Shown here: positions 1 through 48,645 of the stretch, piece after piece
How the letters are laid out: every line of letters begins with the position of its first letter
Numbering within the stretch: the first letter of the stretch is position 1
Source of the DNA: Acidimicrobiales bacterium
Lineage (GTDB): Bacteria > Actinomycetota > Acidimicrobiia > Acidimicrobiales > Aldehydirespiratoraceae
Length of the DNA: 48,645 bases
Assembly (NCBI GenBank): GCA_029263175.1
Contig: JAJCXZ010000073.1
Location: 1-48,645 of the forward strand
Direction of reading: 5' to 3'
Program-made: the position numbers and the translations under genes
Notes under the pieces: generated by a model
The model's database searches: none
What the model was told of the DNA's origin: nothing
The model's input: the letters and a program-made list of their open reading frames with translations, nothing else

Positions 1-687
1 ATCATCGCACGGAAGCACACCACTCACTTCTCCACCGAGGTGATGAACCCCTACTTCCACACCACGAAGAACGACCGGTTCCCGGCTGACCATCCGGTCA
101 ACACCTTCCTGGAGCGCTCCAGTGGTTTCGTTCCCGGCGACTCCTGGGATTCGAACTGCGCCACCGACATGATCTTTCGAGCACCGGAGATCACCAGCTT
201 TCTCGCCGACTGTCTGGAGATCCCCGAGCTCCACTGTTACGCCGACCCCTTGGCCGGGCTCACCGCCAACATCCTCGACCCCGGCCAACTCTTCACCTGG
301 CACTTCGACACGAACGACTTTGCCGTGACCGTGCTGGTGCAGGAGGCCGATGAGGGCGGACTGTTCGAATACTGCCCAGCGATCCGCAGCGCCCAGGATG
401 AGGGCTTCGACCGGATTCGACATGTCCTCGACGGCGGCCGTGAGGGAGTGCACACCCTCGATCTTCGCCCCGGCGACATGCAGATCTTCCGGGGCCGCCA
501 CAGCCTGCACCAGGTGTCGCGAGTCCGCGCGCACTCTCGGCCCCGTCATGCCGCGATCTTCGCCTACACCGAAAAGCCCGGCGTGATCGGCCGGGTCGAA
601 CGAACGCAGCAACTGTTCGGGCGGGTCTTGCAGGAGCATTTGGACGCGGAGCAGCAACGAGTCCGGTCCGACGCTCTGATTGACTAG
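1..687 (+). CDS. 2OG-Fe(II) dioxygenase-like protein, 5' end cut by window
   Basis: The reading frame is open to the first base of the window, so the true start lies outside; a GTG at 40 is an internal codon or a minor alternative start. The visible 228 residues hold a likely Fe(II) facial triad: WHFD (His101 and Asp103 from the first visible codon), then GRHSLHQVSRV with His170 as the probable second His and Arg174 as the probable 2-oxoglutarate anchor. This arrangement is typical of cupin-fold 2OG dioxygenases; the HxD pair argues for hydroxylation rather than halogenation. The substrate is unknown. It ends five bases before the PhyH-family gene at 693, so the two are probably co-transcribed. 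The fold call is fairly firm and any specific reaction would be a guess. Confidence 0.7.
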   Translation: MIARKHTTHFSTEVMNPYFHTTKNDRFPADHPVNTFLERSSGFVPGDSWDSNCATDMIFRAPEITSFLADCLEIPELHCYADPLAGLTANILDPGQLFTWHFDTNDFAVTVLVQEADEGGLFEYCPAIRSAQDEGFDRIRHVLDGGREGVHTLDLRPGDMQIFRGRHSLHQVSRVRAHSRPRHAAIFAYTEKPGVIGRVERTQQLFGRVLQEHLDAEQQRVRSDALID

Positions 688-692
688 GTGTC

Positions 693-1577
693 ATGCCGCT
701 TCCCGAACCCACGACCGACCAGAGCCGGCAACGTGCTGACCTCGACGAGTTCGGCTATTGCATCATCGCCGAAGCCCTCACTCAACAGGAGGCTGCTGCC
801 CTTTGCGAACGGATCTCGGCGCAGGCGTCGGCGGAGCGGGCGCAGGCACTCGACTTCCACTACCCCGCCGAGGCCGAAGGTGACGACGTCAATCAGTGGG
901 TCTACCAACTCATCAACAAGGGCGAAGAGTTCCAGCAACTCGCCTTGAACGCTGCCGCGCGGGAGTTGGCGACCTACCTCCTTGGCGCTGACCACCTGTT
1001 GTCGTCGCTCGATGCCCACATCACCTACCCCGGCAACAAGACGATGCCGTTGCACGCCGATCAATGGTGGATGCCGCAGCCGGCGATGCCCGGCACACCT
1101 CACGGGCGCCAAGGCGATCTCACCCGCACGAGCGGCCCGTACGGCGAACCCACATCGGCAGCAGTACCGATCTCGCCCCCGCTCGCCGCGAACATGATGT
1201 GGATGGCCAGCGACTTCACCGAGGCCAACGGCGCCACGCGCATGGTGCCGGGCAGCCATCTGAGCGGTTGTCTCCCCGATCCGTCACGCCAGGACTATCC
1301 GGCGGTGGCGATCGAAGCGCCGGCCGGCTCCGTGCTCGTCTGGGAAGGACGCACCTGGCATGCGGCCGGGCTCAACACGGCGGACCACCCCCGCTTCGGC
1401 ATCGTGACCTACTACTGCGCGCCGATCATGCGCGGGCTCGCCAACCTCACCTACGGCATGCGTTCCGAGGTCCGAGATGCCATGTCACCAGAGCTCTTGA
1501 AGCTGTGTGGGTTCACCCCGTGGAACAGCTACGGCATGACCGACGACCCCAACGCAGCAGTGATCAGACCAGGCTGA
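693..1577 (+). CDS. Phytanoyl-CoA dioxygenase (PhyH) family protein
   Basis: A 294-residue non-heme Fe(II)/2-oxoglutarate dioxygenase of the PhyH family. The HxD pair is His121/Asp123 in MPLHADQWW, the distal His is His223 in TWHAAG, and Arg234 in HPRFGIV is placed to bind 2-oxoglutarate. Family length is normal (about 250-320). The ATG at 693 follows the preceding stop by five bases, suggesting a two-gene oxygenase unit. Its 3' end overlaps the convergent M24-family gene by 14 bases. The EctD (ectoine hydroxylase) signature is not apparent, so the substrate stays open; hydroxylation of a small metabolite or acyl-CoA is the family expectation. Confidence 0.8.
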   Translation: MPLPEPTTDQSRQRADLDEFGYCIIAEALTQQEAAALCERISAQASAERAQALDFHYPAEAEGDDVNQWVYQLINKGEEFQQLALNAAARELATYLLGADHLLSSLDAHITYPGNKTMPLHADQWWMPQPAMPGTPHGRQGDLTRTSGPYGEPTSAAVPISPPLAANMMWMASDFTEANGATRMVPGSHLSGCLPDPSRQDYPAVAIEAPAGSVLVWEGRTWHAAGLNTADHPRFGIVTYYCAPIMRGLANLTYGMRSEVRDAMSPELLKLCGFTPWNSYGMTDDPNAAVIRPG

Positions 1578-2871
1578 TCGGGAAGTCGGTCAGTAGCTCG
1601 GGACCATTGTCGGTGACGAGATACTGGTCCTCGAGCTTGATGCCTTCTCCCCCGTCTCGCGAGCCGATGAAGCTCTCGGAGGTGAGGACCATCCCCGCCT
1701 TGAGTTCGCCGTCGTGGCCCCAGTCGTCCCAGCTCCACGGCATGTAGATGGACGGGTACTCATCGCATTGACCGACGCCGTGGTAGATCACCGAATAGTG
1801 CCGGTACACATCGCGGGGCATGACGTGTGAATCAAACGTGAGCTCACGGAACGTGCGCCCCGGGGTGAGGAGCTCGGCATTGGCGACGACCATGTCGTGA
1901 GCCATGTCAAAGAGCGTCTGTTGGTGTTGCGTCGGCTTCGCATCGCCGACGATCCAAGTGCGGCTGATGTCGATCATCATCCCGTAGGCCCCGACCAGGT
2001 CGGTGTCGTAGGCGAGAATGTCGCCGTTCTCGATCACCCGGGCGCTCGCCTCCTGCATCCACGGATTGGTGCGGGGGCCGGACGCCAGGATCTGAGTCTC
2101 GATCCACTCACCGGCTCGGGCGATGTTCCCGGCATGGAGCATCGCCCACACCTCCCGCTCGGTCATGCCCGGTTTCACCGCCTCGCGCATTTCGCCCATC
2201 GTGGTCTGACAGGCGTGGGCGGCACAGCGCATCGCATTGATCTCATCCGGGCTCTTGATCTCGCGAGCCAACTCCATGACCTCGCCACCCTCGCCGACGT
2301 CGATACCGGCGTTGGCGAACTCCTGATACCCGATTCGATGGCACTGATCGACGGCGATCCGCGCGCCGCGGCCACAGTGTTCCTCGATGACCTCGATCAT
2401 CTCTCCGGACCAACGAAGTGCCTGCTCTTCCCACCGGGTACCGCCGAGGAAGAAGGTCGACCCGATGGCCGGCCGCACCTCGTCGACCACCTCGCTGTGG
2501 CCCGAGAGGAACTCGGTGTTCTCGTAGTCCCAGATGATGACGTGGCCCGCCGCACTCACGAACGCATACCGGGCACCGTTGTGCATCACCCAGAGCTGCA
2601 TGTTGGTCGAGTCGGTGGCGTAGCGGACGTTGAGGGGATCGAAGAGCACGATGCCCCCGTAGTCCAACTCCTGGAGCTTCTGCCGAATCCGCTCGACTCG
2701 GTATCGGCGCATCGCCGTGAGGTCAGGTAGCTCTAGTCCGTCGGCGACCCACTCCGAAGTCAGCGCCTCGCCCGGACCGATCGCAAGATGGTGACCCGCG
2801 CCGGCCGCAAACGCAACCTCGGGCGTGCCGTCGAGAGCCTGCTGGACGGAGCGACGAACTCGACCGGGCAT
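1564..2871 (-). CDS. dddP: M24-fold DMSP lyase, DddP type
   Basis: Predicted to cleave dimethylsulfoniopropionate to acrylate and dimethyl sulfide. The protein has the creatinase/M24 metallopeptidase fold but DddP-type active-site residues. The metal ligands are Asp289, Asp291 and Asp301 (in AYDTDLVGAYGMMID), His364, Glu399 and Glu414. Asp370 in HGVGQCDEYP corresponds to the catalytic Asp377 of characterised DddP, and a Tyr sits five residues before His364. The spacings between these residues reproduce the DddP numbering as I remember it. SGPRTNPW and HGVGxCDE also look DddP-like. I chose the ATG at 2871 (435 aa), two bases after the upstream stop and with GGAG about six bases upstream; a start at 2913 would overlap the upstream gene. 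A creatinase- or Xaa-Pro-aminopeptidase-like role is the alternative. Confidence 0.75.
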   Translation of the reverse strand: MPGRVRRSVQQALDGTPEVAFAAGAGHHLAIGPGEALTSEWVADGLELPDLTAMRRYRVERIRQKLQELDYGGIVLFDPLNVRYATDSTNMQLWVMHNGARYAFVSAAGHVIIWDYENTEFLSGHSEVVDEVRPAIGSTFFLGGTRWEEQALRWSGEMIEVIEEHCGRGARIAVDQCHRIGYQEFANAGIDVGEGGEVMELAREIKSPDEINAMRCAAHACQTTMGEMREAVKPGMTEREVWAMLHAGNIARAGEWIETQILASGPRTNPWMQEASARVIENGDILAYDTDLVGAYGMMIDISRTWIVGDAKPTQHQQTLFDMAHDMVVANAELLTPGRTFRELTFDSHVMPRDVYRHYSVIYHGVGQCDEYPSIYMPWSWDDWGHDGELKAGMVLTSESFIGSRDGGEGIKLEDQYLVTDNGPELLTDFPISLV

Positions 2872-2873
2872 CC

Positions 2874-5411
2874 TCAGCTCCGCATCCGTTCTGCGTCTCT
2901 GTCCCAAATGCATCCCTCGACCCGAGTCGCAGTCCGCCGCTGCCCGATGATCTCGATCTCGAACAGGCCGTCCGACTCGGCGAGCGCGGCAGGCACGTAG
3001 CCCATGGCGACGCTGGTTTCACTGTGGTGGGCATAGCCGCCCGAGGTGATCCACCCGACGACCTCGTTGTCGTGCCAGATCGGCTCATCGCCGATCACGT
3101 CGACGCCGTCACGGCCCGCATCGCTCTCGACGGTGAAGGTGAGGAGCGCCAACGATGCGCCGGGGCCGTCATCGGCATACTTGGCGGCGAGTGCGTCACG
3201 GCCGATGAAGTCCTTGTCCATCTGGATGAAGCGACCGAGGTTGGCCTCGAATGGGTCGTAGATGGGCCGGTACTCACGGGCCCATGAACCAAAGCCCTTT
3301 TCGAGCCGCAAGGAGTTGAGGGCATGGAGACCGAACATCGTCAGTCCGAACTCCTCCCCCGCCTCTGTGAGCACCTCGTAGACATAGCGCTGGTAGCGGG
3401 CCGGCATCCAGAACTCGTAGCCGAGGTCGCCGGTGAACGTCACACGGCCGCACCAGACCGGGGCGAGGCCGATGCCGATCTCCTTGAACGACATGAAGCG
3501 CATGCCGTTCTGGGTGACGTCAGCGTCAGTGACCTTCTCGAGGAGAGCGCGGGCATTCGGGCCTGCAATTGACAGCCCGGCCATCTCCCATCCGAGCGTG
3601 TCGTACTCGACCGAGCCGTCGGAAGGCAGATGCTGGTCGAACCAGCGCTCGTAGTAACGCTCGGCAATGCCCGAACCGAAGAGAATGAATTCCTCGGCGT
3701 CTCGGGTATTGGCGGTGGCACCGCCGGTGATTGTGGTGTCGGGTCCCTCGGCCACCCCGGCGGCGGCGCCGAGAGTGGCGACCGTGAGGTCGCCGATCAG
3801 GTTGCCGGCGGGATTCGTCATCGGAGTCAGCGACATCCGACCCGGGTTCGGGATACGACCGGCAAGCAGGCGGTCGAGGTACGCCCGGGCACCCGGTCCC
3901 GAGAAGCGGAATTTCGAAAAGCCGGTGGTCTCCCACATGCCCACACTCGACCGGACCGCAAGAACCTCCTCGCGAACCTGGTCCCAGGCGTTGGACCGAC
4001 CAAACGTCACGTCCTCGAATGGTTCCTCACCCTCCTTCTGGAACCACAGCGCCGACTCGAGGCCGAAGCCGACACCGAAAACGGCGTTCTTCGCGGCCAG
4101 GCGGTCGTAGATGGGCGAGGTCTGGACGCCTCGGCCGGCGGCGAGGTGCTCGTTGGGAAACGAAATCCGGAAGCGCCGCGAGTAGTTCTCACGAACTTTC
4201 TCGCTGGTGTAGGCCATCGTGGCGTAGTCGCCGTAGCGGCTGATGTCCATCCCCCAGATGTCGAACCCGGGGTCGCCGTCCGTGATCCAGTTGGCGAGCG
4301 AGAGACCCACACCGCCGCCCTGCGACAAGCCGGCCATGACCGCACACGCCGACCAGTAGCCGGGCAGGCCGCGAACCGGCCCGAGCAACGGGTTGCCATC
4401 CGCCGCAAACGTGAACGGCCCATTGATGACCTGCTTGATGCCGGCCTCGGAAAAGACCGGGAAGTGGTTGAAACCCGTCTCGAGCGATTCCGCGATGCGG
4501 TCGAGATCGGGGGTGAGCAGTCGAGCCCCGAAATCCCAGGGAGTCTGCGACGTGGACCACGGCTTGCCTCGTCGTTCGTAGGTGCCCATGAGAAGGCCAT
4601 TGCCTTCCTGACGCATGTAGATCTCGCCACCGAAGTCCACGGCGTGGATGATCTCCTTGCCGGTGTCCTTGTTGTGCTGGACAACCTCGGGAATCTCCTC
4701 GGTGAGTAGGTACATGTGCTCCATGGCGAGCAGTGGGGTTTCCAGCCCGACCATGCGACCGACCTCGCGGGCCCAGAGACCACCGGCGTTGACGACGTGC
4801 TCGCAGTGGACGATCGCCTTGTCCTCGTTGGACTGGGTGTCGTAGACGGTGAGATCCCAGCCGCCGTCGGCGGCTCGGTTGATGTCTCGAACCCAGGAGT
4901 GGCGATGCGTCTCCGCGCCACGGTTACGGGCGCACTCGAGGTAGGCGTGAGTGATCTGGCTCGGGTCGAGATGTCCTTCATGAGCGTCCCACATGGCGCC
5001 AACGAAGTACTTCGGATCCAGGATCGGCAGAAGCTCCTTGGCCTCCTCGGCCGAGATGAGCTCCGTCTCCATCCCGAGGTACTGGCCCCGGGCGTGGCTC
5101 ATCTTCAGCCAATCCATGCGCTCGTGGGTGTCGGCCAGCATCACGCCGCCGGTGATGTGCATGGATGCGTCCATGCCCGATTCCTTCTCGATCTCCTCGT
5201 ACAGCTTGATCGTGTACTGCTGGAGCTTGGCGACGTTGGGGTCACCGTTGAGGGTGTGCATGCCGCCGGCGGAGTGCCACGTCGAGCCGGCCGTGTATTC
5301 GGCCCGCTCCAGCAGGACGACGTCGGTCCAACCCGCCTTTGTCAGGTGGTAGAGGACCGATGCGCCGACGACACCGCCGCCGATCACAACGACTTGAGTG
5401 TTGGTCTTCAT
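2874..5411 (-). CDS. Dimethylglycine/sarcosine dehydrogenase-type FAD-GcvT protein
   Basis: An 845-residue two-domain enzyme. The N-terminal DAO-type FAD domain (about 1-390) begins with GGGVVGAS (11-18). GSTWHSAGG follows, with His46 at the position that carries covalent FAD in dimethylglycine and sarcosine dehydrogenases. The C-terminal half (about 430-840) is a GcvT/aminomethyltransferase-type folate-binding domain that would pass the methyl carbon to tetrahydrofolate as 5,10-methylene-THF. Length matches the mammalian and bacterial families. It lies 10 bases after the Rieske oxygenase gene and two bases before the dddP start. This order fits stepwise demethylation: the Rieske enzyme removes the first methyl of a trimethylammonium compound and this flavoprotein a later one. 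The exact substrate (dimethylglycine, sarcosine or another N-methyl amino acid) cannot be read from sequence. Confidence 0.85.
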   Translation of the reverse strand: MKTNTQVVVIGGGVVGASVLYHLTKAGWTDVVLLERAEYTAGSTWHSAGGMHTLNGDPNVAKLQQYTIKLYEEIEKESGMDASMHITGGVMLADTHERMDWLKMSHARGQYLGMETELISAEEAKELLPILDPKYFVGAMWDAHEGHLDPSQITHAYLECARNRGAETHRHSWVRDINRAADGGWDLTVYDTQSNEDKAIVHCEHVVNAGGLWAREVGRMVGLETPLLAMEHMYLLTEEIPEVVQHNKDTGKEIIHAVDFGGEIYMRQEGNGLLMGTYERRGKPWSTSQTPWDFGARLLTPDLDRIAESLETGFNHFPVFSEAGIKQVINGPFTFAADGNPLLGPVRGLPGYWSACAVMAGLSQGGGVGLSLANWITDGDPGFDIWGMDISRYGDYATMAYTSEKVRENYSRRFRISFPNEHLAAGRGVQTSPIYDRLAAKNAVFGVGFGLESALWFQKEGEEPFEDVTFGRSNAWDQVREEVLAVRSSVGMWETTGFSKFRFSGPGARAYLDRLLAGRIPNPGRMSLTPMTNPAGNLIGDLTVATLGAAAGVAEGPDTTITGGATANTRDAEEFILFGSGIAERYYERWFDQHLPSDGSVEYDTLGWEMAGLSIAGPNARALLEKVTDADVTQNGMRFMSFKEIGIGLAPVWCGRVTFTGDLGYEFWMPARYQRYVYEVLTEAGEEFGLTMFGLHALNSLRLEKGFGSWAREYRPIYDPFEANLGRFIQMDKDFIGRDALAAKYADDGPGASLALLTFTVESDAGRDGVDVIGDEPIWHDNEVVGWITSGGYAHHSETSVAMGYVPAALAESDGLFEIEIIGQRRTATRVEGCIWDRDAERMRS

Positions 5412-5421
5412 GAGCGAGCCT

Positions 5422-6666
5422 TCATGACTTGAGTTCGATGGTTGGTGGGGCAGGGTTGGGTCCGGTGCCGAGCCGTGACTCCTCGGAACGATCGTCGCCG
5501 GCAGGGATCATGAGCCCGGTTGCCAGCGAGTCGGCGGTCATGCAATCGGCGAGCATGTTGTGGAAACGGTGCAACGGCTCCTCGAAACGGGGGGCGAGCG
5601 GCCCGGCATTGATCCGACCGCGGGTCAGGCCGCGCTGGCCCCGTTCGCAAATGTCGATGTCCTCGGCGTTGACGTCGGACCAGAAGTCGCGGGTCGCCTT
5701 CATGTCGTCATCAGAGATCGCCGGCGTGGAAGGAGGGAGAAGGAACGTGCACGTCTCACGGGTGAGGCCGGGAGCGATCGGGTCGAGTCGCATCACGAAG
5801 ACATGGTTCGGCAGAACCGTGAAGATCACGTTCGGGTACACGGCGACGTGCCGCCCGCTCTCCGCATCAGAGGCGTCGAGACCATCAGCGGCGGGCAGGA
5901 CCAACCAATCGTCGCGATCGTCACCGGACACAGGGGTGGTCGTCTGGCCGCAGTACATGCCCGGACCCTGGTAGCGGTAGTGGTCCTTGACCCGGCTCAC
6001 CTTCGCCAGCTCCGGATGGACCCACGTGAGGTGGTAGTACTCCTGGAAGTTCTCCGAGATCAGCTTCCAGTTGGCGCCGACCTCGAGTGTGGCTTCCTCC
6101 TGGATTCGCCAATCTGCGAAGCCGTAGCCGGCCATCCGTTCGGGGAGGTCCCCCAGCCACTCGATCAACGGCGGGGTCTCGGGGTCGAGGCATGCGAACA
6201 GAAGCGGGCCCCAGGTGTCGACTCGTATCTGATGCAGCGAATAGTCGGCCTTGTCGAAGTCGTCGCGCGGCACTTCGTCGAAGAAGGGTGCGGCAACGAG
6301 CGTGCCATCGAGCCCGTAACCCCAACGGTGATACGGGCAGCGGATCGTGCCGGCGATCTCGCAGTCGCGCTCGGCCAACTCGGTGCCGCGGTGGCGACAC
6401 GTGTTGAGAAAGCCCCACAACTCGCCATCGGTGCCCCGCGTGATCAGGACTGATTTCTGGCCGACGGATCGAACGAGCATGCGGCCCGGCTCGGCCACCT
6501 CAGGAGCGGTGCCGACGACGACCCACGCCCGCTCGAACACGAGTTCCTGTTCCAGCGCAAAAAAGCGTTCATCGACGTATGCCGATGGGTTGAGCCCCGT
6601 CGCTTCTCGTAGCGGTGCGCGGGTTCCGATCCACGCCGCGTCGTCTGTCCAATCAGTCATGTCCAT
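5422..6666 (-). CDS. Rieske non-heme iron oxygenase, betaine-demethylase type
   Basis: The 414-residue oxygenase subunit of a Rieske system. The [2Fe-2S] ligands are Cys90, His92, Cys110 and His113 in CRHRG and CPYHRWGYG. The mononuclear iron site is ENFQEYYHLTWVHPEL, with two His, plus an acidic residue near 336-338 in NAEDIDICERGQRGL. That ENF-YH-HPEL arrangement resembles glycine betaine monooxygenase (GbcA) and related quaternary-amine enzymes. I used the ATG at 6666; a GTG one codon earlier overlaps the mttB-like stop by one base. No ferredoxin-reductase partner is adjacent, so electrons must come from elsewhere. Together with the downstream dimethylglycine dehydrogenase, glycine betaine is the most plausible substrate; stachydrine or carnitine-like compounds are alternatives. 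Confidence 0.8.
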   Translation of the reverse strand: MDMTDWTDDAAWIGTRAPLREATGLNPSAYVDERFFALEQELVFERAWVVVGTAPEVAEPGRMLVRSVGQKSVLITRGTDGELWGFLNTCRHRGTELAERDCEIAGTIRCPYHRWGYGLDGTLVAAPFFDEVPRDDFDKADYSLHQIRVDTWGPLLFACLDPETPPLIEWLGDLPERMAGYGFADWRIQEEATLEVGANWKLISENFQEYYHLTWVHPELAKVSRVKDHYRYQGPGMYCGQTTTPVSGDDRDDWLVLPAADGLDASDAESGRHVAVYPNVIFTVLPNHVFVMRLDPIAPGLTRETCTFLLPPSTPAISDDDMKATRDFWSDVNAEDIDICERGQRGLTRGRINAGPLAPRFEEPLHRFHNMLADCMTADSLATGLMIPAGDDRSEESRLGTGPNPAPPTIELKS

Positions 6667-6668
6667 CA

Positions 6669-8204
6669 CTAGAAGTCCGTTGCAATCCCGCCTTCGGCGA
6701 TCCGGCGATCAACGAAGTCGTCGAGCTCGGCGCGCACGGCGTCCTCCATCGGTGGTTGTTCGTAGGTCGCGAGCAGATCGTTCATCACCCGCTCGGCATG
6801 GTCGTAGGACGTTGGTCGCCCGGCTTCGTCCCACGTCTCGAAGTTTCGCCAGTCGGAAATCATCGGACGGTAGAACGCGTCGCGATAACGATCCTGGGTG
6901 TGCTGCGTGCCGAAGTGGTGACCGCCAGGGCCGACCTCGGCGATTGCGTCCAGGGCGAGGGTGGCATCATCCACCACGAGCGGCTGAAGGAACGTGGCCA
7001 CCATCTGGAGCAGGTCGCCATCGATCACCATCTTCTCCGGGGAGGCGTGGAGACCCCCCTCCATCCAACCGGCACCGTGATACACCACGTTGGCGCCACC
7101 CATGATCGCTCCCCACAGTGCGAACGTGCTCTCGTAGCCGGCCTGCACGTCGAGCGTGTTGGCGGCACACACATTGGACGACCGGTAGGGGAAGCCGTAG
7201 CGGCGAGCCAGTTGGCCACCCAACATCGCCGACTGGATGTACTCAGGGGTACCGAACGCGGGAGCCCCCGACTGCATGTCGACGTTGGACGTGAACCCGC
7301 CATAGATCGCAGGAGCACCCTGTCGCACGAGCTGGGTGAATGCAATTCCGGCGAGCGCCTCGGCGTTCTGCTGCACCACCGCGCCGGCCACCGTGACCGG
7401 AGCCATCGCGCCGGCCAGCGTGAACGGGGTGACGATGATGACTTGGTTCCGAGCCGAGTACTGGAGAATTCCCTCCAGCATCGGCGTGTCGAGCCGCAGC
7501 GGTGACGACACATTGATCACCGAGTGGACAATCGGGTGGGTGTCGAGCTGTTCGTCGGTGAGACCGCGAACGATTCGCACCATCTCGAGGCAATCGATGT
7601 TGCGTTGCGCACCAAGTGAGTACACGCTCACTGCTTTCGGGCTGAGGGTGAGAATGTCTCGCGTGGCTTCGAGGTGACGGATGGATGAGTGGATGTCCAC
7701 CGGCTCGACCGGGTAACCACCGTGACTCTGGACGATGTTGAGTTGCTGGCAGAGCTTCAGCAGGGTGCGGAAGTCCTCCTGGTTGCCCATGCGGCGGCCG
7801 CCCTGTCGATCGACGTAGTTCGGAGCGCTCGCAACCGAGGTGAACACCACATTGTCTCCCCCGATCTTCAGGTCGTACTGCGGGTCGGGCGCGTGCATGG
7901 TGAACTCCGACGGCACGGTGGAGATGAGATCCAGCACCAGTTCGGGGTCGAGCCGAACTCGTTCGCCGTCGATCTTGGCTCCCGCCTCCGTCCAGAGCTC
8001 GAGCGCCTTGGGATGCAGGAAGTCCATACCGACGGTGCTGAGCACCTCCAGCGACGCGAGGTGGATCGATTCGAGCTCGTCGTCGGAAACGATCCGAGTT
8101 GGCTCGATCGGTCGACGGTAGAGCTGCCAAGGCCGCTGCGGTGGCCCAACTGGACCGGTCGGACGTTCACGACGGCCACCTGACCGGCGCCGGGGTTCGT
8201 TCAT
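6669..8204 (-). CDS. MttB superfamily (trimethylamine methyltransferase-like) protein, non-pyrrolysine
   Basis: A 511-residue member of the trimethylamine/glycine betaine methyltransferase TIM-barrel family. Support comes from the N-terminal segment ending LEVLSTVGMDF, the central VSSPLRLDTPMLEG and NAEALAGIAF stretches and the late VGPGGHHFGTQHT motif. No amber codon interrupts the frame; TAG only ends it at normal length, so it is a non-pyrrolysine homologue like the MtgB class. Such enzymes transfer a methyl group from a quaternary amine to a corrinoid protein, but no corrinoid protein or activase is encoded nearby. Its start overlaps the IclR stop (ATGA). A second divergent paralogue lies at 29915-31459. 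Confidence 0.85.
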   Translation of the reverse strand: MNEPRRRSGGRRERPTGPVGPPQRPWQLYRRPIEPTRIVSDDELESIHLASLEVLSTVGMDFLHPKALELWTEAGAKIDGERVRLDPELVLDLISTVPSEFTMHAPDPQYDLKIGGDNVVFTSVASAPNYVDRQGGRRMGNQEDFRTLLKLCQQLNIVQSHGGYPVEPVDIHSSIRHLEATRDILTLSPKAVSVYSLGAQRNIDCLEMVRIVRGLTDEQLDTHPIVHSVINVSSPLRLDTPMLEGILQYSARNQVIIVTPFTLAGAMAPVTVAGAVVQQNAEALAGIAFTQLVRQGAPAIYGGFTSNVDMQSGAPAFGTPEYIQSAMLGGQLARRYGFPYRSSNVCAANTLDVQAGYESTFALWGAIMGGANVVYHGAGWMEGGLHASPEKMVIDGDLLQMVATFLQPLVVDDATLALDAIAEVGPGGHHFGTQHTQDRYRDAFYRPMISDWRNFETWDEAGRPTSYDHAERVMNDLLATYEQPPMEDAVRAELDDFVDRRIAEGGIATDF

Positions 8205-8968
8205 GATGCTGCCGTTTCGAGACGTCGGTGCCCGAGCTCGGCCGAGATCTCGTCGGCGCGGGCGAGCACCAGGGCGGCCACCCGATCGGCTTCACCGCGG
8301 GCGGGAAATCTGTAGCTGGGTCCGTAGGTGTAGAGCGCACCAACCGCTCGGCCGGCGGCATCGATGATGGCAGCCGAGGCCGAGGACAGGCCTTCGACAT
8401 ACTCGCCGTGGGTCCACATCACCCTGCACAGGCGGGCTTGCCGGACGCGGGATCGCAGACGATCCGGGTCCGTGACCGTGTTCTCGTTGCAGGCGAGGAG
8501 TTCGCCGGAGAGATACTGCTCGACCTCGTCGTCGGTCCATGTCGCCATCACGACGAGTCCCGCTCCACCGGCGTGGAGGGGAACCCGCGTGCCGGTCCAG
8601 TTCTCGGCCTGGATCGGCTTTGGCGCATCGACCTGATCGACGGTGACGGTGTCGTATCCGGAGAGCATTGCGAGACACATTGCTTCATCCAGATCCGCCG
8701 CCAAGTCGACGAGGTGAGGATGGACGATCGTCTCGAGCGTGCGGCTGGTGTCAGTGGATCCCGCCATGGCCTGAATGGCGGCGCCGATCGTGTAGATGCC
8801 GTCAGCGTCACGGGCGACCGCATCCTCGGATTCGAGGGTGGCCAGCAGCCGCGCTGCGGTGCTCGTGGCCAATCCAGCACGCGCCGAAAGGTCGACGAGG
8901 CCCCCCGGCCGGCGGCCGATCTCTCGCAACAGGGCGAGGGCACGTTCAACGCTTTGTACCGAACTCAC
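8201..8968 (-). CDS. IclR-family transcriptional regulator
   Basis: A 255-residue regulator with an N-terminal winged helix-turn-helix (about 1-60, SVQSVERALALL followed by LSARAGLATSTAARLLATLE) and a C-terminal GAF-like effector domain (about 75-250), the normal IclR layout. It starts with GTG at 8968 with no obvious Shine-Dalgarno sequence. It is separated from narI by 60 bases that hold nested inverted repeats. It overlaps the following mttB-like gene by ATGA, so it leads the osmolyte-catabolism unit and probably controls it and itself. The effector is likely a pathway substrate or product (inference). Confidence 0.9.
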   Translation of the reverse strand: MSSVQSVERALALLREIGRRPGGLVDLSARAGLATSTAARLLATLESEDAVARDADGIYTIGAAIQAMAGSTDTSRTLETIVHPHLVDLAADLDEAMCLAMLSGYDTVTVDQVDAPKPIQAENWTGTRVPLHAGGAGLVVMATWTDDEVEQYLSGELLACNENTVTDPDRLRSRVRQARLCRVMWTHGEYVEGLSSASAAIIDAAGRAVGALYTYGPSYRFPARGEADRVAALVLARADEISAELGHRRLETAAS

Positions 8969-8993
8969 AACGTCGGTGACGATACCGCTTTAT

Positions 8994-9028
8994 GGGAATA
9001 TTGTCGAACGATTCCCGTAGAGCGGGAA
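8994..9028. promoter_or_regulatory. Overlapping inverted repeats, probable IclR operator
   Basis: In the 60-base gap between narI and the IclR gene, GGGAAT (8994-8999) pairs with ATTCCC (9011-9016). TTCCCG (9012-9017) also pairs with CGGGAA (9023-9028) across a 5-base spacer, so the middle half-site is shared. IclR proteins bind imperfect palindromes of about 15 bases next to their own genes, so autoregulation is the obvious reading. A hairpin that ends the nar transcript is the alternative, although there is no T-run. Confidence 0.45.
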
Positions 9029-9748
9029 CTAGTGTTGACGCTCCAACGGCTTCTCGGAGGCCGGGTGGTAGACGGCCGGGCTCTCGCGCATCCGAACCAC
9101 CCGCTGCCAGGGCCTCGTGAGATAGCCGAGCGGCAGGGTGATGATGTGCACCAGGCGGGTGAACGGCATGAGCGCCAGAAACACCCAGAATGTGAACGCG
9201 TGCAGTTGCAGCGCAAAGGGCAGCGGGTCGACGTATTCGGGCTTCGGGTCGAAGGTCAGGATCGAGCGTACGTAGGGTACGAACACCGACGTTCCCCAGA
9301 ACGAGCCCCACCGATAGCCGACGGCAATCCACACCCCGCTGAAGATCTGCAACGCCACGACACCGAGGACCACAAAGTCCATCGTCGAACTGACGGCTCG
9401 GATGCGGGCGTTGGTGAACCGACGGTACGCCAAGACCCCGATTCCGAACGCGGCCCACAGTCCAAGAGCCAGGCCGGTGGCCTCGAGCAGGTAGAGCCTC
9501 AGGGGTGCACCGTTCCAGATCTCGAAGCCTCGCGGAATGATGAGGGCCACAAAGTGCCCGACCAGGATCGTCGAGAGGCCCCAGTGAAACGGCACCGAGC
9601 CCCAGTACAAACGCCTGCTTTCGAGCAGCTGCGACGAGAGCGACGAGATGGAGAACGGGCGGAAACGCCAGCGGATCACGGTGACCACCACCAGCAGCGC
9701 GCCGGCGACGTAGGGGAAGACACCGAAGAGAAGGTCGTTGGTGCTCAT
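9029..9748 (-). CDS. narI: Respiratory nitrate reductase gamma subunit (cytochrome b)
   Basis: A 239-residue diheme cytochrome b that anchors NarGH in the membrane and passes quinol electrons to it. Five hydrophobic helices are visible. His55 and His65 (PFHWGLSTILVGH) and His183 and His201 (LQLHAFTFW, TRLVH) fall almost exactly where E. coli NarI has its heme ligands (56, 66, 187, 205). The ATG overlaps the narJ stop (ATGA), and its Shine-Dalgarno GGAG lies inside a tandem 18-base repeat at the end of narJ. It is the last gene of the nar run. Confidence 0.95.
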   Translation of the reverse strand: MSTNDLLFGVFPYVAGALLVVVTVIRWRFRPFSISSLSSQLLESRRLYWGSVPFHWGLSTILVGHFVALIIPRGFEIWNGAPLRLYLLEATGLALGLWAAFGIGVLAYRRFTNARIRAVSSTMDFVVLGVVALQIFSGVWIAVGYRWGSFWGTSVFVPYVRSILTFDPKPEYVDPLPFALQLHAFTFWVFLALMPFTRLVHIITLPLGYLTRPWQRVVRMRESPAVYHPASEKPLERQH

Positions 9749-10302
9749 TGCTTGTCTCCGATCGTCTGCTTGTCTCCGATCGCCTGTCTGACTCCGATCA
9801 CAACAGGCTTCAGGTCCTGCACGACCGCAAGCGTGGCGGCGAGCAGGTGGCGGTACGGGTTTCGCTTCTCGGCAGTGCGCAGCGTCGATTGCATCTCGGT
9901 GACCGATTTCTCGAGCACGTCGGTCAGGTCCGACATCGGGGCCGGCGTGGTCGCGAGATAGCGAAGGATGGGTTCGATGTGGTCGGGAAGCTCACCGCCG
10001 AGATCAACACCACACGCTTCCATGTCACGTTTGAGCTCGGCCATGAACTCGCCCCGTCGGTAGTTCTCACCCCAGGTGACGTGGCCCACGTAGGGCACGA
10101 ACATCGGCGAGAGGTCGAGGGTGCGGGTGTGAAGCTCCTCCCACTCCCCCAGCTCGAGCGATTCGACCGCGGCGATGAAGTCCTCCATCGCCTTGCGCAC
10201 CGACGAGCGGGGCATGGCGGCGACAGAGTCGCTCAGCACACCGAGGGATGGAGGATCGGGGTAGCGGAACCCCAGGGCGACGACTTCGGCGGGATGCATC
10301 AT
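9745..10302 (-). CDS. narJ: Nitrate reductase assembly chaperone (NarJ/TorD family)
   Basis: A 185-residue cytoplasmic chaperone needed for molybdenum-cofactor insertion into NarG. It has the all-helical NarJ pattern, including FRYPDPP near the start and MFVPYVGHVTWGENYRRG at about 67-85. It is shorter than many NarJ proteins (about 220-240). The last residues repeat a six-residue unit (VIGVRQ, IGDKQT, IGDKQ) because the DNA carries 18-base tandem copies. The start overlaps the narH stop by ATGA and the stop overlaps the narI start. Confidence 0.9.
   Translation of the reverse strand: MMHPAEVVALGFRYPDPPSLGVLSDSVAAMPRSSVRKAMEDFIAAVESLELGEWEELHTRTLDLSPMFVPYVGHVTWGENYRRGEFMAELKRDMEACGVDLGGELPDHIEPILRYLATTPAPMSDLTDVLEKSVTEMQSTLRTAEKRNPYRHLLAATLAVVQDLKPVVIGVRQAIGDKQTIGDKQ
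9749..9802. repeat. 18-base tandem repeat at narJ 3' end
   Basis: Two near-identical 18-base units (9749-9766 and 9767-9784, one mismatch) and a third degenerate unit (9785-9802). On the coding strand each good copy contains GGAGACAAGCA, and the copy next to narI provides the narI Shine-Dalgarno. The duplication lengthens NarJ in six-residue steps without breaking the ATGA junction. Confidence 0.85.
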
Positions 10303-11810
10303 GCGCCCCGGTGCGGTGCTTCGAGAGCCCCGAATCCGGCCATGCCTCGGTGCTCCATGACATCTTCCATGGCCTCGATCGACATCTCCCGGTGATACGG
10401 CGGGAAGACGAACCGATCGTCGATGGTGGGGATCGTGGTGAGCTTGTAGATCTCCTCGGCCAGTTCTTCGGTGAGCCCGGCCGACGCCAGCATTGCCGTT
10501 GTGGTCTTGTCGATCGACTGATCAACGCTCTGCAGTCGCTTGTAGCTGCGCACCGCAAGCATGATGCGCAGGGCCTTGCGGATCGGCTCCTCGTCACCAA
10601 CCGAGAACAGGTTGGCGAGGTACTTCACCGGCAATCGAGCCTTGTCCAGTTGATCGAGCAACTCGAAGTCGACGCGCTCGGCGTCGAGGTCGAGGTTGAC
10701 CATGTTGCGCTCGATCGTGCTCATCACCGGCGACAGCGGTGGGACGTAGAACATCATCGCTGCGGTGCGGTATTCGGCGTGGAGCGGCAACGCCATGCCC
10801 CACTCCTTGACGAACTTGTAGACCGGCGAACGCTGGGCTGCATCGAGCCAGCCATCATCGATTCCCGATGCTTTCGCCGCGGTGATCACGGCCGGGTCAT
10901 AGGGGTCGAGAATGATGTCGAGCTGACCATCGAGGAGCTCATCGTCGGGTAGCGACACCGCCTCTTCGATGCGATCCGCGTCGTAGAGCAACACACCCAT
11001 GTAGCGAATCCGGCCGACGCACGAGTGCGCACACGCCGGCGCCTGGCCGGTTTCCATCCGGGGGAAGCACAGGATGCACTTCTCGCTCTTCCCCGTGTCC
11101 CAGTTGTAGAACACCTTCTTGTAGGGGCAGGCGGCGACACACATGCGCCAGCCTTTGCACTTGTCCTCGTTGACGAGAACAACGCCGTCCTCTCCCCTCT
11201 TGTAGATCGCACCGCTCGGACATGCGGCGACACAGGCCGGGTTCAGACAGTGGTTGCAGATCCGCGGCAGGTAGTTGAACACCACCCGCTCGATCTCCTC
11301 CATCTGCGCTCGGACCGTGTCGTCCACACCCTCCAGGGATATGTCGTTGCGGGCGAAGACATCGGAACCTCCGAGGTCGTCGTCCCAGTTGGGCCCGCCG
11401 TTGACTTCCATCTCCTTGCCGGTGATCTTGGAGATGGGTACGGCGGTCGGCTGATGCTCCTGCTGAGGAGTGTCGAACAGATCGCCGTACTTGAACGTGA
11501 ACGGGTCGTAGTAGTCCTCGAGCTCCGGCAGCGAAGGGTTGTAGAAGAGCTTGCCCAGCCCGCCCGCCTTGGAGTGAAGGGTCAGCTTGAGTCGACCCTT
11601 CTCGTCGCGCTTCCAGCCGCCCTTGTAGTGGTCCTGGTCCTCCCACCCCGTGGGGTAGCCGGTACCCGGACGGGTCTCGACGTTGTTCCACCACATGTAT
11701 TCCGCGCCAGGGCGGTCGGTCCACAAGTTCTTGCAAGCTACCGAACAGGTGTGGCAGCAGATGCACTTGTCGAGGTGGAAGAGCATGCTCATCTGGGCTC
11801 GTACTCGCAT
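10299..11810 (-). CDS. narH: Respiratory nitrate reductase beta subunit (Fe-S)
   Basis: A 503-residue electron-transfer subunit. The N terminus reads MRVRAQMSMLFHLDKC, like other NarH proteins. The first cluster Cys are 16, 19, 22 and 26 (CICCHTCSVAC). Later come CNHCLNPACVAACP, the CKGWRMCVAACP segment with the Trp-bearing [3Fe-4S] site, and CILCFPRMETGQAPACAHSC. I chose the ATG at 11810, with GGAG seven bases upstream; an ATG at 11816 sits only one base from that site. A longer frame to 11927 would lie inside narG and does not resemble NarH. Confidence 0.95.
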   Translation of the reverse strand: MRVRAQMSMLFHLDKCICCHTCSVACKNLWTDRPGAEYMWWNNVETRPGTGYPTGWEDQDHYKGGWKRDEKGRLKLTLHSKAGGLGKLFYNPSLPELEDYYDPFTFKYGDLFDTPQQEHQPTAVPISKITGKEMEVNGGPNWDDDLGGSDVFARNDISLEGVDDTVRAQMEEIERVVFNYLPRICNHCLNPACVAACPSGAIYKRGEDGVVLVNEDKCKGWRMCVAACPYKKVFYNWDTGKSEKCILCFPRMETGQAPACAHSCVGRIRYMGVLLYDADRIEEAVSLPDDELLDGQLDIILDPYDPAVITAAKASGIDDGWLDAAQRSPVYKFVKEWGMALPLHAEYRTAAMMFYVPPLSPVMSTIERNMVNLDLDAERVDFELLDQLDKARLPVKYLANLFSVGDEEPIRKALRIMLAVRSYKRLQSVDQSIDKTTTAMLASAGLTEELAEEIYKLTTIPTIDDRFVFPPYHREMSIEAMEDVMEHRGMAGFGALEAPHRGA

Positions 11811-11820
11811 GATCATGCTC

Positions 11821-14800
11821 CTAGTAGTCGGGCCGCTCGATGCGGCGCACATAGACGAAGGTGTCGCGATTGACGCCGGTGGGGCCCCAATAGTTGAAGG
11901 CGTAGGTGAACTGGCCGTAGCCGCCACTCATCAGCACCGGCTTGAGCCGGGTTCGGGTGAGCGAGTTGTTCATTCCCGCTCGCTTGTCCCGCCGGGGCGA
12001 GATCGGGATTCCGACGGTGCGTTCGGTGGCGTGGTACACGAACACGGTGCCTCGGGGGATCCGTGAAGACGTCGTACACCGCTGCACGAAGACGCCGTTG
12101 TCGTTGTAGACCTCTACCCAATCGTTGTCGGCGATACCGAGATCGACAGCGTCCTTGGCGTTGAGCCAGACCGGATACCCGCCTCTCGACAGCGTCATCA
12201 TCCGCTCGTTGTCGCCGTAGGTGGAGTGAATCGACCACTTGCCATGAGGCGTGATGTAGTTCATCAGCTTGCCGTCCTGGCCTTCGGCCAGGGACTGCTC
12301 CGTCTCTGACAACATCGCGTGATCGGGTCTCGGCTTGTACCCCGGTAGGTGCTCACCCCACTCGATGTAGCGATCGTGGTCGAGATAGAAGTGCTGACGG
12401 CCGGTGAGTGTGCGCCAGGGCACTCGCTCCTCGATGTTGAGCGTGTAGGGGGAATAGGCCCGCCCCTTGCCGATCAGACCGCTCCAGGTCGGGGTCGTCA
12501 GCACCCGGCGGGGCTGGGCAATCAGATCGGAGAAGTTGATCCTCGTGTCGCGCTGCCCGGCAGCGAGGTGGGTCAGGTCACGACCGACCTTGGCCCCTTC
12601 GGCCACGAAGGCACGATGAGCGATCTCGCCGTTGGATGCCGGATCGAGGGCAAGGATTGCCTCACAGACCTCGCGGCTCCGAACAAGCGACGGCCGCAGT
12701 GGCGTGTCGGCTCCGCCGGTGCGCTTGTCGGGTTGCTTGCGAGCGAGCTCGTCGTAGAAGTCGTCGACCTGCATGCGTAGGCCGTGCGCCGCGACGCCGT
12801 TGTCGCGAACACCCAGACCCAGGGAAGTCATGCGTTCGTACAGATCGGCGAAACTTCGTTTGACGACCTTGAACCGCGGCATGGTCTTGCCGGGAATGGC
12901 CTCGACCTCGCCTGTGCGCCAATCGGCGGGCTTCGTTTGTGCCATCTCGTCGGGCGTGTCGTGGGCCAGCGGCTGCATCACGACGTCTTCCACCTCGGCG
13001 GGGAGATGCCCGCCCGACATTTCCGCCACCTTCCTGGCCAGCGAGGAGAAGATCTCCCAGTCCGACTTCGACTCCCATGCCGGAGGGACCGCCGCCTGCA
13101 TCGGGTTGATGAAGGAGTGCATGTCGGTGCTGTTGAGATCGTCCTTCTCGTACCACGTGGCCGCGGGGAGGACGAGGTCGGAGTACAGCGCCGTGGTGTC
13201 CATCCGGAAGTTCAGATCGACAACCAGGTCCATCTTTCCGATGGGTGCATCGGGCCGCACATTGACCTCTGCGACTCCGTGGTCGTCGGGCTCGACAGCG
13301 ATGGCGCTGGACTCGGTGCCCAGATAGTGCTTCATGAAGAACTCGTGGCCCTTGGCCGACGTGCCGATGGCATTGCCGCGCCAGATGAACCAGGTGCGAG
13401 GCCACGACTCCGGGGCATCGGGGTCGTCGATGGCGAACTCGATCTCGCCGGTCTTCAGGCGCTCGACGATGTAGTCGCTGACCTCCTCATCGGTCTCGGC
13501 GCCGGCCCGCCGCGCCTTGCGCATGAGTTCGATCGGGTTGTCCTTGAACTGCGGGAAGAACGGCAGCCAGCCCTGGCGAACGGCACGAGCCTGATGGTCG
13601 ATCGTGTGATCGTGCTTCTCGGGGTGAGCTTCGGGCAGCGAGTCGTAGTCGCGGTAGCCCCGCTCGTAGCGCCACTGGTCGGAGTGCACGTAGTGGAACG
13701 ACGGAGTGTTCTGCTGGCGGGGCGCCATACCCCAATCGAGACCGAACGCGATCGACGCCCAGGATGCGGCGTTCACCAGTTTCTCCTGGCCGACATAGTG
13801 GCCGAGCCCGCCACCGTTGACACCGACCGAACCGGTCAGCATCAGGGCGCAGATACCCGATCGGTACAGCAGGTTGTTGTGGTACCAGTGGTTGGCGCCG
13901 GCGCCGATGATGATCAGGTTCTTGCCCTTGGTGAGCTCGCCGTTGCGGCCCCACTCTCGGGCGAACTTCACCACGGTGTCGCGATGGATACCCGTGTACT
14001 GCTCCTGCCATGCCGGGGTGTACGGCACGTCTTCGTCGTCGTAGCCGGCGGCGTCGTAGCCCTTCAGCCCACGGTCGACCCCGAAACGGGCGTTGAGCAG
14101 GTCGAAGACCGTGGTGACCGTGACGGGACCGTTCGCGGTCTGCACGGTGCGCACCGGGACCGAACGAGTGACGGTGCCATCGGTGCCGAAGAACTCGAGT
14201 TCGACCGGCACGACATCATCGTGTTGGTCGATGAACGAGAGCCGGGGGCTGATGTCCTCACCGGTCAAGCTGTCCTTGAGCTCGAGGTTCCAGTTGCCCT
14301 TGTTCTCGACGGCCCAGCGATCACCGACGGTGCCGTTGGGCAGCATCGGCGCATCGGTGACGTCGTCCCACACGAGCATCTTCCACTCGGGGTTCTCGAC
14401 GCCGGTGTAGGGCTCGACCTCACCGGCTCGGAGGTACTTGCCGGCCTGGCCGTCGTCGACCTGAACCAGGAACGGCAGGTCGGTGTTCTCCTTGGCGTAC
14501 TGCTGGAAGTAGTCGACCTCGCGGTCGGCGTAGAACTCCTTGAGGAGCACATGATTCACGGCCAGCCAGAATGCGGTGTCCTGGCCGGGGTTGGCCGGGA
14601 TCCACCAGTCGGCGTACTTCGCCACCTGGGAGAAGTCGGGGCTGAAGACAGCGAGCTTCGCACCGGCGTGGCGCACTTCGGAGATGAAGTGCGTGTCCGG
14701 GGTGCGGGTCATGTTGAGGTTGGCACCCATCACCGCAACAAAGCGGGAGTTGTACCAGTCGGCAGATTCATGGACGTCGGTCTGCTCGCCCCAGATCTCC

Positions 14801-15444
14801 GGTGATGCCGGGGGAAGGTCGCAGTACCAGTCGTAGAAGCTCATGACCACGCCGCCGACCAGCGACATGAATCGGCTGCCGGCCGCATAGCTGACCTGTG
14901 ACATGGCGGGGATCGGCGAGAAGCCGGCAACCCGGTCGGGGCCGTGGTCCTTCACCGTGTGGACGGTGGATGCGGCCGCGAGTTCGAGTGCTTCGTCCCA
15001 GCCGATGCGACGGAAACCACCCTTGCCGCGGGCCTTCTGGTACTTCTTGCGCCATTCCGGGTTGTCCTGAATGGCTTTCCAGGCCTCGACCGGGTCGCCC
15101 AGGGACTCCCGCTTGGCCTGGCGATACATGTCGATCAACACACCACGCACGTACGGGTACTTCACCCGGATCGGTGAGTAGAGGTACCACGAGTAGGAGA
15201 TGCCACGCTGACAACCGCGTGGTTCGTACGGCGGAAGTCCTTCCTCGAGCTGGGGGTAGTCCGTGGCCTGGAGCTCCCAGGTGACGATGCCATCCTTGAC
15301 GAACACCTCCCACGAGCAGCTTCCGGTGCAGTTGACGCCGTGCGTCGTTCGTACCCGCTTGTCGTGCTGGAAGCGGTTCCGGTAGAACTCCTCCCACTTC
15401 CGCTCAGCCGGGTTGACTGATTCTTCGATCCACTGCTCGGTCAT
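11821..15444 (-). CDS. narG: Respiratory nitrate reductase alpha subunit (Mo-bisMGD)
   Basis: The 1207-residue catalytic subunit that reduces nitrate to nitrite. The FS0 cluster ligands His35, Cys39, Cys43 and Cys78 (HGVNCTGSC, then RGCQRG) show the NarG spacing. Asp209 in [12 protein letters not shown] corresponds to the molybdenum-ligand Asp of E. coli NarG. Long stretches such as [15 protein letters not shown] and [14 protein letters not shown] follow the family throughout. There is no twin-arginine signal, so the active site should face the cytoplasm and nitrate must be imported, in keeping with the two NarK genes. The start overlaps the diheme cytochrome stop by ATGA. Confidence 0.97.
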
Positions 15445-16271
15445 CGCTTGCTCCTCAAGACGTCGACGTAGGTCTGGCGCATGCCGCGCCAGGCGATGGC
15501 CATGCCACCGATGAGGACTATGAGTCCGGCCACGCCGGCGTAGATCAACCCGTCCCCGGGGTCAGTTGGCTTCGACTGCGTTGGTGCGTCGCCCAAGAAG
15601 GCGACGATGTCGGCGATCTCGTCGTCGGTCATCGGCCTGTCGTTGAAGATCGGCCGCATTGTCGCCGAGGCCGGGCTGGACAGCCAGGCCGCGAGTCCGA
15701 CCTCACCTCCGAGCGCGTCATGACTGTTGGTGATGTCGGGGCCGAGGCTCCAACCACCGAGGTTGCCGACGTCTCCTGCGGTGTGGCAGCCCACGCAGGC
15801 TCCACCACCGTTGGCGAGCCGGTCGGAGCCGATGAAGAGATCACGGCCTTCGCCGATGTCGCCGGGTTCGACGACCTCGGGCTGTTCGGTCGGAACAGCC
15901 GTCGGGTCGACATCGGCCAGGGTGGCGACATAGGCCACGACCGAGGCGATCTCGTCGTCGGAGAGATTCGAGAACGACGCCATGGTGCCGTCGTAGGTGA
16001 CGTCGAGCACCTCGATCGCTCCGCTCAAGCCGTTGCGGACGACCTCCTCGACATAGGTCGAATCTGCCGCGCTGGGGTTCCCGGCCAGCGGCGGGAAGGT
16101 CCCGACGAGACCGAGGCCGCCAGGTTGATGACACGACGCACAGTTGTCGGCGTACACCTGGGCACCAGCGGCGGCATCTTGCGCGAGAGGGGCAGAGGCA
16201 TGCGCCGGCAGGCTGGCTGCGGTCAGCAACAGTGCCAGGAATCCGACTCCGAGGAAGAGGCGAGTGCTCAT
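15441..16271 (-). CDS. Membrane-anchored diheme cytochrome c (NarC-like position)
   Basis: A 276-residue protein with an N-terminal signal sequence (about 1-26), two c-heme motifs (CASCH at 44-48 and CVGCH at 159-163), and one C-terminal helix (about 241-261) ending in basic residues. It should be a periplasm-facing electron carrier held in the membrane. The ATG at 16271 overlaps the upstream narK stop (ATGA). Its place directly before narG recalls the diheme NarC of the Thermus nar operon, which works with NarGHI there. Sequence homology to NarC is not established here; only position, heme count and anchoring are. Confidence 0.85.
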
Positions 16272-17872
16272 GGGTTCTTGAACTCCGCTTTGGGCCCGAG
16301 GTAGTACCACCAGTTCAGCGCCAGGCAGATGGCGTAGAAGATGGCGAAACCGATCAGGGCGACCTCGGGGGTGCCACCCTTGATCTGCTCGCCGAATTCC
16401 TGCGGCACCACGAAGGCGCCGTAGGCGGCGACCGCTGAGGTCCAGCCGAGCACCGGCCCGGCTTGTTCCTTGTTGAACACGATGGCGATCGTGCGGAACG
16501 TGGAGCCATTGCCGATGCCGGAAGCGGCGAACAGCAGCAGGAAGATCAGAAAGAAGGGGACGAAGTAGTCCTCGGGGGTGGCCGACTGGTACGCCTTCTG
16601 GAGGTAGTAGGCGACACCGAGCGCACTGGCGGTCATCACGATCGCCACATAGTGCGTGACCCTCGCGCCGCCGACCCGGTCAGAGATCCAGCCGCCGACC
16701 GGTCGGATGAATGCGCCGATGAACGGACCCATCCAGGCGTAGGTCAGCGCCGAGGGGCCGTCGGGGTTGGCGATCGAGTGGTCCCAGACGCCGTCGGTCT
16801 CGATGTGCTTGAAGCCGAAGACGACCTTGATGGCCAGCGCAAAGCCGGCCGAGTAGCCGATGAAACTGCCGAACGTCATCGTGTAGATCGTGCTCATCAC
16901 CCAGGTGTGGCGATTGCCGAAGATCTTGTACTGACGCTCGAGGTTGGGTTTGATCTCGCCGGGGATCTGCTTGAGCAGGAAGACCGTCAGCCAGATGACC
17001 GCGGCGATCACCGGGTACTTGGCCCAGGAGGGCGCACCGAGACCGGTCGGGTCGGGAAGGATGATGTAGAGGCCGATGGCCGACGTGAGGAACGCCACCA
17101 AGAGCATCCCTGTGATCTTCCCGAACGACGAGAGCGGCGAGCCGATATTCGGTGAGACGTGCTCGGTACGGATGTTGTTCATCCGAGTCCACCCGAGATA
17201 GACGAGCGGGATCAGGAAGATGAGCCAGACGAAGCCGGCGTTGTGAATCCAGGTCTCCGTGCCGGCGTCGATGGTGCCGATGAGCGTGCCGGAGGGCTTC
17301 TGCAGGATCTTGCCGCCACCACCGATGACGGCATTGGTCATCACCAGTGGGATCAGGATCTGCATGGTGGTGACACCCGCATTGCCGAGGCCGGCGTTGA
17401 GGCCGAGGCTGAGGCCTTGCTTCTTCTTCGGATAGAAGAAGCTGATGTTCGACATCGACGAGGCGAAGTTGCCGCCGCCGAGTCCGGACAGGAAGGCCAG
17501 CAGCTGGAAGACCCAGAGGGGCGTGTCCTGGTCGAGGAGAGCGAAGCCGGTGCCGATCGCCGGAATCATCAGCAGCGCCGTGGTGAAGACGATGGTGTTT
17601 CGGCCGCCGGCGATGCGGATGAAGAAGCTGCTCGGTATGCGGAGACTCGCGCCGGTCAGTCCCGCGATCGCCGTGATGGTGAAGAGCTCAGCCTGCTCGA
17701 ACGGGAAGCCCAGATTGAGCATCTGGACCGTGATGATGCTCCAGTAGAGCCACACCGCAAAGCCACAGAGGAGACTCGGAATCGAGATCCACAGGTTGCG
17801 ACTGGCAACGTGTTTGCCTTCCCGTTCCCAGAACGCCTCGTCTTCGACGTCCCACTCTTGGATATCAGTCAT
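16268..17872 (-). CDS. narK: MFS nitrate/nitrite transporter, NarK2 type
   Basis: A 534-residue major facilitator with about twelve helices. Nitrate-signature stretches are visible: GLGGGNFASSMSNISFF with FYPKKKQGLSLGLNAGLGN after it, and later ASGIGNGSTFRTIAIVF. A long insert between central helices (about 190-230) and a charged N terminus are typical of the nitrate/nitrite antiporter branch. It overlaps the preceding narK gene by eight bases. The likely job is to exchange incoming nitrate for nitrite made by cytoplasm-facing NarG. Confidence 0.88.
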   Translation of the reverse strand: MTDIQEWDVEDEAFWEREGKHVASRNLWISIPSLLCGFAVWLYWSIITVQMLNLGFPFEQAELFTITAIAGLTGASLRIPSSFFIRIAGGRNTIVFTTALLMIPAIGTGFALLDQDTPLWVFQLLAFLSGLGGGNFASSMSNISFFYPKKKQGLSLGLNAGLGNAGVTTMQILIPLVMTNAVIGGGGKILQKPSGTLIGTIDAGTETWIHNAGFVWLIFLIPLVYLGWTRMNNIRTEHVSPNIGSPLSSFGKITGMLLVAFLTSAIGLYIILPDPTGLGAPSWAKYPVIAAVIWLTVFLLKQIPGEIKPNLERQYKIFGNRHTWVMSTIYTMTFGSFIGYSAGFALAIKVVFGFKHIETDGVWDHSIANPDGPSALTYAWMGPFIGAFIRPVGGWISDRVGGARVTHYVAIVMTASALGVAYYLQKAYQSATPEDYFVPFFLIFLLLFAASGIGNGSTFRTIAIVFNKEQAGPVLGWTSAVAAYGAFVVPQEFGEQIKGGTPEVALIGFAIFYAICLALNWWYYLGPKAEFKNP

Positions 17873-19502
17873 GTGTTGTCCTCTCGGGCTCAGCCGGGGT
17901 CACTTCGTCGTCAAAGTCGGCAGCGAAAGCATCCTTCGGCTCTTCGAGCATCAGCCACGTGACGAGGAAGCTGACGGCTGCACCGGCCGAGAGAATGAAG
18001 AAGAAGGTGCGGGAATCGACCAGCGAGAAGATCACGAGATAGATGACGGCGCCGACGTTTCCGTAGGCCCCGGCCATCCCGGCGATCTGGCCGGTCATCC
18101 GCTTGTTGACCATCGGGATGATGGCGAAGGTGGCGCCCTCGGCGCCCTGCACGAAGATGGATGCGAAGATGGTGATCGCCACCGCGGCGACGAGCCAGGT
18201 GACGCCGCCGAACATCGGCAGGACGGTGCGGAGACCATCGTCGTCGACGCCGGTCCCCCACTTGGCGATGAATCCCATCAGGAAGAAACCGACGACGATG
18301 CCGCCGATGTAGACGAGCATCGTTCGTTTCCGGCTCGATGCCAGGTCGGAGAGATAACCCCCGAGTGGGCGCGCCACCAGGTTGACGAAGGCAAACGACG
18401 ACGCCACCAGGCCGGCGACTGTTGCCGTGACCAGCGGGCTGCCGTCACCGCTGCGCAGCGGCGAGAACGTCGCTTCGAAGAAGGCCGGGAGCATGGACAC
18501 AACTGCGAGTTCGGCACCGAAGTTGGCGAAGTAGGTGCTGTTGAGTGCGGCCACGCTGCCGAAGTGGTACTTCTCGTCCTCGGGCACGCCCGCCCGGAGG
18601 TACGGCAGGTTGACGTTGAGCGTCTTTCCGACGTGACCGATGTAGATCACGGTGAGAACCGCATAGATCGCGTAGAGGCTGGTGTCGCTGATGATGTAGT
18701 CGCCGTCGACCTTGACGTTGCTGATCCGCCAAGCAAGCACGCCGAGAGCCCCGACCAGCGGGATCGACCAGATCAGGTACTGCACCAGATCCTTGTAGGA
18801 GCTGCACAGCATCGGCGTGGCTTTCTTCGTCTTCGTCAACGTGCGGCCATCGGGCACGTCGCGGACGAGGAAGTAGTACATGACGCCGTAGATACCGAGC
18901 ACGAGTCCGTTGATGGCCATGGCCCAACGCCAGGCGCCCTCGCCCATGTCGAACCAGTTGCCGAGCACCGTGAGGGCGAACCAGGGGAGGGTCATGGCGG
19001 CGAACGCCGAACCGAAGTTGCCCCAACCGGCGTAGAAGCCCTCAGCTCGACCGACGTACTTCGGCGGGAACCACTGGGCCACCATCTTGATGCCGATGAC
19101 GAAGCCGGCACCGACGCTGCCGAGCGCCAGCCGGGAGATCATCATCTGGGTGAAGCTGTCGGCGAAGGCGAACACGATCGCGGGAACTGACATGACGATC
19201 ATGAGCCCGGTGAACACGATGCGGGCACCGAGCCGATCGATCAGTGCCCCGACGAGGATTCGAGCGGGAATGGTCAGCGCCACGTTGCAGATCAGGAGGA
19301 TCTTGACGTGCTCCTTGGTGAGCCAGTCGAGGTCGCCCCGCATCGTGGTCGACATCGGCGCCAGGTTGAACCAGACGTAGAACGTCATGAAGAAGGCGAT
19401 CCACGTGAAGTGGAGTGTGCGTATGGACTCCTGCTCGAAGTCGAGGAGCTTCGGCGGTGAGTCCTCGGCCTTTGTCGGCTCTTGAGATTCCGTATCGGTC
19501 AT
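17865..19502 (-). CDS. narK: MFS nitrate transporter, NarK1 type
   Basis: A 545-residue major facilitator of the nitrate/nitrite porter family, distinct from its neighbour. ALGSVGAGFVIGIKMVAQWFP and FYAGWGNFGSAF mark the first signature region, and AEGATFAIIPMVNKR with GMAGAYGNVGA the second. This type resembles the H+/nitrate symporter half of fused NarK1-NarK2 proteins. A tandem NarK1/NarK2 pair would let the cell start nitrate uptake with protons and then run nitrate/nitrite exchange. It overlaps the cytochrome c gene stop by four bases. Confidence 0.87.
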   Translation of the reverse strand: MTDTESQEPTKAEDSPPKLLDFEQESIRTLHFTWIAFFMTFYVWFNLAPMSTTMRGDLDWLTKEHVKILLICNVALTIPARILVGALIDRLGARIVFTGLMIVMSVPAIVFAFADSFTQMMISRLALGSVGAGFVIGIKMVAQWFPPKYVGRAEGFYAGWGNFGSAFAAMTLPWFALTVLGNWFDMGEGAWRWAMAINGLVLGIYGVMYYFLVRDVPDGRTLTKTKKATPMLCSSYKDLVQYLIWSIPLVGALGVLAWRISNVKVDGDYIISDTSLYAIYAVLTVIYIGHVGKTLNVNLPYLRAGVPEDEKYHFGSVAALNSTYFANFGAELAVVSMLPAFFEATFSPLRSGDGSPLVTATVAGLVASSFAFVNLVARPLGGYLSDLASSRKRTMLVYIGGIVVGFFLMGFIAKWGTGVDDDGLRTVLPMFGGVTWLVAAVAITIFASIFVQGAEGATFAIIPMVNKRMTGQIAGMAGAYGNVGAVIYLVIFSLVDSRTFFFILSAGAAVSFLVTWLMLEEPKDAFAADFDDEVTPAEPERTTHD

Positions 19503-19948
19503 GGATTTCGCCAGTTCGGGAAGTCCGGCGCCTCGTCCTCCAGCGACCGGAGATAGGTGGTGATGGCTTTGATCTGCTCGGACGTGAGTGGCCCCCCGAA
19601 GTCCTGGGAGTAGGCGCCCATGGGCGAGCCCGGTATTCCAACGGAAACCAAGAGCTGGATCTGCTCGTCGGTGGCGGACTGGAGGAACTGCTTCGAGTTG
19701 AGGGCCGGAGCCGAGCCGCCTTCGCCGTCAGCCCCGTGGCAGGAGGCACAGTTGAACGACCATGTGCTCTCCCCCTCATGAGCGAGTGATTCAAGCTGTC
19801 CGGCTCGAGCGTCTTCGCGAGCCGAGGGCTCGTAGGCGAGGTAGAGCGGGAATGCCGCGGCCATGGCGAGCAACAGCACCGCACCAACGGCCATCGCCCG
19901 GTTGGTCGAGCGGTCGAGCTCGGGGTCGGTGGAGTAGCCGTAGGCCAT
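19499..19948 (-). CDS. Membrane-anchored monoheme cytochrome c
   Basis: A 149-residue protein with an N-terminal membrane helix (about 18-38), one heme motif CASCH at 67-71, and a likely axial Met110 in GIPGSPMGAYS. The C-terminal part (LTSEQIKAITTYLRSLE) is the usual last helix of class I cytochromes c. The gene sits directly after the Rieske gene (one-base overlap) and is the obvious oxidant of the Rieske protein, taking the place of cytochrome c1 or f. The electron acceptor downstream could be the diheme cytochrome c encoded further along the operon (inference). Confidence 0.88.
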   Translation of the reverse strand: MAYGYSTDPELDRSTNRAMAVGAVLLLAMAAAFPLYLAYEPSAREDARAGQLESLAHEGESTWSFNCASCHGADGEGGSAPALNSKQFLQSATDEQIQLLVSVGIPGSPMGAYSQDFGGPLTSEQIKAITTYLRSLEDEAPDFPNWRNP

Positions 19949-20457
19949 CAGTGCCCACCCTCTGCCGCGCAGGAGTCACCGGTGCTGGGCTCGTCCATCG
20001 TGATTGTGCCAGGGCTCGCCCCGTCGATCTTCGTGCCGGTGTCGATGTAGATGAGGCCGTCCTCGCCGATCTCGGTGGGGTGACGATCGAGGCCACGAGG
20101 CGACGGTCCCGTCAGCAGTTCGCCGGCCCGGTTGAACACCGAGCCATGACACGGGCACTCGAAGCGGTTCGAGGACTCGCAATACGGCACTCGGCAGCCG
20201 AGGTGAGTGCACTTCTCCGACAGGGCGAAGAGCTCACCCTCGATGCGGACGAGGTGCGACTTGGCGGCGAGCACCTCGACGGCGCCGGTCTCGGGGACCG
20301 CCGATGGGGGGATCGTGCGCACCTTGCCGCCGAACCCGGTGGTGGGGAGCGGTTGGAGAAGGTCCCACGTGGTCCACGCTCCGGCCGCGCCGATGAGGAT
20401 GACGCCGAACTTCCAGATCCGACCGAGAAACGTTCGTCGTGTGAGGTCGTTGCTCAT
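19948..20457 (-). CDS. Rieske iron-sulfur protein of a bc-type complex, Tat-exported
   Basis: A 169-residue protein. The twin-arginine motif TRRTFLGRIWKF (about 6-17) precedes a single hydrophobic helix. The Rieske cluster motifs are CTHLGC (83-88) and CPCHG (101-105). Cys83, His85, Cys101 and His104 bind the [2Fe-2S] centre, and Cys88 with Cys103 can form the stabilising disulfide of high-potential Rieske proteins. An extra Cys93 is present. I chose the ATG at 20457, which overlaps the upstream stop (ATGA); the longer frame from 20493 would put the Tat motif too far in. Confidence 0.93.
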   Translation of the reverse strand: MSNDLTRRTFLGRIWKFGVILIGAAGAWTTWDLLQPLPTTGFGGKVRTIPPSAVPETGAVEVLAAKSHLVRIEGELFALSEKCTHLGCRVPYCESSNRFECPCHGSVFNRAGELLTGPSPRGLDRHPTEIGEDGLIYIDTGTKIDGASPGTITMDEPSTGDSCAAEGGH

Positions 20458-20966
20458 AGTTCTCCGTGCCATTCCTGCCAAGGCCAAACCCATCCCCAGT
20501 TCGGGCCCCGGAAGGCGAAGCCGATGATGGTGAGAATGATCCAGGCGACGAGCACGATCGTGAAGGTGGCGACGGCCACCTTCCGCCGGTTTGGTCTCTC
20601 ATGGGGGCTGTTGTCGATGTAGGGCAGTGCGATCAGCCCGACGATGATTCCGCCGGGGACGAGTACGCCGGCGATGAGTGGGTGGAAGTGCGACAGCAAC
20701 TCCTGCAGGGCGGCGAAGTACCAGGGGGCTTTCTCCGGGTTCGGTGTGTCGGTCGGATTGGCGACCGATCGCAGCGGGGCATCGAACAAGACCGAGATCA
20801 ACAGCACGCTGAGCAGCACACTCATGGCCGCCACGGCGTGGCGAACCAGCAGGTGGGGCCACACCATGACGAGGTTCTGCTCTTCGGGTTCCTTGCGATC
20901 GCCGGCGACCGGTTTGCCGGGTACGAGACCCAGCACCCTGCGGCCGTCGGGAGTGGTGTCAGTCAT
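20454..20966 (-). CDS. Cytochrome b C-terminal subunit (subunit IV-like)
   Basis: A 170-residue membrane protein with about three helices, matching the C-terminal half of cytochrome b or PetD (subunit IV). TPNPEKAPWYFAALQELL is the typical loop before the fifth helix of the b-type core. The ATG at 20966 overlaps the cytochrome b N-terminal gene by eight bases. The canonical PEWY quinol-site motif appears here as APWYF in the APWYFxxLQE context, as in several b6-type and Gram-positive complexes. It forms the quinone-binding core with its neighbour. Confidence 0.85.
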   Translation of the reverse strand: MTDTTPDGRRVLGLVPGKPVAGDRKEPEEQNLVMVWPHLLVRHAVAAMSVLLSVLLISVLFDAPLRSVANPTDTPNPEKAPWYFAALQELLSHFHPLIAGVLVPGGIIVGLIALPYIDNSPHERPNRRKVAVATFTIVLVAWIILTIIGFAFRGPNWGWVWPWQEWHGEL

Positions 20967-21753
20967 CGGCGGTCTCCAGTTCCCGATCGAGATCAAGCCC
21001 GGTGTCCAAATCCAGCCCGGTGTCCAAATCAAGCATTGAGTCCTTGCGCCAGCGCCAGAGATGGATCATCAGGAGGAAGACGATGATCGCCGGCAGCACT
21101 GCGACGTGGAGTACGTAGAAGCGCAGCAGGGTGGAGGCGCCGACAACGGAGCCGCCGAGCAGCATCTCCTGCACATCGCCACCGACCAGTGGCACATAGC
21201 TCGCCATCTCGGTGCCGACGGTGACCGCCCAGAAGGCCAGTTGATCCCACGGCAGGAGATAGCCGGTGAAGGACATGAGAAGCGTCATGGCCAGCAACAT
21301 CACGCCGACGACCCAGTTGAACTGGCGAGGCGGCTTGTAGGCACCGCGGTAGAAGACCTTTGCCATGTGCATGGCGACCGCGAGCACCATCATGTGCGCT
21401 GACCAGCGATGCACGTTGCGCACGTATTGTCCGAAGGTGACTTCGGTCTGGATGGTCTGAATGTTGGTGTACGCCTGGTTGGGTGATGGGACGTAGAAGA
21501 ACATCAGGTAGATGCCGGAGACCACGAGGCTGCCGAGCAGCACGGTCGAGATCACACCGAGGTACCACGAGTACTTGAAGCTGAGTTCGGCCCGGCGAAC
21601 CTTCACCGGGTAGATGTGCAGCAAGAAGCTCGACCAGTGGCCGGCGGCTCGGTCTCTGGGGGTGACCCGGGGCGGCGATCGAAAGATCGATCGGCCGACC
21701 GGTGTTCTGCGCAGCCGGGCGATCACGCCGGACGTCTCGTCTGTCAGGCCCAT
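20959..21753 (-). CDS. Cytochrome b N-terminal subunit (b6-like)
   Basis: A 264-residue four-helix cytochrome b core. His115 and His129 (RNVHRW, AMHMAKVF) are 13 residues apart, while His216 and His231 (YVLHVAV, LMIHLWRW) are 14 apart. The 14 spacing in the second pair is the b6/Gram-positive pattern rather than the mitochondrial bc1 pattern. FTGYLLPWDQLAFWA marks the quinone-site helix. I prefer the ATG at 21753, which overlaps the upstream stop; the frame extends to 21777. The C-terminal tail ends in LDLDTG repeats coded by an 18-base DNA repeat. Confidence 0.92.
   Translation of the reverse strand: MGLTDETSGVIARLRRTPVGRSIFRSPPRVTPRDRAAGHWSSFLLHIYPVKVRRAELSFKYSWYLGVISTVLLGSLVVSGIYLMFFYVPSPNQAYTNIQTIQTEVTFGQYVRNVHRWSAHMMVLAVAMHMAKVFYRGAYKPPRQFNWVVGVMLLAMTLLMSFTGYLLPWDQLAFWAVTVGTEMASYVPLVGGDVQEMLLGGSVVGASTLLRFYVLHVAVLPAIIVFLLMIHLWRWRKDSMLDLDTGLDLDTGLDLDRELETADD
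20992..21040. repeat. 18-base tandem repeat at the 3' end of cytochrome b
   Basis: Two units differing at one base (20992-21009 and 21010-21027) and a truncated third (from 21028). They encode an acidic C-terminal tail with LDLDTG units. The repeat lies behind the last helix, so it changes only a soluble tail. narJ in the same operon carries an unrelated repeat of the same unit length. Confidence 0.85.
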
Positions 21754-23519
21754 TCGGGAACTCCGATTCCTGTCCACATCCCCATTGACAGCGCGTCAGG
21801 GGGACAACGTTCGATGCAGAGACCGCAGCGGATGCACGCTGTCTCGTCGAGCAGAAGTGCGGTGCCGCCGCCATGGTTTGCGTCGACCTCTTCGGATGGC
21901 ACCAGGGCGATGAGATCGAGCGGGCACACGTCGGCACAGAGGGCGCAGAGCACGCAGCGGTCGACGTCGAGCATGATGTTGGCGAAGCAGCGCAGGCAGC
22001 GGTTCGCTTCGCAGCGGGCTTGTTCGGGCGTGAAACCCGTCTCGACCTCGGCCAGACCCATCCGGCGACCGGTGGCGAGCGTGGGCACGTCGACTCGCGT
22101 GACCCGGTCGTACTGGTCCTCGAGGCGGTGGAACTGCTCGAGGCGAACCATTCGGCCGGTCTGTTCTGATTCGAGCTCGCCACCGAAGGACGTGTGGATG
22201 CTGGCAGCCGCTTTGCGTCCGTCGGCGATGGCGTCGATCAGCGAGCGCGGCCCCTTGGCGGCATCGCCGCCGGCCCAGACATCGGACAGCGAGGTCGTGC
22301 CTGTCGCATCCTCGACGAGGATGCTGCGCCGCGGGCCGATCTCGGGACCGCTGTCCCCGAGTGAGTCGAGGTCGATCGCCTGGCCGATTGCCAAAATGAC
22401 CGTGTCGGCGGCGAAGGTCTGACGATCGTCCTGGTCGTACTCAGGACTGAAGCGATGATCGTCATCGAACACCCGCGTGACACCGATCGTTTCGAGTCCG
22501 ATGACACCGTTTTCGTCGGTGGCGATACGGGCCGGACCGCGCCGAGCAACGAAGGAGATGCCCTCGTGCTCGGCCTCTTCGATTTCGAAGTCGTGGGCAG
22601 GCATCTCTTCGCGTGACTCGAGGCTGACCACGGTGATCTCGCGAGCACCGGCCCGGTAGGCGGATCGTGCGACGTCGATCGCCTCGGTCATCGTTGACCG
22701 ATCCGAATCGCGCTTCTCGTCGTAGTCGGCGGCACGCAGTGCGGTGCGGGCGGCGTCCATGGCGACATCTCCGCCGCCGACAACCACCACCCGTTCACCA
22801 ACCTCGACTTCAAAGCCGCGGTTCATGTTGATGAGGAACTCGACCGCTTTGAACACGCCGTCGGCATCAGCGCCTTCGATGTCGAGACCACGGCCGAGCG
22901 TGGCGCCGATTCCGAGGAACACAGCGTCGTGTTGGTCGCGAAGTTCGTCAAGCGTGATGTCTTGACCGAGCTTGGTTTCGTAGTGGACGTCGACACCCAG
23001 GTCGACAATGGCACCGACGTCGCGGGCCAACACATCGCGGTCGAGGCGGTACTCGGGGATGCCGAGCCACATGGCGCCGCCGAGCTTTTCGGTGGCTTCA
23101 TAGAGGCTGACCTTGTAGCCCCAACGGCGGAGATCGTGGGCGCAGGCCAGCCCGGCCGGCCCGCCCCCGACGATGCCGACGCTGTACGGAAGATCGGTTG
23201 CAGGCGGAGCTGCCACCTTGCGCCAGAGTTCACCATCGCCTGATTCCGGCCCGAATTGCTCGGTGACGTAGCGCTTCAGGGCCCGTATGGCGATCGGCTC
23301 GTCGATCTGTCCCCGGCGGCAGGCGGTTTCACACGGAGCCGCGCAGACACGGCCACAAACCGAAGCAAAGGGGTTGGGCATCCGAGCGGTGAGGTAGGCC
23401 TGCTCGTCATCGCCATCGGCGATGGCCGCGACGTACATGCCGGCGTTGGTGTGAACAGGGCATGCCGCGAGGCACGGGATGTTCTGATCGAAGTAGGCCA
23501 GCCCATCCGTGTCGGCCAC
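21744..23519 (-). CDS. GltD-like FAD/NAD(P) oxidoreductase with multiple Fe-S motifs
   Basis: A 591-residue protein. The N-terminal Cys motifs (CLAACP at 16-21, then CGRVCAAPCETAC) match the Fe-S domain of glutamate-synthase small subunits. They are followed by an FAD site GIVGGGPAGLAC, a second Rossmann site VVVVGGGDVAMDAART for NAD(P), and AGGDAAKGP for FAD. Two ferredoxin-type [4Fe-4S] motifs lie at the C terminus (CVLCALCADVCP, CIRCGLCIERCP). I chose GTG at 23519: it shares a base with the upstream stop and has GAGGG about six bases before it. A longer frame to 23726 overlaps the upstream gene. Position next to cytochrome b suggests it links NAD(P)(H) or ferredoxin to the quinone pool, perhaps with bifurcation (inference). 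Confidence 0.82.
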   Translation of the reverse strand: MADTDGLAYFDQNIPCLAACPVHTNAGMYVAAIADGDDEQAYLTARMPNPFASVCGRVCAAPCETACRRGQIDEPIAIRALKRYVTEQFGPESGDGELWRKVAAPPATDLPYSVGIVGGGPAGLACAHDLRRWGYKVSLYEATEKLGGAMWLGIPEYRLDRDVLARDVGAIVDLGVDVHYETKLGQDITLDELRDQHDAVFLGIGATLGRGLDIEGADADGVFKAVEFLINMNRGFEVEVGERVVVVGGGDVAMDAARTALRAADYDEKRDSDRSTMTEAIDVARSAYRAGAREITVVSLESREEMPAHDFEIEEAEHEGISFVARRGPARIATDENGVIGLETIGVTRVFDDDHRFSPEYDQDDRQTFAADTVILAIGQAIDLDSLGDSGPEIGPRRSILVEDATGTTSLSDVWAGGDAAKGPRSLIDAIADGRKAAASIHTSFGGELESEQTGRMVRLEQFHRLEDQYDRVTRVDVPTLATGRRMGLAEVETGFTPEQARCEANRCLRCFANIMLDVDRCVLCALCADVCPLDLIALVPSEEVDANHGGGTALLLDETACIRCGLCIERCPPDALSMGMWTGIGVPEWA

Positions 23520-23839
23520 TACACCCTCTTCTCTTTGTGGGCGTACCAGAGACCGCCCAACGTGACGGCCATTCCGGCGCCCCAGATGGCGGAGGCGATC
23601 AGGTCCTGAACGTTGCGATCCAGGTCGGCGACCGTCGACGTGCCGATGATGTAGGACGGCAGGTAGACGGTGAAGAAGACAACGAAGACGACGATCACGA
23701 TCGCCTTGAGCCAGGCGTCGAGCCACGACGTCTCCGTCCGCTCGTTGGCGCCGAACACTCGGCGACGGGCGACAACGGCCAGAATCGCTACTGCGATCGT
23801 TGCGGCGACGACGTTTGGTATTCCCAGCACTGCCAACAC
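23519..23839 (-). CDS. Small three-helix membrane protein of the Rieske/cytochrome b module
   Basis: A 106-residue protein of no family I can name. It has three hydrophobic segments (about 5-23, 42-65 and 80-99) and a basic C terminus. The start used is GTG at 23839; no better start is visible. It is the first gene of the nar run and shares a base with the next gene's start. A likely role is a membrane anchor for the soluble FAD/Fe-S protein, fixing it to the cytochrome b complex (inference from position and size). Confidence 0.65.
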   Translation of the reverse strand: MLAVLGIPNVVAATIAVAILAVVARRRVFGANERTETSWLDAWLKAIVIVVFVVFFTVYLPSYIIGTSTVADLDRNVQDLIASAIWGAGMAVTLGGLWYAHKEKRV

Positions 23840-23918
23840 ATAGCCAGCATCTGGGTAGCCGCGTCTTGTGAACTAGGGAACAAGGTCCCGCATTCGGCCT
23901 TCCGGTGGTGGTGGAGCC
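23840..23918 (-). promoter_or_regulatory. Probable promoter region of the nar operon
   Basis: This 79-base gap is the largest upstream of the nar run and separates it from the DM13 gene. It holds an inverted repeat CTTGT (23865-23869) and ACAAG (23880-23884) with a 10-base spacer. The half-sites recall FNR/CRP boxes, but the spacing does not fit the FNR consensus. I could not place a convincing -35/-10 pair. Confidence 0.35.
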
Positions 23919-24527
23919 CTAGCTCGCCATCAGTTCAGCGGCGCCGAACGCAACACCGAAGCGAACACACCAGATCACGACGGTCTTGTATCTGCCCAGG
24001 TCGACGTCCGTCGGGATTTCGTAGTTCTGGGGGCCGATGTTGCCCTTCAAGTCGCCGAGGTCGATGAAGTCGTCGTCGAACTCGCCTGCCGGCGCATCCG
24101 GGTCGGCGGACGACAGGTAGACGTTCAGGTCGGGTCCGTTGTCGGTCTCGAAGTCCTCGAAACGGAGGAATCGTTGGCCGGTTCCGTCGCCAAGAATCTC
24201 GGCAACGCCAACGGCTGGATGCGAACGGTCGACGAACGATCCGCTCGCCTCGATCACTATCTCGGGCATGTCGGGCATCACTTCGTCGACCTCGTCGACG
24301 AACGGCGTACCTTCATCGGCCATGAACTCGTTCATCTCCGCCGCGTCGTCATCGGTCATGGCGTCGGACGGCATGTTTGATGCCCCGGCACCGGAGGCGA
24401 ACACGGGGATGTCCTCGTTCGCCTTGTCATCGATGAACAGTGTGTGCACACCGAACACGGCGAAGGCCAAGTATCCGACGACGACCAGACCGGCTCCAGC
24501 AGCTCCGAGTAGTAAGCGTTTGTTCAT
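23919..24527 (-). CDS. Membrane-anchored DM13-domain protein
   Basis: A 202-residue protein with an N-terminal hydrophobic segment (about 4-28), an acidic linker (about 33-85) and a C-terminal DM13 domain. The DM13 pattern includes GQRFLRFEDFETDNGPDL and the closing YKTVVIWCVRFGVAFGAAEL with Cys187. DM13 is proposed to bind a redox centre through that Cys, often near quinone- or cytochrome-type electron carriers. It lies 79 bases upstream of the nar run and 39 bases after the SDR gene. A periplasmic redox role linked to nitrate respiration is possible but unproven. Confidence 0.8.
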   Translation of the reverse strand: MNKRLLLGAAGAGLVVVGYLAFAVFGVHTLFIDDKANEDIPVFASGAGASNMPSDAMTDDDAAEMNEFMADEGTPFVDEVDEVMPDMPEIVIEASGSFVDRSHPAVGVAEILGDGTGQRFLRFEDFETDNGPDLNVYLSSADPDAPAGEFDDDFIDLGDLKGNIGPQNYEIPTDVDLGRYKTVVIWCVRFGVAFGAAELMAS

Positions 24528-24566
24528 GTTGTCCCAACGCTGCGCACCGCCGGATGGTTCCCGAGC

Positions 24567-25325
24567 TCAGACCTCGGGTGACAGGCTCGGGGGCAGGCTG
24601 AGCTTGCTGGTGCGGGCGCCATCGACCACGACGACCTGCCCCGACACGAACCGAGCGTCGGGGCTGGCGAGAAAGGCGGCCACCGACGCGACGTCGGCCG
24701 GATCGCCGATGTGACCGACCGGATGTAGTTGGCCGAGCTCCTCGAGGGCTTGGTCCGGATTCGGTAGGCGATCGATGTAGTCACGGTTCAGGGCAGTGTC
24801 GATCCAGCCCGGTGCGATTGCATTGCAGCGAACACCCAGCGGGCCGAGGTCGACGGCCATCGCCGCAGTGAGGCCGTGCACACCGCCTTTCGACGCCGAG
24901 TACGCCGTGTGCAGCGGGTTTGATCCGATGCCTTCGATGGAGCCGATGTTGACCACTGCTCCCCCATTGGCGGTGAGCTGCGACAGGAGCGCCTTTGTCA
25001 TGAGCCACGGTCCGCGCAGGTTGATGGCCATCGCCATATCCCACTGCTCGACCGTCTGTTCGGCGATCGACGCCTCGAACATGATCCCCGCGTTGTTGAC
25101 GAGCACGCCGACAGTGTCGCCACACCCTTTGGCCAACGCCGCGGCCGACTCTTCAGACGTGACGTCAAGGTGCACCCAGCGCTGGTTCTTCCCGAGGTCA
25201 GCCGGGTCGCGCAGGTCGCCGATGACGACGTCTGCCCCATCCGCGGCGAGGCGATCGGCAATGGCACGGCCGATCCCTTGCGCCCCGCCCGTCACAACCG
25301 CCGTGACTCCGGTGAAGTCGCTCAT
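24567..25325 (-). CDS. SDR-family NAD(P)-dependent oxidoreductase
   Basis: A 252-residue classical short-chain dehydrogenase. TGGAQGIG (12-19) is the cofactor loop, NNAG is at 77-80, and the catalytic Ser129, Tyr142 and Lys146 (YSASK) are present. An acidic Asp37 at the end of the second strand suggests a preference for NAD(H). The frame reaches 25658, but the SDR fold starts at the ATG at 25325, which overlaps the upstream stop (ATGA). It is the last enzyme gene of the MttB2/DapA/ALDH operon, and the substrate is unknown. Confidence 0.88.
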   Translation of the reverse strand: MSDFTGVTAVVTGGAQGIGRAIADRLAADGADVVIGDLRDPADLGKNQRWVHLDVTSEESAAALAKGCGDTVGVLVNNAGIMFEASIAEQTVEQWDMAMAINLRGPWLMTKALLSQLTANGGAVVNIGSIEGIGSNPLHTAYSASKGGVHGLTAAMAVDLGPLGVRCNAIAPGWIDTALNRDYIDRLPNPDQALEELGQLHPVGHIGDPADVASVAAFLASPDARFVSGQVVVVDGARTSKLSLPPSLSPEV

Positions 25326-26098
25326 TGGGCGGTGTATCCGCCGTCGAGAGAGACGTTCGCCCCGTTCATGTGGCGGCCGGCGTTCGAGCAGAGGTACAGC
25401 GCCAGGTCGGCCACCTCGATCGCATCGGGGATTCGCCCTTCCGGGATCGACGCCAGGTTCGATTCGAACACGTCGGCCGCCGTGCGCCCTTCGGGATGCT
25501 CGGACACGAGCATCGGCGTATCGACCGAGCCCGGACAGATGGCGTTGATCCGGATGCCTTCGGAGGCGTGATCGAGCGCCATGGCGCGGGTGAGGTTGGT
25601 GACCGCCCCCTTCGACGCGCAGTAGGCGGCCAGCCCTGCCGACCCGACCAGTCCGCACGTCGAACTGATGTTGACGATGACCCCTCCCCCGCGTCGCCGG
25701 AACACAGGAATCGCGGCGCGCGAGAGGAAGAAAGTTCCATCAACGTTGGCCGACATCACTCGATGCCAGTCATCGTCAGACGTGCCGCCGGCGTCAGCGC
25801 GGTGGATGACTCCCGCGGCGTTGATCACGATGTCGATCCCGCCGAACGCTTCAACGGCGGCAGCGATCATCCCGTCGGCGTTGGTCGAGTCGGCCACATC
25901 GCCGATCCATGCCAGCGCAGCACCGCCTGTCGACTCCACCCGAGCGACCACGCCAGCCGTCCGCTCAGAATTACGGCCACCGACGACGACTGTTGCTCCG
26001 GACGCGGCAAATCGTTCACAGACAACAGCGCCCATCCCCGATGACCCACCGGACACGACTGCCACCTTGCCGGTGAGATCCACACTGAGATCGCTCAT
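25322..26098 (-). CDS. SDR-family NAD(P)-dependent oxidoreductase
   Basis: A 258-residue classical SDR with SGGSSGMG (16-23), NAAG (93-96), Ser146, Tyr159 and Lys163 (YCASK). Arg42 in GGRNSER at the end of the second strand favours NADP(H). It begins four bases after the FAD oxidoreductase stop. Two SDRs in a row with different predicted cofactor preference could act on the same alcohol/ketone pair in opposite directions, for example to invert a hydroxyl centre (inference). Confidence 0.88.
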   Translation of the reverse strand: MSDLSVDLTGKVAVVSGGSSGMGAVVCERFAASGATVVVGGRNSERTAGVVARVESTGGAALAWIGDVADSTNADGMIAAAVEAFGGIDIVINAAGVIHRADAGGTSDDDWHRVMSANVDGTFFLSRAAIPVFRRRGGGVIVNISSTCGLVGSAGLAAYCASKGAVTNLTRAMALDHASEGIRINAICPGSVDTPMLVSEHPEGRTAADVFESNLASIPEGRIPDAIEVADLALYLCSNAGRHMNGANVSLDGGYTAQ

Positions 26099-26102
26099 CT
26101 GA

Positions 26103-27413
26103 CTACTCCTCCACTCCAGCTTGCCAGCGACGCCAGCGAGAGTTCAGCCGCACGCCCCACCGATTGAACGGGTCGGGGAAGTTGCGGCTGGGAGTGCCGG
26201 CCAGCAGTCCCATCAGCGGATCGTCGTCGCCCATCATGTGCTCGGCCAGATACTTGCCCGAGATCGTGCCCTTCGCCATCCCCGTGCCTTGATAGGCCAT
26301 GGTGGCCCACACCCCACCGGCGACCTTGCCGCAGACCCCCTGGCCATTACGGCTCAAAGCCAATGCCCCGCCCCACGAGTAGTCGAACTCCACGTTGGGG
26401 AGCATCGGGTAGCGGTTGCGGAACGACTTCTCGTGCACCCGCTTCACCGCGGCGAGCCCCTTCGTGATGTTAGAGCGACGGCTGAACGTGTACTGATTGC
26501 GGATCAGGATCCGATTGTCCGGGCGGCGCCTCACGGTGGTGCCTGCAGGATGGGCTGGGATGACCGCGTAGTTGTCGTCGCCGCCAAGCGCCGCCACCTC
26601 GTCGTCGTCGAGCGGACGAGTCATCGACCCCCACGTGATCAGCGGGATCAGCGAGTTCTTGAACAGCCCGAAGCCCTCACCGAACCCGTTGGCCGCGATG
26701 ACCAGAGAAGGTGTCCGCACGGTGCCACCGGCGGTACGGATCGTGTGCGGTGACCCGAAGTCGACATCGGTCACCATCGACGACTCGAACACCTGCACAT
26801 TGTCGGGCATCGAACTGGCGAGTCCGATCACGAGCGCAGCGGGCTGCACCAGCACGCTGTGGGGCGCATGGAGGCCTGACCGGTAGTAGTCGGTGCCGAA
26901 GCGTCGCTTCAACTCTGCGGCGTCGTAGAGGTGGTAGTCCTCCTCGACAGCGTCGAGCGACTCGGCGAACCCGGCCAGCGTGGCCTCGCCTTTGTCCGAC
27001 GCAGCGGCGTGAATCTTGCCCTCACGGCGCCAATCGCAGTCGATGCTTTCGCGATGGACGATCTCGTCGAGCCAATCGACGCCGGCGCGGTTGAGCGCGA
27101 TCTGACGCTTGGCGTTGTGGGTGTCGTCGGCGAATCCCCTGGCCCGAATGTTATGGGCATGATCGATGATGAAACCGGAGCACCGGCCTGCTGCGTTGTT
27201 CCCAACCCGGTCGGCTTCGATGAGAACGACCGAGGCCGACGGGTCGAGTTCGGCCAACCGTCGAGCCGCGGCAAGACCGCCGTACCCCGCACCGATCACG
27301 ACATGATCGGCGGTCAGGTCACCGGTGAGGACAACCGGGTCTGGTTGCGGCCCGAGAATCTCGAGCCAGCCGTTGCCGCGGTCATAGTCGGGGCGGATGG
27401 AGACAGGGGTCAT
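26103..27413 (-). CDS. DAO-family FAD-dependent amine/amino-acid oxidoreductase
   Basis: A 436-residue flavoprotein. The dinucleotide site is HVVIGAGYGGLAAARRL (about 37-53), with Glu at the end of the second strand (VVLIEADRVG). RCSGFIIDHAHN follows, and a C-terminal FAD contact lies in WATMAYQGTGMAKG. The layout resembles PuuB-like gamma-glutamylputrescine oxidases and D-hydroxyproline dehydrogenases. The neighbouring DapA-type lyase and aldehyde dehydrogenase suggest that it oxidises a secondary amine or imino acid. A hairpin separates it from the upstream aldehyde dehydrogenase gene. Confidence 0.8.
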   Translation of the reverse strand: MTPVSIRPDYDRGNGWLEILGPQPDPVVLTGDLTADHVVIGAGYGGLAAARRLAELDPSASVVLIEADRVGNNAAGRCSGFIIDHAHNIRARGFADDTHNAKRQIALNRAGVDWLDEIVHRESIDCDWRREGKIHAAASDKGEATLAGFAESLDAVEEDYHLYDAAELKRRFGTDYYRSGLHAPHSVLVQPAALVIGLASSMPDNVQVFESSMVTDVDFGSPHTIRTAGGTVRTPSLVIAANGFGEGFGLFKNSLIPLITWGSMTRPLDDDEVAALGGDDNYAVIPAHPAGTTVRRRPDNRILIRNQYTFSRRSNITKGLAAVKRVHEKSFRNRYPMLPNVEFDYSWGGALALSRNGQGVCGKVAGGVWATMAYQGTGMAKGTISGKYLAEHMMGDDDPLMGLLAGTPSRNFPDPFNRWGVRLNSRWRRWQAGVEE

Positions 27414-27430
27414 GACGATCCCTCGCGGGT

Positions 27431-27448
27431 CTGCGGCGCCGTCCGCAG
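27431..27448. other. Intra-operon hairpin after the aldehyde dehydrogenase gene
   Basis: CTGCGG (27431-27436) and CCGCAG (27443-27448) form a six-base stem with a six-base loop, two bases past the aldehyde dehydrogenase stop. There is no T-run, so partial attenuation or mRNA processing is more likely than full termination. Confidence 0.4.
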
Positions 27449-27449
27449 G

Positions 27450-28916
27450 TCAGGCAAGATCGAGCCAGATGGTCTTGGTTTCGGTGTACTGCTCGTGGGC
27501 GTGCACGCCGTTGTCGCGGCCGCCGAACCCGCTGAGCCCGTAGCCACCGAACGGAGTGCTCATGTCGCCCTCGCTGTAGGTATTGATCGAGACGGTGCCG
27601 GCCTTCAACATGCGGGCCGCGAGGTGCGCGCTGCGGACGTTGGAGGTGAACACCGAAGCATGCAGGCCGTAGTCCGTGTCGTTGGCCATGGCGATGCCCT
27701 CATCAGCGTGGGCGAACGTCGAGACCGACAAGACCGGCCCGAACACCTCTTCACGAGCAACGGTCATGTCCCTGCTGACCTCGGTGAAGATCGTGGGCTC
27801 GACGAACCAGCCACCAGAGTCGACCCGGGTCCGGCCGCCGCCGGCACGCAAGGTTGCTCCCTCGTCCTTGGCCTTCTGGATGTTGCCGAGGATCTTGTCC
27901 ATATGAGCCGATTCGATGATCGCTCCGACGCGAGTCTCCGGATCGAGAGGGTCACCAACGATCCATTCGTGCATCGCTTCGTCGATGCGGGCCAACACGT
28001 CGTCGGCCACGGATTCGTGAAGGAGTAGACGGGAGTTGGAGGAACAGTTCTGGCCGGCATTCCAGAAGATCGATTCGCAGGCGGCCGCAGCCACCTTGTC
28101 GAGATCTTCGGCGTCGCTCATCACGACCATCGGATTCTTGCCTCCGCACTCGAGGAGCACCCGCTTGAGGTTGGAGTCCGCGGAGTAGCGCAGGAACATC
28201 CGGCCGACCTCGGTCGAACCAGTGAACCCGACACAGTCGACGTCGGTGTGCAGGCCAAGGGCCTGGCCTGCGGTCTCGCCGAATCCGGGGACGACGTTGA
28301 GCACGCCATCCGGCAGGCCGGCTTCGGTGGCCAGCTCGCCGATCCGGATCGTCGACAACGAGGTCTGTTCGGCCGGCTTGAGGACCATTGTGTTGCCCGC
28401 GGCCAGCGCCGGGCCGATCTTCCACGCCGCCATCATCAGGGGATAGTTCCACGGCAGCACAGCGCCAACGACACCGATGGGTTCGCGCACGATCGTGCTC
28501 ACGACGCCAGGGCCGGACGGCGATGCCTGGTCGTAGACCTTGTCGGCCAGCTCGGCGTGCCACATCAAACACGCCACGGTCTCGGGCAAGTCGATGGTGG
28601 ATGTGTCGAAGATGGGCTTGCCGGCTTCGAGAGATTCCAGCATCGCGAGTTCGTCGGCGTTCGCTTCGACCAGCAGGGCGAACCGCTTGAGCAGGCCCCG
28701 CCGTTCGGCCGGGGACATGCGGCCCCAGGGACCATTGTCGAACGCATCTCGGGCAGCCGCGACGGCCCGGTCCATGTCTTCAGCCGAACCTTCCGAGACC
28801 TTGGCCAACTCCTGGCCCGTGGCCGGATTCAGGGTGGCGAATGTGGCGCCGCTGACGGACTCGACGGAGCGACCGCCGATCACCAGTCGGGTCGATGGAT
28901 CGAAGGTGAGCGTCAT
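27450..28916 (-). CDS. NAD(P)-dependent aldehyde dehydrogenase
   Basis: A 488-residue aldehyde dehydrogenase with every catalytic element: Asn157 in PWNYPL, Lys180 in LKPAEQ, the GSTEVG cofactor loop (233-238), general base Glu256 in LECGGKNP, and nucleophile Cys291 in GQNCSS. It resembles the betaine-aldehyde/PuuC type of omega-aminoaldehyde dehydrogenases. I used the ATG at 28916, which overlaps the DapA-family stop; the frame to 29267 runs into that gene and is not ALDH-like. In a hydroxyproline-type pathway it would oxidise 2-oxoglutarate semialdehyde; aminoaldehydes are the alternative. Confidence 0.9.
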   Translation of the reverse strand: MTLTFDPSTRLVIGGRSVESVSGATFATLNPATGQELAKVSEGSAEDMDRAVAAARDAFDNGPWGRMSPAERRGLLKRFALLVEANADELAMLESLEAGKPIFDTSTIDLPETVACLMWHAELADKVYDQASPSGPGVVSTIVREPIGVVGAVLPWNYPLMMAAWKIGPALAAGNTMVLKPAEQTSLSTIRIGELATEAGLPDGVLNVVPGFGETAGQALGLHTDVDCVGFTGSTEVGRMFLRYSADSNLKRVLLECGGKNPMVVMSDAEDLDKVAAAACESIFWNAGQNCSSNSRLLLHESVADDVLARIDEAMHEWIVGDPLDPETRVGAIIESAHMDKILGNIQKAKDEGATLRAGGGRTRVDSGGWFVEPTIFTEVSRDMTVAREEVFGPVLSVSTFAHADEGIAMANDTDYGLHASVFTSNVRSAHLAARMLKAGTVSINTYSEGDMSTPFGGYGLSGFGGRDNGVHAHEQYTETKTIWLDLA

Positions 28917-29911
28917 GATCGGCCTTTCGCTCGGCTCACGCCGGACGTGTGTGTCATCTGGACGAGCCAGTCCCGCTCGTCGTCCCACTCGCGGTAGACG
29001 AGGGTGTCTCGCGACGTGCCGTTGACCGGCAGCGTCGACAATGCGGTCTGCAGTGCCAACCGACCCTGACGGGTCATCGGCATGACCGGGCGCCGGCATG
29101 GGCCCACGGTTCGACCGACCATGTTGGTGGCGGTCTTCACGCACGAGTTGTACTCGGCATCGACATTGTTCTCCCAGAAGAACATGTTGGCGGGCAGCAT
29201 CTTCGCCCACAGGTCGAGCGCGCCGGCGATGTCGCCCTTTTGGATGAGATCCCAGAGCATCACGCATTCGTGCGGCATCACGTTCGCTGCTCCCCAGATC
29301 CAGCCTGCCGCTCCGGCCATCGCCGCGTACGGCGCCAGCGGATCGGCGCCCGCCAGGACGTGACCGCCGATGCCGACGACCTTCTGGAGGCGGATCAGGT
29401 CGCCGGTCGATTCCTTGATGTAGTCGATGTTTTCCATCGAGAGGAGCTGACGGTAGAGGTCGGGATGGATGTCGAAACCACTCGCCGCGGGGATGTTGTA
29501 GAGCACGATCGGGATGTCGATCGCCTGGGCCAGCTTCTCGTAGTGGAAGAGCACGCCCCGCTCGAATGGGCCTTCGAAGTACGGCGGCAGCACCATCGCC
29601 GCCGCAGCTCCCATGTCAGCCGCCTTGCGAGTGCGCTCGATCGCATCGGTGGTGGTGATGGCCGAGGTCTGGGCGATGACGGGCACGCGCCCATCGACAA
29701 TCTCGCAACCGAGGCCGATCATGCGGTCCTTCTCTTCGCCGGACAGGAACGCGAACTCGCCGGTGCCGGCACACAACACGAGGCCGTGCACACCGGCGTC
29801 GATCAGGCTCTCGATGTGATCGCGCAAGCGACCTTCGTCGAGCGACTCACCGGTGTCGTCGAACGGTGAACTCATCGCGGCGCACACGCCGTGGAGGAGA
29901 GGAGTGGTCAT
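28913..29911 (-). CDS. DapA/NAL-family class I lyase or dehydratase
   Basis: A 332-residue (beta/alpha)8 Schiff-base enzyme of the dihydrodipicolinate synthase/N-acetylneuraminate lyase superfamily. Lys166 in YIKESTG is the Schiff-base residue and Tyr138 in VLYNIP the proton relay; the substrate loop reads AGTGEFAFL (48-56). DapA proper is usually about 290 residues and carries GTTGE, so this is a paralogue, for example a pyrroline-4-hydroxy-2-carboxylate deaminase or a keto-deoxy-sugar-acid dehydratase. It starts three bases after the MttB2 stop. Confidence 0.85.
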   Translation of the reverse strand: MTTPLLHGVCAAMSSPFDDTGESLDEGRLRDHIESLIDAGVHGLVLCAGTGEFAFLSGEEKDRMIGLGCEIVDGRVPVIAQTSAITTTDAIERTRKAADMGAAAAMVLPPYFEGPFERGVLFHYEKLAQAIDIPIVLYNIPAASGFDIHPDLYRQLLSMENIDYIKESTGDLIRLQKVVGIGGHVLAGADPLAPYAAMAGAAGWIWGAANVMPHECVMLWDLIQKGDIAGALDLWAKMLPANMFFWENNVDAEYNSCVKTATNMVGRTVGPCRRPVMPMTRQGRLALQTALSTLPVNGTSRDTLVYREWDDERDWLVQMTHTSGVSRAKGRS

Positions 29912-29914
29912 CGG

Positions 29915-31459
29915 TTACTCGAGACTGTCGGGGATTTCGTTGATTCGACGCTCGACAAACTCGCACAGGGCGGCGTCGATGTCGGCGGAAAGGATCGGTT
30001 CTTCATAGTCGGCGAGCAGCTTGCGTGCCTTGGCCAGACCTCGGGTGTTGGCATCATCGCCCCCGCCGGCCAGCCATTGCTCGAAACCGTCGCTGTCCAT
30101 GAGCTGCGGCATGGAAAACGCCGCCTCGAAGTTCTGAAGCGTGTGGGACGTGCCGAGGAAGTGGCCGCCGGGCTCGACTTCCACCATGGCTTCGAGCGAT
30201 GCATCCAGCTCGTCGAACTTGATTCCCTCGGCGAGGACACGGAACATTTCCGCCTGCTCGCCGTCGAGCGCGGCTTTGGCGTAGCTCTGACAAAGTGCGG
30301 ATTCGAGGTAGCCGGTGGTCGACAACACGAAGTTTGCGCCCGCGAGGACCGCGCCGTACATGTTGCGGCCCGCTTCGTAGCCCGCCTGGGCATCGACTTG
30401 TTTCGAGGCCGAACACATGCCCGAGCAACGCCACGGCAGGTCGTAGTGACGGGCCAGTTGACCAACCAGCAGATTCATCTGGTCGATCTCGGGGGTGCCC
30501 GCCATTGGCGCGCCCGTCTTCATCGAGACGGTGGCCAACCATTGGCCGTACACCGCCGGGCAACCGGCGCGCACGATCTGGGAGAACGCCACACCGGCGA
30601 GTGCCTCGGCGTTGATCTGCACCACCGAACCGATAACCGACGCCGGCGTCGATGCACCACCGAGCACGAACGGGCTGAACAACATCGCCTGATTCGCAGC
30701 GCTGTAGACCTTGACCGCGTCGAGCATGGTGGCGTCCCACACCAGCGGCGAGTTGCCGTTGGCGAGACTCGTCATCACCGTGTTCTGATCCACGAACTCG
30801 TCGCCGAACAGCATTTTCGCCATCGCCAGGCTGTCCTCGGCCCGCGCACGCGACGTGACCGACCCCATGAAGGGCTTCGTCGAATGCTTCATGAGGCTGT
30901 ACGTCATACGCAGATGCCGGTGGGGCACGGCGACGTCCATGGGTTCGCACAGCACGCCGCCGCTCATCTGCATGGCCGGCGTCATGTGCGCGATCTTGGC
31001 GAAGTTGTCGAAGTCGTCGAGCAACGCACTGCGACGGTTGCCGTCGAGATCCAGCACGAACGGCGCACCATAGGCGGGGGTGAAGATCGACTTCCGGCCG
31101 CCGACTGTCACGGTGCGCTCGGGGTCACGGGCAACCAGGGTGTAGGTGCTGGGCGCCGTGGCGAGGAGCGCCATCAGCAGCTCGCGGTCGATACGTACCC
31201 GGTAGCCGTCGATCTTGACCTGCTCACCACCAGCCGCCCGCCACAAGTCGATCGACTCGTCATCACGAAACTCGATGCCGGTGGTCTCGAGCAGGTTCAT
31301 GGTGGCGTTGTGAACCGTGTCGACCTGCTCGTCGAGCAGCATGTCGAGGTAGGGGATGCCCCGGTCCATCTCGGGCAGGAAACGTTGGGTGTAGGTGGTG
31401 CGAGCATCACGGCGGGCGCCTCTCCCCCGTCGCGTCCCGTAGGTCGCGGCTTCGGTCAT
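29915..31459 (-). CDS. MttB superfamily protein, second paralogue, non-pyrrolysine
   Basis: A 514-residue trimethylamine-methyltransferase-like protein related to, but clearly diverged from, the copy at 6669-8204. They share LLETTGIEF near the start, NAEALAGVAFSQ in the middle and VEPGGHFLGTSHT near the end. No amber codon occurs and the stop is TAA, so pyrrolysine is not used. No corrinoid partner is adjacent. The ATG at 31459 overlaps the LysR stop (ATGA); the frame to 31759 lies inside the LysR gene. The operon context with an amine oxidoreductase, a DapA-type lyase and an ALDH suggests an N-methylated amino acid or betaine substrate. Confidence 0.85.
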   Translation of the reverse strand: MTEAATYGTRRGRGARRDARTTYTQRFLPEMDRGIPYLDMLLDEQVDTVHNATMNLLETTGIEFRDDESIDLWRAAGGEQVKIDGYRVRIDRELLMALLATAPSTYTLVARDPERTVTVGGRKSIFTPAYGAPFVLDLDGNRRSALLDDFDNFAKIAHMTPAMQMSGGVLCEPMDVAVPHRHLRMTYSLMKHSTKPFMGSVTSRARAEDSLAMAKMLFGDEFVDQNTVMTSLANGNSPLVWDATMLDAVKVYSAANQAMLFSPFVLGGASTPASVIGSVVQINAEALAGVAFSQIVRAGCPAVYGQWLATVSMKTGAPMAGTPEIDQMNLLVGQLARHYDLPWRCSGMCSASKQVDAQAGYEAGRNMYGAVLAGANFVLSTTGYLESALCQSYAKAALDGEQAEMFRVLAEGIKFDELDASLEAMVEVEPGGHFLGTSHTLQNFEAAFSMPQLMDSDGFEQWLAGGGDDANTRGLAKARKLLADYEEPILSADIDAALCEFVERRINEIPDSLE

Positions 31460-32352
31460 GGGCGAGCTCCGTGGTTGCTGAGAGCCGCGGAGAGGTGGTG
31501 CCGGAGGGCATCGACGAGTTCGATGCTGCCGGCGGCGGTGGACGTGCGAAGAACGAAGGCCACGGCCGGAAGTTCGAGTGAGCCGAGCCCGGTCCATGGC
31601 CGCATCGAAGCGGTGAGGTTGGGTGTGTTCAGGACCGCGAGACCGAGCCCTGCGTCGACCGCCGCCTGCACACCCTGGATGCTCGGGCACTCCATGGCGT
31701 GACGATACGCACGTCCGGCCGCATCGAGCTGAGCCGTCAACCACGGTTCGTAGAGGCATCGAGGGCCAAACGAGATCAGGGGGAGCGTGTCGGCGTCATC
31801 GAAATCGGCGGCTTCGCCTTGGACCACACGGAGTTCGTCGCGGCGCCAAACCTCGTCGGTAGTGCGAATCGCGTCGTCGACATCGAGCACCTGAATCAAG
31901 GCGACGTCGACTTCACCACGGTCGAGCCACTCCGCGACGTACGCGGAGTCCTGGACACGAATCTCGAGGGAGACGTCGGGGTGGGTGCGGCGGAATCGGC
32001 CGGCCACATCGGCCAGCTGGGTGGCTGCCACCTCCTCGTTGCAGCCAAGTCGTACGGTGCCGGCGAGTTCGCTGCGTTGGAAATAGTCGACCGCTTTGTC
32101 GTGGGCATCCACGATCTCGTCGGCGTGGGCCAGCAGATCTCGGCCGTCGGCGGTCAACGTCACCGTCTGCCCTTCGCGCCGCATCAACTCCATGCCGATG
32201 CGCTCTTCGAGACGGCGGATCTTGTGCGAAACCGCCGACTGGGTCATCCCGAGGCGATCGCCCGCGGCGGTGAATCCGTCGGAAGCAACGACCTCGCGAA
32301 AGACGCGCAGCGACTCCACGTCCAACTTGACGGGTGTATCGGCGACCCCCAT
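31456..32352 (-). CDS. LysR-family transcriptional regulator
   Basis: A 298-residue regulator. The N-terminal helix-turn-helix is clear (LRVFREVVASDGFTAAGDRL, then MTQSAVSHKIRRLEERIG), followed by a two-lobed effector domain. An ATG at 32352 (MGVADTP) keeps the 15-base palindrome outside the gene; an ATG at 32376 has a slightly better upstream GAG and would put the palindrome in the first codons. It diverges from the alpha/beta hydrolase gene and is the first gene of the MttB2 operon, so it probably controls both directions and itself. Confidence 0.9.
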   Translation of the reverse strand: MGVADTPVKLDVESLRVFREVVASDGFTAAGDRLGMTQSAVSHKIRRLEERIGMELMRREGQTVTLTADGRDLLAHADEIVDAHDKAVDYFQRSELAGTVRLGCNEEVAATQLADVAGRFRRTHPDVSLEIRVQDSAYVAEWLDRGEVDVALIQVLDVDDAIRTTDEVWRRDELRVVQGEAADFDDADTLPLISFGPRCLYEPWLTAQLDAAGRAYRHAMECPSIQGVQAAVDAGLGLAVLNTPNLTASMRPWTGLGSLELPAVAFVLRTSTAAGSIELVDALRHHLSAALSNHGARP

Positions 32353-32361
32353 CAGCGTAGC

Positions 32362-32376
32362 ATGACACAGTGTCAT
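32362..32376. promoter_or_regulatory. Perfect 15-base palindrome, probable LysR operator
   Basis: ATGACAC and GTGTCAT flank one central base. It contains the T-N11-A pattern expected of LysR boxes and lies in the divergent region between the LysR gene and the hydrolase gene at 32446. Binding here would allow autoregulation and control of the hydrolase promoter. Confidence 0.65.
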
Positions 32377-32445
32377 ACTTCTCGCAACAAAGATGACAGA
32401 AGATGGACCTACCTCTCGGCTGACCGGCGCGCCTACGATCTCGCG

Positions 32446-33252
32446 ATGAACCCGCTGATGCACAAGGGCACGGCATACGACCTGTTCGGACCCGAGGATG
32501 CCGATCCAATCGTCCTGATCCACGGCGTCGGCCTGAGCCGGCAGATGTGGGTCGAGAGCCTGCCGGCCTTCGCCGCCGACCACCGGGTGGTCAACTACGA
32601 CATCTACGGCCACGGCGAGAGCGCTCCTCTCCCGGCCAAGGCCGACCTATCCACGTTCTCTGAACAAATTGTGGACCTGCTCGACACAGTCGGAATCGAG
32701 CGGGCTGCGATCGTCGGCTTCTCGATCGGCGGCATGATCAACCGCCGATTCGTGCTCGACCACCCCGAGCGCGTCTCGTCGCTCGTGATCCTCAACGCCC
32801 CCCACGACCGCGGCGAGGAGGGCCAACTGGCAGTAGAAGCGCGGGCGGCAACGGTCCGCGACCAGGGCGCCATGGCCACGATGGAAGCGGCGCTCCAGCG
32901 ATGGTTCACACCGGGCTACATCGATCATCATCCCGAACACGCAGACGCGGTCCGCCGGTGGCGACTCGAGGCCGACTCGGAGAGCTACGCCCAGGCGTAT
33001 TGGGCGCTCGCCCACGGTGTGCGGGAACTGATCGCTCCGTCGCCGGCGATTCTCTGCCCGACACTCGTGATGACTGGCGAGCACGACTCAGGCAGCACGC
33101 CCGCCATGGCTCATGCCATCGCAGCCGAGATCGCCGGCTCCGAGACCATCATCGTCGACCGCCTGCAACACCTCGGCATGATGGAAGCACCGTCACTATT
33201 CTTCGACCCGGTCCTCGACTTCCTGGAACGGCATCCAGCCCGGCCCGCCTAG
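32446..33252 (+). CDS. Alpha/beta-fold hydrolase (enol-lactonase-like)
   Basis: A 268-residue alpha/beta hydrolase. HGVG (26-29) forms the oxyanion region, Ser93 in GFSIGG is the nucleophile, the Asp in TGEHDSGSTP is the acid, and the His in LQHLGMME completes the triad. It resembles 3-oxoadipate enol-lactonases and small carboxylesterases. The frame is open from 31699, but the hydrolase fold begins at the ATG at 32446, about 70 bases past the LysR palindrome. Divergence from LysR suggests it handles an ester, lactone or amide precursor for the same pathway. Confidence 0.88.
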   Translation: MNPLMHKGTAYDLFGPEDADPIVLIHGVGLSRQMWVESLPAFAADHRVVNYDIYGHGESAPLPAKADLSTFSEQIVDLLDTVGIERAAIVGFSIGGMINRRFVLDHPERVSSLVILNAPHDRGEEGQLAVEARAATVRDQGAMATMEAALQRWFTPGYIDHHPEHADAVRRWRLEADSESYAQAYWALAHGVRELIAPSPAILCPTLVMTGEHDSGSTPAMAHAIAAEIAGSETIIVDRLQHLGMMEAPSLFFDPVLDFLERHPARPA

Positions 33253-33282
33253 ACGTCCCTTCGGACAGAGCGGGAATTGCCG

Positions 33283-34113
33283 TCATCGGAGCGAGTCGAA
33301 CGAGACCGTCGCGGGCATACCATCACCGAATAGTTCGGCGTGGCGGGCGACGACTTTGGGCCAAAGACTCCGAAACTCTGGATCCCGCAATCCAAAGACC
33401 GTGGCGAGCGCGTCGCAGAGATCGTCGGCGTTTTCGAGGAGCCTCTTCTCCGCGCCGGGAAGAGCGAGTGCACGGCCAATGAGAGCCTTCCTGCCCCCCG
33501 TTCCGTCGGGTTGCATGCAGATCAGATTCTTCGTGAAGATGGAGTCGTCCTGCAGATCGCCGCAGATACGTGCAAGCCGATCTTCGTCGGCAGAGCAAGC
33601 GGGCACGAAATCGAAATCTGCAGGTGCGGTTCCCGGATGGTTGTGGAAGCGCCAGTAGCCGTCTTCCAACTCCTCGAAACGAAACTGACGATCTGCTTGA
33701 ATCCCGCTTCCTACCTCGAGGCGCATGGGTTCGAGAACTCCGTCTCCCAGACCCGTATCAGCGATCACGGGCCCATCGAGTTCGACTCGAAGGACCAGGT
33801 GATTTCCCATCGCATCGTCGCCGCGGAGGGAGCGGAGCATCCCTCCCAGGATGCGCGTGACCTCAAATCCAATCTCCTCGAGCGCCCAACCCAGCAGGCC
33901 ATTCAACTCATAGCACCAACCGCCGCGGCGCCGAACCACGACCTTCTCGAAAGTACGTTCGATATCCAGCTTCAGCGCGCGCCCGAGTTGGACGTCGAGA
34001 TTCTCATAGGGAATGGCGAGGAGATGCTGTCGATGGATTTCGGTGAGGCAGGCGAGAGTGGGAGCCACCGGCCCGAGATATTCGATTCGCGCTAGATAGT
34101 CGTCGAGCTTCAT
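33283..34113 (-). CDS. nat: Arylamine N-acetyltransferase
   Basis: A 276-residue NAT with the Cys-His-Asp triad: Cys67 in RRGGWCYELN, His105 in GNHLVLRV and Asp119 in VIADTGLGD, close to the canonical 69/107/122 positions. It moves acetyl or other acyl groups from CoA to arylamines or hydrazines; actinobacterial homologues also act in lipid or cholesterol metabolism and antibiotic assembly. I chose the ATG at 34113; the frame to 34344 has no NAT-like extension. It is a single gene that converges on the hydrolase gene. Confidence 0.92.
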   Translation of the reverse strand: MKLDDYLARIEYLGPVAPTLACLTEIHRQHLLAIPYENLDVQLGRALKLDIERTFEKVVVRRRGGWCYELNGLLGWALEEIGFEVTRILGGMLRSLRGDDAMGNHLVLRVELDGPVIADTGLGDGVLEPMRLEVGSGIQADRQFRFEELEDGYWRFHNHPGTAPADFDFVPACSADEDRLARICGDLQDDSIFTKNLICMQPDGTGGRKALIGRALALPGAEKRLLENADDLCDALATVFGLRDPEFRSLWPKVVARHAELFGDGMPATVSFDSLR

Positions 34114-34262
34114 TGTCCGCTCGCGTACTCGACGCCTTTGTGAGTGCGCAACACCGATGAGGCATTTCGGTGCGTAGTGGCCACACCCGGAACAGTAGCC
34201 GCCCTGCACTGTCCACGTGCGCCGCGTACCTGGCGAAGTAGAGCGCATGCGGGGCCTGAAAC

Positions 34263-34278
34263 CGTCCCCGCGGGGACG
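34263..34278. promoter_or_regulatory. 16-base perfect palindrome upstream of the dehydrogenase gene
   Basis: CGTCCCCGCGGGGACG lies in the 198-base gap between the NAT gene and the GTG start at 34312 and is followed by CTTTT. It could be an operator or, with a four-base loop, a weak terminator-like hairpin. I see no other signal in the gap. Confidence 0.4.
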
Positions 34279-34311
34279 CTTTTGACGAGCCTCAGAGCTA
34301 ACGTCCGCGGT

Positions 34312-35211
34312 GTGACGCGGATCTTCTTTCTCGGCCTCGGGCACATGGGCGGCGGGATGGCCGCAAACCTGGTGAGGGCCGGGTTCGATGTCGACGGGTT
34401 CGACCCCAATGCCGAGAGCCTCGCCCGTGCCGCTGATGCCGGCGTCATCCCGCTTGACACCGACGAGGGATTCGCCACCGCCGACGTGATCATGTCATCA
34501 CTGCCTGGCCCCGCCCAAGTGGCGTCCGTTGGGCTCGACGGCGGCGGCCTGCTCGAGATGGTTCGGCCAGGCGCCACCTGGATCGATCTCAGCACCAACG
34601 ACCTCGACACCGCCCGCCGCCTCGCCACCCACGCCGCCAGCGAGCACATCACGCTCATCGATGCACCCGTATCCGGAGGTCCCGAGGGGGCGGCGGCGGG
34701 CACGCTCAGCGTCTACATCGGTGGGCCGGCCGAGGCCGTCGAGAAGCACTGGACCATCTTCGAAGCGATCGGCACCAACATCGACCACCTCGGCGACCAT
34801 GGAGCGGGGTATGTCGCCAAGATCGCCCAGGTGACCCTTTGCTACACCCAGACGATCACCCTCGTCGAAGCGCTGATGCTCGGGGTGAAGGGCGGCGTTC
34901 AACCTGCCAAGATGCTCGAGTTGATCCAGAACTCGGCCGGGTCGAGCTATGTGGCCGATACGTATGGTCCTGAGATCGTGGCCGGGACCTACGACGAATC
35001 GTTCTCGATCCAGCTCGCCGCCAAGGACATGCGTCTCGCCATGGAGATGGCCGCCTCGGTCGGCGCCGATCTGCCGTTCATGGCCCGGGTCGCTGAGCGC
35101 TACGCCGAGACCGAGCGTCGGTATGGTTCCACCGCGCCGCATTTGCTTGCGGCCCAGATCACCGAGACAGACAATGAACGCATCTTCCATGAGAGGAACG
35201 CGAATGACTGA
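34312..35211 (+). CDS. 3-Hydroxyisobutyrate dehydrogenase-family beta-hydroxyacid dehydrogenase
   Basis: A 299-residue NAD(P)-dependent beta-hydroxyacid dehydrogenase. GLGHMGGGMA (8-17) is the cofactor loop, and Asp31 at the end of the second strand suggests NAD. DAPVSGGPEGAAAGTL (118-132) is the substrate loop and Lys170 the catalytic Lys. The Asn normally found four residues after that Lys is Val here, a departure from typical family members. The start is GTG at 34312, where the Rossmann strand begins. It overlaps the class II aldolase gene by eight bases, a pairing that recalls threonate/erythronate catabolism, but the expected kinase is missing. Confidence 0.85.
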   Translation: MTRIFFLGLGHMGGGMAANLVRAGFDVDGFDPNAESLARAADAGVIPLDTDEGFATADVIMSSLPGPAQVASVGLDGGGLLEMVRPGATWIDLSTNDLDTARRLATHAASEHITLIDAPVSGGPEGAAAGTLSVYIGGPAEAVEKHWTIFEAIGTNIDHLGDHGAGYVAKIAQVTLCYTQTITLVEALMLGVKGGVQPAKMLELIQNSAGSSYVADTYGPEIVAGTYDESFSIQLAAKDMRLAMEMAASVGADLPFMARVAERYAETERRYGSTAPHLLAAQITETDNERIFHERNAND

Positions 35212-35989
35212 CACCACTCAGCCCCGAGAAGTCGTCGCCGAGGACTTCACCGCGGCGAACTCGGGAAGCTTCACCGGCGACGAATGGCAGGCGCGCGTCG
35301 AGTTGGCCGCCATGTATCGCCTGTCCGCGCACTTCGGGTACGACGACACTGTCTGGAACCACATCACGATGCGGGCGCCCGGCAGTGACCATGACTTCTT
35401 CCTCAACAAGTTCGGCCTGCTCTACAACGAGGTCACGGCGTCGAACCTCATCAAGATCGATGCCGCGGGCAACGTGCTCGAGGGCCCCGCCGACGTCAAC
35501 ACCGCCGGCTTCGTGATCCATGGGGCCATTCACAACGACTTCCCGCAACACAGGGTCGTGTTCCATGCCCACGTGCCCGATGCGCTCGCGGTCACCGCGC
35601 TGAAGGACGGCTTCCAGTACCTCGTACAGGACTCGTCGATGTTGTACGGCCAGATCGGTTACCACGATTGGGAGGGCCTGTCCCTCACGCTCGAGGAGCG
35701 CGAGCGCCTCGCCGCGAACATGGAGGGCAACCGGGCGCTGATCATGCGCAACCACGGCTTCCTCACCGTCGGCGAGACCGCGGGCGAGGCCTTCATGGTG
35801 ATGCACTACCTGATCCGCGGTTGCCGTGCGATGCTCGCTGCGTCGGCCACCGGCCTCGAACTCGACGCCGGGCCGAAGGAGATCTGGGAGCTCTCAAAGC
35901 GCCAATACGACCACTTCCCTCTCGGCCGATACGAATGGCCCGCCCTGATGCGCCTCTGCGATCAGCTCGACCCCGGATACAAGCTCTAA
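35204..35989 (+). CDS. Class II aldolase/adducin-family protein
   Basis: A 261-residue metal-dependent class II aldolase/adducin-type protein. His121 and His123 in FHAHVPD and His184 in RNHGFLTVG are the expected metal ligands. The frame is open from 34949, but the protein begins at the ATG at 35204, which is coupled to the dehydrogenase stop. The stop TAA is the first three bases of a 35-base palindrome. It could cleave or decarboxylate the oxo-acid made by the preceding dehydrogenase. Confidence 0.85.
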   Translation: MTDTTQPREVVAEDFTAANSGSFTGDEWQARVELAAMYRLSAHFGYDDTVWNHITMRAPGSDHDFFLNKFGLLYNEVTASNLIKIDAAGNVLEGPADVNTAGFVIHGAIHNDFPQHRVVFHAHVPDALAVTALKDGFQYLVQDSSMLYGQIGYHDWEGLSLTLEERERLAANMEGNRALIMRNHGFLTVGETAGEAFMVMHYLIRGCRAMLAASATGLELDAGPKEIWELSKRQYDHFPLGRYEWPALMRLCDQLDPGYKL

Positions 35990-36021
35990 CGCACGCTGGG
36001 GTCTGACCCCAGCGTGCGTTA
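35987..36021. terminator. 35-nt REP-like palindrome, bidirectional terminator (copy 1)
   Basis: A perfect 17-base inverted repeat around one central base. The outer arm is TAACGCACGCTGGGGTC and the other arm is its exact complement. Its first three bases are the stop of the aldolase gene. A partial copy (GTGTGCGTTA, 36027-36036) just downstream carries the TAA of the convergent gene. A near-identical element lies at 41307-41341. Confidence 0.8.
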
Positions 36022-36033
36022 GGGGAGTGTGCG

Positions 36034-36795
36034 TTAGTCGCAGAAGCGGATCTGGGACGTGATCTCGAAGGGGACGCTGTCATCACCGTCGGGAGACAGG
36101 TAGGCCCAGGTCCAGTCGTCGGTCACGATCGAGAAGCCCAAATGCTCAACTGGCGGGAAGCCGGTCGCCGCGCCGATCTCGTTCATCGTCATGTCGGGGG
36201 TCACGCCCTCATGCAGCCAGATCTGCCACAGGTCGGGCTGCGGGTCGGCCGGGTACGTTCCCTCGGGAATGGCGTTGGTCGGGCGCCACCTCCACGCATC
36301 GAGCCAGCCTGCACCACCGTCGTTGAGGAAGCTCAACCAGAGGCCTTCCCAATGGATCGACCGCTCGTTCTCCTCGGGGCCGTCGAACTCGCAGCCCACG
36401 ACCCAGCCGGTGTCGAAGTCAGGAGCATCGAACACCTCATACATGAGGAACTCGACCTCTTCGACCAGCGTGCCGTGCGGGAGTCCCATGACCTCGCCGT
36501 TGACCAGGTCGGCGACCACGGCAACCGACGGCGGAGGCTCTTCCTCAGCCGGAGCCTCGGAGGTGGTCGTCGACGTGGTCGTCGATGTAGTCGTCAATGT
36601 GGTCGTGGTGGACGAGGTGGTGGACGTCGTCGCAGGAGCCTCGGTTGTCGTCGACGAACTGGTGGAAGACGACGTCGCATCCGCCGCTTCGGTATCGGGT
36701 TCGTCGTCACCGCCGAAGCTGGCCAGGGCAAGCCCGCCCAGCAGGCCGACCAGAAGAATGATGATCCCGAGAAAGATGAGTTCACGCCGTGACAT
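36034..36795 (-). CDS. Membrane-anchored protein with Ser/Thr-rich linker, function unknown
   Basis: A 253-residue protein I do not recognise. An N-terminal helix (about 5-27, LIFLGIIILLVGLLGG) is followed by an acidic patch, a Ser/Thr/Ala linker (about 40-85) and a C-terminal extracytoplasmic domain of about 165 residues rich in Trp, Asp and Glu. Such linkers are common in cell-wall-spanning proteins of actinobacteria. Only two Cys are visible in the outer domain (VVGCEF and the penultimate residue), which could form a disulfide. A palindrome lies seven bases before its start. Confidence 0.75.
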   Translation of the reverse strand: MSRRELIFLGIIILLVGLLGGLALASFGGDDEPDTEAADATSSSTSSSTTTEAPATTSTTSSTTTTLTTTSTTTSTTTSEAPAEEEPPPSVAVVADLVNGEVMGLPHGTLVEEVEFLMYEVFDAPDFDTGWVVGCEFDGPEENERSIHWEGLWLSFLNDGGAGWLDAWRWRPTNAIPEGTYPADPQPDLWQIWLHEGVTPDMTMNEIGAATGFPPVEHLGFSIVTDDWTWAYLSPDGDDSVPFEITSQIRFCD

Positions 36796-36801
36796 GAGTC
36801 A

Positions 36802-36816
36802 AGGGTGTCACACCCT
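36802..36816. promoter_or_regulatory. 15-base palindrome between the small-subunit gene and the anchored protein gene
   Basis: AGGGTGT and ACACCCT flank one C. It lies in a 26-base gap, six bases upstream of the anchored protein's start and downstream of the molybdoenzyme operon stop, so it could be an operator for the former or a hairpin for the latter. Confidence 0.35.
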
Positions 36817-36821
36817 GTAGC

Positions 36822-37298
36822 TCACTCCGCGGCGGTCTTCTCCACGGCCGCCAGAATCTTGGCGTAGCCGGTGCAGCGGCAGAGGTTGCCGCTGAGACCG
36901 ATCTTCACGTCTTCGGGAGTCGGGTTGGAGTTGCGGTCGAGCAGGGCGTGCGCCGACATGATCATGCCGGGAGTGCAGAATCCACACTGCACGCCGCCCT
37001 CATCGAGCAAATTGCGCTGCAAGGCGTGCATCTCTTCGCCCTGCATCACGCCCTCGATCGTGGTGACCGTACGGCCCTGGGCCTGCACCGCCAGATAGCT
37101 ACAAGAGTTCACCGGTTGGCCATCGAGCAGCACCATGCAGGCGCCGCACTCGCAGTCGTCGCACCCCTCCTTCGTGCCCGTGAGGCCAACGTCTTCACGG
37201 ATGACCGAGAGCAGGTTCTTGCCCTGGTCGGCGGAGATGGGATAGGAGATCCCATTGACTTCGAGGTCGAAGTTCTGAGGCGTTGCTGATTCAGACAC
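36822..37298 (-). CDS. Xanthine-dehydrogenase-family 2x[2Fe-2S] small subunit
   Basis: A 158-residue electron-transfer subunit. The plant-type cluster uses Cys46, Cys51, Cys54 and Cys66 (EGCDDCECGACMV), with an extra Cys49 where Gly is usual. The second cluster uses Cys105, Cys108, Cys140 and Cys142 (CGFCTPG, LCRCTGY). The start is GTG at 37298, sharing one base with the preceding TAG; a frame to 37367 has no homology to the family. It passes electrons from the molybdenum site to the FAD subunit. Confidence 0.92.
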   Translation of the reverse strand: MSESATPQNFDLEVNGISYPISADQGKNLLSVIREDVGLTGTKEGCDDCECGACMVLLDGQPVNSCSYLAVQAQGRTVTTIEGVMQGEEMHALQRNLLDEGGVQCGFCTPGMIMSAHALLDRNSNPTPEDVKIGLSGNLCRCTGYAKILAAVEKTAAE

Positions 37299-38191
37299 TA
37301 GGCAGCTCCGATTCCGAGAGCACGGTTGACAGGGACAGAGATCGACTCGCCGGCGGCACGGCGACAAGCAGCATCGACCGCCCGCTTGGCCATCACTCCA
37401 ACACAGTGACGCCGGTAGGAATCGGACGCACGAAGGTCGCTGATGGGCGAAGCCTGATCCGAGGCGAGCTCGGCAGCGGTGGCGGCCGCATCCGCGAGGG
37501 CGAGCCCGTTCAGCGCATCAGTTCCCGCAACCGCAACGATCGTTGGGGCAACGGCGGACAGGGCGACCGAGGCGGAGGCGACTGTGCCGTCCTCGGCCAA
37601 CGTGACGCCGGCCGCGGCACCGACCACTGCGATCTCCATCGCCCGGCGATACTCGAGGCGCACGTAGGCCGATCCGCATCGATCCGAAGGCATCGGCAGG
37701 TTGAGCGCAATCAGGAGTTCGTTGGCTGCGGCCGAGGTCGTTCCCGGGCCGGTCCACAGCTCGTCGAGCGGCACCGTGCGTTCGCCACCGGGACCCGCCA
37801 CCCGAGCGGTTGCTCCGAACACGAGAAGCGGCGCACCAGTGTCCATGGCCGGCGATGCGTTCATGACGTTGCCACCAAGCGTCCCGACGTTGCGAGTCGA
37901 CGGCGAACCGACGAGCGCTGCCGCGTCGGCCAGCGCGGTGTAGTTCTCAACGATGAACGGATCGATCATGAGTTGGGCGTGGGTGACCAGGGCTCCGACC
38001 CGATGGCCGCCGGGGCCCGGCCCGATCTCCGCCAGTTCAGCGAGGCGGTCGATGGCGACGAGATCGTCAGGAAGCGCCGACTTGCCGTGGCGGGCGCCGA
38101 CGACGAGATCCGTGCCCCCGGCGATCGGGCGAGCGCCATTGGCCATGGCTTCGACGGCTTCCTCGACTGTCGCGGCGATCGTAAAGCTCAC
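37298..38191 (-). CDS. Xanthine-dehydrogenase-family FAD-binding medium subunit
   Basis: A 297-residue flavin subunit. ARPIAGGTDLVVG (about 20-32) and the TRNVGTLGGNVMNASPAMD stretch are the FAD-binding signatures of the CoxM/XDH family. The start is GTG at 38191, forming a GTGA overlap with the large-subunit stop. Order in transcription is large, medium, small, unlike the usual coxMSL order. No maturation genes (XdhC-, MobA- or CoxD-like) are nearby. Confidence 0.9.
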   Translation of the reverse strand: MSFTIAATVEEAVEAMANGARPIAGGTDLVVGARHGKSALPDDLVAIDRLAELAEIGPGPGGHRVGALVTHAQLMIDPFIVENYTALADAAALVGSPSTRNVGTLGGNVMNASPAMDTGAPLLVFGATARVAGPGGERTVPLDELWTGPGTTSAAANELLIALNLPMPSDRCGSAYVRLEYRRAMEIAVVGAAAGVTLAEDGTVASASVALSAVAPTIVAVAGTDALNGLALADAAATAAELASDQASPISDLRASDSYRRHCVGVMAKRAVDAACRRAAGESISVPVNRALGIGAA

Positions 38192-40464
38192 GACGAGCTC
38201 CCTTCGCTCACGGCCCACACCCGTTCCGGCGTCATCGGCAATTGCCGCACCGGTTCGCCGATCAGCTGAGCCACCGCATTGGCGATAGCAGCGGCGGTGG
38301 GCACGTTCGGGGCTTCGGCCAATCCCTTCGCTCCCCGGGGTCCGGCGTTCGGATCGGGGATCTCGATGAACTCTGTCGTCACGAGCGGGGCGTCGGCCGC
38401 AGTCTGGAGCTTGTACTCCAGCAATCCGGCGTTGCGTTGCTTCGCATCGTCGCCATAGACGGTGCCTTCGCTGAGCGCCTGGCCGATACCCATCGTGATG
38501 CCGCCTTCGACCTGGCCGTGAGCGGCGATCGGGTTGATGATCGTGCCGGAGTCATGGGCTGCAGAAATCTCGAGGACCCGCACAACGCCGGTGTCGCGAT
38601 CGAGGCGAACGCGAACGGCGTGGCAGGAGAACTGCGGACCAGCCCATCCGGCGACACCCTGATCGCCCACACAGGTGGCCGATACGGTTGGGTAGTCGGG
38701 CGGTGTGCCCGACCCCTTGCCGATGAGCATCTCGCCCTCGGCCGCGATGCCGGCGAGTTCGACAATCGACACGTTGCGATCGGGGGAGCCGCTCACATGA
38801 GCGAATCCGTCAGCCAGGACGATGTCACCGGCCGCCGCTTCGAGCTGGTCCGCAGCAACGTCACGTAACTGAGCGGCTACCTCACGTGCGCCCTCGATCA
38901 CGGCACGACCGTTGTTGAGCAGGGTCTGCGAGCCAGTGGCGCCGGTGTCGTAGGGAGCGGCACTGGTGTCCTGGTAGACCAGCTCGAAATCCTCGGGCTC
39001 CATGCCGAGTTCCTCGGCGGCGAGGTATCGCAACGTCATGACCGACCCGGTCCCGCACTCCTGCGCGCCGGTGATGATCTGACCCGAGCCGTCAGCGTCG
39101 ACCTTGATATAGGCGCCTGACGGACCGGGAAAGCTCGGCCACCAGCCGACGGCAACACCGACAGCCTCGTTCTCGGGAAGCTGAGAGCCGTACGCCGAGT
39201 TCGCCACGGCGGTTTCGAGACAACGGCGAAGGCCGATCTCGCCGTACACCTGCGCCGCTGGACCTTCGAGGCCCTCATCGACTGTGTTCTTGCGGCGGAA
39301 GTCGACAGGGTCCATGCCGATCGTGCGGGCGATCTCGTCGGTGTGGGACTCGAGTGCCCAACACGCCTGAGGAGCAGTCGGTGCCCGCACCGAGCCCGAA
39401 GGCTGGTGGTTCGTGTAGACCAACGACGATTCGACGAAGACATTCGGAGACACGTAGGGCCCGGCCACGTGCATGGCGGCCAGTTGCGGGAAGAAGGCAG
39501 CGTCCGCGGTGTAGGCACCATTGTCGATGGCGATCCAGCCTTCGCGGGCCGTGATAGTGCCGTCGTTGGTCACACCCGTCGTGATGTCGACGATCATTCC
39601 TTCTCGTCGCCGATCGGGCGCGAGGAACTCTTCTCGGCGGGAGAACACCAGCTTGACCGGACGCTTCGAGGCTCGCGCCAGCGCCGCGATGTGGGCCTCG
39701 AAGTGGAAGCCACACTTACCGCCGAACCCACCACCGAGGTGCGGCACGATGATGCGGACGCGGCTCGACGGCATCTGCAGCGTTTCGCAAACTCCATTGC
39801 GCGCATCGAACGGAACCTGGGTCGAGGTCCAGATCGTGACCTTGTTGCCTTCCCACTGAGCGAGGACGGCTCGGGGTTCGATAGGAAGCGCATGGCTCGC
39901 GTCGGCCACGTATCGGCTGGTGATGACATGATCGGCCGCGGCCAGACCGGCCCGGATGTCACCCTTCTCGATCGACGAGAACGACGCCACGTTTGGTCGC
40001 TGAACCGTGTCGCCGGAAACTCCGTAGGACTCCCAGCCCTCGTGGACGATCGGGGATCCATCGGCGAGCGCGGCTTCGAGATCGGTCACAACTGGCAACC
40101 CGTCGTACTCGAACACGATCGAGTCGACGGCGGCCTGGGCGGTGGCGGCGTTGACCGCAGCCACCGCAGCGACGATCTCGCCCTCGAACCGGACCACGTC
40201 TTTCACGAACAACGTTCGGTCGGGCACTACGGGCGAGTATCGCAGATCGGGTACGTCGGCGGCGGTGAGCACGGCGAGCACGCCAGGCGTTGCCTTCGCT
40301 GCTGAGACGTCGATCTTGGTCACTCGAGCGTGGGCGACGTCGGCGTAGCGGAACTTTGCGACGAGTTGGCCCGTCATATTCATGTCGGCCGTGTAGCGGC
40401 CACTACCCGTCACCTTGTCGGGCCCGTCGGCCCGCACGAACTTGGGAGCTTCGTTGAGACTCAT
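38188..40464 (-). CDS. Xanthine-dehydrogenase/aldehyde-oxidase-family molybdenum large subunit
   Basis: A 758-residue catalytic subunit. GGGFGGKCG (about 244-252) binds the molybdopterin, SGSVRAPTAPQ corresponds to the Arg-bearing active-site loop, and Glu717 in GLAEAPNVP is the expected catalytic base. The AYxCSFR loop of CO dehydrogenase is absent, so this is not a form I CO dehydrogenase. Family members hydroxylate purines, N-heterocycles or aldehydes; the substrate here is unknown. It starts 43 bases from the divergent lipoprotein gene. Confidence 0.9.
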   Translation of the reverse strand: MSLNEAPKFVRADGPDKVTGSGRYTADMNMTGQLVAKFRYADVAHARVTKIDVSAAKATPGVLAVLTAADVPDLRYSPVVPDRTLFVKDVVRFEGEIVAAVAAVNAATAQAAVDSIVFEYDGLPVVTDLEAALADGSPIVHEGWESYGVSGDTVQRPNVASFSSIEKGDIRAGLAAADHVITSRYVADASHALPIEPRAVLAQWEGNKVTIWTSTQVPFDARNGVCETLQMPSSRVRIIVPHLGGGFGGKCGFHFEAHIAALARASKRPVKLVFSRREEFLAPDRRREGMIVDITTGVTNDGTITAREGWIAIDNGAYTADAAFFPQLAAMHVAGPYVSPNVFVESSLVYTNHQPSGSVRAPTAPQACWALESHTDEIARTIGMDPVDFRRKNTVDEGLEGPAAQVYGEIGLRRCLETAVANSAYGSQLPENEAVGVAVGWWPSFPGPSGAYIKVDADGSGQIITGAQECGTGSVMTLRYLAAEELGMEPEDFELVYQDTSAAPYDTGATGSQTLLNNGRAVIEGAREVAAQLRDVAADQLEAAAGDIVLADGFAHVSGSPDRNVSIVELAGIAAEGEMLIGKGSGTPPDYPTVSATCVGDQGVAGWAGPQFSCHAVRVRLDRDTGVVRVLEISAAHDSGTIINPIAAHGQVEGGITMGIGQALSEGTVYGDDAKQRNAGLLEYKLQTAADAPLVTTEFIEIPDPNAGPRGAKGLAEAPNVPTAAAIANAVAQLIGEPVRQLPMTPERVWAVSEGSSS

Positions 40465-40507
40465 GAGCGGTCAACCTACTTCTGTGCGGATGCGCGATGC
40501 TGGAGCC

Positions 40508-41305
40508 ATGAGATGGATCTCCGTAGCATTGTTCGCCGCGCTCCTCGCCGCCTCCTGCAGCTCGGATTCGTCGGACATCGGCGCCGGCACCAGTACGTCG
40601 TCGTCGACGACGACCGCGGCGCCGACGACTGCGGGGCCGACCACGACGCTTGCGGCGACCACCGCGCCGCCGGCGACGACCGCGGCGCCGAGCACGACTA
40701 CCGAAGTGCCCGATGATCTACCCGGCGAAGCATTCGACCTCATGCCCCAGACCGGCGCGTTGCTTGCGGTCCACGGTGTGGCCCACGACGACATCTTGAA
40801 CGTGCGCGACCTGCCCGGACTCACCGGCGACATTGTCGCCACCCTTGACCCTCTCGCCAACGACTTCGCCTTCGCAGGCAGGGCACGGCTTCTGCCCAAC
40901 AGCATCTGGTGGGAAATCACGACCGCCGATGGTGTGACGGGCTGGGTGAGTGCGGCCTTCACCGCAGCGGAGGGTCCGACCACCGACAGCACGGCCTTCA
41001 TCGTCGATCAGATCGGGCGGCCGTCAGCCGACTCGATAGAGGCCGTCGGGTTGGAGGTCGCCGAGTCGATCACCGACGAGGAATACGTCCAGCGCATCGT
41101 CATCTCCGTTGCCCCGACCGAGGGCGATCTCGGGGAGATCACCTACGACGTGGTCGGCCTCGGCGACGATGCAGTCTCTGGTCAGCGACTCCACATCTTC
41201 GTGGTCGACGAGGAAGGCAACGGCACGTGGACCCTGCGCACCGTGGAGGCGACATCCATGTGCCACTCCCACCGCGGCACGACGCCCGAGGGGCTGTGCA
41301 GCTAG
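40508..41305 (+). CDS. Lipoprotein with Thr/Ala/Pro linker and SH3b-like domain
   Basis: A 265-residue exported protein. The signal peptide ends in a lipobox LAASC with lipid-anchored Cys17. A Ser/Thr/Ala/Pro linker (about 27-65) leads to a bacterial SH3-like domain (about 78-142), shown by ILNVRDLPGLTG and VTGWVSAAF. A C-terminal unit of about 110 residues with two Cys follows (CHSH and LCS at the end). SH3b domains bind cell-wall or protein ligands. The start is the ATG at 40508; the longer frame from 40415 would bury the signal peptide. Confidence 0.85.
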   Translation: MRWISVALFAALLAASCSSDSSDIGAGTSTSSSTTTAAPTTAGPTTTLAATTAPPATTAAPSTTTEVPDDLPGEAFDLMPQTGALLAVHGVAHDDILNVRDLPGLTGDIVATLDPLANDFAFAGRARLLPNSIWWEITTADGVTGWVSAAFTAAEGPTTDSTAFIVDQIGRPSADSIEAVGLEVAESITDEEYVQRIVISVAPTEGDLGEITYDVVGLGDDAVSGQRLHIFVVDEEGNGTWTLRTVEATSMCHSHRGTTPEGLCS

Positions 41306-41306
41306 C

Positions 41307-41341
41307 TAACGCACGCTGGGGTCTGTCCCCAGTGTGCGTTA
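41307..41341. terminator. 35-nt REP-like palindrome, bidirectional terminator (copy 2)
   Basis: Same sequence as the element at 35987 except two bases in the distal half (loop TCTGT, arm CCCCAGTGTGCGTTA). It forms a 15-base stem with one G-U wobble. It begins one base past the lipoprotein stop, and its last three bases read on the minus strand are the TAA of the SET-domain gene. It lies between convergent genes, like copy 1. Confidence 0.8.
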
Positions 41342-41845
41342 GAGACTGTCGATGCGGCGCTGGACGTGGGGCATGAACCAGCCGGCATAGCGCTGCTGAA
41401 CCTCTGGCAACAGCCAGTCGTCGTTGGTCACCACGCCCCGGCACACATCGGTGCCGCATCCGCATTCGAGCCGGTACGGGGCAAGTCGAGCGGTGGCGTA
41501 GTCGTGACAGAGCTCGACACCGATGGGGATGTCACGCATGGCGACATACGTGACGTTGCCGACGAAACCGACGTTGGCATCGCAAGAATGGTTGATGTGG
41601 ATCGTCATGTCGTCGTACTCGTCGGCATGGCGGGGTGTGAGGAACATGTCGTCATCGATTTGCAGGGAGAAGTCGCCGAGTTCTCCGGTCAAGCGCTGGA
41701 CTTCGTCGAAGTCGACGATGTGTCCGACCTTGACCGCCACTCGTTCCCCCGCCACGATCGGCTCGGCGGCAAACACGGCCAGCCCTCCCAGGTGGCTCTC
41801 ACGCACGTCGACTTTGGGCGATCGCCAGACCCTCACTGGTTCCAT
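41339..41845 (-). CDS. SET-domain protein (lysine methyltransferase-like)
   Basis: A 168-residue SET-domain protein. INHSCDANVGF (84-94) is the SAM/lysine-channel motif, GVELCHDYA (109-117) supplies the catalytic-region Tyr, and a post-SET-like CxCxxxxC (128, 130, 135) follows and can bind zinc. The start chosen is the ATG at 41845, just before the SET fold; the frame to 42163 runs antisense to the MFS gene. Bacterial SET proteins of this size may methylate ribosomal or DNA-binding proteins; the target is unknown. Confidence 0.85.
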   Translation of the reverse strand: MEPVRVWRSPKVDVRESHLGGLAVFAAEPIVAGERVAVKVGHIVDFDEVQRLTGELGDFSLQIDDDMFLTPRHADEYDDMTIHINHSCDANVGFVGNVTYVAMRDIPIGVELCHDYATARLAPYRLECGCGTDVCRGVVTNDDWLLPEVQQRYAGWFMPHVQRRIDSL

Positions 41846-41901
41846 CGCGGCAGTATGCCAGTTGTGGCATTCAGGAGCGGATCGGGCAGGCTTGCACTCG
41901 A

Positions 41902-43179
41902 ATGACTGACACTCTCCCCGCCACCGACGTCGTCGCGGTCCGCAACCGCACTCGTTGGGTCTTGATCTTCTCGGTGTTCCCCGCCGGCATGGGGATGACC
42001 GCCACCTTCGCCGCCACCAGCCTCGCCGCGAAAGAGATGACCGACAACGACGCGCTGGCCACGCTGGCTGCGACGATGACTGCGATCGGTGGCGCGATCG
42101 CCGCGCTCCCATTGGGCGCACACATGGCCGATCACGGCCGCCGATCTGGTCTGACGCGCGCATGGTCTATCGGCATCGTCGGCGCGATCCTCGCATTCGC
42201 GGCGGTGCTGACTCAGTTCTACCCGTTGCTCCTGGTGGGCGTTCTCGGAGTGGGAGTTGGCCAGGGGGCGAGCCTTGCCGCCCGCTACGCCGCGGCCGAC
42301 CTTGCCGAGCCCCAGCACCGTGCTCGAGACATCGGCATCGTGATGTGGGCCAGCTCCATCGGCTCGGTGCTCGGCCCGACTGTGGCTTTGGGTGGCGCGG
42401 GCTGGATCGCTCTCAACCTCCTCGGCATCGACGAACTCGCCGGGCCGTTCCTGATGGCGATCGTCGCGTTCATCATCGCCGTCACGGTCGTCCGCACCAA
42501 GCTTCATCCCGACCCTCTTCTGCTCGCCAAAGAGCTCGGATCTGCCACCGACGTCAAGCGCCCGACACTCGGGCGATCATTCCGCAACCTCTTCACTCAT
42601 CGCCTGGCCGCCATCGCCGTGCTCGCCATGGCGGTTGGTCAAGGCGTGATGGTTGCGGTCATGACCGTCACGCCCCTGCACATGGACGACGGCGACCACG
42701 AAGCCCGCATCATCGGTCTTGTCATCTCGCTCCACATCGTGGGCATGTACTTCTTCAGCCCGGTGGTGGGCTGGATCGTCGACCGGGTGCCGAGCACGGT
42801 GATGGTTGCCGCCGCCGGACTCACCTTGTTCGTCGGCGCGGAGATGGCGTCGCACACCGATGCCACCGACCGACTCGGCGTCTTCATCGGGCTGTTCCTT
42901 GTCGGGCTCGGCTGGTCGTTCGCCATGATCTCGGGGGCATCGCTCATCAGCTCGGTGTTCGACATCAGCGAGCGGGCATCCGTCCAGGGCGCGGCCGACT
43001 TCACCATGGTCGCCTCTGGCGCGACGGGCGGTCTGCTCTCGGGCGCGATCGTGGAGGCCACCGACTACCACACACTCAGCCACTGGGCAGCCGTGCTCGC
43101 CCTGGCCCTTGTTGCCGCCGCGCTCTACCCGACGGTCACTCGGATGCGCCCGGCGTCTCCGGCTGCAAGTGCCGGCTGA
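41902..43179 (+). CDS. MFS transporter
   Basis: A 425-residue major facilitator with about twelve helices. The loop between helices 2 and 3 carries GAHMADHGRRSG, matching the MFS GxxxDxxGRR motif. The C-terminal half has GWIVDRVPS in the equivalent position. It resembles drug/proton antiporter-type permeases, and the substrate cannot be inferred. Its 3' end overlaps the convergent S9 peptidase gene by 44 bases. Confidence 0.85.
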   Translation: MTDTLPATDVVAVRNRTRWVLIFSVFPAGMGMTATFAATSLAAKEMTDNDALATLAATMTAIGGAIAALPLGAHMADHGRRSGLTRAWSIGIVGAILAFAAVLTQFYPLLLVGVLGVGVGQGASLAARYAAADLAEPQHRARDIGIVMWASSIGSVLGPTVALGGAGWIALNLLGIDELAGPFLMAIVAFIIAVTVVRTKLHPDPLLLAKELGSATDVKRPTLGRSFRNLFTHRLAAIAVLAMAVGQGVMVAVMTVTPLHMDDGDHEARIIGLVISLHIVGMYFFSPVVGWIVDRVPSTVMVAAAGLTLFVGAEMASHTDATDRLGVFIGLFLVGLGWSFAMISGASLISSVFDISERASVQGAADFTMVASGATGGLLSGAIVEATDYHTLSHWAAVLALALVAAALYPTVTRMRPASPAASAG

Positions 43180-45100
43180 AGAACTCCAGGATCAACTCGG
43201 CTCGCTGCACGCGATGGGTCGGCGAACCCGAGCGACTGAGCTCATGCGTCTCCTCCGGGAAAAGGTAGTACTCGACATCCCGATCACGTTCCTTCAACGC
43301 GTAGAACAGCTGATCGGCCTGCTCGTGAGGGCATCGGAGGTCCTGGTCCGAGTGGACGACCAGCAGCGGCGTGGTCATCTCATCCACATAGCTGATCGGT
43401 GACATTCTCAGCAGCTCAGCCGCGTTGTCGAGAGCGCTCTCACCGAACCAGAACGCGCACACTCCCGCGATGTCGGACGTGAGATCGAGGGTGAGGAGAT
43501 TGTTCACCCCCCGCTCCGAACATGCGGCCGCAAACCGGTCGGTGTGGCCGACGATCCAGCTGGTCATGTAGCCGCCGTAGCTCCCACCGAGAACACCCAT
43601 GCGATCGGCGTCGATGAACGGAAACTGCTCGAGCGCGGCGTCGACCACGGCCATGCAGTCGTCGAAGTCGACTGCCCCCCACCCCGGCCCATCGAGGGCC
43701 TTGCCGCGAATGGCTCGGCCCCAGTCGTTGTCTCGCCCGGAGCTTCCTCTCGGATTGGCGAACACCACCACGAACCCTGCCCGCGCTTCCATCTGGGCTT
43801 CGTCGTAGAAGAAGTCGCCGTACTGGGTGAACGGCCCACCATGAATGTTGAGCAGCATCGGGTACTGCTTGGACGGGTCGAAGTCGGCGGGGCGATATAT
43901 CCAGGCGTCGACCTCAGCGTCGCCGCTCACCGCGGTGAAGCGCTCGGCTGGGATCGGTTCGGACGCCCGGGTGAGGGTTCGGGTGACGTTGGTGAGGCGG
44001 CGCTCGCCGCTCTCGTCGACGACGAAAAGCTCGGCTGCATGGGTCGGATTCTCGGCTACGAACGCCACGGTCGAACCCGCCGACGACCAACCCGAAACCC
44101 AGCGGTCGCCGCCGACGACCTCGGTGACGTTTCCGTCGAGATCGACGTCGTGCAGCGAGACGCGGCCCTGGTCAGCGACAAGGGCTCGCAGCGAATCTCC
44201 GACCCATTCAGGCGGGGCGGACACCGGGAAGGCGAGCCAGTCGCGATCGACCGAGGTCGTCAGCCACGTCGGCTGCGCCGCACCGTCGTTCAACAGGCCA
44301 ACGTGTGAGTTCTGGGGGAAGACGGCAGCATCGTCATAGCCCGTGCAGGCGACCCGGTCCTGGGGGTCGATGGCTGGGGCGCCGTAGACACCGTCACCGT
44401 TGGTGACCACCTCGACATCGTCGGACTCGAGATCGATCGACGCGATATCGCTCGACAAGATCCGCTCGGATGTGTCGGAGCGGCTGGCCAAGAGCCGAAC
44501 CGAATCGCTGAACCATGCCGGCGCGGAGAAGTCGGAGTCTCCGGGCGTGACATCGAAGGCTGCAGCCGAGCCGTCGGTTGGCACGACAAGGACGTGCATC
44601 GGCCGGTCGAGTGTCATCCCCTCGCCGTTGAGCCGATACATCGGCCGATCGATCCTGCGAGGCTTGCGGGCTTCGACCTCGGAACTCTCGTAGTGCTCGC
44701 CACGAACCCGGGAGGCGAACGCGATCATGGAGCCGTCAGGCGAAAATGCCAGCTGAGCGATGCGCTCGTCGCGATCGCACAACAGGCTGGCCTCGCCAGG
44801 ACCATCGGTGGCGAGGAGGTAGAGAGATGAGCGAGTGCGGCCCTTGTCGTCTTTGCGGCGAGTGGAGGTGAATGCGATCGACCGGCCGTCCGGTGCCCAT
44901 CGAGGCGAGCCGTCGGTTTCTTCACCCGCGCTGATCGGGCGGGGGTTCGACTTCCCGTCGACGTCGATCAACCAGACCCGGCTGCGGTAACGATTCGCGG
45001 CCGTGTCGACCCTGGTGACGACGTAGGCCACCTGGGTCCCGTCCGGCGAGAGCTGTGGGTCACTGGCCCACGCGAGATGTTCGATGTCAGTTGGCTGCAT
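43136..45100 (-). CDS. S9 prolyl-oligopeptidase-family (acylaminoacyl/dipeptidyl) peptidase
   Basis: A 654-residue enzyme with an N-terminal beta-propeller (about 1-390; WD40/TolB-like repeats such as SPDGTQVAYV and SPDGSMIAFAS) and a C-terminal alpha/beta hydrolase. The triad is Ser507 in GGSYGGYM, Asp585 in HSDQDLRCP and His619 in EETHELS. Length and the missing signal peptide fit cytoplasmic S9C acylaminoacyl-peptidases. It starts at the ATG at 45100, 22 bases from the EamA gene. Confidence 0.92.
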   Translation of the reverse strand: MQPTDIEHLAWASDPQLSPDGTQVAYVVTRVDTAANRYRSRVWLIDVDGKSNPRPISAGEETDGSPRWAPDGRSIAFTSTRRKDDKGRTRSSLYLLATDGPGEASLLCDRDERIAQLAFSPDGSMIAFASRVRGEHYESSEVEARKPRRIDRPMYRLNGEGMTLDRPMHVLVVPTDGSAAAFDVTPGDSDFSAPAWFSDSVRLLASRSDTSERILSSDIASIDLESDDVEVVTNGDGVYGAPAIDPQDRVACTGYDDAAVFPQNSHVGLLNDGAAQPTWLTTSVDRDWLAFPVSAPPEWVGDSLRALVADQGRVSLHDVDLDGNVTEVVGGDRWVSGWSSAGSTVAFVAENPTHAAELFVVDESGERRLTNVTRTLTRASEPIPAERFTAVSGDAEVDAWIYRPADFDPSKQYPMLLNIHGGPFTQYGDFFYDEAQMEARAGFVVVFANPRGSSGRDNDWGRAIRGKALDGPGWGAVDFDDCMAVVDAALEQFPFIDADRMGVLGGSYGGYMTSWIVGHTDRFAAACSERGVNNLLTLDLTSDIAGVCAFWFGESALDNAAELLRMSPISYVDEMTTPLLVVHSDQDLRCPHEQADQLFYALKERDRDVEYYLFPEETHELSRSGSPTHRVQRAELILEFFSRHLQPETPGASE

Positions 45101-45122
45101 CGCATGAAGCTAGCCAGCGGCA

Positions 45123-45950
45123 TCAGGCCACCGCCATCAGGGCGACACCGCTGATACACGCGCCGATGCCCGCGACCTGCCACCAACGCAGCGGATGGAG
45201 GCGAAACACCGCGGCCAGGCCTGCGGTCACTGCGGGAAAGGTGGCCCCAGTGACCGCCACCTGGGTTATTGATCCACGCTGTGCACCGAGGGCGAACGCA
45301 GCGACCGCCAGTCCACCGGCGATACCGGATCCGAGAGTGGTGAGCCGGATCCCGAGTTGCGGAAAGCGCGGAACGCCCCGCCGTGTTGCGACGAGAGCCA
45401 AGACGATCAGACCCATTGACCGCTGAGACAGGGCGGGCCAGACGCCCGAGGCCTCGCTGGTGCCGGCGAGGAATGTCAATGCCGACCCGAAACACAGCCC
45501 GGCCATGAGACCCCAGAAGAGTCCGGTCTTCGTTGCCGACGTCGGCCCCGGCGAGATCGATGCCAACACGATTCCGACAAGACCAACCGCGACACCGACG
45601 ATCACCAAGCCCTCGACGGAGCCGCCAGTCGCCACGTCATAGACGATCGGAATCACCGTGGACACAAGGGCGGCCGTGGGCGACACCACCGCAGGCGACG
45701 ACAGGGCCAGACCGTGAAACATCGACATCAGGGCGAAGCCGACGGTCAGACCGGAAGCCGCTCCGAGCATGACGTCGTCGAACGCGAACTCGCTCGGCAC
45801 CACCAGCGACAGCGCCGTCAGAGAGAGGACGCCGGCGATGAGCATTCCGACTACTACCGTCAGCGCTTGTGCCCGACGGGTGGCCAGTCCGCCCAGGAAA
45901 TCGCTGATGCCGATGCCGAACGCGTAGCAGAGGCCAAAGACGATCGACAC
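45123..45950 (-). CDS. EamA/DMT-family transporter
   Basis: A 275-residue protein of about ten hydrophobic helices arranged as two EamA repeats, the normal drug/metabolite transporter layout. The substrate is unknown; members export amino acids, nucleotide-sugars or small metabolites. It diverges from the SDR gene at 46024 across 73 bases and precedes the S9 peptidase gene by 22 bases, so peptide or amino acid handling is possible. Confidence 0.83.
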   Translation of the reverse strand: MSIVFGLCYAFGIGISDFLGGLATRRAQALTVVVGMLIAGVLSLTALSLVVPSEFAFDDVMLGAASGLTVGFALMSMFHGLALSSPAVVSPTAALVSTVIPIVYDVATGGSVEGLVIVGVAVGLVGIVLASISPGPTSATKTGLFWGLMAGLCFGSALTFLAGTSEASGVWPALSQRSMGLIVLALVATRRGVPRFPQLGIRLTTLGSGIAGGLAVAAFALGAQRGSITQVAVTGATFPAVTAGLAAVFRLHPLRWWQVAGIGACISGVALMAVA

Positions 45951-46009
45951 GGCCGGGAGTCTGTCAGTGATCCCGCGAAAGAGCTACTGTCCCGGGATAC
46001 TGGAGGGAC

Positions 46010-46027
46010 ATGAGCGGATCAGCGTGA
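46010..46027 (+). other. Five-codon leader frame overlapping an SDR start
   Basis: ATG at 46010 has a strong GGAGGG four bases upstream and reads five codons to a TGA that overlaps the SDR gene's GTG (GTGA). The SDR start itself has no Shine-Dalgarno at normal distance, so ribosomes could load on the leader and re-start on the GTG. Confidence 0.35.
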
Positions 46028-46824
46028 ACGACTACGACACCCGACTCGATGGCCGGCGGGCCTTGGTCACTGGTGGAGGGTCGGGCATCGGAGCGGCCAT
46101 AGCGGCCACGCTGCGCTCAGCCGGCGCCGAGGTGCGCACGTGCGACATCGATCCGGACTCGGCTCCTGACCACATCTGCGATGTCAGTGACGACGAGGCC
46201 GTCGCTGCGCTGTTCGCCGCGCTGAACACCGATCTCGGCGGTCTCGACATCTGCGTCAACAACGTCGGCGTGGCCGGCCCGACGGGGCGGGTCGAAGACA
46301 TGGACCCAGTCGAGTTCGATCGCTGTATGCAGGTCAATGTTGGCGGTACCTATCGGGTCGCCCGCCATGCGATCCCGTTGATGCGTGCCGCCGGAAACGG
46401 TTCGATCGTCAACATCTCGTCGACGGCAGGACACTGGGGCTACCCGCTGCGCACTCCCTACGCCGCGTCGAAATGGGCCATCGAAGGCATGACCAAAACC
46501 TGGGCGATGGAGCTCGGGCGGCACAACATCCGCGTCAACTGCATCGCCCCCGGCACCATCGCCGGTCCCCGCATGACCGGGGTGATCGAGCGTGAGGCCG
46601 CGGCGATGGGCTTGACCACCGACCGCGTGAAGGCCAGCTACGAAGACCAGGTCTCCATGCGCACGTTCATCGATGCTTCCGACATCGCCGCCATGGCAAC
46701 GTTTCTGTGCAGTGACGCCGCTCGGTTCATCAACGGCGAGATCATGGGCGTTGACGGAAACTGCGAAACACTGCGCACCGCGTGGCCCGACGAGGCGCGG
46801 GTCCAGTCAGATATCGACTTCTAG
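46024..46824 (+). CDS. SDR-family oxidoreductase
   Basis: A 266-residue classical short-chain dehydrogenase with TGGGSGIG (16-23), a cofactor-specifying Asp41, Ser133, Tyr146 and Lys150 (YAASK), and NNVG in place of the common NNAG (79-82). Asp41 favours NAD. The frame opens at 45967, but the family starts near the GTG at 46024, which overlaps a five-codon leader. It stands alone and faces the cupredoxin genes, with a hairpin between. Confidence 0.86.
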   Translation: MNDYDTRLDGRRALVTGGGSGIGAAIAATLRSAGAEVRTCDIDPDSAPDHICDVSDDEAVAALFAALNTDLGGLDICVNNVGVAGPTGRVEDMDPVEFDRCMQVNVGGTYRVARHAIPLMRAAGNGSIVNISSTAGHWGYPLRTPYAASKWAIEGMTKTWAMELGRHNIRVNCIAPGTIAGPRMTGVIEREAAAMGLTTDRVKASYEDQVSMRTFIDASDIAAMATFLCSDAARFINGEIMGVDGNCETLRTAWPDEARVQSDIDF

Positions 46825-46837
46825 CCCAGCCGCGACA

Positions 46838-46861
46838 ACGCCGGCCCCGAAGGACCGGCGT
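46838..46861. terminator. Hairpin between convergent SDR and cupredoxin genes
   Basis: ACGCCGG (46838-46844) and CCGGCGT (46855-46861) form a seven-base stem, with further CC/GG pairing around a CGAA loop. It lies 13 bases after the SDR stop and 31 bases before the end of the convergent lipoprotein gene. There is no T-run, as is common in GC-rich actinobacteria. Confidence 0.55.
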
Positions 46862-46891
46862 CGCCACTGTCTCTGGAGACTTCCCGAGGGA

Positions 46892-47338
46892 TCAGCCCAC
46901 AGTAAGGGTCGTGACCATGCCCTCCTCGAAGTGGCTCTCGAGCGTGCCGTCGTCCTCGGTCTCTGCGAGGTTGCAGAAGAGGATGTAGGTGCCGGCCTCG
47001 AGGTCGAACACCTGAGAGGCCTTGGTGCCGGCCTCGAACTCTTCGATCTCGCCGATGAAGTCCTCTTCGGCCAAGTCGTCCTCGACGACCTTGCCGGTCG
47101 ACGCATCGAACGGCAGGTCATCAGGTGAGTCCGCTCGGACAATGACGAGTTCGTGGTTCTCACCGCCCATGTTGTCAGCCGTGATCGTCACCTCCCCGGC
47201 ATCGATTGATGAGGATGAGAGCTCGACGCTCCACTCGCTCAGCTCAGCCGTCAGGCCTGATTCGTCGTCGGAGCCACATGCCGAAAGCACTACTCCCATG
47301 GCAGCGACAACGGCAACGGTCCTTTTCGCAATCTTCAT
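46892..47338 (-). CDS. Cupredoxin-like lipoprotein
   Basis: A 148-residue exported protein with lipobox LSACG (Cys21) and a beta-sandwich cupredoxin domain. Likely type-1 copper ligands are His62 (ENHELVI), Cys122 (YILFCN), His136 and Met141 (HFEEGM). The loop between Cys and His is 13 residues, longer than in classic plastocyanin or azurin. I chose the ATG at 47338 (MKIAKR); an ATG at 47362 adds eight residues. It lies 36 bases after the other cupredoxin gene, so the two are probably co-expressed. Confidence 0.82.
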   Translation of the reverse strand: MKIAKRTVAVVAAMGVVLSACGSDDESGLTAELSEWSVELSSSSIDAGEVTITADNMGGENHELVIVRADSPDDLPFDASTGKVVEDDLAEEDFIGEIEEFEAGTKASQVFDLEAGTYILFCNLAETEDDGTLESHFEEGMVTTLTVG

Positions 47339-47374
47339 GTTCTGTCCCTTTCCCATTTTCACAGCGTCATCCCG

Positions 47375-47824
47375 TTATGACGCTGCGACGGTCACCGTCA
47401 ACTCCATGCCGAGTTCCCGGTGACCCGGGATCAGGCAGAAGAAGATGGTGTCGTGCTTGATGACGCCGGCGTTGAAGTCGCCGGTTTCGCCAGACTTGAT
47501 GCGGGGAGTCACGTCGTCGTCACTCCGGCCGAAGTTGTGCTGCGAATCGCCGATGTTGTGGAGGATGAAGTTCAGCTCCGTGCCAGGGCTGACCGTGATC
47601 TCATCCTCAGAGAAATCGAAGTCCAACATGTCGATGTGGACCGTTTGCTTGGCAAGCACGGTCGGTGCCGACTCGTGGGTCGCATACGCAGGTATTACCA
47701 ACAATGCCGCCAGCGCAATCCACGCCACGACAACCGTCGCGATAAAGCCTGTCGAATCTGTTCCAGTGTTTGGCCGCAACGAGACCACCTCCCAACTCGC
47801 TGCCACTGACGGTAGGCATTTCAC
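47375..47824 (-). CDS. Membrane-anchored cupredoxin
   Basis: A 149-residue protein with an N-terminal membrane helix (about 26-47) and a C-terminal cupredoxin domain. Ligands are His96 (SQHNFGR), Cys130, His135 and Met140 in CLIPGHRELGM, a C-x4-H-x4-M site expected to bind type-1 copper. The domain resembles small blue-copper or sulfocyanin-like electron carriers facing the periplasm. It could shuttle electrons among membrane complexes or handle copper; no cognate oxidase is nearby. Confidence 0.82.
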   Translation of the reverse strand: MKCLPSVAASWEVVSLRPNTGTDSTGFIATVVVAWIALAALLVIPAYATHESAPTVLAKQTVHIDMLDFDFSEDEITVSPGTELNFILHNIGDSQHNFGRSDDDVTPRIKSGETGDFNAGVIKHDTIFFCLIPGHRELGMELTVTVAAS

Positions 47825-47889
47825 ACCTACACGTACATAGTTGCGACCCCATATTGGCTAAACGTTGTGAATTGAAACAGGGTCCAAAG

Positions 47890-48645
47890 TCAGTCCGCGT
47901 GTTTGGCGATGACTTGCTCACCGAACGCGGCCATGGACGCGTGGGTGTCTTTGCGGTGCAGGTACACGGGCACCATCATCCGGTCCATTCCCCACGAGGC
48001 GGCCTCTTCGACAGCCGCATCAGGATCATCACCGAACAGGCCCCTGTGCGCGCTCGTGAACTCGATCTCTTCAGGGTCGCGTCCGCTGTCGGCAGCGGTT
48101 TGCCGGCAGATGTCGAAGAGTTCGGCGATATCGCCGTTGGCCGGGTAGAAACCGTCGCCCATTCGCCCGGCGCGTTCCGCGGCCGCGCGACTATGGCCAC
48201 CGATGTGGATCGGCACACGGCCGTTGGCCGGCTTGGGGTTCGACGAGATGTTGGCGAAGCTCACGAACTCGCCTTCGAACGTCACGTCATCACGGCCCCA
48301 GACCTGGCGCATCGCGTCGGCGTACTCCTCGGTGCGGGGTCCCCGCCGAGGCCACGACACATCCAGAGCAGCGAACTCTTCTTTCAACCAACCGATGCCG
48401 ATGCCGAGCTCGACACGACCACCTGACATGGCGTCGAGCGTGGCTACCTCTTTGGCGTACGTGAGCGGGTGGCGTTCGGGCAGCAACGAGATGCCGGTAG
48501 CGAGCCGGAGGTTGGTCGTGACGGCTCCAACCCAACTCAGCCAGACGAGGGGATCCGGGATGGGGTTGTCGCCTGAGCCAGGCATCTTGCCGTCGGGGGC
48601 ATAGGGATACTCCGACTCGTATCCCTCGGGGTAGACGATGTGCTC
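47890..48645 (-). CDS. Luciferase-like (LLM class, F420-type) oxidoreductase, 5' end cut by window
   Basis: The frame is open to the last base of the window, so the start lies outside; an ATG at 48585 is internal. The visible 251 residues show the LLM-class TIM barrel: LATGISLLPERHPL, AKEVATLDAMSGGRVELGIGIGWLKEEF and IPIHIGGHSRAA-like segments (here VPIHIGGHS). In actinobacteria this branch usually uses the deazaflavin F420, which fits the host guess. The substrate is unknown. It lies 65 bases upstream (in minus-strand order, downstream) of no coupled gene in this window. Confidence 0.88.
   Translation of the reverse strand, partial: EHIVYPEGYESEYPYAPDGKMPGSGDNPIPDPLVWLSWVGAVTTNLRLATGISLLPERHPLTYAKEVATLDAMSGGRVELGIGIGWLKEEFAALDVSWPRRGPRTEEYADAMRQVWGRDDVTFEGEFVSFANISSNPKPANGRVPIHIGGHSRAAAERAGRMGDGFYPANGDIAELFDICRQTAADSGRDPEEIEFTSAHRGLFGDDPDAAVEEAASWGMDRMMVPVYLHRKDTHASMAAFGEQVIAKHAD

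Follow-up and report, generated by a model that had tools for sequence, protein, structure and literature searches.

The closest described relative of the enzyme discussed here is DddP, which cleaves DMSP to DMS and acrylate. In RdDddP, the metal ligands are D295, D297, D307, H371, E406, and E421 (PMC4108388). The passages on catalysis in PMC4108388 and PMC5395565 propose Asp377 as the base and assign roles to D377, Y366, and a tryptophan, the last of which binds the sulfur and is given without a residue number in PMC5395565. The affinity of DddP for DMSP is low (Km 14–17 mM in the table of PMC5395565), and a fungal enzyme, FgDddP, which shares 32% identity with RdDddP, yields DMS in E. coli (PMC4108388). 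As of 2018, sequenced Actinobacteria were without a known functional ddd gene (PMC6309047), and dddP homologues have been reported, by homology, in Acidimicrobiia metagenome-assembled genomes (PMC7494906, PMC13280387). A preliminary description of the locus presented here had regarded a DddP-type DMSP lyase in an actinobacterial-looking genome as unexpected; the actinobacterial origin holds, and the surprise is weakened by these published homologues.

A DddP-family gene at the end of a betaine-type operon

We analysed a stretch of 48,645 nucleotides (the window), in which the gene under study is the last of five closely packed genes. Its predicted protein has as nearest named relative, at 89% identity, a protein of "Actinomycetota bacterium isolate H12BWF_bin.29", followed by proteins of Nitriliruptorales, Ca. 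Microthrix, Ilumatobacter, and Acidimicrobiales. Judged by these relatives, the host is an actinobacterium and most likely belongs to the class Acidimicrobiia. The dddP bins named in the relevant sentence of PMC7039863 do not include H12bwf_bin.29, but that sentence concerns sediment bins.

Table 1. Predicted genes at the locus, with positions in the window
Feature	Position	Strand	Length (aa)	Domains	Remarks
HalD-type 2-oxoglutarate oxygenase	1..687	plus		PF23169	HxD motif; truncated at contig end
PhyH-type Fe(II)/2-oxoglutarate dioxygenase	693..1577	plus		PF05721	convergent, 14-base overlap with M24 gene
M24/DddP-like gene	1564..2871	minus	435	PF00557 (Peptidase_M24), PF01321	open frame; last gene of operon
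FAD-dependent oxidoreductase-GcvT fusion (DMGDH/GcvT; dimethylglycine/sarcosine dehydrogenase type)	2874..5411	minus	845	PF01266, PF16350, PF01571, PF08669	
Rieske oxygenase alpha subunit, GbcA-like	5422..6669	minus	415	PF00355, PF00848	
MttB-superfamily methyltransferase	6669..8204	minus	511	PF06253 (650.6 bits)	
IclR-type regulator	8201..8968	minus		PF01614, PF09339	operon's first gene

The genes run in the order IclR-MttB-Rieske-DMGDH/GcvT-M24, with junctions that overlap or leave gaps of at most 10 bases (2 bases between the end of the DMGDH/GcvT gene and the start of the M24 gene). Read from their MttB, Rieske, and DMGDH/GcvT domains, they form a betaine-demethylation-type operon that the M24 gene closes, in agreement with the preliminary description. 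The methyltransferase gene is without pyrrolysine, being an open frame with no internal stop, and the PDB matches of its product are 4yyc, then 2qne and 9yce, the last named a glycine betaine methyltransferase. Judged by family, the demethylation system of the operon may act on glycine betaine. The Rieske protein scores 170.5 bits against the GbcA model NF058607, under the cut-off of 670, and none of the five operon genes encodes a reductase for it. The DMGDH/GcvT protein exceeded the cut-off of no NCBIfam family among the 25 of its 34 matches listed, and the HalD-like protein had no PDB relative at E 0.1.

The corrinoid protein that such a methyltransferase would use is encoded outside the operon. 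Seven PF06253 MttB-family genes are present in the genome, and family searches placed a PF02310 corrinoid protein on another contig (C76), some 4 kb away from one of the seven, in a cluster that, on inspection of the sequence, also includes a pterin-binding methyltransferase and an activase. As this cluster resembles MtgBCD, it could support the MttB of the operon in trans.

The best NCBIfam model for the M24 protein is NF043017 (DddP), at 456.2 bits and E 1e-136, with the next model at 52.6 bits; the score lies under the equivalog cut-off of 600 bits for NF043017. A sequence search of the PDB returned RlDddP (4RZY, E 1e-111) and RdDddP (4B28, E 3e-102), with prolidases at E 7e-13 and weaker. 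An AlphaFold2 model of the 435-residue protein (mean pLDDT 89.5; 53 input sequences from the window and the loci) superposed on four DddP entries with Z 46.8–47.0 and an rmsd of 1.5–1.6 Å over 408–409 residues. Among other M24 folds, the best prolidase gave Z 34.4, the ectoine hydrolase DoeA 32.0, and creatinase 31.6, all Z scores coming from a re-examination of Foldseek's best 1000 chains. The predicted product belongs to the DddP family and is modeled with its two-domain M24 pita-bread fold. The preliminary description had named grouping with creatinases or aminopeptidases as an outcome that would speak against it; a creatinase or aminopeptidase identity is rejected here by sequence and fold, the nearest relatives being neither creatinases nor prolidases and the trees described below containing no creatinase.

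Catalytic residues mark the superfamily

We aligned the family in 111 usable rows, among them the window protein, RlDddP, and RdDddP, with some records present twice (L045/L008, L117/L016) and one sequence, L057, left out of the alignment, the trees, and the substitution counts. D289, D291, D301, H364, E399, and E414 of the window protein align with the six metal ligands of RdDddP, and D370, Y359, and W94 with D377, Y366, and W95. The motifs SGPRTNPW and HGVGQCDE are present, so that the ligands, the catalytic Asp, and both motifs claimed at the outset (the second as HGVGxCDE) were all recovered by alignment. We take the sulfur-binding tryptophan to be W95, a number mapped from the 4RZY chain; the W95 numbering of the DddP tryptophan in Wang 2015 reportedly agrees.

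These nine residues do not vary in 109 of the 111 rows, nor the six metal ligands in any of the 111. Both exceptions are paralogues from the window's own genome, one on C83 (Trp to Phe, Asp377 to Gly) and one on C49 (Trp to Phe). Included in the 109 are proteins from Rhizobium plasmids that carry the annotation Xaa-Pro peptidase or proline dipeptidase and whose genes adjoin genes for a Rieske protein, a reductase, a proline racemase, and a glycine betaine/proline ABC transporter. Since the nine residues recur in rows of such mixed context, they mark the DddP superfamily and are not diagnostic of DMSP lyase. We rejected them as proof of lyase activity because they are common to the rhizobial proline-betaine-like cluster proteins too. 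Of the original designation, "DddP-type DMSP lyase," the family assignment stands by sequence and fold, and the use of the residues as proof of a lyase does not.

The window protein branches outside the studied DddP clade

For a quick maximum-likelihood tree, we kept 72 of the 111 rows, removing those more than 85% identical to a kept row. RlDddP and RdDddP fell in a 22-row clade (SH-aLRT 100), the verified clade, together with rows from Loktanella, Paracoccus, Sneathiella, Oceanimonas/Oceanisphaera, Psychrobacter, and Pseudomonas. The window protein lay in a separate, chiefly actinobacterial group of 33 rows (SH-aLRT 92), within a 17-row clade (99), and a third group of 10 rows comprised Mesorhizobium, Roseibium, and Kiloniella (86). 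With the longest branches (L002, L003, and L129) omitted, a second tree of 69 rows was used for AU tests, the groups in which were named after the tree was seen: a constraint placing the window row inside the verified clade cost 182 log units (p 8e-111), and rejection was weaker for a constraint uniting all 17 rows of the window's clade with the verified one (53 log units, p 0.015). Five verified-clade proteins scored 618–693 bits against NF043017 and five from other clades 353–508 bits, so the cut-off of this model agrees with the border in the tree; the cut-off was exceeded in none of 61 order-level genomes. By these sequence comparisons, the window protein is outside the clade of both DddPs of known structure.

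The edge of that clade is itself uncertain because RlDddP and RdDddP are the only studied enzymes in the trees, the fungal DddPs and the DddP1 and DddP2 of Oceanimonas doudoroffii not being placed. Genomes of the Oceanimonas group carry verified-clade copies and some of them also copies of another type (that of locus L128), so an experimentally verified enzyme could fall beyond the 22 rows of the clade. This comparison was made without L002, L003, and seven others; L174, L175, L177, and L179 were unused, and L172 was below the length limit. The activity of FgDddP at its low identity likewise means that activity on DMSP may reach beyond the verified clade.

Positions beside the catalytic residues differ as well. 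R266, C305, and L375 (RlDddP numbering) are invariant in 24 verified-clade rows, and C404 is found in 22 of the 24. In the 18 rows of the window's subclade, R266 is replaced by Q and L375 by Q throughout, C305 by M in 16, and C404 by T in 15 and by S in the other three. A neighbouring Acidimicrobiia subclade, C2, has C305, L375, and C404 changed in all six rows, but not R266. L375 stands between the ligand H371 and the base D377, C305 two residues before D307, and C404 two before E406. The substitutions suggest an altered pocket, nearness to the active site meaning here closeness in sequence to the ligands.

Linkage to betaine genes recurs outside the verified clade

To see how far the gene arrangement is kept, we compared neighbourhoods of relatives. 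Within the window's family, DMGDH was found at all nine loci with a window-type M24 gene (2.8 kb off at L032, the set being L025–L033) and MttB at seven, the remaining two ending at a contig edge. A ProVWX-like (betaine/proline-type ABC) transporter, recognised by inspection of the sequence, adjoins the operon in several relatives. At two loci from another genus of the family (L040 and L041), MttB, Rieske, and DMGDH are 69–74% identical, and the M24 protein in the same place is only 47–48% identical and belongs to a different subclade by tree (row L022). Among 18 order-level loci searched, a PhyH gene neighbours M24 in 6 and a HalD-type gene is near it in 12.

We then took in 88 named loci (80 genome contigs and 8 plasmid loci, L057 being assigned to the window's subclade by hand). 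MttB and DMGDH both lay within about 9 kb at 41 of them: 40 of 66 outside the verified clade versus 1 of 22 inside. The Mesorhizobium/Roseibium clade contributed 26 of 31 loci, many of them near copies; the four subgroups of the window's group had the pair at 3/13, 6/7, 0/4, and 3/6 loci, and the plasmid outgroup at 2/5. When one row was counted per NCBI genus wherever a genus was named, with flanks of at least 4.5 kb on both sides, the pair was present at 17 of 33 outside versus 0 of 12 inside. Of the 13 named loci in the window's subclade, 7 lacked every betaine gene searched for in their vicinity, and two of these 7 (L046 and L055) are cut by contig ends. The linkage of M24 to betaine genes recurs in Acidimicrobiia, Alphaproteobacteria, and Gammaproteobacteria. 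At an Arenicellales locus of the verified clade (L110), acuI lies directly upstream of the dddP-family gene.

In open-licence PMC literature, we found no description of a dddP gene inside a betaine operon, in the passages seen of PMC12478193, PMC10989825, and PMC5395565, or likewise of PMC5015088, PMC10348482, and PMC7876524. As far as these searches reach, the betaine-operon linkage in Actinomycetota and Pseudomonadota, and the family border that it draws, are new.

Co-occurrence with DMGDH and AcuI

To ask whether the association extends to whole genomes, we scored 61 of them: the window's own, 36 of its family, and 24 of its order. M24 was called present at 350 bits or more, a limit chosen after the scores were seen, and DMGDH at E 1e-200, partial matches counted. 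Both genes were found in 22 genomes, DMGDH only in 8, M24 only in 1, and neither in 30 (Fisher p 5e-9); counted by genus (n = 34), the numbers were 8, 3, 1, and 22 (p 7e-5), p-values that take no account of the species tree. In two of the eight DMGDH-only genomes (G019 and G033), the M24 family is represented by lower-scoring members or fragments alone. Within two genera (g5 and g6), and partly within a third (g8), M24 and DMGDH are present or absent together; the five g6 genomes that have the pair all carry it on different contigs, so the association is more than adjacency. The dependence is nearly one-way, with DMGDH in 22 of 23 M24 genomes and M24 in 22 of 30 DMGDH genomes, which fits an enzyme supplying something extra to the betaine pathway.

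AcuI is an acrylate reductase, the usual partner for handling acrylate. Across 37 order-level genomes, it was not associated with M24 (both 2, AcuI only 6, M24 only 12, neither 17; p 0.68), and none was over the cut-off in the window's genome, where the best match reached 92 bits of 297. Among named genomes that encode a relative, AcuI exceeded the cut-off in 26 of 31 (10 of 14 for Actinomycetota), including all seven genomes of named window-subclade relatives at 57–66% identity; the genome of an eighth, L045, which is of the window's genus, has none. We dropped AcuI as a deciding marker, as it gives opposite answers in the window's order and in the named relatives. A DmdA-like protein in the window's genome scores 358 bits, under the cut-off of 410, and indicates that DMSP may matter to the host.

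Proposed function

We favor a nitrogen-betaine-linked role for the M24 enzyme, outside the studied DMSP-lyase clade, and put the probability of this reading at a little under one half (about 0.48). The enzyme is a DddP-family member with a predicted two-domain, dinuclear-metal M24 fold, encoded last in an operon for stripping methyl groups off a betaine-type osmolyte. The substrate carboxylate would sit on the metal pair, W94 and Y359 would hold the methylated onium head, and D370 would take the proton next to the carboxylate, upon which the onium group would leave. By homology with DddP, the reaction would be a beta-elimination in which a small zwitterionic acid loses its methylated onium group, the leaving group being dimethyl sulfide or an amine. 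DMSP would be a less likely natural substrate than some other methylated onium compound, one that either feeds into the operon's own betaine or enters the cell along with it. In the same pathway, a first methyl group would be taken off by MttB and loaded onto the corrinoid protein encoded outside the operon, leaving DMGDH/GcvT to oxidise the N-methyl groups still attached.

A true DMSP lyase is a plausible competitor, if somewhat doubtful: MttB, Rieske, and DMGDH would demethylate betaine, and M24 would cleave DMSP to DMS and acrylate, one operon serving both osmolytes. Every known catalytic residue and the DddP fold are retained, AcuI is encoded by all seven of the genomes noted above, and the DmdA-like gene points the same way, as does the activity of the fungal DddP at 32% identity (PMC4108388). 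Transporter genes of the betaine/proline type adjoin the operon in relatives, and a betaine uptake system also takes DMSP, according to the title of a 1998 paper. The bin prefix of the nearest named relative denotes a Yellow Sea bottom-water sample, and a guild defined at genome level in PMC10348482 combines lyases of any of seven kinds with trimethylamine methyltransferase. Against a lyase stand the score below the DddP cut-off, the position outside the clade of structurally known DddPs, the substitutions beside the catalytic residues, the window genome's want of an AcuI over the cut-off, and the missing association of AcuI with the gene in its order.

An enzyme like creatinase or ectoine hydrolase, which would cleave a C-N bond in an amide or amidine substrate and thereby provide the DMGDH-type enzyme with a methylated amino acid, would share the fold of creatinase (Z 31.6) and DoeA (Z 32.0), and M24 occurring nearly always with DMGDH, and not the reverse, is what a pathway-feeding enzyme would give. 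We consider it improbable, as the protein is far closer to DddP by sequence and structure and retains W94, Y359, and D370 as in DddP; RlDddP, moreover, was without measurable activity on Val-Pro (PMC5395565). An ordinary Xaa-Pro peptidase in the operon by chance, as the M24 domain and the public annotation of relatives ("Xaa-Pro peptidase family protein" or "putative proline dipeptidase") might suggest, is very unlikely, given peptidase matches at E 7e-13 and weaker, Z 34 versus 47, and operon linkage that recurs across three classes.

Extended to the whole superfamily, the nitrogen-betaine reading leads to a tentative proposal: the DddP superfamily may at its root consist of onium-osmolyte enzymes of N-betaine catabolism, with the DMSP lyases as one clade, the operon-borne actinobacterial and rhizobial members acting on an N-betaine, and part of the metagenomic "dddP" of sea and soil not being lyase. 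If members outside the verified clade do act on N-betaines, estimates of DMS potential such as those in PMC7494906 and PMC13280387 would be too high, and the low affinity of DddP for DMSP may reflect its origin. If the window protein cleaves DMSP instead, Actinomycetota would gain a betaine-plus-DMSP operon.

Comparison with known systems

The M24 protein is most like DddP (RlDddP, 4RZY; RdDddP, 4B28), with which it shares the M24 fold (Z 47.0, rmsd 1.5 over 408 residues), the six ligands, the equivalents of D377, Y366, and W95, and the SGPRTNPW and HGVGxCDE motifs. It differs in being only 44% (RlDddP) and 41% (RdDddP) identical in the family alignment, in its separate clade and betaine operon, and in having Q260, M299, Q368, and T397 for R266, C305, L375, and C404. 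The proteins of the third group in the tree (Mesorhizobium, Roseibium, and Kiloniella) are 48–53% identical to it, have the same nine residues, and also lie near MttB and DMGDH. Unlike the window protein, they are mostly proteobacterial, often have a BHMT gene nearby in place of Rieske, and keep DddP-type residues at C305 and L375 (11/11), R266 (9/11), and C404 (10/11). Creatinase and DoeA share the M24 fold and a place in N-methyl or osmolyte catabolism, but at 14–17% identity in structural alignment and Z 31–32. As a pathway, the operon parallels MtgBCD of Ruegeria pomeroyi, with a PF06253 first step, a corrinoid protein encoded apart, and further demethylation (PMC12478193). Both an MtgBC-like PF06253 methyltransferase and a corrinoid protein were found in the window's genome. 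The operon departs from MtgBCD in its closing M24 gene: the terms DddP, M24, and peptidase each occur 0 times in the main text of PMC12478193.

A HalD-type oxygenase near the M24 gene

Eighteen loci from genomes of the window's order were searched, and 12 of them have a gene for a HalD-type 2-oxoglutarate oxygenase close to the M24 gene. Among 88 loci from named genome contigs and plasmids the pairing was seen in three, two of which are repeat records of loci among the 18. At three loci (L037, L042 and L046) the oxygenase gene accompanies the M24 gene even though neither MttB nor DMGDH was seen there. The oxygenase carries an HxD motif, which we take to mark a hydroxylase-like enzyme and not a halogenase, and it may be part of the pathway.

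Features of the window, its genome (G000) and two other loci
Feature	Location	Strand	Basis or loci
HalD-type 2-oxoglutarate oxygenase, HxD motif	window 1-687	+	compared: L025-L042, L045, L046, L117
Nitrate reductase cluster, two MFS transporters	window 9029-15444, 16268-19502	-	NarI by Pfam; NarG, NarH, NarJ by sequence inspection
DAO-type FAD oxidoreductase	window 26103-27413	-	domain families
Second MttB-superfamily gene	window 29930-31432	-	domain families
Xanthine-dehydrogenase-type molybdoenzyme	window 36822-40464	-	Pfam matches for a large subunit and a small 2Fe-2S subunit
DddP-like paralogue	G000 C83:49238-50398		L002
DddP-like paralogue	G000 C49:202436-203575		L003
DmdA-like protein	G000 C77:55914-56999		L149, L159
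Gene set resembling dddD-T-B-C, Pseudomonas sp. MPC6 plasmid	L154 12360-26313		
acuI and dddP, Arenicellales	L110 4361-6681		

Operon surroundings and related genes

The nitrate reductase cluster lies immediately upstream of the betaine-type operon, and at a congener locus (L029) NarH and NarI likewise adjoin it. In the genome of a congener (G003:C331, L028) the DMGDH gene contains a single in-frame TGA, reflecting either an assembly error or decay. The window's second MttB gene, close to the FAD oxidoreductase gene, is one of seven in the whole genome. By alignment, both additional DddP-like paralogues lack the DddP tryptophan, and one also lacks the catalytic Asp; the DmdA-like protein scores 358 bits, slightly below the DMSP demethylase cut-off of 410.

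Putative DMSP-related gene sets at two other loci

On the Pseudomonas plasmid, genes for a CoA transferase, a BCCT transporter, an alcohol dehydrogenase and a semialdehyde dehydrogenase form a set that resembles dddD-T-B-C. The gene for a DddP-like protein, labelled "Xaa-Pro peptidase", is located ~5-13 kb away from this set. At the Arenicellales locus, a dddP of the verified clade has acuI directly upstream, in an apparent acuI-dddP operon.
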